From Oscillospiraceae bacterium (GTDB lineage: Bacteria > Bacillota > Clostridia > Oscillospirales > Oscillospiraceae): DNA of 40,593 nucleotides. Shown here one piece after another: positions 1 to 40,593 of this stretch (position 1 is the first letter of the stretch; each line of letters starts with the position of its first letter). Made by a program: the position numbers and the translations under genes. The stretch spans positions 1 through 40,593 of the forward strand of contig CADARY010000013.1 of the NCBI GenBank assembly GCA_902790375.1, read 5' to 3'. Under the pieces are notes generated by a model that made no database searches, was not told the origin of the DNA, and worked only from the letters and a program-made list of their open reading frames with translations.

Positions 1-105
1 TTCCCTGTGGAAAACTTCTCGCATGATGTGCCTTGCTGCTGTTCAGCCGTTCGTTTTAAGCTGTTGCTATTGCTTTGGCCTGCATGAATATTTCAGGGTC
101 AGTAT

Positions 106-1020
106 ATGCTGCAGTTCAATTACGGCGGAAACGGTCAGACCGTGGTTTGCGGCCCTGACGGAAGCGTCTTCTATGATTCCGGGAAAATCATGGGCGATGT
201 TGCGCCGCTGATTATGAAAGAGGTTTTGAAGGCAGGCGTCTGGGCTCCGATCGCCGTTTCCTATGACATGACCGAGTGGGAGTGCCGGAATGGAGACAAG
301 ACGATCAGAGGCCACTACATGCTGCCGAAGGACTATGAGAGCGGCAGGCTGCCCACCATCATTTTCTCCCACGGCTTTAACAGTACGCACATGCAGGTGA
401 CGGTCAACTATGCGGCCAAAATCGTCGATGAAGGTTACGCCTGCATCCTGTTTGACTTCTGCGGAGGTTCCGCTGACAGCACCAGTGACGGGAATGGCAC
501 GGAGATGTCCATCTTTACAGAAGAAGAGGAACTCAAGTGCGTGTTTGAAGCGGCCAAGACCCTGGATTTTGTGGATCCCGACCAGATGTTCCTTCTCGGA
601 TGCAGCCAGGGAGGCGTTGTCTCGGCCATGGCAGCCGCGGATCTCCAGGGCGAGGTAAAGGCCCTGGTCCTCTGCTTCCCGGCCTTTACGCTGGTGGATG
701 ACGCAAAGGCGGCCTACGCCTCGATCGACGAGGTGCCGGAGACTGTGGAAGTCATGGGCTTCACCATTGGCCGCATCTACTATGAGGGGCTGTTTGATCT
801 GGACATTCTTGCGGATGTTTCCCGTTATAAAGGCGATGTGCTGATCCTGCACGGCACCGCAGACAATATTGCCCCGTACTCTTATTCGGAAGCCGCGGTC
901 GAGGCCTATGAAAACGCCAAACTGATCCCCATTGAAGGAGCCGGTCACGGATTCCGGGATAAACACCTGGATGAGGCCATGGTTCCGATCACGGAATTTA
1001 TCAAAGCACACACAAAGTAA
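106..1020 (+). CDS. Alpha/beta hydrolase (serine esterase/acyl hydrolase)
   Basis: The 304-residue protein has the alpha/beta-hydrolase pattern. An oxyanion-type SHGF motif lies at about residue 88, the nucleophile elbow GCSQGG gives Ser167, an acid Asp253 sits in HGTADNIAP, and His281 sits in GAGHGF. No signal peptide is visible, so it should be cytoplasmic. It probably removes acyl groups from an imported substrate, but the substrate cannot be read from sequence. The start is uncertain. ATG 106 has only a weak GGG upstream, and ATG 190 or 214 would also keep the whole fold, which begins near residue 45. A terminator hairpin follows at 1070-1107, so it is transcribed apart from the operon starting at 1286. 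The first 105 bases of the window hold nothing I can assign. Confidence 0.8.
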   Translation: MLQFNYGGNGQTVVCGPDGSVFYDSGKIMGDVAPLIMKEVLKAGVWAPIAVSYDMTEWECRNGDKTIRGHYMLPKDYESGRLPTIIFSHGFNSTHMQVTVNYAAKIVDEGYACILFDFCGGSADSTSDGNGTEMSIFTEEEELKCVFEAAKTLDFVDPDQMFLLGCSQGGVVSAMAAADLQGEVKALVLCFPAFTLVDDAKAAYASIDEVPETVEVMGFTIGRIYYEGLFDLDILADVSRYKGDVLILHGTADNIAPYSYSEAAVEAYENAKLIPIEGAGHGFRDKHLDEAMVPITEFIKAHTK

Positions 1021-1069
1021 ATAATCATTTTCGTGCCGCAAGACACGGAAATGGTTGAGCTCTGTCACT

Positions 1070-1107
1070 GAAGCCCCGCGGATACGTCCAAGGGGCTTCG
1101 TGTTTGT
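1070..1107 (+). terminator. Rho-independent terminator after the 106-1020 hydrolase
   Basis: GAAGCCCC (1070-1077) pairs perfectly with GGGGCTTC (1092-1099) across a 14-base loop and is followed by a T-rich run (GTGTTTGTTC). It lies 50 bases after the stop codon and isolates the hydrolase from the downstream promoter. Confidence 0.75.
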
Positions 1108-1133
1108 TCAGCAGGCTTCCCAAATGCTCTGGC

Positions 1134-1238
1134 AAACTGCACAAAATCAAGCTTCAAATTTTGGAAGGCCGATCTGAAAAAATGTCGGATTGTTCCCAAG
1201 TCCTGTCCTTGTTGAAAAGGGGCGGCCTATCGTAAAAT
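1134..1238 (+). promoter_or_regulatory. Promoter and two-part activator site for the 1286-8516 operon
   Basis: AAACTGCACAAA (1134-1145) and GATCTGAAAAAATGTCGGA (1171-1189) recur ahead of the symporter gene, at 8494-8505 and 8531-8549, with the same internal distance. A -10-like TAAAAT lies at 1233-1238, 50 bases from the start of TGTCGGA to the start of the -10 box, against 49 at the second site. There is no good -35 hexamer at 17-base spacing. That fits a promoter dependent on an activator, plausibly one of the two AraC-family regulators in the window. The -10 assignment is by eye. Confidence 0.6.
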
Positions 1239-1285
1239 AAACAATATGATGGACTGCGCATAGAAGATGAAATGGAGGAGCAAAC

Positions 1286-2230
1286 ATGAAAAACGAATGC
1301 CTTCGCCTATATGAAAACCGCGAGGATATCACGCTGACCTGCTATGTCTGGACGGACACACCAGAGCTTCTGGGCGGAAAAAAACGCCCCGCTGTCCTGA
1401 TTTGCCCCGGCGGCGGGTACTTCAACTGCTCGGACCGGGAGGCGGAACCGATCGCCCTGCGCTTTGCGGCAATGGGTTACCACACCTTCGTCCTGCGCTA
1501 CTCCACCTATGCAGAGGGAGGCTCTTTCCCGAACATCGGAGAACCCATCGCTGTAAAGCAACGGGATATGCACCCCGCGCCGCTGTGTGACATCGGCGCG
1601 GCCATGCGCCTCATCTGCGCGCATGAGAACGAGTGGCTGGTAGACATCACGCGCATTGCGGTCTGCGGCTTCTCGGCGGGCGGGCACAACGCCGCCATGT
1701 ATGCCACCCGCTGGCAGGAAAACGGCTTCCCGAAGCCTGCGGCGGCGATCCTCGGCTATCCGCTGACTGACTATGTGTTTAAGCATAAGTATGAGTCCCG
1801 GCAGATGGGCGGCGTTACGATGTTCTTCCGTGCCTCGGATACGGCATTTCTCGGTACGGCCGAGCCGACGGAAGAGCAGCTCGAGGACGTGAGTCCCGCG
1901 CGGCACGTGACAAAAGCCACGCCGCCGACCTTTCTCTGGGCAACGGCAGCGGACGAGCTGGTGCCGGTGCAGCACTCCCTTTTGATGGCGACGGCGCTTG
2001 CCAACACCGGGGTCCCCTTTGAAATCCATATCTTTGAGAAGGGCAAACACGGCATGGGTCTCGCCGATCAGGCCAGCGCCGAGGCGCTGAGCGACTGCAA
2101 TGCCGACGCCGCAGGCTGGGCGGCGCTTGCCGCCAAGTGGCTGGAAAAGCGTTTTGCACTGCCGCTGCCGGAGAAGAGCGCCTTTGAGCGCATGATGGAG
2201 AGCGGCGGCAACCCCGGCTTCGGTGGCTGA
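1286..2230 (+). CDS. Alpha/beta hydrolase, acetyl-xylan-esterase/BD-FAE-like
   Basis: The 314-residue protein resembles the BD-FAE/lipase-like carbohydrate esterases. CPGGGY (residues 40-45) is the HGGG-type oxyanion loop, GFSAGG gives nucleophile Ser130, AADELVP gives Asp223 and GKHGMGL gives His255. It likely removes acetyl or other acyl groups from plant glycans or glycosides. It has no signal peptide. A clear AATGGAGGAG ribosome binding site precedes ATG 1286. It is the first gene of a tight operon (hydrolase, GH43-like, GH78, broken MBL hydrolase, GH2), and the next start lies one base after its stop. The natural substrate is not determinable. Confidence 0.85.
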   Translation: MKNECLRLYENREDITLTCYVWTDTPELLGGKKRPAVLICPGGGYFNCSDREAEPIALRFAAMGYHTFVLRYSTYAEGGSFPNIGEPIAVKQRDMHPAPLCDIGAAMRLICAHENEWLVDITRIAVCGFSAGGHNAAMYATRWQENGFPKPAAAILGYPLTDYVFKHKYESRQMGGVTMFFRASDTAFLGTAEPTEEQLEDVSPARHVTKATPPTFLWATAADELVPVQHSLLMATALANTGVPFEIHIFEKGKHGMGLADQASAEALSDCNADAAGWAALAAKWLEKRFALPLPEKSAFERMMESGGNPGFGG

Positions 2231-2231
2231 T

Positions 2232-3116
2232 ATGAAGACAAACGCGATCAATATCCGCGATCCCTTCGTCCTGCTTCACGAAGGAAGGTATTATCTCTAC
2301 GGCACGCGCAGCGCGACCTGCTGGGGCGAGGCCGACGGCTTCGACTGTTATGTCAGCGACGACCGTGAAAACTGGGACGGCCCCTTCGAGATCTTCCGCC
2401 GGACGACCGGCTTTTGGGCGGACCGGGCGTACTGGGCGCCGGAGTGCGTATTCCATGACAAGACCTTCTTCCTGATCACAACGCTCGGCGCTTCGGATCG
2501 TAAAAAGGGGATCTATGCCATGCGCAGTCAATCGCCCCTCGGACCTTTTGGACCCTGGGGGGAAGAACTTACACCGCCCGACTGGGCCTGCATTGACGGC
2601 ACAGTATACTTTGAGGGGCGGAAGCCGTATCTGGTCTTCTCCCATTCCTTTGAGGATGACCCGCGCGGCGATATGTGCGCCGTTGAGCTCAAGCCCGACC
2701 TGTCGGGCGCGGCGGGTGAGGTCGTGACCCTGTTCTCTGCCGCCGCCGCGCCATGGGCGCGGCCGGTGCCCTTTGCAAAAGCGGAGTTCGGGATGGAAGG
2801 CAATGTGTATTTTACCGACGGACCATGCGTAAAGAAGCTCCCGGACGGCAGATTGGTCATGACCTGGTCGAGCTGGAGCGAGCAGGCCTATGCCGTCGGC
2901 GTGGCGGAGTCCGAAAGCGGCTCTGTCTTTGGCCCCTGGCGGCAGCTTGAAACGCCGCTCTACCCGGCAAACGGCGGACACGGGATGCTGTTTGAGGAGA
3001 AGGACGGCTCCCTGTGGTTTACCCTGCACACCCCCAATGAAAAATATGCGGAACGCCCGGTCTTCTTCCCGGTCGAGACGGATGGAGAACTGAGATTAAA
3101 GGAGGACAAACCGTGA
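2232..3116 (+). CDS. GH43-like glycosidase
   Basis: A single-domain five-bladed beta-propeller glycosidase of the GH43 clan, about 294 residues. The opening INIRDPFVLLHEGRYYLYGT holds the catalytic-base Asp10, CIDGTVYF holds the pKa-modulating Asp122, and TDGP near residue 196 stands at the general-acid position usually written EGP. Families of this kind remove alpha-L-arabinofuranosyl, xylosyl or galactosyl residues. ATG 2232 is preferred; GTG 2223 is in frame but overlaps the preceding stop, and neither has a good ribosome binding site, so translation is probably coupled to the 1286 gene. No signal peptide is visible. The stop overlaps the start of the following GH78 gene (GTGA). Confidence 0.8.
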   Translation: MKTNAINIRDPFVLLHEGRYYLYGTRSATCWGEADGFDCYVSDDRENWDGPFEIFRRTTGFWADRAYWAPECVFHDKTFFLITTLGASDRKKGIYAMRSQSPLGPFGPWGEELTPPDWACIDGTVYFEGRKPYLVFSHSFEDDPRGDMCAVELKPDLSGAAGEVVTLFSAAAAPWARPVPFAKAEFGMEGNVYFTDGPCVKKLPDGRLVMTWSSWSEQAYAVGVAESESGSVFGPWRQLETPLYPANGGHGMLFEEKDGSLWFTLHTPNEKYAERPVFFPVETDGELRLKEDKP

Positions 3117-5587
3117 AGCTGACAAATCTTCGCGTGTGCAATCTGAGCGAACCCATCGGCTATGCGATGGACGCCCCGGTTTTTTCCTGGACGACGGAAG
3201 ACTGCGACGGCAGTCAGCTTTGGGCGGCGCTCTCAATAAGCGCCGGGGGAGAAAACGTGTTTGACAGCGGCACGGTTCAGAACGCCGATAGCCTCGGCTG
3301 GCGCGTCGAGCTGCCGCTCAAGGCCCGCACGCGCTATGACTATACGCTGACCGTCCGCGCCTGCGGCGGCGAAGAGGCGAGCGCACGGAGCTTTTTTGAG
3401 ACCGGGAAGCGGAATGAGGCCTGGGAAGCCCAATGGATCAGCCCCCGCGTTTCTCAGAGCGCCGCGCTGCTGGAAAAGAGCTTTCAGGCAGAATTTGAGG
3501 AGAAATCAGCCCGTCTGTATATCTGCGGTCTCGGCGTCTACGAAGCTTACCTGAACGGGGAAAAGATCGGGGACGAATATCTGGCTCCCGGCTACCATTC
3601 CTATGATTTTTATTTGGCAGCGCAGACCTATGATGTGACAAAAATGCTGAAAAACGGAGAGAACAACCTGGTCATTGCCCTGGGTGAGGGCTGGTTCAAG
3701 GGGCGTCTGGGCTTTGAGGGCGGGTATACGGATCTGTACGGCGACCGCCTTTACGCGATAGCCGAGCTTTGGCAGGGCGACCGTCTTGTGCTTTCAACCG
3801 ACGAGAGCTGGACAGAGCGCCGATCACCCGTCATGTTCAACAATATCTATGACGGCGAGATCTGGAACGCATGGGAGTCGCCAACGCCTGTCGGCCTCGT
3901 CGAAGCCGCTTGCCCGAAAGCCTGCGGACCGCTGCAGGATCGCCTGTCTCTGCCGGTGAAGGAGTTTGACCGCCTGCCGGCAATGGAACTGATCCGTACC
4001 CCGAAGGGGGATACCATCCTGGATTTCGGTCAGAACCTGACCGGCTGGGTTGAATTCAAGTCCCGGCTCCCCGAGGGGGAAAGGATCACCCTGACGGCGG
4101 GAGAAATCCTGCAGGACGGTGAATTCTATCATGACAACTACCGCACGGCAAAGGCGGAATTCATCTACATTTCGGACGGCACCCCGCGGGACTGGATACG
4201 CCCGCATTTTACCTTTTACGGCTTCCGGTACATGAAGGTTGACTGCGCTTTTCTGGTGGCGGCGGAGGACTTCACCGCCGTGCACCTGCGCAGCGCCATG
4301 CCGCAGACGGCGAGATTCGAGACCGGAAACACTCTTGTCAATCAGCTTTTCCAAAACGCCCTCTGGGGCATGAAGGACAATTTCCTCGAGGTGCCGACGG
4401 ACTGCCCCCAGCGGGACGAGCGCCTCGGCTGGACGGGCGACGCGCAGGCCATCTCCGAGACGGCGTGTCAGACCCTGTACATGCCGGCCTTCTATCGGAA
4501 GTATCTCCGGGACATGCGGGCCGAGCAGTCCGTTCTCGGCGGCAGCGTGCCCAATGTGGTTCCGCGCATCAAGCGGGACATGATCGGCAATTCCGGCTTC
4601 TGCCCCTGGGCGGACGCGGGCGTCATCATTCCGTGGAACACGTGGCGCTATTACGGAAACAAGAGCCTGCTCGCGGAGACCTACCCCGGCATGAAGGCCT
4701 GGGTAGATTTCCAGAGACAGAGGGAGGAGACCATCGAGGGCCCGCATCTTGTCAAAGACGGCTTTCACTTTGCCGACTGGCTGGCCCTGGACAATCCCGA
4801 GCCCGGTCCCTTCGGCGCGACTGATCCGCTCTATATCGCGAGCGCCTATTACTTCCGCTGCGCGCAGATCGTTGCGGAGGCAGCGGAGCTCTTCGGACTT
4901 CCTGAGGCGTCCGAATATGTACAGCTTGCCGCGGACATCCTGACGGCGATTCGTGAAAAATACTTTGACGAAAACAGCCTCTGCGTCGAAAAGACCCAGA
5001 CTGCGGCGGCTCTTGCCGTTGTGTTCGGCCTGACGGAAAAGCCGCAGGCGCAGGGGGACGCCCTGAATGAGCTGGTTGAGCAAAACGGCAGCCATCTCAA
5101 CACCGGCTTTGTCGGCACGCCCATCCTTTGCCCGGCACTGAGCATGACGGGCCACCACGATACGGCGGTGACGGTACTGCTGCAGGAGGACTTCCCGAGC
5201 TGGCTCTACAGCGTCAAGCTCGGCGCGACCACGATCTGGGAACGCTGGAATTCCGTCCTGCCAGACGGCCGCATGAATCCCGAAGGCATGAATTCCCTCA
5301 ACCACTATACCTACGGCAGCATCGCGGGATGGATGCTCTCCTGGCTCTGCGGCGTGCGTCCCGCGGAACCGGGTTATCGAAAAATCATCCTGGAGCCCCG
5401 CCCGGACCGGCGTCTGGGCCATGCCCGCGCCGAACTGGACACTGCCGCCGGCCATATCGTATGCGCTTGGCGGTATGAGGGCGATTCACTGCACTACGAC
5501 TTCACCGTGCCCTTCGGCGCTTCGGCGGAGCTGCGCCTGCCGGGGGAGACGCCGAAAGAGCTCGGAGCGGGAAGCTATGCGTTTTGA
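3113..5587 (+). CDS. GH78 alpha-L-rhamnosidase
   Basis: The 824-residue protein matches bacterial GH78. It has an N-terminal beta-sandwich (about 1-100), a rhamnosidase_N-type module (about 115-285), a linking beta domain (about 295-395), the (alpha/alpha)6 catalytic barrel (about 400-745) and a C-terminal beta domain. DCPQRDERLGWTGD (430-443) carries the acidic cluster, and TTIWERWNS around Glu710 carries the second catalytic acid. It would release terminal alpha-L-rhamnose inside the cell, as no signal peptide is visible. The GTG start at 3113 is set by AAAGGAGG about eight bases upstream. It overlaps the GH43 stop, so the two are translationally coupled. Confidence 0.93.
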   Translation: MKLTNLRVCNLSEPIGYAMDAPVFSWTTEDCDGSQLWAALSISAGGENVFDSGTVQNADSLGWRVELPLKARTRYDYTLTVRACGGEEASARSFFETGKRNEAWEAQWISPRVSQSAALLEKSFQAEFEEKSARLYICGLGVYEAYLNGEKIGDEYLAPGYHSYDFYLAAQTYDVTKMLKNGENNLVIALGEGWFKGRLGFEGGYTDLYGDRLYAIAELWQGDRLVLSTDESWTERRSPVMFNNIYDGEIWNAWESPTPVGLVEAACPKACGPLQDRLSLPVKEFDRLPAMELIRTPKGDTILDFGQNLTGWVEFKSRLPEGERITLTAGEILQDGEFYHDNYRTAKAEFIYISDGTPRDWIRPHFTFYGFRYMKVDCAFLVAAEDFTAVHLRSAMPQTARFETGNTLVNQLFQNALWGMKDNFLEVPTDCPQRDERLGWTGDAQAISETACQTLYMPAFYRKYLRDMRAEQSVLGGSVPNVVPRIKRDMIGNSGFCPWADAGVIIPWNTWRYYGNKSLLAETYPGMKAWVDFQRQREETIEGPHLVKDGFHFADWLALDNPEPGPFGATDPLYIASAYYFRCAQIVAEAAELFGLPEASEYVQLAADILTAIREKYFDENSLCVEKTQTAAALAVVFGLTEKPQAQGDALNELVEQNGSHLNTGFVGTPILCPALSMTGHHDTAVTVLLQEDFPSWLYSVKLGATTIWERWNSVLPDGRMNPEGMNSLNHYTYGSIAGWMLSWLCGVRPAEPGYRKIILEPRPDRRLGHARAELDTAAGHIVCAWRYEGDSLHYDFTVPFGASAELRLPGETPKELGAGSYAF

Positions 5588-5597
5588 GGAGCACAAG

Positions 5598-6100
5598 ATG
5601 TATTATCAGATCGAAAAACTGGACGGCTATTACCGCATCGGGAGCGCGGAAGCGGTTTTCTCTTATCTTGTCGTCGGAAGGCAGCAGGCAATGCTTATTG
5701 ATACAGGCTACGGCCTGGGCGATTTGAAGGCAGCCGTCGATTCTCTGACGAGCCTGCCGCTTATCATCGTCAACACCTAGTCGGCGATGCGGCGAACTTT
5801 TTCGTCGGGCTATTTGCGAGGGAATCCACCGGAAAGCAGAGCTATCTGAATATGCTGGATAAAATCGACGCGCTGCCGGTGGACGCATATATCGGCGGGC
5901 ACAACCCGCGGCCCATGACACATGAGGATCTGGCGCTCTTTCGCAGGGCGGCTGTGGAGGCGGATTACAGCAGAGGCGAGCCGTTCAGCCCCTTTATGGA
6001 TCAGGATCGGCATCCGCGCATCTGTTCACTGGCGGGCATCAAACCGGAGGATATGCTCCGCCCCGGCTACGCCGCCGTGGTCATTGCGGAGGATTATTAA
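5598..6100 (+). pseudogene. Broken MBL-fold metallo-hydrolase
   Basis: ATG 5598, with GAGGA upstream, opens a protein that runs through LIDTGYGLGDLKAAVD to LPLIIVNT and stops at TAG 5778. In an MBL-fold enzyme VNT should continue into the HxHxDH metal site. Instead the family resumes two bases out of phase from about 5780 (GDAANFFVGLFARES) through YIGGHNP to the stop at 6100. The intact paralogue at 19838-20713 has the missing centre. The gene thus shows an internal deletion that removed the metal ligands, plus a frame change. Each half is too short to fold as an enzyme. An assembly error could mimic this. It lies between the GH78 and GH2 genes. Confidence 0.8.
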
Positions 6101-6122
6101 TAAGAAACGGTGAGGTAGAAAA

Positions 6123-8516
6123 ATGAAACAGAAGCTATGGAATGACGGTTGGAAGTTCTGGCCAGATAAGGACGCCTTTGCCCTGGTCTGGAGCATCCCT
6201 GAAAATGCGCGGGACATCACCCTGCCCCATGACGCGATGATCGAAAAACCGGCATATGCCGAAAGCCCGAACGGCGGCAACACGGGCTACCGTGATGGCG
6301 GGAATTATACCTACGTCAAACATCTTGCGCTGACGGAGGAAGATCTTGGGCAAAAATTCATCCTCCGCTTCGACGGCGTATACTGCCATGCGCTGGTCTA
6401 TGTCAACGAGCAGCTGGCAGGCAGCGAGGCCTACGGCTACAGTACATTTTATGTAAACCTGACTCCCTGGCTGCACGCGGGCGTAAACGAGATCCGCGTT
6501 CAGGCGCGCAACGCGGGCATGACAAACTCCCGCTGGTATTCCGGCAGCGGCATCTACCGCGACGTGTATCTGTTTACGTCCAATGCTGTCTATCTGGAGC
6601 CGGACATGGTGCAGATTTCGACCGAGAGTGCGGACGCGGACAGCGCCGTTCTCTCCGTGAAAACAACGGTCATCAATGAAAGCCTCAATACCAGGACGCT
6701 CACGCTCACAAGCGCGGTGAAGACCGCCGACGGCAGCGCGGCAGGCGCCGACAAGTGCGCGTTCTTCCTCATGGCGGGGGAGAGCAAGACCCTCACCCAG
6801 CGCATTCTGGTCAAAAATCCGGCCCTGTGGTCGGAGGACAGACCCTACCTCTATACGCTGGAAAGCCGTCTATGCGATGGAGAGAGAGAATTGGACAGCG
6901 CCGCGGCGCGCTTTGGCATCCGCACCCTTTCTCTCGATGCGGCAAAGGGCCTGCGCGTCAACGGAAAAAGCGTCAAGCTGCGCGGCGCCTGCATCCACCA
7001 CGACAGCGGCCTGCTCGGCGCGGCGACCTATCCCGACGCCCAGCATCGGCAGATCAGGCTTCTGAAGGAAGCCGGCTTCAACGCGATCCGTATGTCCCAC
7101 CATCCGGCGGCACCGGCCCTGCTGGACGCCTGCGATGAGCTGGGGATGTTCGTTATGGATGAGTTTTCCGATATGTGGACGCGCGCCAAGAGCGATCTGG
7201 ACTACGCCCTCGACTTCGAAAAATGGTGGGAAACCGACGTCTCCCTCATGGTGCGCAAGGATTTCAACCACCCCTCCGTCATCCTCTATTCCGTCGGCAA
7301 CGAGATCCCGGAGATCGGCACGGATTTCGGCAGCGAGGTCTGCGCCAAAATCGCAGGACTGATGAAAAAGGTCGACCCGACGCGCTTCACCACGGCGGGC
7401 ATCAACGGTGTCTTTGCGGCGGGCGATCAGATGGGCCGCATCCTCGCCGACCTCTCCCGGGATATGCAGGCCGCCGGTGAGATCGAGGGAAATGTCAACG
7501 ACTTCATGACCGTCATGGACACCAAGATGGATCAGATCGTGGTGCATGACGCCATCTCCGAGCGGCTGGAGAAGGCCTGCGCGAGTCTGGACGCTGCGGG
7601 CTACAACTACATGGCCGCCCGTTACGAGCCGGACAGCGTCCATTATCCCAACCGTGTCATGGTCGGCTCCGAGACCTATCCGCCCGACATAGCCCGCAAC
7701 TGGGCGCTGGTAGAAAAACTCCCCTCGGTTATCGGCGACTTTACCTGGACGGGCTGGGACTATATCGGCGAGGCCGGTGTCGGCATTCCGGCCTATGCCT
7801 TCGGCGAGGGCGGCTTCGGCGCGCAGTACCCCAGCCAGCTTGCTTACTGCGGCGATCTTGACCTGACCGGCTTCCGCAGACCCCTGTCCTGGTACCGGGA
7901 GATCGTCTTCGGCCTGGAAAGGCGTCCGTATATCGCGGTTCAAAACCCGCATCACTACGGCCAAACGCTGATCAAAACACCCTGGGTGATGTCCGACGCG
8001 GACGCGAGCTGGGATTGGCCGGGCTGCGAGGGCAAGCCCATTGTCGTCGAGGTCTACGCCCCCGAGGGCGAGGTTGAGCTGTTCCTCAACGGCAAAAGCC
8101 TCGGAAAAAAGCAATGCGAAAAATGCCGCGCTTTGTTCGAGACGGTCTATGAGCCGGGCGAAATCCGTGCCGTATCGCACAGCCTTGAAAGCGCCCTGCT
8201 GACACCGTCAGGCCAAACGCGCCTGAGCATAAGCTGCGATTGCGAAGGAGAAAAACTGGTCTATCTGAACGCCGAACTGCGCGGAGAAAACGGCGCGCTC
8301 AAAACGGCCGAGGACGAGCTGCTCTCTGCCGAGGTCGAGGGTGCGGAGCTGCTGGGCTTCGGCAGCGGAGACCCCAAGCCGGCGCTCAATTACAACGAAG
8401 GCAAAACAAGAACATACAAGGGCCGCGCACAGCTCATCCTGAAAAAGCACGGCATGGAGGCAATACGCGTTTCGATACGTTCCGAATCAGGTAAAACTGC
8501 ACAAATTCTGTTGTGA
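6123..8516 (+). CDS. Glycoside hydrolase family 2 enzyme (beta-galactosidase/beta-glucuronidase type)
   Basis: The 797-residue GH2 enzyme has a sugar-binding jelly-roll domain (about 1-155, with the SRWYSGSGIYRDV signature), an immunoglobulin-like domain (about 160-270), a TIM barrel (about 275-600) and a C-terminal beta domain with ELFLNGKSLG. The acid/base is Glu394 in SVGNEIPE, and the nucleophile is probably Glu517 in VGSETYPP. It should hydrolyse a beta-linked galactoside, glucuronide or related sugar; the exact sugar is not determinable. No signal peptide is visible. A GTGAGG ribosome binding site precedes ATG 6123. It is the last gene of the operon that begins at 1286. Confidence 0.9.
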   Translation: MKQKLWNDGWKFWPDKDAFALVWSIPENARDITLPHDAMIEKPAYAESPNGGNTGYRDGGNYTYVKHLALTEEDLGQKFILRFDGVYCHALVYVNEQLAGSEAYGYSTFYVNLTPWLHAGVNEIRVQARNAGMTNSRWYSGSGIYRDVYLFTSNAVYLEPDMVQISTESADADSAVLSVKTTVINESLNTRTLTLTSAVKTADGSAAGADKCAFFLMAGESKTLTQRILVKNPALWSEDRPYLYTLESRLCDGERELDSAAARFGIRTLSLDAAKGLRVNGKSVKLRGACIHHDSGLLGAATYPDAQHRQIRLLKEAGFNAIRMSHHPAAPALLDACDELGMFVMDEFSDMWTRAKSDLDYALDFEKWWETDVSLMVRKDFNHPSVILYSVGNEIPEIGTDFGSEVCAKIAGLMKKVDPTRFTTAGINGVFAAGDQMGRILADLSRDMQAAGEIEGNVNDFMTVMDTKMDQIVVHDAISERLEKACASLDAAGYNYMAARYEPDSVHYPNRVMVGSETYPPDIARNWALVEKLPSVIGDFTWTGWDYIGEAGVGIPAYAFGEGGFGAQYPSQLAYCGDLDLTGFRRPLSWYREIVFGLERRPYIAVQNPHHYGQTLIKTPWVMSDADASWDWPGCEGKPIVVEVYAPEGEVELFLNGKSLGKKQCEKCRALFETVYEPGEIRAVSHSLESALLTPSGQTRLSISCDCEGEKLVYLNAELRGENGALKTAEDELLSAEVEGAELLGFGSGDPKPALNYNEGKTRTYKGRAQLILKKHGMEAIRVSIRSESGKTAQILL

Positions 8517-8597
8517 TTATTTGACAACCTGATCTTAAAATATGTCGGACAGTCCGAAATCGGCGCACTGTTCAGCTTTTCCCTTTCGTCTTATAAT
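8494..8597 (+). promoter_or_regulatory. Promoter and two-part activator site for the symporter gene
   Basis: AAACTGCACAAA (8494-8505) and GATCTTAAAATATGTCGGA (8531-8549) match the upstream site at 1134-1189 without gaps. TCGGACAGTCCGA (8546-8558) is also a perfect inverted repeat. A -10 TATAAT lies at 8592-8597, and the -35 position (8569-8574, TGTTCA) is poor, again suggesting activator dependence. The upstream half lies in the last codons of the GH2 gene. Confidence 0.65.
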
Positions 8598-8644
8598 TTG
8601 CACAGCAAAAGCATAAATGAAACGAAAGAAAAGGAGAAAGACTT

Positions 8645-10162
8645 ATGGACGAATCAAAAGCCGTCAAGCTCCCCGCCAAGGATGACGGAAAGGTTTCCAC
8701 CGCCTTTAAGTGGTTCCACGCGACCTCGGTCAATGGCGGCGCCATGGCCATTGCAGCAACGATCGCAAGCTACTTTACCCTCTACGCGCAGGAAACCATC
8801 GGCATCACTGCCGCGCAGTTGGCCGTTATTCTTTTGATCTGCAACATTTGGGACGCGATCAACGACCCCCTCATGGGCGTCCTCTGTGAATCCACGACAA
8901 CCAGATGGGGCAAATACCGCCCGTGGTTCATCTTCACCCCCATCGTGCTGATGATCGACATGTGGTTCCTGTTCTCCAATCCCAGCTTCCTCGCTGCAAG
9001 CCCCATGGGCAAGTGCGTGTGGACCTGCGGCTGGTACATGGTCTACGGGATGGTGGTTACGGCCTATACCATGCCGCAGATGGCCATTCTTCCCGCCATG
9101 ACGCTTGACGACAATGAGCGCAACAAGGTTCTGACCCTCGGCGCCGGCTGCTGCGCGCTCATGTTCACCATCGCCTCCACCTTCTCCACCCAGCTCGTGG
9201 AGATCTTCGGCAGCTATCGCACCCTAATGGTCTTCTACTCCATCTTCGCCGTCATCTCTTTCTGGGGCCTGTTCATGACCTCCGAGGAAAAGTACGTCGT
9301 CAAGGGCGAGAGCGGCGGTCTCAAGCAGCTTGTCTACGTTTTCCGCCACAAGGAAGTCTGGCCCGTGATCCTGGTCTGGGTCTGCGCCTCTGTCTCCTAC
9401 GGCTTCATGTTCACTTCTTCCGTCTATTATGCGCAGTACATCTGGGCGCCCCTTCGCGTGAATCCCGAGGCCATCACGGCCGGTGTCATGGCCCAGGTCG
9501 AGGCCGGTACGCTCGATCCCTCCATGATCGAAGCGACGATTGGCGAGCAGATCGGCGCCGGCATCGGCGGCACCATCTCCACCTACATGGGCTTTATCTC
9601 CGTCGGCGCGCTGATCTCCATGATGGTGCTCATGCCCATCTTCATCCGCATCTTCAAGACCGGCTGGAAGACCATGCTCTGGTCCCAGATCCTGACTGTT
9701 GTCTTCTACCTGATCCTCTTCTTCACCGGCCGCATGAACTTCATGTACTGCTGCGTGATGAGCTTCCTGGCCACGATGGTCGGCGCCATGGTCAATGCCG
9801 TTGTCAATATCATTGTCAATGACACCATCGACTTCGTCATGCTCAAGGAGGGCAAGCAGCTCAACGCGGTCGTCTCCGCCGTCAAGGGCTTTGCCCAGAA
9901 GTGCGGCACCACGCTGGTCTCCTCCGGACTGCTGGCCATTCTGGCCCTGGCCAAGTTTGACGCGCAGCTTGGCCCCTTCGGTCAGCCCGCATCCGCGACG
10001 ACTGCCACCAATGTCGTGCGTTTCCTGGTGCCTGCCGCTGTGTCCGGCATCATCATCCTGGTCATGCTCTTCTACCCCATCCGCAAGTATTTCCCCGCGA
10101 TTGGCGAGATGAAGGCAAAAATGACTGCCGAAAAGGCCGCCGGCGAGGATATCTCCATCTGA
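8645..10162 (+). CDS. GPH-family sugar:cation symporter (MFS superfamily)
   Basis: The 505-residue integral membrane protein has about twelve hydrophobic segments. It carries the glycoside-pentoside-hexuronide family signatures WDAINDPLMG (about residues 70-79) and RWGKYRPW (about 88-95). Family members such as MelB and the plant-glycoside importers of gut Firmicutes couple uptake of oligosaccharides or glycosides to Na+ or H+. It is the only obvious sugar importer in the locus, so it probably brings in the intact rhamnosides for the cytoplasmic glycosidases on both sides. GAAAAGGAG precedes the start. It has its own promoter, sharing the operator of the upstream operon, and a strong terminator follows. 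Confidence 0.93.
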   Translation: MDESKAVKLPAKDDGKVSTAFKWFHATSVNGGAMAIAATIASYFTLYAQETIGITAAQLAVILLICNIWDAINDPLMGVLCESTTTRWGKYRPWFIFTPIVLMIDMWFLFSNPSFLAASPMGKCVWTCGWYMVYGMVVTAYTMPQMAILPAMTLDDNERNKVLTLGAGCCALMFTIASTFSTQLVEIFGSYRTLMVFYSIFAVISFWGLFMTSEEKYVVKGESGGLKQLVYVFRHKEVWPVILVWVCASVSYGFMFTSSVYYAQYIWAPLRVNPEAITAGVMAQVEAGTLDPSMIEATIGEQIGAGIGGTISTYMGFISVGALISMMVLMPIFIRIFKTGWKTMLWSQILTVVFYLILFFTGRMNFMYCCVMSFLATMVGAMVNAVVNIIVNDTIDFVMLKEGKQLNAVVSAVKGFAQKCGTTLVSSGLLAILALAKFDAQLGPFGQPASATTATNVVRFLVPAAVSGIIILVMLFYPIRKYFPAIGEMKAKMTAEKAAGEDISI

Positions 10163-10181
10163 TAAGATACGATAAACCAGG

Positions 10182-10213
10182 AAAAGCCCCGCGCTTCATG
10201 TGCGGGGCTTTTT
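10182..10213 (+). terminator. Rho-independent terminator after the symporter
   Basis: AAAAGCCCCGC (10182-10192) pairs with GCGGGGCTTTT (10202-10212) across a nine-base loop and ends in a T-run. It limits symporter transcription or attenuates read-through into the 10242 gene. Confidence 0.9.
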
Positions 10214-10241
10214 GCAAGAATGAAGAGGAGAGAGAGGAACC

Positions 10242-12059
10242 ATGAGCAAATACTACTGCAATCCCCTGAATCTGCCCTATAAATACAACTTCCAGAAGCC
10301 GAATATGCCGGGGCTCGGCGAGGCAAAGCTTGCCGTCTACCGTGAGGCCGCCGACCCGACGCTCGAATATTTCAAGGGCCGTTATTGGCTTTTTCCCTCC
10401 ATGACGCGTGGTTTCTATGTCTCCGACGACATGGTGGACTGGGAGTATCACGCGCTGGAGGCGCCGATCCCGGTTTTCGATTATGCGCCGGACGTGCGCG
10501 CGGTGGGGGAGTATCTCTACTTCTCGGCCTCCAAGCGCAGCGAGACCTGCAACTTTTACCGTACGAAGGACCCCATCAACGGCGAGTGGGAGGAGCTGCC
10601 GGGGAGCTTCCCGTTCTGGGACCCCGATCTCTTCTGTGATGACGACGGGCGCCTGTATTTCTATTGGGGCTGCTCCAATATCACACCGATCTGGGGCGTG
10701 GAGCTGGAGCCGGAGACCATGCGGCCCCTCGGGGAAAAGCAGGTCATGTTCACCATGGACAACAAATCCCGCGGTTATGAGCGTGTCGGCCGCGATCATG
10801 TGAGCCCCAAGGCGGGTATTGATCTCGAGGCCGCGACCGAGGAGATGTTCCGAAACCTCATGAACATGCCGGAAGAAATGCGCCTCAAGGAAGGCCTCAC
10901 TACCGAGGAGGCTGTGCGCGCGCTCGCAAGAGGCTTCGCGGGAGATGATCCCTATATCGAGGGCGCGTACATGACCAAGCACGCCGGAAAGTACTATCTC
11001 CAGTACGCCTTTCCGGAGACGCAGTCAAACGTCTACGGCGACGGCGTCCTGATTTCCGACCACCCGCTCGGACCCTTTACGATCGCAGAAAACAACCCCT
11101 TTTCCTATAAGCCCGGCGGCTTCATCAACGGCGCGGGCCACGGCTCCACCATCGCGGACAGAGACGGAAACTACTGGCACACCGCGTCCATGTCCATCTC
11201 CGTCAACAACGACATGGAGCGCCGCCTCGGCCTCTGGAAAGCGGGCTTTGACCGGGACGGCGAGCTCTGGTGCGATCAGCGCTACGGCGACTGGCCCGTG
11301 AATGCGGAAGCCCCCGCTTTCTCTCAGCCGGACTTTATGCTCCTGAGCTATCAAAAGCCGGTGGGCGTCTCCTCCGGGACGGGCGCGGAAAAGATCACCA
11401 ACGAAAATGTCAGAGACTGGTGGCGGGCAGACAGCGCGCATGAAGAGTGGTGCTCGCTCGACCTGGGCGAAGTCATGGATGTGCGCGCGGTGCAGATCAA
11501 CTTTGCCGACGAGGGCATCGACGCCCAGATCCCGGAGAATGCGGAGCGCCTCGTGGCCCATGAGATCCGCTACATCGACCTTGAAAAGCGCGTGACCCGT
11601 TGGAAGCTGGAGGGCTCAGCGGATGGCGCAGAGTGGTTTATGATCGCAGACAAACGCCATGTGGACAGCAATCTCTCTAATGATTTCATCATGCCTGAGG
11701 GCGGGGTGAAGACGCGGTATCTCAAGCTCACGGTGGCAGAGCTGCCCTTTGAACAGCCGGTCGCGGTCTCCGGCCTGCGTGTTTTCGGAAGAGGGAACGG
11801 TGCGGCGCCCGAAGCTCCGAAGAATGTTAAGGCGGAGCGGGTCGGCGACCTGAACATGCTAGTCTCCTGGGAGGAAGACGGCGCGACAGGCCACAACATC
11901 CTCTGGGGGCATGCGCCGGACAAGCTCTACCACAGCTATATGGTCCTCGGCTCAAACGAAAAGAACATCGGCGCTTTGATAAAGGGTGAGCCGGTCTATG
12001 TCCGGGTCGATGCCTTCAACGAGAACGGCGTCACCGAGGGCGAGGTCTTTGCACTGTAA
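10242..12059 (+). CDS. GH43-like glycosidase with F5/8-type carbohydrate-binding and FN3-like domains
   Basis: The 605-residue protein has an N-terminal beta-propeller of GH43 type (about 1-365) with candidate catalytic residues Asp38 (AADPTLEYFKGRYWLF), Asp127/Asp129 (FWDPDLFCDDDGR) and Glu240 (YIEGAYMTKHAGKYYLQYA). A discoidin/F5-8-type module (about 370-515, WCSLDLGEVMDVRAVQINF) and an FN3-like domain (about 520-605) follow. Such proteins act on arabinosyl, xylosyl or galactosyl linkages; the sugar is unknown. A binding module on a protein with no signal peptide is notable. GAGGAGAGAGAGG precedes the start. The gene begins shortly after a terminator, so it may depend on read-through or on a promoter I did not recognise. 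Confidence 0.8.
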   Translation: MSKYYCNPLNLPYKYNFQKPNMPGLGEAKLAVYREAADPTLEYFKGRYWLFPSMTRGFYVSDDMVDWEYHALEAPIPVFDYAPDVRAVGEYLYFSASKRSETCNFYRTKDPINGEWEELPGSFPFWDPDLFCDDDGRLYFYWGCSNITPIWGVELEPETMRPLGEKQVMFTMDNKSRGYERVGRDHVSPKAGIDLEAATEEMFRNLMNMPEEMRLKEGLTTEEAVRALARGFAGDDPYIEGAYMTKHAGKYYLQYAFPETQSNVYGDGVLISDHPLGPFTIAENNPFSYKPGGFINGAGHGSTIADRDGNYWHTASMSISVNNDMERRLGLWKAGFDRDGELWCDQRYGDWPVNAEAPAFSQPDFMLLSYQKPVGVSSGTGAEKITNENVRDWWRADSAHEEWCSLDLGEVMDVRAVQINFADEGIDAQIPENAERLVAHEIRYIDLEKRVTRWKLEGSADGAEWFMIADKRHVDSNLSNDFIMPEGGVKTRYLKLTVAELPFEQPVAVSGLRVFGRGNGAAPEAPKNVKAERVGDLNMLVSWEEDGATGHNILWGHAPDKLYHSYMVLGSNEKNIGALIKGEPVYVRVDAFNENGVTEGEVFAL

Positions 12060-12083
12060 ACAGCACGGAGTACAGCAGAAGAT

Positions 12084-14351
12084 ATGAACGTAAATTGGCT
12101 CACCAACCGCACAAAACAGCCCTTCTATCTGCGCCGGGCTTTCTCGCTGAAAGAACAGCCCGTCAGCGCGGCGCTCACAGCCTGCGGCCTCGGGCAATAT
12201 AACGCCTTTCTCAACGGCGCGCGCGTCGGGGATGCTTATCTCGAGCCAGCATGGACGGATTATGACAAGCTGGTGCTGTACCGGACTTATGACGTCACCG
12301 AGCTTCTCCGCGCCGGGACGAACGCCCTGCTGCTGGAGATCGGCAGCGGCTGGTATCTCTGGGATCAGAGCTTCGGGTACAGCTTTCACTTCCCGCCCTT
12401 CATGCCGCCCAATCCCAATCCCTACCTTCCCTTCGGCGAGAGCCTTGTCGCTTTCTTTGAACTGCGGGTGTTCTATGCCGACGGCACGCAGACGCTGATC
12501 TGCTCGGATGAGGCCTGCAGAACAAAGCCCCACGGCGTCCTGCACACGAATGTCTACGGCTCGGAGTGGATCAAGGGCGCATCGCTCGCCCGCGGCGCGT
12601 CCATACCCGACTATGACGACTCTGCGTGGGACGCAGCTCTTGCGGCAGACGAAAACGAAATTCCGAAGGGCAGCCTTGCGGAGGCTGGGCTGCCGCCGGT
12701 CAGGGCGCTCCGGCGCTATGAGGCCGAAGAGATCGGCCAAGTCAACGGCAGGAGAATCTATGACCTTGGGCAGAACATCTCCGGTATCCTGGAGGCGGAA
12801 GTGCGCGGGCAGGCCGGTACAACGGTCAACTTTTATCCGGCGGAAAAGCTGGATGCGGACGGCGGCGCCGACCAGATGGCAAAGAACTGGATGCCGATTA
12901 ATAATGTGATCCGCTATGAGATTGCGGAGAGCGGTCAGGTCGAGCGCTTTACCCAGCACTTCACCTATTTTTCCGGGCGCTATTTCGCCGTGTCGGGCGA
13001 GGCGGAGATCATCTCCCTCTCGGCACTGGCAATCAGCAGCGCATGGAAGCGTGCCGGCAGCTTCAACTGTGACGACGAGCGGTACAACAAAATTTACAAG
13101 TTGATCGAGAAGACGGTGGAGGCCAACATGCTGGGGGTACATACGGACTGCCCGACCATCGAGCGCTTTGCCTGGCAGGAGCCGAACCATCTGATGGCCC
13201 CGTCCATCTTCTATATGAAGGACGGCAAGGCCCTGTGGGAGAAGTTTCTGCGCGATCTGCGCCTTGCTCAGCATACGGCTGAAGACCGCTTTCGGGATAT
13301 GCGGGGGAAGCTCTTCTGCCCCGGCGACGGTCTGGTGCCCTCTCAGGCGCCGTGCTATATCCCGAACGTCCTGCCCGTGCCGGGCCTTGGCAGCTTTTAC
13401 GATATCATCCCCTGGGGCAGCACCTGCATCCTGGGGACATACTGGCACTATCTGTTTTACGGTGATTTACAGATCGTGCGTGACAACTATGACACGGGCT
13501 GGCGCTATCTGGAGTATCTGAAAACTAAAGTCAACGCCGACGGCTTTCTGAACCACGGTCTCGGCGACTGGGGCAACCCGGAGAATATGCTTGTCCGGGA
13601 GAATGTCGAGACCGTCTTTCTCTACGCCGACGCATTGACGCTGGCAAGCTTTGCCGTACTTCTGGATAAGCCGGAGGATGTCCGGGAGCTGCGTGCATTC
13701 GCAGACCGGATTAAAAGCAATTATAATGAAAAGCTCCTCAGCTTCGATGAGAAGCTGGGAGCCTGGTGCTATCATATTTGGGGCGAGGGCGGCGCCATAT
13801 CCCAGACGGCGGAGGCCCTGCCGCTCTTCTGGGGCATGGTGCCCGAAGAACGGGAGCGGGACGTGGTCAAGGCTCTCCGGGCCGCGCTTGAGGAGAAGAA
13901 CTGCTTCATGGCCGGGGAGATCGGCCTGCCGTATGTGATCCAAAGCGCGCGCAGATACGGCATGAACGAGCTGATCGCCCGCTTTGTCACCCGGGAAACG
14001 CACCCCTCCTATTATGCTTTTGTACTGGATGGGGAGACTACCCTCGGAGAATACTGGGAGCATAATCCCAGTAGCCACTGCCACGATATGATGGGCCACA
14101 TCATCGAGTGGTATTATAACGGCCTTGCAGGCATCAGGCCTCTGAAACCCGGCTTTGCCCGGGTGCGGATCGAGCCGTATCTGCCCGCGGGCATGAACAG
14201 CTTCACATGCAGCTATGAAACGCCGAAGGGCATGATCCGCGTCAGGGCGCATCGGCGGGACGGCGCGCCGGTTTTCACGGCGGAAATCCCCGAGAGTATT
14301 CGATGGGAGGCCGCCGAAAATGTCACGGTTTCTGTATCTCGAAAGGAATAA
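12084..14351 (+). CDS. Divergent GH78-family protein (alpha-L-rhamnosidase-like)
   Basis: The 755-residue protein has the GH78 layout without the first beta-sandwich: a rhamnosidase_N-type module (about 10-200), a beta domain (about 205-320), an (alpha/alpha)6 barrel (about 325-690) and a C-terminal beta domain. The signature reads HTDCPTIERFAWQEPN (353-368). Asp355 and Glu360 align with the conserved acids, but the last Asp of the canonical motif is absent. Glu656 in TTLGEYWEHN aligns with the second catalytic Glu. It may be a rhamnosidase of altered specificity or a related glycosidase. Its 3' end overlaps the convergent AraC gene by 29 bases. Only a weak ribosome binding site (CGGAG) is visible. 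Confidence 0.85.
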   Translation: MNVNWLTNRTKQPFYLRRAFSLKEQPVSAALTACGLGQYNAFLNGARVGDAYLEPAWTDYDKLVLYRTYDVTELLRAGTNALLLEIGSGWYLWDQSFGYSFHFPPFMPPNPNPYLPFGESLVAFFELRVFYADGTQTLICSDEACRTKPHGVLHTNVYGSEWIKGASLARGASIPDYDDSAWDAALAADENEIPKGSLAEAGLPPVRALRRYEAEEIGQVNGRRIYDLGQNISGILEAEVRGQAGTTVNFYPAEKLDADGGADQMAKNWMPINNVIRYEIAESGQVERFTQHFTYFSGRYFAVSGEAEIISLSALAISSAWKRAGSFNCDDERYNKIYKLIEKTVEANMLGVHTDCPTIERFAWQEPNHLMAPSIFYMKDGKALWEKFLRDLRLAQHTAEDRFRDMRGKLFCPGDGLVPSQAPCYIPNVLPVPGLGSFYDIIPWGSTCILGTYWHYLFYGDLQIVRDNYDTGWRYLEYLKTKVNADGFLNHGLGDWGNPENMLVRENVETVFLYADALTLASFAVLLDKPEDVRELRAFADRIKSNYNEKLLSFDEKLGAWCYHIWGEGGAISQTAEALPLFWGMVPEERERDVVKALRAALEEKNCFMAGEIGLPYVIQSARRYGMNELIARFVTRETHPSYYAFVLDGETTLGEYWEHNPSSHCHDMMGHIIEWYYNGLAGIRPLKPGFARVRIEPYLPAGMNSFTCSYETPKGMIRVRAHRRDGAPVFTAEIPESIRWEAAENVTVSVSRKE

Positions 14352-15444
14352 AACGCTCTCCGTTTTTGACGTGTGTGCGGCGGTATTCCTGCGGCGAACA
14401 GTGAAAGCTGCCGCGGAAAACGCGGGAAAAATGGTCGGCGGAATTGTAACCGACGATCTCGGCAATTTCAAACACGGGCAGTTCGGTATTCAGCAGATAG
14501 TCCGCGGCGCGGGACATGCGGATCTGGCGCAAAAGCTCGGTAAAGCTCACGCCGGTGTTCTGCTTGATGAGGGTGCACAGGTGCGGCTTGGAATAGCTGA
14601 ACTGCTCCGCAAGCTCCGAAAGGGTGAGTGTCTGATAGTTTTGCCGGATGGCGTGCAGGATCTGCGAAAAATCCGTCCCCGCCTGAAAACGGTAGACCTG
14701 GGGCGTGTCCCCGGCGGAGCGGAGCACCGAAGCGAACAGCAGATTGATCTGGCTGACGCAGCAGCAGTTGGCGTAAACGTCATTCTTGAAGCACTCGTAC
14801 AGCGCGTAGCGGATACAGTGCCTGATGTTGTCGGTATTTCCCGTCTGGAACAGCAGATAGTTGGGATGATCCGCTTTGAGATTGTTTCGGAAAAAAAGGG
14901 AGAGCGCGTCATCGCGGCTTAAAAGAGAGAAAAACGCCGCCTCAAAGGTGCTGCGCCGCAGCATGATGCAATAGACGCTGCTCTCGTCCCGGAGCTCCAC
15001 ATCGTGGCGGGAGCCGGGCGCGACGAGCACAAAAGCGCCCTCCGAAAGCGTATGGATCTCATCTTCAAAGTGAAACTGACAGCTCCCCCGGGAGACATAT
15101 TCTATCTCCCAAAAATCGTGGCTGTGGATCAAAGGCCTGGAGTAGCGCGGATGACGGAAGATAAAGACATCGCGCTGAAACGGGAACATCACGCCCTCTT
15201 CGACCCGTTCCGGTGAGGCGAGGGCCGGAGGGACCGGAAAGCAGAGATCATCCACAAAGGCTTCAAACTCGTCGGGGCTCATCAGGTGCAGCTTATGACC
15301 CGAATAATCGGCAGAATTCTGCGTTATCTTTCTCTGTCTGCGCAGAGCGGCGATCGCTTCCTGAAACTGAATGCGCTGCCCTGTACTTTGGAAGCTCCTT
15401 GTAAGCTCCTGCTGGAGATCACGGAAAGAGGCATAGAAGGGCAC
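14323..15444 (-). CDS. AraC-family transcriptional regulator with N-terminal cupin domain
   Basis: About 373 residues, with a cupin sensor domain in the middle (HSHDFWEIEYVSRGSCQFHF; VLVAPGSRHDVEL) and a C-terminal double helix-turn-helix (LSELAEQFSYSKPHLCTLIK, then IAEIVGYNSADHFSRVFRG, then CSPQEYR). It probably senses a sugar and activates glycosidase genes. GTG 15444 is chosen because GAGGAG (15452-15457 on the minus strand) lies seven bases before it; the longer TTG start at 15459 would bury that site. The gene is divergent from the 15524 GH78 gene across 79 bases and converges on the 12084 GH78 gene. It is a candidate for binding the shared motif at 1134 and 8494. Confidence 0.9.
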   Translation of the reverse strand: MPFYASFRDLQQELTRSFQSTGQRIQFQEAIAALRRQRKITQNSADYSGHKLHLMSPDEFEAFVDDLCFPVPPALASPERVEEGVMFPFQRDVFIFRHPRYSRPLIHSHDFWEIEYVSRGSCQFHFEDEIHTLSEGAFVLVAPGSRHDVELRDESSVYCIMLRRSTFEAAFFSLLSRDDALSLFFRNNLKADHPNYLLFQTGNTDNIRHCIRYALYECFKNDVYANCCCVSQINLLFASVLRSAGDTPQVYRFQAGTDFSQILHAIRQNYQTLTLSELAEQFSYSKPHLCTLIKQNTGVSFTELLRQIRMSRAADYLLNTELPVFEIAEIVGYNSADHFSRVFRGSFHCSPQEYRRTHVKNGERFIPFEIQKP

Positions 15445-15523
15445 AAGATCACTCCTCAATCGTTTATTATTTATTTATGATATAACAAATGAATAAAAAA
15501 AGCAAGAAGGGACGGCACAGCCT
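15445..15523. promoter_or_regulatory. Divergent intergenic region between AraC regulator and GH78 gene
   Basis: An AT-rich 79-base spacer (CGTTTATTATTTATTTATGA followed by TATAACAAATGAATAAAAAA) separates the two divergent genes and must hold both promoters. TATAAC near 15480 is a possible -10 box for the rightward gene. I see no copy of the motif found at 1134 and 8494. Confidence 0.4.
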
Positions 15524-18298
15524 ATGAAGATCACACAGATTAAGATCAACGGCGTTCGGGAGCCGATGGGCTTTCGTCTGGACAAGCCCTGCGTCTCTTT
15601 TAAGGTAACGGAGACGGCGAGCAGAAAAGCGGCCGACTGCCATATTCAGATCGTGAAGGAAGAAGCACCCGGGGCGATCCTGGCCGAGCGCGAGGGCAGC
15701 GACCTGAATTTCACCGGAGAGAGCTTCGCGTTGACTCTGGAGCCGCGCACGGCCTATCTGGTCAGAATCCGCGTCGAGGGGGACAAGGGCGACTTCGCGG
15801 AGGCGGAGAGCCGCTTTGAGACCGGCAAAATGGGCGAGCCCTGGCAGGCGGACTGGATCGCCGCGGAGAGGGGCGACGACTGCCATCCGATCTTCCTCAG
15901 AAAACTGACGGTGCGTCCCGGACTCCGAAGGGCGCGGCTCTATGCCTGCGGCGTCGGCCTGTTCGAGGCCTGCGTCAACGGGCGGAAGCTGGGGGAGGAA
16001 TACCTCAAGCCCGGCGTCACCGACTATGAAAAGCGCATTCAGGTCGTGACCTTCCCGGTTGACAGTCTGCAAGAGGGAGAGAACGAACTGAGCTTCCTCC
16101 AGGGCCGCGGCTGGTACATGGGCACCTTCGGCCTGGAGAACACCGAAAACAACTACGGCGACCGCATGGCTGTCATAGCAGAGCTGCATCTGGATTATGC
16201 CGATGGGACGCATGAGGTCATCCCCACAGACGGCAGCTTTACCTATACGCCCTCCAATATCACACAGTCCGGCATCTATTTCGGAGAGACGGTGGACGAA
16301 ACCCTGCGTGAGAAGCAGGCGTGGAAGCCGGTAGACGTGATCGCTGATCCTGCGGCGGATGCGGGGACGAAAAACCTCGTCAAAGAGCATCTGGCCGATC
16401 GCCTGAGCCTGCCGCTCATCGTCAAGGAGAAGCTCCCGGTGAGGGAGATCATCACGACGCCTGCCGGTGAGACAGTGCTGGATTTCGGACAGAACTTCGC
16501 GGGCTTTCCCGAGTTTGACAGCGAGCTCCCGTACGGAAAGCAGCTCACGCTGGACTTCGGGGAGATCCTGCAGGGGGGCAGCTTCTACCGCGGCAATTAC
16601 CGCGAGGCAAATTCTCAGTTCATCTATGTCTCCGACGGGAAGAGGCGCACCGTGCGCCCGCACTTCACGTTCTTCGGCTTCCGCTACGTGCGCGTGACCG
16701 GCTGGGTCGGAGAGCTCACAAAGAATATGTTCCGCGGCTGCGTGCTGTACTCCGATATGGACAGAGCGGGCCATATCCGCACCGGCAACGCTAAAATCGA
16801 CCGGCTCTATGAAAACACGGTCTGGGGCCTCAAATCCAACTTCCTCGACATGCCGACCGACTGCCCCCAGCGAAACGAGCGCCTCGGCTGGACGGGCGAC
16901 GCCCAGATCTTCGCTCCGACGGCCAGCTATCACATGGACACCAAGGCCTTCTTCCACAAATTTGAGCTCGACCTGATGGACGAACAATCGACTCTGAACG
17001 GTGCTGTCCCTAACTATGTCCCGAACATCGGCCACAAGGCGGACGCCACCAGCGCCTGGGGCGATATCGGCACCTTCCTGCCGATGACGCTGTGGAAGTA
17101 CTACGGCGACGCGGAAGAGCTTGCCTTTGCCTGGCCGATGATGAAAGCCTGGGTCGATTACATGGACCGGCTCGATACCGACAGGAAATACACCTTTGCG
17201 CCGGGCTTTCAGTTCGGTGACTGGCTCGGCCTCGACGGCGTAAGCGAGACCAGCTTCAAGGGCGGCACGGATGACGGCTACATCGGCGCGGTGTATTACT
17301 ACCAGTCCGCAAAGCTCACGGCGCAGGCGGCGGAGATCCTCGGAAAGCTCGGGGAAGCGGAGCATTACGCACATCTGGCGGACAATATCCGCAAGGGTAT
17401 TCTGAACGAGTACTTCACGCCAAACGGCCGCTTTGCCATGGATACCCAGGCAAGCTATATCATAGCCCTCAAGTTCGGCCTCTGGATCGACAGGGACCGC
17501 CTGATCGCCCAGTTCAGGGAGAGACTGAAAAAAGACGGCTTCCGCATCCGCTGCGGCTTTATCGGCGCACCGCTGTTGTGCACGGTGCTCGCCGAATGCG
17601 GGATGTCCGATCTGGCGTACGACTTCCTTCTCAAGGAGGATTTCCCGAGCTGGCTCTACTGCGTCAATCTCGGCGCGACCACGATCTGGGAGCGCTGGAA
17701 TTCCGTCGGGCCGGACGGCACAATTTCCGATACGGGCATGAACTCCCTCAATCACTACTCCTACGGCTCGGTGATGGAGTTTGTATACGCTTACGCTGCG
17801 GGTATCCGTCCAGCGGAACCGGGCTTTCGAAAAGCGATCATTAAGCCGCATCCGGACGTGAGACTGCCGAAGATAGAATGCGCCTTCGATTCCGCGGCAG
17901 GCAAATACGTCTGCCATACCGAGATTAAAAAAGACGGCACCCTCGGCGTCCATGTGGAGATCCCCTTCGGCTGTGAGGCGCGTTTGACGCTGCCGCGCTC
18001 CGGGATGGAGCCGCAGACCCTTTCGGCGGGCAGCTATGATTTCAGCTACACCCCGATCAGGGACTACCGCAAGCCCTTTGACGAGAATACGCCGATCGCG
18101 CGCCTCGGCGAGAACGAGCAGGCCCTTGGCATCCTCTTCTCCCTGGTGCCGCCCATCGGCGGCATGGCCAAGGGGAAAGATGCGGAGTTCGGCTATAACG
18201 GCCTGGCGGACTTCCGGCATTTGAGCTTCCTGCCCATCGACCCGAAAAAACTGGAGCAGGCGATTGAACAGATCCGCGATCTGACTGTGGAGGTATAA
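15524..18298 (+). CDS. GH78 alpha-L-rhamnosidase with extra C-terminal helical tail
   Basis: The 924-residue GH78 enzyme has an N-terminal beta domain (about 1-105), a rhamnosidase_N-type module (about 120-290), a linking beta domain (about 300-410), an (alpha/alpha)6 barrel (about 415-760) and a C-terminal beta domain (about 765-845). DCPQRNERLGWTGD (446-459) and WERWNS with Glu723 provide the catalytic acids. About 80 residues beyond the usual end (from about 845) form a Gly-rich, then helical tail ending IDPKKLEQAIEQI, resembling the tail of the GH3 at 20710. No signal peptide is visible. It releases alpha-L-rhamnose in the cytoplasm. AAGAAGGGA lies upstream of the ATG, and the next gene starts four bases after its stop. 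Confidence 0.93.
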   Translation: MKITQIKINGVREPMGFRLDKPCVSFKVTETASRKAADCHIQIVKEEAPGAILAEREGSDLNFTGESFALTLEPRTAYLVRIRVEGDKGDFAEAESRFETGKMGEPWQADWIAAERGDDCHPIFLRKLTVRPGLRRARLYACGVGLFEACVNGRKLGEEYLKPGVTDYEKRIQVVTFPVDSLQEGENELSFLQGRGWYMGTFGLENTENNYGDRMAVIAELHLDYADGTHEVIPTDGSFTYTPSNITQSGIYFGETVDETLREKQAWKPVDVIADPAADAGTKNLVKEHLADRLSLPLIVKEKLPVREIITTPAGETVLDFGQNFAGFPEFDSELPYGKQLTLDFGEILQGGSFYRGNYREANSQFIYVSDGKRRTVRPHFTFFGFRYVRVTGWVGELTKNMFRGCVLYSDMDRAGHIRTGNAKIDRLYENTVWGLKSNFLDMPTDCPQRNERLGWTGDAQIFAPTASYHMDTKAFFHKFELDLMDEQSTLNGAVPNYVPNIGHKADATSAWGDIGTFLPMTLWKYYGDAEELAFAWPMMKAWVDYMDRLDTDRKYTFAPGFQFGDWLGLDGVSETSFKGGTDDGYIGAVYYYQSAKLTAQAAEILGKLGEAEHYAHLADNIRKGILNEYFTPNGRFAMDTQASYIIALKFGLWIDRDRLIAQFRERLKKDGFRIRCGFIGAPLLCTVLAECGMSDLAYDFLLKEDFPSWLYCVNLGATTIWERWNSVGPDGTISDTGMNSLNHYSYGSVMEFVYAYAAGIRPAEPGFRKAIIKPHPDVRLPKIECAFDSAAGKYVCHTEIKKDGTLGVHVEIPFGCEARLTLPRSGMEPQTLSAGSYDFSYTPIRDYRKPFDENTPIARLGENEQALGILFSLVPPIGGMAKGKDAEFGYNGLADFRHLSFLPIDPKKLEQAIEQIRDLTVEV

Positions 18299-18302
18299 CC
18301 AG

Positions 18303-19823
18303 ATGAAACTATCCCCCCTATTTTCCAACCATATGATTCTCCAGCGCGGCAAGCCTGTCCCCATCTGGGGCGAGGCCGCACCCGGCGCAGAGCTGAGCGT
18401 TTCCATCCAGGGGACGACCTATCCCGCCCGGGCGGATGAGAGTGGCCGCTGGTGTGTCCCGGTCGGCCCGCTGGACGCGCAGGAGAGCGGCACGCTGGAG
18501 ATCACCGCCGGGAGTGAGCGCCTCGTGCTGCGGGACGTGGCCGTGGGCGAGGTGTATCTGGCGGGCGGACAGTCGAACATGGAATTTCTCATGCGCTATG
18601 AGCAGCATTTCGACGCCGAACGCGAACGCTGCTTTGATCCCCAGCTCCGCTTTTACGATGTGCCCGAGATCGCCTATGACGGGCAGGACCGGGATTTCGA
18701 TTACAGCAGGGTCGGCCTGTGGCGCAGCGCGTCCCAAGAGGATCTGGACTATTTCTCCGCGCCGGGATATTATTGTGCCAAGCGGCTCCGTCGGGAGCTG
18801 GGCGTTCCTGTGGGCATCATCGGCCTCAACTGGGGCGGCACCCGGACCTCCGCCTGGATGCGCGAAGACCACGCCCGCGCGATCTGCCCGGAGCAGGTCG
18901 CGGATTTCGAGGCGAGGCTCAAGGGCAAAAGCTTTGAGGAGCTTGCCGCCGAGGCGGGAAAGAGCCCGCTGAACGACCGGGGCTATTCCAGCTGGGACCC
19001 CTTCTCGGAGTTCATCATGGCCGGGACGCCAGGCCCGGAAGAGATCGGCGCCTTCTTTGCGAAGATGGGCGCAATGATCGACCTGAGCAATATCGCGGAG
19101 TTTGCCGACCCGAAGATGGCCCCGGGGATCCTTTACGAGTATATGGTGAAAAAGACCGCGCCCTTCGGGGTGAAGGGTGTACTCTGGTACCAGGGCGAGA
19201 GCGACGACGAGGTCGAGGGCTCCGCCGCCCACTATGCCCAATCGCTGCAAACGCTGATCGCCGACTGGCGTGCGCTCTGGGGCGAGGCGCTGCCCTTCTT
19301 TGTGGTGCAGCTGCCGGGCTTTCGCTCCTGGCTTGCGGTGGTCGGCCGCGACTACCCGCTGATCCGCCAGGCCCAGCAGGAGGTGGCGGACACGGACGAG
19401 AACGTGTTCCTCTGCTCCATCTCCGATCTGGGGCAGGAGCTGGACATCCACCCCAAAAACAAGAAAGATGTGGGCGAGCGCCTGGCCCTGCTGGCCCTGC
19501 GGCATCTCTACGGCAGAGACATCCTCGCCGATCCGCCGCGGCTGCTGTCCTGGGAGAGATTAGGCGGCCGCCTGGTCCTGCGCTTTGCAAACGCGGGGGA
19601 GGGCCTGGCCGTTCCGGGTGAGACGCTCAACGCGCTGGAGATCCGAGCGGGCGGGACTCTGCTGCCCTATGGCTTTAAGCTTTCCGGGGATTCGCTGGAG
19701 CTTTGCACCGAAAGCGCCGGTGAGGGACCTCTCACCGTCTCCTTTGCCAAAGAGAACTGGTATCTGGTCAATCTTTACAACAGCGCGGGTCTGCCCGCGA
19801 TCCCCTTTGAAATTCATTGCTGA
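18303..19823 (+). CDS. SASA-family carbohydrate acetylesterase (sialate O-acetylesterase-like)
   Basis: The 506-residue protein opens with an SPLFSNHMILQRGKPVPIWG beta-domain typical of this family. AGGQSNMEF gives the SGNH-type nucleophile Ser91, GVLWYQGESD lies at about 292-301, and DIHPKNK supplies Asp381 and His383. Relatives remove O-acetyl groups from sialic acids, xylan or pectin; here a plant rhamnoside or pectin-like acetyl group is more likely from context. No signal peptide is visible. A GAGG site overlaps the end of the GH78 gene, so the two are co-transcribed. Confidence 0.87.
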   Translation: MKLSPLFSNHMILQRGKPVPIWGEAAPGAELSVSIQGTTYPARADESGRWCVPVGPLDAQESGTLEITAGSERLVLRDVAVGEVYLAGGQSNMEFLMRYEQHFDAERERCFDPQLRFYDVPEIAYDGQDRDFDYSRVGLWRSASQEDLDYFSAPGYYCAKRLRRELGVPVGIIGLNWGGTRTSAWMREDHARAICPEQVADFEARLKGKSFEELAAEAGKSPLNDRGYSSWDPFSEFIMAGTPGPEEIGAFFAKMGAMIDLSNIAEFADPKMAPGILYEYMVKKTAPFGVKGVLWYQGESDDEVEGSAAHYAQSLQTLIADWRALWGEALPFFVVQLPGFRSWLAVVGRDYPLIRQAQQEVADTDENVFLCSISDLGQELDIHPKNKKDVGERLALLALRHLYGRDILADPPRLLSWERLGGRLVLRFANAGEGLAVPGETLNALEIRAGGTLLPYGFKLSGDSLELCTESAGEGPLTVSFAKENWYLVNLYNSAGLPAIPFEIHC

Positions 19824-19837
19824 AAGGAGAACGTAAA

Positions 19838-20713
19838 ATGGACAATCAGGCTCCGCCGCTGGAGATGATCTTTGGCAACTACATGGCGTGGAAGCTGGAT
19901 GAAACAAGCTGGTGCATCAGCTTCATGGAGGGGACGGAATACATCTACCTGCTGGAGGGCACGGAAAAGGCCCTTCTGCTGGATACCGGCTACGGGATCG
20001 GCCGTCTGCGCGCGTTTGTGGAGACGCTGACCGATAAGCCCGTCATCGTCGCCAATACCCATTTTCATCCGGACCACTCCGCCGGCAACGGCGAATGGGA
20101 GGAGGTATACCTCTCCGCAGGCTGGGAGACGGACGCGCCCTCGGTCCTCAACCCCGGCGCGGGTCCCGTCGATCTCAATACGCTGCCCCATCCGGATTAC
20201 AAAAAGATCATCCTGCATGACGGGGACGTGATCAATCTCGGCGGACGTTCCGTGACCGTGCTGGAGGCGCTGCCCGCCCACTGCAACAGCTCCCTGTTCT
20301 TCGTGGACGAGGGACACCGGATGCTCTTTTCCGGGGATGAGTTTGAAAGTCACCAGACTTTGATGTATGATAATTCCAGCAATCCCGAAGCGCCCTATCA
20401 TGTGGAAAAGCGGATCGAAAATCTGCGCCTGAACGCTATGCGCCTCAAGGAAATCGTCTCCGACGGCTGGTATCTGCTGCCGAACCACAACGGTACTCCC
20501 ATCTCTCTTGCTTACCTGGACGGCTATCTCCAACTGGTGGACTCAATCCATGAAGGCACAGCAGTCATAGAGGACAAGCTCAACCACCGCTTTATCGAGA
20601 TGGACCCCAAGGCTCCCGAGCTCTGCCGCGTGCGCTGCGGGGACGTCAGCATTTTCATCAAGAAACAGGAAGTGCTGAAGATATACGGTAAAAGGAGGGC
20701 CCACGAATTATGA
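19838..20713 (+). CDS. MBL-fold metallo-hydrolase (intact)
   Basis: About 291 residues from ATG 19838, chosen because TGAAAGGAGA lies seven bases upstream. The metal site THFHPDHSAGNG gives His75, His77, Asp79 and His80. Further ligands are likely His in LPAHCNSS, Asp in LFSGDEFESHQ, and a late His in LPNHNG. MBL enzymes of this subgroup hydrolyse esters, lactones, thioesters or phosphoesters; this one's substrate is unknown. Its place between an acetylesterase and a GH3 suggests it processes an imported glycoside or a lactone product. It is a paralogue of the broken copy at 5598. Its stop overlaps the GH3 start (ATGA). Confidence 0.85.
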   Translation: MDNQAPPLEMIFGNYMAWKLDETSWCISFMEGTEYIYLLEGTEKALLLDTGYGIGRLRAFVETLTDKPVIVANTHFHPDHSAGNGEWEEVYLSAGWETDAPSVLNPGAGPVDLNTLPHPDYKKIILHDGDVINLGGRSVTVLEALPAHCNSSLFFVDEGHRMLFSGDEFESHQTLMYDNSSNPEAPYHVEKRIENLRLNAMRLKEIVSDGWYLLPNHNGTPISLAYLDGYLQLVDSIHEGTAVIEDKLNHRFIEMDPKAPELCRVRCGDVSIFIKKQEVLKIYGKRRAHEL

Positions 20714-22968
20714 AGCACGATATTCCCAAAATCCTCTCTCAAATGACGCTGGAGGAGAAGGCCGGAATGTGCTCCGGTTCGGATTTCTGGCATACCAAAG
20801 CGGTGGAGCGCCTCGGCATTCCCAGCGTCATGCTCAGCGACGGCCCCCACGGCCTGCGCAAGCAGGATACAGAAGGCGATCATCTCGGCATCAACGACAG
20901 CATCAAGGCGGTCTGTTTCCCACCGGCGGTGCTTTCCGCCTGCTCCTTTGACCGGGAGCTGATGCGGGCCTTCGGCGATGTGATCGGCAGGGAAGCCCAG
21001 GCGACGGACGTCTCCGTCGTGCTCGGCCCCGGCGTCAATATGAAACGCAGTCCCCTCTGCGGGCGGAATTTCGAGTACTTTTCCGAGGATCCCTATCTCG
21101 CCGGCGAACTGGCCGCCGCCTTTGTCCGTGGCGTGCAGGCGCATCATGTCGGCACGTCGGTAAAACACTTTGCCGCCAACAATCAGGAGAAACAGCGCAT
21201 GACCTGCTCCTCCGAAGCGGATGAGCGCACGCTGCGGGAAATCTACCTGCCAGCCTTTGAGAAGGCGGTCAAACAGGCGCAGCCCTACACGGTCATGTGC
21301 TCCTACAACCGCGTCAACGGCGTCTTCGCCTCCGAGAATGAGTGGCTCCTCACCAAACTTCTGCGGGATGAATGGGGCTTTGAGGGCATGGTCGTGTCCG
21401 ACTGGGGGGCGGTAAACGAGCGCGTCAAGGGCCTCGCCGCGGGAATGGAGCTGGAGATGCCGGCCTCCGGCGGATACACGGATCGGCAGATCGTGGAAGC
21501 CGTCCGAAGAGGGGAACTGGACGAGGCTGTTCTGGACCGCGCGGTGGAACGCATCCTGACGCTGGTCTTCCGCTGGGAGGAAAACCGCGAGAGCCACGCT
21601 TTCACCCTGGAGGACGACCACTGCTTTGCCCGCCGCGCGGCAGAGGAATCGATGGTGCTGCTCAAGAATGAAGGCGTTCTGCCGCTTGATCGGAAAGAGC
21701 GCATCCTGTTTGTCGGTGAGTACGCCGAGAAACCGCGCTATCAGGGCGGGGGCAGCTCCCATATCAACAGCTTCCGGGTATCCGCCGCGCTCTCCGCCGC
21801 GCAGGCTTATTCCCATATACACTACGCCAAAGGCTTCTCCGGCACAGCCGACAGTTACGATGAGGTCCTGGCCGCAGAGGCGCTTGAGGCCGCCGCGGGC
21901 GCGGACAAGGTCGTCGTCTTTGCCGGTCTGCCTGACAGCTTTGAGTCCGAGGGCTATGACCGCAGCCATATGGATCTGCCCGCCTGCCAGAATCGCCTGA
22001 TCGCGGAACTCGCGGCGGTCAACCCGAATGTGATCGTCGTGCTGCATAACGGCTCGCCGGTTGCCATGCCGTGGCTCGGAGCGGTGAAGGGCCTGCTGGA
22101 GGCCTATCTCGGCGGGCAGGCCGGTGGTGAAGCGGTTGCCGCGATCCTCTTCGGAGAGGTAAATCCCTCCGGAAAACTCGCGGAGAGCTTCCCGATCAAA
22201 CTCTCGGACAACCCCGCTTACCTCAACTTTGGGGGTAAAGAAAGGGTGGAATACCATGAGGGCGTCTTTATAGGCTACCGTTACTATGATAAAAAGGAGA
22301 CAGCGGTCAATTTCCCCTTTGGACATGGTCTTAGCTATACCAGCTTTGCCTACTCCAATCTGCGCCTCGACCGGGATACCATGACCGACGGCGGCATGCT
22401 GACGGTCTCTGTGGACGTCACGAACACCGGCAGCTGCGCGGGAAAAGAGACGGTGCAGCTCTATGTCGCGGACAGAACAGATTGCGTTCAGCGGCCTCTG
22501 CGCGAGCTAAAAGGTTTTCAGAAACTCAGTCTGGAGCCCGGCGAGACGAAGACGGCGGTGATGGAGCTGGATGACAGGGCTTTCTCCTGGTATTCGACGG
22601 AGCTCGGCGAATGGTATGCCGCTGCGGGAGAATATGAGATCCTGATCGGCGCTTCTTCCCGTGATCTCCGCCTGAGCGCTTCGGTACGATATGAGACCGA
22701 ACGCCGCCTGCCCGTTCATATCACGCTCAACACAACGGTGGGTGAGCTGATGGAACATGAGAATACCAGACCGCTTGCCCGCCTGATCACAAAGAAAATG
22801 GACGCTTTCTTCGGCGTCGGCGATGACAATTCGGAGACCGGCAAAGAGGCGATCAACGACGAAATGGCGAACGCAATTGTCGCTTCACAGCCCTTGCGCG
22901 GCGTGATCAGCTTTGGTATTATGAGTCCGGAAGAAATGCGGGCGGAAATCGCAAAATACAGTGATTGA
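20710..22968 (+). CDS. Glycoside hydrolase family 3 (beta-glucosidase type) with C-terminal helical tail
   Basis: The 752-residue GH3 enzyme has a TIM-barrel domain (about 1-300) with MLSDGPHGLR (41-50), KHFAANNQE and the nucleophile Asp231 in VVSDWGA. An alpha/beta sandwich (about 310-540) and an FN3-like domain (about 560-660) follow. The last ~75 residues form an extra tail (TTVGELMEHENTRPLARL ... MSPEEMRAEIAKY) resembling that of the 15524 GH78. It most likely removes beta-glucose from the core left after de-rhamnosylation, as in rutinosides or neohesperidosides; that substrate is inferred. No signal peptide is visible. GTAAAAGGAGGG precedes the start, which overlaps the MBL gene. Confidence 0.92.
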   Translation: MKHDIPKILSQMTLEEKAGMCSGSDFWHTKAVERLGIPSVMLSDGPHGLRKQDTEGDHLGINDSIKAVCFPPAVLSACSFDRELMRAFGDVIGREAQATDVSVVLGPGVNMKRSPLCGRNFEYFSEDPYLAGELAAAFVRGVQAHHVGTSVKHFAANNQEKQRMTCSSEADERTLREIYLPAFEKAVKQAQPYTVMCSYNRVNGVFASENEWLLTKLLRDEWGFEGMVVSDWGAVNERVKGLAAGMELEMPASGGYTDRQIVEAVRRGELDEAVLDRAVERILTLVFRWEENRESHAFTLEDDHCFARRAAEESMVLLKNEGVLPLDRKERILFVGEYAEKPRYQGGGSSHINSFRVSAALSAAQAYSHIHYAKGFSGTADSYDEVLAAEALEAAAGADKVVVFAGLPDSFESEGYDRSHMDLPACQNRLIAELAAVNPNVIVVLHNGSPVAMPWLGAVKGLLEAYLGGQAGGEAVAAILFGEVNPSGKLAESFPIKLSDNPAYLNFGGKERVEYHEGVFIGYRYYDKKETAVNFPFGHGLSYTSFAYSNLRLDRDTMTDGGMLTVSVDVTNTGSCAGKETVQLYVADRTDCVQRPLRELKGFQKLSLEPGETKTAVMELDDRAFSWYSTELGEWYAAAGEYEILIGASSRDLRLSASVRYETERRLPVHITLNTTVGELMEHENTRPLARLITKKMDAFFGVGDDNSETGKEAINDEMANAIVASQPLRGVISFGIMSPEEMRAEIAKYSD

Positions 22969-22971
22969 CTT

Positions 22972-23014
22972 TGATCGGAAAGAACAGACAGTCCCGATCA
23001 CTTGATAATATAAT
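22972..23014 (+). promoter_or_regulatory. Candidate promoter with inverted-repeat operator for the GT1 gene
   Basis: TGATCGG (22972-22978) and CCGATCA (22994-23000) form a perfect seven-base inverted repeat with a 15-base spacer. It straddles the -35 position of a -10 box TATAAT (23009-23014). No T-run follows the repeat, so an operator is more likely than a terminator. No good -35 is visible at 17-base spacing. Confidence 0.4.
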
Positions 23015-23034
23015 GATTTGAAAGGAGCATCCCC

Positions 23035-24228
23035 ATGCATATCGCAGTTGTTTCCCTCGGCGCGTTCGGCCATGTCAACCCCACGCTTTCCTTCGTCACG
23101 GAGCTTGTCAAGCGCGGCGTCAAAGTGACCTATTTCACCACGGAGGATTTCCGCCGCATCATTGAACCCACCGGCGCGAAGTTTGTCCCGGTGCCCTCCT
23201 GGATGGCTTCCAACGCTCCCCAGAACGAGAACAAGGAGGGCGGAGACGACGACGGCGGCGTGGCCGCGGTTGTGCCCTTCCTCTTCCTCAACGAGGCGGG
23301 CGCCTACATCGACACCGTGCTGGACGTGCTCAAGGACGACAAGCCCGACGCGATCCTCCACGATTTTGCCGGCATAGCCGGCACCATGGCTGCCGACGTG
23401 CTGAAGGTCCCCAATATCATGCTCTATACGAGCTACCCGTCCAACGATACCTATTCTGTGGCCGAGGGCTTCTCCCATGTCCGCCCCGACCATCCTCTGC
23501 GCATCGCCGCCGATCACATCGCCGACGGCTATGTCGCCAAGTACGGCTGCCGCAAGATGACGGTCAAGGAAATCTTCGACGGTCAGGGCGATCTGAACCT
23601 CGTCATGATGCAAAAGCGGCTGGTTCCCAACTGTGAGAGCTTTGACGACAGCTTCGTCTTCACCGGCGTGCAAATCGGCAAACGCAGCGCCTTCGGCTCA
23701 TGGACGGCGCCCGATAACGGCAAGCCCCTGCTCTATTCCTCTCTCGGCACCGCCTTCAACAACTGGCCGGAATACTATCCCATCCTCTTCGACGCGGTGC
23801 GCGATCTGGATATCAACGTCTTCGCCGCACTCGGCGCGATCGACCCCGAGACGCTGCACGATGTGCCCGCAAATGTGGAGCTCGGCAAGATGGTTCCGCA
23901 GCTCGATATCCTGTCGCAGGCCTCTGTGTTTATTACCCACGCGGGCATGGGCGGTACGGGCGAGGCCATCTACTACGGCGTGCCTATGATTGCCATCCCG
24001 CAGATGGACGAGCAGGCCATCACCGCGGGACAGATCGAAAAGCTCGGACTGGGTGTGGCCTTCCTCGACAAGAACACGATTACGAGCGAAAGCCTCAAGG
24101 CAGCCATTGTGAAGCTGCTGGAGGACCCCGCCTACCGGAATACCGCCAGGGAATTCAGCGAGGATATGCGCTCCCTCGGCGGCGCGCAGGCCTCTGCCGA
24201 CGCGATCATCAAGTTCCTGGAGAAATAA
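23035..24228 (+). CDS. GT1-family glycosyltransferase (MGT/UDPGT type)
   Basis: The 397-residue GT-B protein belongs to the family of macrolide, flavonoid and steroid glycosyltransferases. GAFGHVNPTLSF holds the catalytic His13. The C-terminal donor-binding signature begins ITHAGMGGTGEAIYYGVP and continues to PQMDEQ, with a trailing Asp-Glu-Gln typical of nucleotide-sugar contact. It transfers a sugar from a nucleotide donor to a small hydrophobic acceptor. It is odd inside a catabolic locus, and it may re-glycosylate an aglycone released by the neighbouring glycosidases. TGAAAGGAG precedes the start. It may have its own promoter at 22972-23014, and a GC-rich hairpin follows it. Confidence 0.87.
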   Translation: MHIAVVSLGAFGHVNPTLSFVTELVKRGVKVTYFTTEDFRRIIEPTGAKFVPVPSWMASNAPQNENKEGGDDDGGVAAVVPFLFLNEAGAYIDTVLDVLKDDKPDAILHDFAGIAGTMAADVLKVPNIMLYTSYPSNDTYSVAEGFSHVRPDHPLRIAADHIADGYVAKYGCRKMTVKEIFDGQGDLNLVMMQKRLVPNCESFDDSFVFTGVQIGKRSAFGSWTAPDNGKPLLYSSLGTAFNNWPEYYPILFDAVRDLDINVFAALGAIDPETLHDVPANVELGKMVPQLDILSQASVFITHAGMGGTGEAIYYGVPMIAIPQMDEQAITAGQIEKLGLGVAFLDKNTITSESLKAAIVKLLEDPAYRNTAREFSEDMRSLGGAQASADAIIKFLEK

Positions 24229-24235
24229 GAATAAA

Positions 24236-24260
24236 CGGGCGCGCCCGAAAAGCGCGCCCG
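24236..24260 (+). other. GC-rich hairpin between GT1 and esterase genes
   Basis: CGGGCGCGC (24236-24244) pairs with GCGCGCCCG (24252-24260) across a seven-base loop. No T-run follows, so it is not a canonical terminator. It may stabilise the upstream message or mark a processing site. Confidence 0.55.
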
Positions 24261-24283
24261 CCCAACATGCGGGAGGAAATGAC

Positions 24284-25141
24284 ATGGCCCTTGTGCATCT
24301 GAACTTCAACAGCAAATTCCTTTCCGGCTCCACAGATGTGAATATCATTCTGCCGGACTGCGCCCGCTCGCAGAATCCCGCCGCCTTTTACGGCAGCGGG
24401 AAAAAGTACCCGGTGCTCTGGCTTCTGCACGGCACCTTCGGCGATTACAGCGACTGGCTGCGCAAGACGAATGTAGAGCTCTACGCGGAGGAGAAAAACC
24501 TGATCGTCGTCATGCCCTCGGCCCACAACACGGACTACGCGAACTGGCCGGGCTTCGGCACAGGCTATCAGGTCTTCGACTATCTGACGGGGGAGCTGAT
24601 GCCGCTGGTATACGGCTGGTTCCCGGCGAGTGACAGGCGCGAAGACAACTTTATCGCGGGGCTCTCCATGGGCGGGCGCGGCGCAATCGCCTACGCCTGG
24701 GCTTACCCCGAAAAGTTTGCCGCCGTATACAGCATGTCCTGTGTACCGCAGGATATGCGCCCCGCCGCAGCTGAGCTTGAAAGCGGCGAACCGGCCCCCA
24801 ATCCCTGGGCGGCGCTCGACCGCGAACGCAACCGTCACCGTCTTGAAAATGCGGGCGGCATCGAGGCTTATCTGGCCTCTCCGCAGAATACCTGGGACAA
24901 GGCGAGGGAAGTCGCAAAACGGGATGATATGCCAAAAATGTACTTCTCATGCGGCACGGCGGATTTCGTCATGTACCGGCACTTTAAAGCCTTCCGCGCT
25001 TATGCGGAGGAGCTCGGCCTGAAGGCGGAATTTACCGAGACGGAGGGCTATAATCATGAATGGCGTTTCTGGGAGAAGGAGATCCGGCGTGCGATCGAGA
25101 TTTTTCTCCCGTGCGGCGAGAAAGCCGGGAACGCATTCTGA
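24284..25141 (+). CDS. Alpha/beta hydrolase, tributyrin/feruloyl-esterase-like (esterase D family)
   Basis: The 285-residue protein of the esterase-D/EstA group has LWLLHGTFGDYSDW (45-58), nucleophile Ser128 in GLSMGGRGA, Asp227 in CGTADFVMY and His258 in YNHEWRFWE. Relatives hydrolyse short acyl esters, including feruloyl and caffeoyl sugars and S-formylglutathione. In this setting it could strip phenolic acyl groups from acylated glycosides. No signal peptide is visible. GGGAGG precedes the start. It is followed after 21 bases by an AEC transporter that could carry the released organic acid; that link is inference. Confidence 0.85.
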   Translation: MALVHLNFNSKFLSGSTDVNIILPDCARSQNPAAFYGSGKKYPVLWLLHGTFGDYSDWLRKTNVELYAEEKNLIVVMPSAHNTDYANWPGFGTGYQVFDYLTGELMPLVYGWFPASDRREDNFIAGLSMGGRGAIAYAWAYPEKFAAVYSMSCVPQDMRPAAAELESGEPAPNPWAALDRERNRHRLENAGGIEAYLASPQNTWDKAREVAKRDDMPKMYFSCGTADFVMYRHFKAFRAYAEELGLKAEFTETEGYNHEWRFWEKEIRRAIEIFLPCGEKAGNAF

Positions 25142-25162
25142 AGAAGGAGCGGCAACAGCGGT

Positions 25163-26080
25163 ATGGAGTTTTCTCTGATCATCCTCCGGCAGACGATCCT
25201 GATGAGTCTCTTCATGCTCATCGGTTATCTGCTGTACAGGGGAAAAAAGATTGATGCGCAGGGCAGCAAGTCCATTGCGGCACTGCTTGTCTGGGCAGTC
25301 ATCCCAGCCAATGTCGTCAAGAGCTGTCTGCTCCCGTATTCCTCCGAGCGTATGGCGCAGATGGCGCAGTGCTTCTTTCTGGCGGCGGCTGTTCTGATGA
25401 TTGCGATGGTGATCTCCCGCATCTGCTTTCGTAAGGATCCGGTTGCGCAGTTTGCCGCGTCCTTTTCCAATGCGGGCTTCATCGGGATTCCGCTGGTGCA
25501 GGCAAGCCTCGGCGACGGGGCCGTGTTCTTTCTGATCGGCATTATCATCCTGCTCAATCTCCTCCAGTGGACCTACGGGGCAAAGCTGCTGAAAGGGGAG
25601 AGCGAGAAGTTGAGCATAAAGAGTATCCTGCTGAACCCTGTCACCATCTCCGCAGTTGCCGGGGTGGGGCTGTTTGCCCTGCGTCTGGGAGACAGGTTCC
25701 CGCCCTTGCTCACGAGTCTTGTCTCCGGCGTGGCGGCACTGAACACCCCGCTTGCCATGATCGTGCTCGGCGTGTATCTTGCGCAGACGGAGCTCGGGCA
25801 TCTGTTCACATCCGGCAGGCTGTATTTCCTGAGCGCCGTTCGGCTGCTGCTGATCCCCGCTGTGACGATTCCTGTGATCCTTCTCCTGCCGGGAACGCAT
25901 GACATGAAGATGACGCTGATGATTGCAGCCGCCGCCCCGGTCGGCGCCAATGTGGCGGTGTACTCCCAGCTTTATAACCGGAACTATATGTATGCCTGTG
26001 AGACCGTCACCCAGAGTACGCTGCTGTCCATCCTGACCCTGCCTCTGATGTGCGCACTGGCGGGGATGGTACTGCGATAA
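25163..26080 (+). CDS. AEC (auxin efflux carrier) family transporter
   Basis: The 305-residue hydrophobic protein has about ten membrane segments in two halves. FSNAGFIGIPLVQASLG is the family's N-terminal signature, and AAAPVGANVAVYSQLY is its mirrored C-terminal counterpart. Bacterial members move carboxylates such as malate or other organic acids, often as efflux carriers. Together with the adjoining esterase it may export acids or aglycone fragments released from glycosides; this is inferred from position only. AAGGAG lies about 13 bases upstream, slightly far. A hairpin begins 15 bases after the stop. Confidence 0.87.
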   Translation: MEFSLIILRQTILMSLFMLIGYLLYRGKKIDAQGSKSIAALLVWAVIPANVVKSCLLPYSSERMAQMAQCFFLAAAVLMIAMVISRICFRKDPVAQFAASFSNAGFIGIPLVQASLGDGAVFFLIGIIILLNLLQWTYGAKLLKGESEKLSIKSILLNPVTISAVAGVGLFALRLGDRFPPLLTSLVSGVAALNTPLAMIVLGVYLAQTELGHLFTSGRLYFLSAVRLLLIPAVTIPVILLLPGTHDMKMTLMIAAAAPVGANVAVYSQLYNRNYMYACETVTQSTLLSILTLPLMCALAGMVLR

Positions 26081-26094
26081 GCTGCAGAAACAAA

Positions 26095-26128
26095 ACTGCC
26101 GTGCTTTTCAGAAAAAAAGCACGGCAGT
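26095..26128 (-). terminator. Perfect 14-bp hairpin terminator of the 28-codon gene
   Basis: ACTGCCGTGCTTTT (26095-26108) pairs perfectly with AAAAGCACGGCAGT (26115-26128) across a six-base loop. Read on the minus strand it is followed by TTTTGTTT, so it terminates the small minus-strand gene at 26169-26255. Read on the plus strand it lacks a following T-run, but it may still weakly stop the AEC transcript. Confidence 0.8.
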
Positions 26129-26168
26129 GGGACAATATGACGGGGCTTACGCCCTGAATGTGATTCGA

Positions 26169-26255
26169 TCAGAAACGATAATCACAATAGGCAATGCGGA
26201 CATACTCTCTGTAGTCCTCTTTCAGCTCACGGATGAGCTTCTGCATCATGTTCAT
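26169..26255 (-). CDS. Predicted 28-residue small protein
   Basis: A minus-strand frame ATG 26255 to TGA 26169 encodes 28 residues, beginning MNMMQKLIRELKEDYREY and ending CDYRF. It is a single charged, probably amphipathic helix rich in Arg, Glu and Tyr, with one Cys and no membrane segment. A near-ideal AAGGAGG (26263-26269) lies seven bases before the ATG. It has its own -10 box (26349-26354) and a strong terminator (26095-26128), so it looks like a complete single-gene transcription unit. It is divergent from the Crp/Fnr gene, and a Crp/Fnr-like palindrome sits at its promoter. I recognise no family, and function is unknown. Confidence 0.6.
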   Translation of the reverse strand: MNMMQKLIRELKEDYREYVRIAYCDYRF

Positions 26256-26348
26256 GTGATAACCTCCTTGTTTTTGCGCTCTCGTTCAGCACAGAGCTTG
26301 AACCGTTTTTGCCTGGATTCTCGCTTTCCTCTCCCGGAAAGCATGTGT

Positions 26349-26392
26349 ATTATAACGCGTGAACGCGTCCGGGAATGTGCTAAATGACACAT
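26349..26392 (-). promoter_or_regulatory. Promoter of the 28-codon gene with Crp/Fnr-like palindrome
   Basis: The minus-strand -10 box TATAAT occupies 26354-26349, placing +1 near 26342. ATGTG (26375-26379) and CACAT (26388-26392) form an inverted repeat of CRP style (TGTG-N8-CACA in 16 bases). Its centre is at 26383.5, which is -41.5 from that +1, the class II activator position. It overlaps a poor -35 (CATTCC). Two ACGCGT copies (26355-26360, 26363-26368) lie between the elements. The same palindrome is 83 bases before the Crp/Fnr gene, so autoregulation is possible. Confidence 0.6.
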
Positions 26393-26474
26393 GGCACCGC
26401 CAAGGATTCCGAAGCACGAGGACGCCATTTTTTGTGTATCCTGCCGCTTGACATCTAACGGGAGGCGAAGCTTT

Positions 26475-27134
26475 ATGAAGCCAATTCAGGATGCGGCTGT
26501 CGTTGAACAGCTGCTGACAGAGCATGCAATCTGCTCCTGCTTTGATACGCAGGGGCTGTCCTTTTCCGCCTGCGTTTTTCAGAAAGGGGAGCTGATTTGC
26601 TCCCCGCTGAATCCAGCGGAGGACATTCTGTTTTTGATCTCGGGCTCCGCGCAGATGTATGATCTGAGGGAAGACGGAACAAAACTCCCGGTAGACATCA
26701 TCGCAGACGAGGCGGTCATCGGGGATATGGAATTTATTACCGGCTGCCCGACGGGCTTTTTCGTGGAAGCGGCGGAGGACTGCATCATTTTGGCCCTGCC
26801 GCGCGAACGCTTTCAGAACGAGCTGGACCGTGACCTGAAATTTTTGCATTTCCTTTTGAAGGAGATGACCGCGAAATTTATTCATGGCATGCATGTGGAA
26901 ATCGCACCGGCAACGCTGGAGAGCAAGGTGCTGCAATTTTTTTCGCAGAGCGCGGAGACGGGTGAGATCAATGCCGTCGAAAGTTTGCTGTTCCAGCTGC
27001 GATGCGGCCGCCGACAGCTTCAACGTGTATTGAAAAAGCTTTGTGAGGAAGGCAAGCTGGAGCGTCTCGGCCGCGGGCATTACCGCGTTCTTGAAAAGGA
27101 AACGGAGCAGCAGGCGAAGCAGGCAGCTTTTTAA
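26475..27134 (+). CDS. Crp/Fnr-family transcriptional regulator
   Basis: About 219 residues from ATG 26475, chosen for ACGGGAGGCG upstream; the frame's earlier ATG at 26391 lacks a ribosome site and falls in the operator. The N-terminal half is a cyclic-nucleotide-binding-type jelly roll (LISGSAQMYDLREDGTKLP, then IGDMEFITG), lacking the canonical cAMP-contacting motif and thus nearer YeiL-type members. The C-terminal half is a winged helix (CGRRQLQRVLKKLCEEGKLE). The effector is unknown. It is divergent from the 28-codon gene and follows the AEC transporter on the same strand, separated by 394 bases containing that small gene. Confidence 0.87.
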   Translation: MKPIQDAAVVEQLLTEHAICSCFDTQGLSFSACVFQKGELICSPLNPAEDILFLISGSAQMYDLREDGTKLPVDIIADEAVIGDMEFITGCPTGFFVEAAEDCIILALPRERFQNELDRDLKFLHFLLKEMTAKFIHGMHVEIAPATLESKVLQFFSQSAETGEINAVESLLFQLRCGRRQLQRVLKKLCEEGKLERLGRGHYRVLEKETEQQAKQAAF

Positions 27135-27203
27135 ACAGCGTTTCAATGAGCGGTTAAGAGTATGGCGAATGGGAATAAACGGGCTTTCAAATCCTTCTGT
27201 TTC

Positions 27204-27232
27204 TTTACAGATTAAAGAATTTCCTATAGAAT
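27204..27232 (+). promoter_or_regulatory. Sigma-A-type promoter of the second AraC regulator
   Basis: TTTACA (27204-27209) and TAGAAT (27227-27232) are separated by exactly 17 bases and lie about 40 bases before ATG 27275, giving a complete, probably constitutive promoter for the regulator. Confidence 0.6.
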
Positions 27233-27274
27233 AGCCCAGATGATTGATCTTATACAGAACAGAGGGCAGGCAGC

Positions 27275-28225
27275 ATGCAAAAGTCGATCACAGACAGACT
27301 TTCCGAGATTACAGCAGAAGAAAATGAAATTCTGGGCGGAAGAAAAACCATCGACCGCAGTATTTATATGGATGGCAGCCGGGATGTGATCAGCGGGGAG
27401 AAGCTGCTCGAAAAAGGCAAGCTCATCGCCATCCGCCCTCATACCCGCTTTATCGCGTTTCCCGAGCATACCCACGACTATGTGGAGATGATCTATATGT
27501 GTGTCGGCGAGACCCGGCATACGGTCAACGGCAACGCCATCACGCTGCGTCAGGGCGAGCTTTTAATGCTGGGGCAGAACGCACACCAAAGCATTGAACC
27601 GGCAGGGGAGAGAGACATCGCGGTGAACTTCATCGTGCGCCCGGCCTTTTTCTCCGGTACCCTCCCGTTCCTTGGGGAGGAGGAGACACCGCTGCGGCGC
27701 TTTGTGGTCAGTTGTTTGACCGGAGAGAACGAGGCGGGATATCTGCTCTTTCATGTGGCGGAGGTCCTCCCGGTGCAAAACCTGATCGAAAACCTGCTCT
27801 TTACGCTTTTGGAAGATATCCCGAATAAGCGAGGCATTCTGCAGATGACCATGGGACTTCTCTTCGCCCAGCTGATGAACCACACCGAAGCCCTGCAATT
27901 TGAAACCCGGGAGCAAAACACCGTCGTCGCCGTCCTGCGCTATCTGGAAGAAAACTACCGCGACGGAAGCCTGACGGAGATTGCGGGCAGGCTCCACTAT
28001 GAGCTGCCGTCCCTGTCGCGGCTGGTCCGGCAGAAAACCGGAAGAAATTATACAGAGCTTCTCCAGGAGAAGCGCCTGAGTCAGGCGGCGTGGCTGCTGC
28101 GCAACACGGACAGGAAAGTCGATGAGATTGCAGCAGCGGTGGGGTATGAGAATATCAGCTACTTTCACCGGCTGTTTGCCGCACGCTTCGGCCTGTCGCC
28201 CAAAAAATATCGGGACTGCAAATAA
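27275..28225 (+). CDS. AraC-family transcriptional regulator (probable rhamnose-operon activator)
   Basis: The 316-residue protein has an N-terminal cupin (FPEHTHDYVEMIYMCVGE, HTVNGNAITLRQGELLML, NAHQSIEP) and a C-terminal double helix-turn-helix (LTEIAGRLHYELPSLSRLVR, then VDEIAAAVGYENISYFHRLF, then LSPKKYR). By position it is the likely sensor-activator of the rhaB-isomerase-rhaD-fucO operon, which starts 82 bases downstream on the same strand. It may also drive the upstream glycosidase genes. A GAGGGCAGG ribosome site and a full promoter precede it. The inducer is inferred to be rhamnose or rhamnulose. Confidence 0.88.
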   Translation: MQKSITDRLSEITAEENEILGGRKTIDRSIYMDGSRDVISGEKLLEKGKLIAIRPHTRFIAFPEHTHDYVEMIYMCVGETRHTVNGNAITLRQGELLMLGQNAHQSIEPAGERDIAVNFIVRPAFFSGTLPFLGEEETPLRRFVVSCLTGENEAGYLLFHVAEVLPVQNLIENLLFTLLEDIPNKRGILQMTMGLLFAQLMNHTEALQFETREQNTVVAVLRYLEENYRDGSLTEIAGRLHYELPSLSRLVRQKTGRNYTELLQEKRLSQAAWLLRNTDRKVDEIAAAVGYENISYFHRLFAARFGLSPKKYRDCK

Positions 28226-28272
28226 GGACACTTTTTCGGAAAAGTCAAGACCTGTAAAAACGCCCTTCCATC

Positions 28273-28289
28273 CTGTATACTGTATACAG
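28273..28289 (+). promoter_or_regulatory. Perfect palindrome overlapping the rhaB promoter -10
   Basis: CTGTATACTGTATACAG is a 17-base perfect inverted repeat around a central T and contains a -10-like TATACT (28276-28281). The -35 position (TGTAAA) is weak. It lies 18 bases before the rhaB start. It could be an operator or simply a symmetric -10 region. Confidence 0.5.
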
Positions 28290-28307
28290 AACGGGAGGGT
28301 GATTTCC

Positions 28308-29585
28308 ATGAGACACTGTCTTGCAATCGACATCGGCGCTTCCTCCGGCAGGCATATTATCGGATGGATGGAAAACGGCGAGATGAAAACAGAAGAGGTG
28401 TACCGTTTTCCGAACGGCGTGTCCGAGTTTGACGGGCATCTGACCTGGGATATTGACGCGCTTACAGATCACGTTAAGACAGGAATTGAGAAAGCGCGGG
28501 AGAGTTTTGAAAACGTCGTGAGCCTGTCAGTGGACACTTGGGGTGTGGACTATGTGCTGATGAAGGGAAACGAAGAAGTACGTCCCTGCTATGCCTATCG
28601 GGACAGCCGGACAGAGGCCGTGATCGACCAAGTGCACGAAAGAATGGATTTTTCCGAGCTCTACCGCCGCACGGGCATCCAGTTCCAGCCCTTCAACACC
28701 CTCTATCAGCTCTATGCTGACAAACAGGCCGGACGCCTCGAGGGCGTGACGGATTTCCTGATGATTCCGGAGTATCTTATGTATAAGCTCTGCGGGGTCA
28801 AGTCCCACGAGTACACCAACGCCACCACCGGCGGCATGGTGAGCGCCGAGACTGGGGAGTACGATCCTGAAATCATCAAGGCCCTTGACCTGCCGGAGCA
28901 TCTTTTCCACAAGCTGCAGAAGCCAGGCACTGTGATCGGCGAATATGATGGCATCAAGCTCGTCCTCTGTGCCACTCACGATACCGGCTCCGCGGTAGAG
29001 GGTATCCCGATGGACGAGGACGCGCCCTATATCTCCTCCGGCACTTGGAGCCTGCTGGGCGTCAAGACGCCGAAGTCCCTCACCGATGCGGCTTCCAGAG
29101 AGGCCAACTGGTCCAACGAGGGCGGCGTAGGCTATAACCGATACCAGAAAAACATCATGGGCATGTGGCTGGTAAACCGCCTGCGCGCAGAGCTCTGCCC
29201 TGACAAGCCCTTCGGCGAGATCGTTGCCGAGGCGGAAGCCAGCCCCTTTGAGGAAACCGTGGACGCAAACGCCCAGTGCTTCCTCGCTCCCGAAAGCATG
29301 AGGGCCGCCTTTGACGGCGCACTGAGTACAAAGCCCGAAACCGTAGGCGACTACTTCCGCTGTGCCTATAAGAGCCTGGCGCAGAGCTACCGGGACGCGG
29401 TGCGGGAACTGGAGCACAACACCGGCAAACATTATGACAGCATCTACATTGTCGGCGGCGGCGCGAAGAACGCCTTCCTCAACCGCCTGACCGAGGAGGC
29501 CAGCGGGAAAAAGGTGATCGCCCTGCCCATCGAAGCGACCGCAATCGGCAATCTGAAAATACAAATCCAGGCGGATCAATCATAA
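28308..29585 (+). CDS. rhaB: Rhamnulokinase
   Basis: The sugar kinase of the FGGY/RhaB family phosphorylates L-rhamnulose to L-rhamnulose-1-phosphate. Visible signatures are AIDIGASSGRH (ATP/phosphate loop), SVDTWGVDYVLM, YRDSRTEAV, TGIQFQPFNTLYQL, ATHDTGSAV and YIVGGGAKNAFLNRLTEEA. ATG 28308 is chosen for GGGAGGGTG nine bases upstream; an in-frame start at 28122 would run into the AraC gene. At 425 residues it is some 40-60 residues shorter than well-known RhaB proteins, ending soon after PIEATAIGN, where relatives carry a further helix. It is the first gene of the rhamnose operon, and the next start is 15 bases downstream. Confidence 0.92.
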   Translation: MRHCLAIDIGASSGRHIIGWMENGEMKTEEVYRFPNGVSEFDGHLTWDIDALTDHVKTGIEKARESFENVVSLSVDTWGVDYVLMKGNEEVRPCYAYRDSRTEAVIDQVHERMDFSELYRRTGIQFQPFNTLYQLYADKQAGRLEGVTDFLMIPEYLMYKLCGVKSHEYTNATTGGMVSAETGEYDPEIIKALDLPEHLFHKLQKPGTVIGEYDGIKLVLCATHDTGSAVEGIPMDEDAPYISSGTWSLLGVKTPKSLTDAASREANWSNEGGVGYNRYQKNIMGMWLVNRLRAELCPDKPFGEIVAEAEASPFEETVDANAQCFLAPESMRAAFDGALSTKPETVGDYFRCAYKSLAQSYRDAVRELEHNTGKHYDSIYIVGGGAKNAFLNRLTEEASGKKVIALPIEATAIGNLKIQIQADQS

Positions 29586-29600
29586 ACAGGAGGTTGGACC

Positions 29601-31022
29601 ATGCTAGTCAACACCAAAGCACGCGTCGGCGTGTTCTCCATTGCGCTGGGCGCGTATCTGCCCCAGTTCCCCAGCCTTGTGCCGGAGTTTGAGGCACAGT
29701 ACGCAGACTTCAAAAAGCGCATCCCCGAAAGCGTTGAGCTTATCGACGGCGGCATCGTCACCACCAAGGAAAAGGCCATGGCCGCAGGCGACAAGTTCCG
29801 CGCGGCTGACGTCGATCTCGTGATCCTCCAGCTTTTGACCTACGCCACCTCCTACAATATGCTCCCTGCTGTGCGGGATCTGGACGTACCCGTGGTGCTG
29901 GTCAACCTCCAGAAAAAGAAGGCACCTGACTACGCCAATACCGACACTGCCACATGGTTGGGAGAGCTCTATGCCTGCGGCGCCGTGGGCGAGATGGTGG
30001 CAGACCTCGAGCGCGCGGGCAAGCGCCACGCCGTCATTACCGGTGTGGTCGAGGGCGGCGACCCCGCAGTAGACGCCGAGATTGCCGACTGGTGCAAAGC
30101 CGCCCAGGCGCGCAGACGTTTCCGCGACACGAACCTCGCCCAGATCGGCAGACCCTACCCCGGCATGATGGACCTGTACATTGACGAGACCAACCTCTAC
30201 CACCGCATGTGGCTCTACACCAAGCAGTTTGACTGGGAAAAGATGTGGGCAATCGCCGACGATATCACCGATGAGGCTGCCATCCGTGCCAAAGCCGAGG
30301 ATATCCTCAATACCTTTGATATCGAGGGCGGCGGCACGGTCGAAAAGGTCTGGGATATGGCCAAGTACGTGGTTGCTTTTGAGCAGTGGGTCAAAGACGA
30401 GCAGCTCGGTTTTGTCGCCTCCCACTATGACGGCTTCGCGCAGGGCGTGGCAGGCAAGCTCGACTCCATGCTGATCCCCGCCTTCTCCATGCTCATCAAG
30501 CAGGGCACCGCCTGCGCCGTCGAGGGTGACATCAAGGTCGCCATGGCCATGAGCATTCTCAAGACCATCTCCGGCATGGGCCAGCTCAGTGAGATGTACT
30601 CCATCGACTTCGATGAGGACATTTGCATCATCGGCCACTCCGGCTCCGGTGATGCGGACATCTCCAAGGCCAAAAAGCCCACCATGAAAATTGTCCCCGT
30701 CTTCCACGGCAAGACCGGCGGCGGATATCTGACACAGTTCTATCCCGCTGAGGGGCCCGTGACCTATCTCGGCATCACCCAGGATAAAGACGGACACTTC
30801 AAATTCGTCGCGGCGGAGGGCGTCAACGAGCCCGGACCAATCTTCACCTTCGGCGACACCAATATGCGCACCCGCTTTACCTGCGGTGCGCGTGAGTTCT
30901 GCAACAAGTGGAGCGAGGCCGGCCCCACCCACCACATGGCAGCCGCCTCCGGACGCCACATCGACACCATCCTCAAGGTTGCCAAGATCTTCAACGTCCC
31001 CGTGGATATTATTACGAGATAA
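29601..31022 (+). CDS. L-arabinose/L-fucose-isomerase-fold protein, putative L-rhamnose isomerase substitute
   Basis: The 473-residue protein has the AraA/FucI fold. The N-terminal Rossmann-like domains carry VDLVILQLLTYATSYNMLP and GVVEGGDP. Candidate metal ligands in the C-terminal part are Glu308 (ACAVEGD), an acid near 331-339 (LSEMYSIDFDED), His346 (IGHSG) and His444/445 (GPTHHMA), echoing the Glu-Glu-His-His set of AraA. Sitting between rhaB and rhaD, it most likely isomerises L-rhamnose to L-rhamnulose, the step done elsewhere by RhaA or RhaI, which are different folds and absent from this window. The reaction is inferred from context. AACAGGAGG precedes the start. Confidence 0.82.
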   Translation: MLVNTKARVGVFSIALGAYLPQFPSLVPEFEAQYADFKKRIPESVELIDGGIVTTKEKAMAAGDKFRAADVDLVILQLLTYATSYNMLPAVRDLDVPVVLVNLQKKKAPDYANTDTATWLGELYACGAVGEMVADLERAGKRHAVITGVVEGGDPAVDAEIADWCKAAQARRRFRDTNLAQIGRPYPGMMDLYIDETNLYHRMWLYTKQFDWEKMWAIADDITDEAAIRAKAEDILNTFDIEGGGTVEKVWDMAKYVVAFEQWVKDEQLGFVASHYDGFAQGVAGKLDSMLIPAFSMLIKQGTACAVEGDIKVAMAMSILKTISGMGQLSEMYSIDFDEDICIIGHSGSGDADISKAKKPTMKIVPVFHGKTGGGYLTQFYPAEGPVTYLGITQDKDGHFKFVAAEGVNEPGPIFTFGDTNMRTRFTCGAREFCNKWSEAGPTHHMAAASGRHIDTILKVAKIFNVPVDIITR

Positions 31023-31026
31023 ACGA

Positions 31027-31068
31027 CACCTCATCCGGCCTTCGGCCACCTTCCCTCGTGGGGAAGGC
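31027..31068. repeat. Intergenic palindromic repeat element
   Basis: Between the isomerase and rhaD lie two adjacent hairpins, GGCC-TTC-GGCC (31037-31047) and CCTTCCC-TCGTG-GGGAAGG (31049-31067), in a unit starting CACCTCATCCGG. I recall this kind of unit as a dispersed intergenic repeat in Oscillospirales genomes; only one copy occurs here. It could act as an mRNA stabiliser or partial terminator inside the operon. Confidence 0.5.
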
Positions 31069-31092
31069 ATAATTGAAAAGGAGATCATAATT

Positions 31093-31905
31093 ATGAAAGA
31101 CATTCTTACTGCCCCCTTCATGGTCGAGATGATCCGCACCACCACCAACATGTACAACCACGGCTGGGATGAGCGCAACGGCGGAAACATCAGCCTGCTG
31201 CTGGACGAGTCCGAAGTAAAAGAGTATCTTGACACCGAAAAGGTCCTGCGCACCATCCCCACCGGCTTCTCCGCCCCGGAGCTGGACGGGAAGTACTTCC
31301 TCGTCACTGGCACCGGCAAGTATTTCAAGAACGTCCAGTATGCGCCCGACGTGAACCTCGGCCTTGTCCGCCTCACCGACGGCGGCGAGAATGCCGAGCT
31401 TCTCTGGGGCTATAGCGACGGCGGCAAGTTCACTTCCGAGTTCCCCGCCCACATGATGAGCCATGTGGCGAGACTCAAGGTCGATCCCGAGAATCATGTG
31501 GTCATGCACTGCCACCCGGCCAATCTGCTGGCCATGACCTATGTTCACACCCTGGACGATCGGGAGTTTACCCGCACCCTCTGGCAGATGTGCACCGAGT
31601 GCATCGTGGTCTTCCCGGACGGCGTGAACGTGCTGCCCTGGATGCTCTGCGGCACCAACGAGATCGGCGAAGCCACCGCCGAGAAAATGCTGACCGCCCG
31701 CCTCGTGGTGTGGTCCCTGCACGGCATCTACGGCGCGGGCAAGGATCTGGACGAGACCTTCGGCCTCATCGAGACCGCTGAGAAGGCCGCCGAGATCTAC
31801 ATGAAGATCGCCCACCTGCCGCGCGTGAACACCATCACGGACAACATGATGCACCAGCTCGAGGCGCGTTTCGGCGTCAAGGGCCGCGAGGGCTATTTGG
31901 ACTGA
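31093..31905 (+). CDS. rhaD: Rhamnulose-1-phosphate aldolase
   Basis: The 270-residue class II aldolase cleaves L-rhamnulose-1-phosphate to DHAP and L-lactaldehyde. WDERNGGNIS (25-34) is the phosphate-binding signature. Zinc ligands His139 and His141 (MHCHPANL) and His210 (SLHGIYG), with the catalytic Glu116 (TSEFPAH), match the E. coli enzyme nearly position for position. AAAAGGAG and ATG 31093 define the start; the in-frame extension to 30886 overlaps the isomerase and is not used. It is co-transcribed with rhaB and fucO, with a palindromic repeat just upstream. Confidence 0.94.
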   Translation: MKDILTAPFMVEMIRTTTNMYNHGWDERNGGNISLLLDESEVKEYLDTEKVLRTIPTGFSAPELDGKYFLVTGTGKYFKNVQYAPDVNLGLVRLTDGGENAELLWGYSDGGKFTSEFPAHMMSHVARLKVDPENHVVMHCHPANLLAMTYVHTLDDREFTRTLWQMCTECIVVFPDGVNVLPWMLCGTNEIGEATAEKMLTARLVVWSLHGIYGAGKDLDETFGLIETAEKAAEIYMKIAHLPRVNTITDNMMHQLEARFGVKGREGYLD

Positions 31906-31932
31906 TATTCAATTTGAAAAGGAGATATTACC

Positions 31933-33081
31933 ATGGCTAATCGCATCGTACTCAATCCCGTATCCTATCACGGCGTCGGCGCCGTCAAAGAGATCGGCGG
32001 CGAGCTTTCCCGCCGCGGCTATAAGCGCGCCTTCATCGCCTCCGGCCGCCACGTGGTCAAGTCCGGCGAGATCAGGAAGATCACCGACGTGCTGGACGAG
32101 ATCGGCGTCGCCCACACCTTCTACACCGACATTAAGCCCAACCCCACCATCGAGAACGTCCAGAACGGCGTCAAGGCCTTCAAGGAATTCGATGCCGACT
32201 GCATCATCGCCGTGGGCGGCGGCTCCGTTATGGACACCTCCAAGGCCATCGGCATCATCGTCAACAACCCCGAATTTGCCGACGTCCGCTCCCTCGAGGG
32301 TGTAGCCCCCACCAAGCAGCATGCGGTCTTCACCATCGCCGTCCCCACCACCGCCGGCACCGCTGCCGAGGTCACCATAAACTATGTCATCACCGACGTG
32401 GAGAAAAAGCGCAAGTTCGTCTGCGTCGATACCAATGATATCCCCGAGGTCGCCGTCGTCGATCCCGAGATGATGTACTCCATGCCCAAGCCCCTCACCG
32501 CCGCCACCGGCATGGACGCCCTGACCCACGCCATCGAGGGCTATATCACCAAGGGCCACTGCGCCATCTCCGACATGTTCCACCTCGAGGCCATCCGCCT
32601 GATCGCAAAGAATCTGCGCGCCGCCGTCGAGAATGATGAGGCAGGCCGCGAGGGCATGGCGCTCGGCCAGTATATCGCCGGCATGGGCTTCAGCAACGTC
32701 GGCCTCGGCATCGTCCACTCCATGGCCCACGGTCTGTCCGCTTTGTACGACACGCCCCACGGCGTCGCCTGCGCGATCCTGCTGCCCCTGGGTCTTGAGT
32801 ACAACATGCCCGTCTCCGGTGAGCGCTACCGCGCCATCGGCCGCGCGATGGAGGTCCCCTACATCGACACCATGAACGATGAGGACGCCGCGAAGGCCAC
32901 CATCGCCGCCGTCAAGAAGCTGGGCGCCGATGTGGGCATCCCCGCCGACCTCAAGGAGATCGTGAAAGACGAGGATGTGCAGTTCCTGTCCGAGTCCGCT
33001 TTTGCCGACGCCTGCTGCCCGGGCAACCCCCGCGACACCAGTGTCGAAGAGATCTCCGCCCTCTACCGCAGCCTGATGTAA
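31933..33081 (+). CDS. fucO: Lactaldehyde reductase (iron-dependent alcohol dehydrogenase)
   Basis: The 382-residue group III alcohol dehydrogenase has an NAD-binding AVGGGSVMDTSKA (93-105) and iron ligands Asp195 and His199 (GMDALTHAIEGY), His262 (GIVHSMAHGLSALYD) and His276 (TPHGVACA). It reduces L-lactaldehyde to 1,2-propanediol, regenerating NAD+ during anaerobic rhamnose fermentation. It matches FucO in length and motifs. AAAAGGAG precedes the ATG. It is the last gene of the operon, and a strong terminator follows. Confidence 0.93.
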   Translation: MANRIVLNPVSYHGVGAVKEIGGELSRRGYKRAFIASGRHVVKSGEIRKITDVLDEIGVAHTFYTDIKPNPTIENVQNGVKAFKEFDADCIIAVGGGSVMDTSKAIGIIVNNPEFADVRSLEGVAPTKQHAVFTIAVPTTAGTAAEVTINYVITDVEKKRKFVCVDTNDIPEVAVVDPEMMYSMPKPLTAATGMDALTHAIEGYITKGHCAISDMFHLEAIRLIAKNLRAAVENDEAGREGMALGQYIAGMGFSNVGLGIVHSMAHGLSALYDTPHGVACAILLPLGLEYNMPVSGERYRAIGRAMEVPYIDTMNDEDAAKATIAAVKKLGADVGIPADLKEIVKDEDVQFLSESAFADACCPGNPRDTSVEEISALYRSLM

Positions 33082-33155
33082 AAAACCAGCCTGCCGCCAG
33101 CGCGCTGCAAATCACCGTGCGGCGAGCCGACCTGACACAATCGAAACACTTTAAA

Positions 33156-33190
33156 GAAAAAGGTCTGCGACTTTTTGCCGCAGACCTTTT
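33156..33190. terminator. Bidirectional terminator between fucO and ftsH
   Basis: AAAAAGGTCTGCG (33156-33168) pairs perfectly with CGCAGACCTTTTT (33178-33190) over a nine-base loop. A- and T-runs on the outside let it work for fucO on the plus strand and for the convergent ftsH on the minus strand. Confidence 0.88.
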
Positions 33191-33270
33191 TCTTCCAAAC
33201 ATGACGTGGGGCATGTCAGGGAAGAGCTTATGAAATTCTTAACCGATGTCAAAACGCCGGGCAATCTGTA

Positions 33271-34953
33271 TTACGCCGCGTTCAGAATCTGCATGAATTC
33301 TTCGCCGGTGATCGTCTCATGCTCATAGAGATAATTCGCAAGCTCATCAAGCTTTGCGTGGTTTTCGGTCAAAATGCTTAAGGCTTTCTCATGCTGCTTG
33401 CGCACCAGAGCGACAACCTGCTCGTCGATCCTGCTCTGCGTTTCCGCTGAGCAGGCAAGGGAGGTATCGCCGCCGAGATATTGATTCGTGACGGTCTCCA
33501 TGGCCACCATGTCAAAGTCCTCGCTCATGCCATAGCGGGTGATCATGGAGCGGGCAAGCTTGGTAGCCTGCTCGATATCGTTGGCGGCACCTGTGGTGAC
33601 GGAGCCGAATACCAGCTCTTCCGCGGCGCGGCCACCGGTGTATGTTGCGATCTTGTTCTCCAATTCCTGCTTGTTCATCAGGTAGTGATCATTATTTTCC
33701 ACCTGCAGCGTATAACCCAGGGCACCGGAGGTACGGGGAATAATGGTGATCTTCTGGACCGGTGCGGAGTTCGTCTGCTTTGCGGCGACGAGCGCGTGGC
33801 CGATCTCATGGTAGGCGACGATCTTCTTTTCGTGGTCTGTAAGGATCGCGTTTTTCTTCTGATAGCCCGCGATGACGACCTCGATGCTCTCCTCCAGATC
33901 TGCCTGCGTGGCAAAGCCGCGCCCGTCACGCACCGCGCGCAGAGCGGCTTCGTTCACAATATTGGCAAGCTCCGCGCCCGAGGCGCCGGAGGCCATGCGG
34001 GCAACCTGCAGAAAGTCCACATCGTCGGCGACCTTGATCTTCTTGGCGTGAACCTTCAGGATCGCCTCACGTCCCTTGAGGTCGGGCAGATCCACCGGCA
34101 CGCGGCGGTCAAAACGACCGGGGCGTGTAAGCGCCGGATCAAGGGACTCGGGCCGGTTGGTGGCGGCAAGGATGATGACGCCGCTGCTGCCGTCAAAGCC
34201 GTCCATCTCGGTGAGCAGCTGGTTGAGGGTCTGCTCACGCTCGTCGTTGCCGCCGTACTGCCCGCCGCTGCGCTTCTGGCCGATGGCGTCGATTTCATCA
34301 ATGAAGACAATGCAGGGGGCCTTCTCCTTGGCCTGGCGGAACAGATCGCGCACCTTGGAGGCACCCATGCCGACGAACATCTCCACAAATTCCGAGCCGG
34401 ACATGGAGAAGAAGGGGACATTGGCCTCGCCGGCGACCGCCTTGGCGAGCATGGTCTTGCCGGTACCCGGAGGCCCGACAAGCAAAACGCCCTTCGGCAT
34501 GGAGGCACCGATCTCCCGGTATTTCTCCGGGTTTTCAAGGTAATCCACGATCTCCTGCAGATTCTCCTCCGCCTCGTCAACACCCTCGACATCGCTGAAA
34601 CGGATGCCGTCGGAGGATTTGACATAGACCTTGGCGTTGGATTTGCCCATGTTGAACATCATGGAGCCAGCACCGCCGCCGGCCTTGTCCATCAGCTTTT
34701 TGGACATGAATTGCCCGAGCACAACGAAAACAGCGAGCGGCAGCAGCCACGACAGAAGCAGAGACGCAAGGGGAGAGGTCTCCTCTACGATCTCGCTTGT
34801 GAAGACCACGCCGGATGCATGGAGGCGGTCTACCAGACCGGGATCATCCATTACGCCGGTACGGTAGATTTTGGATTCGTCTTTAGCCGTAAAAATGATC
34901 TGGTTGCGCTGCAGCTGTACCTTGCCGATCTCTCCGTTTTCGGTCATCGTCAT
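33271..34953 (-). CDS. ftsH: FtsH-family AAA+ zinc metalloprotease, N-terminally truncated
   Basis: The FtsH core includes one membrane segment ([18 protein letters not shown]), Walker A GPPGTGKT, Walker [13 protein letters not shown], the second region of homology ([21 protein letters not shown]), the zinc site HEIGH (usually HEAGH) and the C-terminal protease domain. Normal FtsH has an additional N-terminal membrane helix before the periplasmic region. Here family resemblance begins only at [15 protein letters not shown] (about 34966). The open frame continues to 35127 but is antisense to the HTH gene and unlike FtsH. ATG 34953 is listed, without a good ribosome site, so the copy may be crippled. 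Membrane assembly and substrate entry would be affected. Confidence 0.75.
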
Positions 34954-34971
34954 AAAGGTGCCATATTCTTC

Positions 34972-35424
34972 ATGAAAGTTGAAAGCCGTGCCCTTGCTGA
35001 GTATCTGTGGGCCAGCCTGGACACTGAGCATTCTCGCGGATATGCCAGTGTCAGGTGCATGATTCCAGGAAAACGGAAGGCGTACATCAAGTGCCCAGAC
35101 ACGAACAGCTGCGCCAATTGCCCTCATAAAGGGGACAAGCAGGCTCCTGTCATCAGTTGGGACGGGCTGGTCGAAACCGGGTATGAACCAGCCGCCAGTG
35201 CTTCACCCGAGGAAAGCACTATGACGAAATCAGAGTACGAGATCATAAAGGCCGCGATGGACGCCGAAGACATCCGCATTGCAAAAGCATTCGAGATGAA
35301 GGAGCTGTTCGGCTTCTCCGTCAGGGAGATCGCCGCGGAATTCCAGCTCTCGGAACCCCGCGTATATCAGCTGATCGCTCGAGCCAAGGCGATCGGCCGG
35401 GAGTACCGGCAGGAAAACGGCTAA
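34972..35424 (+). CDS. Mobile-element-type HTH protein (sigma-70 region-4-like)
   Basis: The 150-residue protein begins MKVESRALAEYLWASLDTE. It has a cysteine cluster KCPDTNSCANCP that may bind metal, and a C-terminal helix-turn-helix (LFGFSVREIAAEFQLSEPRV, then YQLIARAKAIG). I recall this type from integrative conjugative elements of gut Firmicutes, where it is called a sigma-factor-like protein; that is memory, not a search. Its ATG lies exactly where FtsH resemblance ends on the other strand. Only a weak AAGG is seen upstream, so the native 5' region may have been lost. A strong terminator follows. Confidence 0.7.
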   Translation: MKVESRALAEYLWASLDTEHSRGYASVRCMIPGKRKAYIKCPDTNSCANCPHKGDKQAPVISWDGLVETGYEPAASASPEESTMTKSEYEIIKAAMDAEDIRIAKAFEMKELFGFSVREIAAEFQLSEPRVYQLIARAKAIGREYRQENG

Positions 35425-35435
35425 AATAGAAGAAA

Positions 35436-35475
35436 GGCGGTGTCGGAATTGATCACTCCGGCACCGCCATTTTTT
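35436..35475 (+). terminator. Rho-independent terminator after the HTH gene
   Basis: GGCGGTGTCGGA (35436-35447) pairs with TCCGGCACCGCC (35457-35468), with one G-T wobble, and is followed by ATTTTTT. The opposite side is also fairly T-rich when read on the minus strand, so it may serve the convergent permease as well. Confidence 0.88.
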
Positions 35476-35493
35476 ATACTCTCAAGAAATAGA

Positions 35494-37814
35494 TTATAAA
35501 GATCCTACCGCTTCCGTGACAGGCATGGACATGATTCGCCTGGCCGGTCCTCTCGCAGCCACAAAAGCGGAGCAGAGCACCACGCTGATGATAATGAGGA
35601 GCTGCTTCCAGGGAATCTGCCATGCTATGCCCCAGTAGTTGCTGATCACAGTGCGGTAGAACCACGCATGGAGGGGGAGTCCCGCGGCGCAGCCGACCAG
35701 ACAGCCTGAAATGCCGTAGCCCAGTGATTCAGCGGTTATCATCTGCCTGAGTTGATCTGAATCCATGCCGATTGCCCTCATCATGCCATACAGGCGGTGC
35801 CTGGCGATGACACTCATAGAAATGCTGTTGATGATATGGAACACCGTGATCATCGCCACCATGGCGAGGAAACCGTAGACCAGAACGGAAAAAGCAAGAT
35901 AGGTGCTGTTCGCCTCGGTTTTTCCCTCGCGCCTGTCGCTCAGAATCATGCTGCCGTCCGTAACGCTTCTGATTTCTTCAACCGTTTCGTTCCCAAAGCC
36001 CTTTTTCAGCTGAAGGTCGATGACGGAGTAATTACCGACGCCGAAGATTTCAGTGAAGGTCTCTTCCGAACAGATAACCGTTGGATTGCCGTCGGACTTG
36101 AAAGGACTGTCGGAAAGGAGTGCGGCAACTGTGAGGGTTTTTCCGTTAACATCCATCGTATCGCCTAACTCGAACCTTGCTCCTTTTTCGAAGGCAATGA
36201 TGACTTTTCCAGTTTCATTTGCCGCTGCGTCAATGCTCCCGCGGAGCAGGTCAGCCCTGGCCCAGGCAAACTGTGTTTCATCGTAGGAGATGAGGTCTAT
36301 CCGATCCGCCTTCTCGCAGTTTTCAACGTCTGTAAGGCGGTGCATTCGGCCGCACACATTCTTTACGCCCACGATGCTGCGCAGATCATCCACAAGGTTA
36401 GAACTGAGCCGTGCGCTGTAGTCCGAATAGTACAGGCTGATGTCCGGGGAATACGACTTGTTTGTAGTGAGTGAGTTTTCTATCCATGCAATCATGACGG
36501 AAAAGGTGAGAAACAGGATGATGCTCAGAGCGAAGGAACCTGTCATAAGAATCAGATTCTTCTTTTTTGCAAACACGTGATGGACACCCAGCGTGATCGG
36601 TACAGAAGCCTTCCCGAGCCTTACCATGCCTGTGTTCTGTCCGTCACCGTTACCGGAAACGGCTGTGATCGGAGATACTGCAGCGGCGCGCTTTGCGGGG
36701 GCGGCCGCAGCAAGGATGACGGTAATGTATCCGACCAAAACACCGGCGCCTATTCCTATCCAGCTGATTCTGCCTACGGGCATTCCCGCCCATTCCCCGC
36801 CGATGCCGTATGCGAGTACGGCACAGATAAACCAGCAGATGAGCATAGAAATGGCAATACTCGCAGGAATTGCCAGAAGAAGCCAGCGCAGCGCTTCCCT
36901 GCGAACCAGGCGTTTGATCTGATTTTTACCGGCTCCTATACAGCGCAGCATTCCGTAGTACTCTGTGCGCTGTGCGACCCCGGCGTTCAGGCTGCCGGAG
37001 ATCATCATGACGCCGGCCAAAACCACGATGACGACCAGGACCGCAGCAATGCCGTAGAGACCCACGATGTAGTTGTTTGTGCTCATCCCCATGATGCCGA
37101 GAACGGCGATGTTTTCTCCGACGTTTTCATCCGTCCATCCGTGCGCAGCCTTCAGATCGGCGATGGTTTTCTTTATGGAGAGGCCCTTTTTGAACTGGAT
37201 ATAGTACTGCATCTCACGGCTCTGGTCGTTTGCTCTGACCATTCGCCCAAATTCTGTGTAATCGAGGACGGCGATCAGGGCGTCCTGGGCAAGACTGTAC
37301 GAGGTGTCGCTTATAAAGCCGCATACCGTGTAGGAATACTCGCCTGCGGGAGTCTGGATCATGACAGTATCACCGATCCTGCAGCCGAGAACATTTACGG
37401 CGTTTTGATTGAGCAGCGCCTCGGAGCCGTTCTGCGGGAAACGGCCTTCTGTCAGCGTATCCTTCATTATTTCCGTAAAGAAGCTTTCCTCTGTGCCGAT
37501 CATGCAGATCGGGCGGCCTTCAAGATAGATGGGCTGGTCAAGCCGGTAATTAAAGGTATCATACCAGCACGCCGCTTTCACATCGGCCTCATTCCAAACG
37601 CTTTCCGCCTCCTCCTTCGGTACATGGCTGAGCACGATATGCCAGTTGCCGTGATCTCTAGCCAGCTTTTCCGTCATGTGCATGTATTCGAAGTCCACCA
37701 TGCTGAACACCGAGATTACCAGAACCACGGCAATCATGATGCAAAGCTGCGTTACCCGGTTGTTCCTGCGGTGCGCTTTTGCCGATATCTCCGCCAGAGA
37801 TAGATAGCTGCGCA

Positions 37815-37815
<1 letters not shown>
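35494..37815 (-). CDS. ABC transporter permease, FtsX/MacB-like
   Basis: About 773 residues with FtsX-like architecture. There is an N-terminal membrane helix (about 22-40), a roughly 200-residue extracytoplasmic domain, three helices (about 250-275, 310-340, 355-378), a second half beginning with a helix near 430, another extracytoplasmic domain, and three C-terminal helices (about 640-665, 700-720, 740-757). It pairs with the ATPase encoded just upstream; the ATPase stop and this ATG overlap (TGATG), and GGGGAGG lies eight bases before. ATG 37815 is preferred over GTG 37824. With the two-component system, the unit resembles BceAB/VncRS-linked transporters of envelope stress or antimicrobial peptides. 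Confidence 0.88.
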
Positions 37816-38495
<680 letters not shown>

Positions 38496-38526
38496 AGTAA
38501 CCTCTTCCTTTCTTAGCTTCAGAAGA

Positions 38527-38571
38527 AGTATTGCATATTCGTCTTACATGCAGATGAATTCTATCTTACAT
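38527..38571 (-). promoter_or_regulatory. Direct repeats upstream of the ABC genes, candidate response-regulator site
   Basis: On the minus strand ATGTAAGA occurs twice (38571-38564 and 38549-38542), 22 bases apart or two helical turns, ahead of a weak -10 AATACT (38532-38527) with no good -35. The first copy overlaps the kinase stop codon. This spacing suits an OmpR-family dimer activating the ABC genes. Confidence 0.45.
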
Positions 38572-39540
38572 TTTTGTCGGAATCGGGTTTTCAAGCTGTT
38601 GCATACGCTCACAAGCACTTTTCCCTCCATGGGGTAGATAAATAGAGAAGCAACTTCCTTTTCCAAGTGTACTGTCTACCTCTACGATTCCGCCGTGGCG
38701 CTCGGCAATGGAACGAACCAGTGCAAGCCCCAGCCCGATACCGCTCTTGTCCTTAGCAAAGCGGCTGCGGTAAAAACGCTTGAAGATGTGATAGATGTCC
38801 TCAGGATGAATGCCGCTGCCGTTATCCGTTACCTGCAGGCAGACCTCTCCTGCGGTCATCTTCCCGCTCAATGTGACCGTGTCGCCCGGCTGCGTATGGT
38901 CGAGTGCGTTCTTGACCAGATTATCCAGTGCTTCAGAGATCCAAATCGGATCGCAGAAGACGACAAGTGTTTCATCGGGAAGTTCAACTGTGATGTTCTT
39001 TTCTTCCCGGGACGCGCGAAGGGCAAAGCGCTCACGGGTTTTTAGAATGAGCTCCCGGACCGAAGATACACGGCATTCCAGGATATTCGTATCCGCATCG
39101 AGCTTTGTAATCTTCAGAAGATTCTGAACGAGAAGCTCCATACGCTCAAGCTCCTGCGCAGAAAGTGCCTGAAAATGCTGACGAGATTCGGAATCAAGCG
39201 TTTCGTCCGCCAGCAGTTCCTGATAAATGGACAATGACGCCAGCGGTGTCTTGAGCTGATGGGAGATATCCTGAATGCTGTTTTTCAGGAAAACCTTTGC
39301 CTGAAGCTCCGCATCGGCGTGAGCCCCCAGTACAGATGCCAGAGAATTAATTTCATGAAAAAGCCGCGCACGTGACCCTTCACCATTGCATTCCAGTCTT
39401 GCCGCGGGATCCCCATCAACCATACGACGCACGATCTCGGTTGCCTCGTCGGCGCGGTGTCTCTCTTTGATAACATGTATGACATAGACTACCATCACTC
39501 CGGCCAGCAAAAGCAAAGCCGTAATCAAGAGCGGCATCAT
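38566..39540 (-). CDS. Sensor histidine kinase with one membrane helix
   Basis: The 324-residue kinase has a single N-terminal membrane helix (about 3-23) and no extracytoplasmic sensor domain, a linker, the DHp helix with phospho-acceptor His94 in DISHQLKTPL, and a HATPase domain (NLVKNALDH N-box, DNGSGI G1, GIGLGLALV G2). Lacking its own sensor, it may take its signal from the adjacent FtsX-like permease, as BceS-type kinases do; that is inference. Its ATG overlaps the response-regulator stop (ATGA), so the two are coupled. Confidence 0.9.
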   Translation of the reverse strand: MMPLLITALLLLAGVMVVYVIHVIKERHRADEATEIVRRMVDGDPAARLECNGEGSRARLFHEINSLASVLGAHADAELQAKVFLKNSIQDISHQLKTPLASLSIYQELLADETLDSESRQHFQALSAQELERMELLVQNLLKITKLDADTNILECRVSSVRELILKTRERFALRASREEKNITVELPDETLVVFCDPIWISEALDNLVKNALDHTQPGDTVTLSGKMTAGEVCLQVTDNGSGIHPEDIYHIFKRFYRSRFAKDKSGIGLGLALVRSIAERHGGIVEVDSTLGKGSCFSIYLPHGGKSACERMQQLENPIPTKM

Positions 39541-40235
39541 GCGTCAACCTCCGCATTCCACTTGTAGCCCATACCCCTTACAGTCATAATACGGCAGGGG
39601 TTGGATGGGGTATCCTCAATTTTCGTTCTGAGACGGCGGATATAAACGGATAGCGTATTATTGTCGACAAAGTGACCGTCACAATCCCAAAGGCGTTCCA
39701 ACAGTTGGTCAGCGGACAGAACCTGGCCCGGATGCTCCATAAAACAGCGCAGCAGCCGGTACTCGGCATTCGTCAGTTCAACAGCCCGTTCTCCAAGATA
39801 TACCTTTCCCTGCAGAAGACTCATTTTTACACCTGCTGAATTCAGTTCCGCCCGTTCCTCCGTAGCGCCGTTGCTTCTTCTCAGCACAGCATTGATGCGG
39901 GCATAGAGCACAGAAAGCTTGAAGGGTTTGGTAATATAGTCATCTGCGCCCATATCAAGACCGCGAACCATGTTAACTTCGTCATCAAGAGCGGTCAAAA
40001 AGATGATGGGGACACGGTTTGCCCTTGCGCGAAGCCAGTCGCACACCTCAAAGCCCGTACCGTCTGGAAGCGTTACATCAAGAAGCAACAGGTCATACTG
40101 CTGGTTCAGCAGCATCTCCTTTGCTTCGCTGATGGTTCCGGCCGTCTCCAGAAGGTAGCCCTGCCGCAGCAGCGAGTATGAAAGGCCATCCGTCAGCGCA
40201 GAGTCGTCTTCAAGCAAAAACAATCTGTATTGCAT
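39537..40235 (-). CDS. OmpR-family response regulator
   Basis: About 232 residues. The receiver domain has acidic LEDD near residue 8, phospho-acceptor Asp53 (LLLLDVTLP), Thr81 and Lys103 (ITKPF). A winged-helix OmpR/PhoB output domain follows (LTNAEYRLLRCFMEHPGQVL, then VDNNTLSVYIRRLRTKIE). ATG 40235 is set by AAGGAGGG a few bases upstream; the in-frame ATG at 40292 adds 19 unlikely residues. It is the first gene of the four-gene minus-strand module, and its own promoter is visible. Its likely targets are the ABC genes downstream. Confidence 0.93.
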   Translation of the reverse strand: MQYRLFLLEDDSALTDGLSYSLLRQGYLLETAGTISEAKEMLLNQQYDLLLLDVTLPDGTGFEVCDWLRARANRVPIIFLTALDDEVNMVRGLDMGADDYITKPFKLSVLYARINAVLRRSNGATEERAELNSAGVKMSLLQGKVYLGERAVELTNAEYRLLRCFMEHPGQVLSADQLLERLWDCDGHFVDNNTLSVYIRRLRTKIEDTPSNPCRIMTVRGMGYKWNAEVDA

Positions 40236-40309
40236 CTTTCCCTCCTTATGGTTTCCGCCCTTATGTAATCCTGAATATGTGTATCTGCTCATGCTCTCTA
40301 AATGTTATA

Positions 40310-40338
40310 ATTATAGACGCCCCATCTGTCATCCTCAA
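40310..40338 (-). promoter_or_regulatory. Sigma-A promoter of the response-regulator operon
   Basis: On the minus strand TTGAGG (40338-40333) and TATAAT (40315-40310) are separated by exactly 17 bases. The predicted leader is about 70 bases, ending in AAGGAGGG before ATG 40235. Confidence 0.75.
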
Positions 40339-40413
40339 GGAAAAGATTTGTGAACGAAAAGCAAATCTGTCAGGCTGTCGCATCCGACAGGGGTGTTCCA
40401 TTCCACTCAGGCT

Positions 40414-40593
40414 TCAACCTCCATCCAGCACTTCAGCCGGAATGTACATCGTCATGCTGTCCACCAGCCCGGCCTATAGTCTCTCATCGAACTCGGTGAA
40501 GAGCTCCGGCACGTCCTTCACGCTCGCACCTGCCGCTGTGACGGACTTTCCCGAAAATAAGCCAATTGAAGAGCCTGAGGACGAGCAGGGCTA
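40414..40593 (-). pseudogene. Decayed fragment resembling a serine recombinase C-terminus
   Basis: One minus-strand frame, running in from the window edge, reads KDVPELFTEFDERL, a TAG at 40476-40474, then AGLVDSMTMY and a final TGA at 40416-40414. The pattern EFDE-L-stop-LVD-TVY resembles the end of Tn-type serine recombinases. The internal stop and lack of a clear continuation mark it as a remnant. The rest of the gene, if any, lies beyond the window. The call rests on recall of the motif only. Confidence 0.4.

Follow-up and report, generated by a model that had tools for sequence, protein, structure and literature searches.

Proteins of fewer than 30 residues usually go unnoticed, and it is hard to find out what they do. 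The locus described here raises the question of whether a minus-strand reading frame of 28 codons, lying beside a Crp/Fnr-family gene in a stretch of 40,593 nucleotides from an uncultured, probably ruminal Oscillospiraceae bacterium (this whole stretch is called the window), encodes a real small protein, and whether that protein is controlled by the neighbouring gene. Should this be the case, the predicted activator next door, a precisely defined operator and the surrounding pathway genes would offer direct routes by which to look for its expression signal and its partner. On the evidence below we consider it likely that the reading frame forms a one-gene unit for a 28-residue protein, which would be activated by the divergent Crp/Fnr regulator and lies within a rhamnoside cluster.

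A small-protein gene and its predicted promoter

The initial annotation had placed on the minus strand a TATAAT element, an AAGGAGG seven bases before an ATG, a 28-codon reading frame and a terminator, and a sequence scan located every one of these parts. They are listed here with the surrounding genes; G080 and G343 are two other genomes with related regulators, and the G080 pair denotes its homologous small-protein and regulator genes.

1286..25141, plus strand: rhamnoside/hemicellulose cluster (by Pfam/NCBIfam); eight genes have homologues near the G080 pair, at 42-86% identity
25163..26080, plus strand: AEC-type transporter gene (PF03547), convergent; homologue near the G080 pair, 52% identity
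26095..26128, minus strand: predicted intrinsic terminator, 15-bp stem, loop of 4, T-rich tail TTTGTTTC; between the small-protein gene and the convergent AEC gene
26169..26255, minus strand: small-protein reading frame, 28 codons plus stop, MNMMQKLIRELKEDYREYVRIAYCDYRF; ATG at 26255, stop ending at 26169; homologue in G080
26263..26269, minus strand: Shine-Dalgarno sequence AAGGAGG, 7 bases before the ATG at 26255; GAGGAGG precedes the G080 reading frame
26323..26342, minus strand: hairpin GCTTTCC/GGAAAGC of 7 pairs, beginning at the predicted +1; found by a scan of the uncut window and also in folding
26349..26354, minus strand: -10 element TATAAT, read from the sequence; TACAAT in G080 and TATGAT in G343, at equal distance from the operator
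26375..26392, minus strand: putative operator ATGTG-TCATTTAG-CACAT; centre 26383.5, which is -41.5 if +1 is 26342
26475..27134, plus strand: Crp/Fnr-family regulator gene; cNMP-binding fold PF00027, 4.7e-15
27275..33081, plus strand: RhaS-like AraC regulator, rhamnulokinase-like, sugar isomerase-like, class II aldolase and Fe-ADH genes

The terminator and its T-run are present as annotated, but the stem, given earlier as 14 bp, has 15 pairs in our scan.

When 400 genomes drawn from the family were searched with the peptide, 21 genomes, the own genome included, gave matches at E up to 1. The sole strong match besides the own genome was found in G080 (E 1.4e-4, 58% over 26 residues), with 15 of 28 residues identical in the alignment. 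G080 represents a second genus, and its peptide homologue lies at the orthologous place, divergent to the orthologous Crp/Fnr gene, in a unit complete with its own Shine-Dalgarno sequence, -10 element, operator and terminator. The initial annotation had suggested looking for homologues linked to Crp/Fnr genes and computing dN/dS on them. The two genes differ at 10, 8 and 16 codon positions (first, second and third, of 28 each), mostly at third positions, and the Nei-Gojobori (NG86) proportions are pS 0.76, which is saturated, against pN 0.33. In simulations with an equal number of random changes, a mean of 8.3 identities was kept, and 15 were reached in 1 of 20,000 runs. The computed conservation thus bears out the claim of a real small-protein gene, and its presence in a second genus is well supported by these comparisons.

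The peptide is known from these two assembled genomes of uncultured bacteria. The unit also occurs in the MAG record RUG14869 (L030), where the regulator is 100% identical; since its genome is either identical or very close to the own one, it does not count as independent evidence. RUG names denote rumen genomes. Nineteen further weak matches (E 0.09-0.96) were treated as chance as a group, 18 of them lying in open frames of 59-776 residues and one in a 22-residue frame. A peptide profile run on eight regulator-bearing genomes gave one 7-residue match, which was also judged to be chance. There was no match to the peptide in plasmid and phage records, nor in Pfam and NCBIfam at E 0.001, collections which cover proteins this short poorly.

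Outside the coding region, the window and G080 share 12 of 16 operator positions, 5 of 6 in the -10 element and 6 of 6 in the first stem arm; the 21-bp spacer is identical at 6 of 21 positions, with its length exactly kept. A stem at the first base appeared in folds of the window, G080 and G343 transcripts, the start of each having been assigned by us as 6 nt past the -10 element, and the first 60 nt of the G343 transcript paired differently when folded alone than in the longer fold. This 5' stem may stabilise the mRNA. From the assigned start, the leader is 87 nt long in the window and 59 nt in G080.

A stand-alone transcript of about 250 nt that is predicted to open with a hairpin and to close with a strong terminator has the outline of a small RNA, and CRP-type factors often control small RNAs, which we counted in favour of a dual-function or purely regulatory base-pairing RNA in which the reading frame would be secondary. 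We find this unlikely, as the reading frame is kept between genera with its third-position bias, the leader differs both in length and in sequence beyond the first stem, and Rfam gave no match at gathering thresholds. A tRNA search returned nothing.

The palindrome ATGTG-N8-CACAT had been described as centred 41.5 bases upstream of the predicted +1, and the coordinates agree. With +1 itself a prediction, the dyad occupies the position of class II Crp/Fnr sites, near -41.5 and covering -35. A scan of 26000-26600 found no sigma-70-like promoter pair, in agreement with the missing -35 element. On its own the palindrome is weak evidence, because TGTGN8CACA, found a single time in the window where 0.39 would be expected, occurs at least once in 31 of 100 shuffled windows, and the one-mismatch form is not enriched in the window (7 against 10.1 expected). 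The longer pattern TGTG-N8-CACA-N21-TANNNT has a single match in the own assembly (3.1 Mb, 88.6% complete), at the small-protein promoter, and its reversed control has 0 matches in the same 3.1 Mb; the description of a single target refers to this exact pattern, without mismatches or other spacings genome-wide. Given how common the short palindrome is, a chance reading frame might have come to lie beside a chance palindrome. However, a second genus has a homologous peptide in a like arrangement, and the spacing between operator and promoter is equal in many regulator loci. We rejected such a coincidence on the G080 homologue and the single full-pattern match, and regard it as extremely improbable.

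The regulator and its putative operator across related loci

The divergent gene is of the Crp/Fnr type, as annotated: besides its PF00027 match, the regulator profile aligns with Crp-family structures across its two parts (for example 1o5l, 7.4e-16, profile positions 33-201), namely the cNMP-binding-type beta-roll and the C-terminal DNA-binding domain that define the superfamily. Its start is most likely the ATG at 26475, preceded by GGGAGG (26460-26465), and not the ATG at 26391 of the longer frame, so that the operator falls in the intergenic region. The best NCBIfam match, nearly full length, is the YeiL model NF007707, and at 60.7 bits against a cut-off of 180 the regulator is not YeiL by that model. 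No match to the regulator was found in plasmid records.

CRP-type proteins hold the cAMP phosphate with an Arg-Ser pair, and FNR carries an N-terminal cysteine cluster for its [4Fe-4S]. The Arg-Ser pair is absent from the regulator, the Vfr-aligned positions being Thr and Gly/Val/Asp. No cysteine before position 42 is common to the regulators of the own genome (G000), G442, G080 and G343, Cys 22 being common to G000 and G343; the fourth FNR cysteine lies outside this comparison. Since neither the pair nor the N-terminal cysteines are kept, cAMP and an FNR-type Fe-S cluster are both unlikely as the signal.

Two details concern the starts of these genes. Upstream of the regulator, G080 and G343 share TTGAAA...CAAAAT (by eye), of which the window (26448-26474) retains just a TTGACA, lying 21 bases ahead of the start codon. 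The regulator frame of G442 (L060:53-120) has no ATG soon after GGAGGT, and translation seems to begin there at a non-ATG codon, CTG or another.

Regulator homologues were collected by family, genus, order and GTDB-wide searches, and 23 were analysed from 22 genomes, the own genome contributing two; 11 of the 22 matches of one regulator search and two Exiguobacterium loci (28% identity) were left out. The upstream region was readable in 22 loci, the exception being G442, whose contig begins 52 bases upstream of the regulator. A (T)GTG-N8-CAC(A) site was found upstream of the regulator in 15 of the 22 and was absent in seven. With offsets of 18-24 allowed, a TANNNT followed the site, facing away from the regulator, at 21 bases in 12 loci and at 22 bases in two (14/22 altogether); G158 has the site without a -10 element. 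The loose pattern also matched once more in G080 and twice more in G343, where one of the two matches has TANNNT at 21. The consensus of 12 sites is TGTGCCATATGGCACA, with the variant sites of G457, G415 and G468 left out. For three regulators on a sister branch (L043, L045, L046) the site reads GTGACA...TGTCAC or GTGACA...CGTCAC instead, and a TATACT stands exactly 21 bases further on. The gene faced is a GFO/IDH/MocA gene in L043 (by Pfam) and in L045 (by eye), or else another reading frame.

In 12 genomes picked for their regulator homologues the exact pattern gave eight matches, six of them adjoining the regulator, and the reversed control gave one. The pattern had been derived from loci already seen, including G000, G080, G343, G046 and G491. 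Five of the six adjoining loci were among those known beforehand, G400 was the new one, and G575, G652, G677 and G783 followed later. The two matches away from the regulator lie before a reading frame in G491 and before a cytochrome c552 gene (PF02335) in G442 (G442:C124:50539-50581, L053:1501-1543; TGTG-N8-CACA-N21-TATAAT). The latter may be chance or a second target. The G442 regulator is 74% identical to that of the window, and the peptide was not found in this genome. Searches of the G080 genus (18 genomes) and of the G343 genus (7 genomes) found the regulator in those two genomes only, and a second family draw of 350 genomes, from another centre and searched with a regulator profile, appeared to repeat the same genomes.

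The gene divergent to the regulator is MatE (Pfam) in seven loci (G575, G491, G046, E07, G677, G400 and G652), where it has a short leader, GFO/IDH/MocA (Pfam) in the two tested, G783 and G457, and a LysR gene in G158. In G343, whose regulator has 50% identity, it is an unrelated 85-residue reading frame with no Pfam match (L024:850-1104). The computed conservation of operator, 21-bp distance and divergent layout, kept though the downstream gene differs, supports the earlier proposal that the small-protein gene is controlled by its neighbour, and class II activation by the neighbouring regulator is well supported at this level. The same annotation had envisaged a two-gene regulator/small-protein system; the pair is present in the window and in G080, but it is not obligatory, as the closely related regulator of G343 faces the 85-residue frame and more distant ones face MATE genes.

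In a midpoint-rooted tree of 23 rows, the small-protein loci of the window, G080 and G343 form one clade with G442 (support 99/98), and among the analysed loci the small-protein target is confined to this clade. Ten other rows fall together with the clade to one side of a branch with weak support, namely seven MATE loci, G783 and two LysR loci (G213 by eye). The clade does not depend on the labels, but the shuffle figures of the remaining groups do. Outside the clade, the tree label GfoIdh is wrong for G455, and the labels of G415 (GfoIdh) and G143 (MATE) were given by eye. We infer from this distribution an old switch whose output gene was exchanged, as well as the direction of that exchange.

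The rhamnoside cluster

The initial annotation had taken the two genes to be unlinked to sugar use. This is contradicted by their surroundings, as the pair lies among homologous GH78, GH2, GH3, GH43, MFS and AEC genes in both genera. The window cluster (1286..25141) encodes a BD-FAE esterase, two GH43, three GH78, a GH2, an MFS_2 transporter, a SASA esterase, an MBL protein, a GH3, an MGT-type glycosyltransferase and an esterase. The genes at 27275..33081 probably serve L-rhamnose catabolism, with the RhaS, kinase and isomerase matches falling below the NCBIfam cut-offs; no counterpart of any of them turned up in the 27 kb that were read of the 49-kb G080 contig. In the same 27 kb, nine homologues surround the peptide and regulator (MFS 86% identity, GH43 83%, esterase 80%, GH3 76%, GH78 75%, GH2 74%, BD-FAE 66%, AEC 52%, MGT 42%; the regulator itself 54%), in a different gene order and with other genes intervening. 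The MFS gene of the cluster was found (E up to 1e-150) in three of 350 family genomes, the own genome, G080 and G276, and the 23-kb contig of G276 has this gene and a 31% AraC match but lacks both the peptide and the remaining cluster. None of the cluster was present in 14 kb read of G343. By this computed linkage, the pair belongs to a rhamnoside-utilisation cluster common to two genera.

The gene order also bears on whether the reading frame is a leader peptide or attenuator of a downstream operon. In G080 the BD-FAE, GH78, GH2 and other genes do follow the peptide and its terminator on the same strand. In the window, however, no same-strand gene follows, the terminator being succeeded by the convergent AEC gene, and on this gene order we rejected a leader peptide here. 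By eye, the two peptides share no stretch made up of one residue type. We regard attenuation as very unlikely.

Two further gene sets in the window deserve mention. A macrolide-family (MGT) glycosyltransferase gene (23035-24228) lies within this glycoside-degrading cluster and has the 42% homologue near the G080 pair; its product could act on plant phenolics. At 35494-40292, genes for an FtsX/MacB-type permease, an ABC ATPase, a histidine kinase and a response regulator stand in a row, a set which we take to resemble a Bce-type peptide-sensing module.

Peptide properties, proposed mechanism and known systems

Over residues 3-24 the window peptide has a helical hydrophobic moment of 0.63 (shuffle P 0.002), and the G080 peptide one of 0.34 (P 0.04, which is marginal). 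Both are near neutral (net charge +1 and -1). We think it probable that the peptide forms an amphipathic helix and, in the cytosol, binds a partner protein. SgrT, MgtS and AcrZ are likewise tens of residues long, stand under specific regulators and often act on a transporter. AcrZ and MgtS span the membrane, unlike the window peptide, in which no membrane-spanning stretch is seen by eye.

A short, Tyr-rich peptide encoded beside its own regulator, with a possible Bce-like ABC/two-component set 9 kb off, could also be secreted, as a pheromone or bacteriocin. It has no evident signal sequence (by eye), though, and is near neutral, the ABC/two-component genes have no match in the 27 kb read of the G080 contig, and the related regulators with other targets argue against the peptide as the ligand of the regulator; secretion therefore seems quite improbable to us.

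For a cytosolic small protein, the mechanism would be as follows. A dimer of the regulator, answering a signal probably other than cAMP or an FNR-type Fe-S cluster, would bind ATGTG-N8-CACAT, the one exact-type site of this assembly, whose centre at -41.5 takes the position where a -35 element would otherwise lie. The bound regulator would then recruit RNA polymerase to TATAAT, a class II activation suggested by the geometry kept across genera. The mRNA would carry the short 5' hairpin, be translated from AAGGAGG/ATG and end at the terminator. Its product, a near-neutral amphipathic helix, would bind a cytosolic partner, perhaps a transporter or enzyme of the cluster. In most relatives outside the small-protein clade the same switch faces a MATE efflux pump, and here its output would be the small protein.

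A bolder version, which we put forward tentatively and think rather doubtful, is that a Crp/Fnr switch with an efflux pump as its usual output was rewired to a new 28-residue helical protein as its sole recognisable output, and that this protein tunes a transporter or enzyme of the rhamnoside cluster. If this were true, the small protein would replace the pump and do its work in response to the same plant-derived signal.

Nothing on this regulator/small-protein pair appeared in the titles among the literature matches listed, which does not prove its absence in print, and no paper on the regulator YeiL was among the matches listed. The small reading frame aatS of enterotoxigenic E. coli is driven by a CRP class II promoter and resembles the window gene in having an activator site over the -35 position, a small reading frame as target and a ribosome binding site (PMC4892627). 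The aatS activator is cAMP-CRP and the frame lies inside one member of a convergent gene pair (PMC4892627), whereas the putative window activator, which is not a cAMP-type protein, is encoded divergently beside its target.

The seven MATE-linked Crp/Fnr loci share with the window unit operators near the consensus, 21-22 bp to the -10 element and the divergent layout, and differ in what they face, a MATE transporter gene preceded by a short leader in place of a small-protein gene. One regulator-promoter arrangement is thus kept while the gene it faces is swapped between a MATE pump, an oxidoreductase, an 85-residue frame and a 28-residue protein. The 85-residue frame of G343 sits behind a class II promoter layout like that of the window and may represent another uncharacterised small protein.
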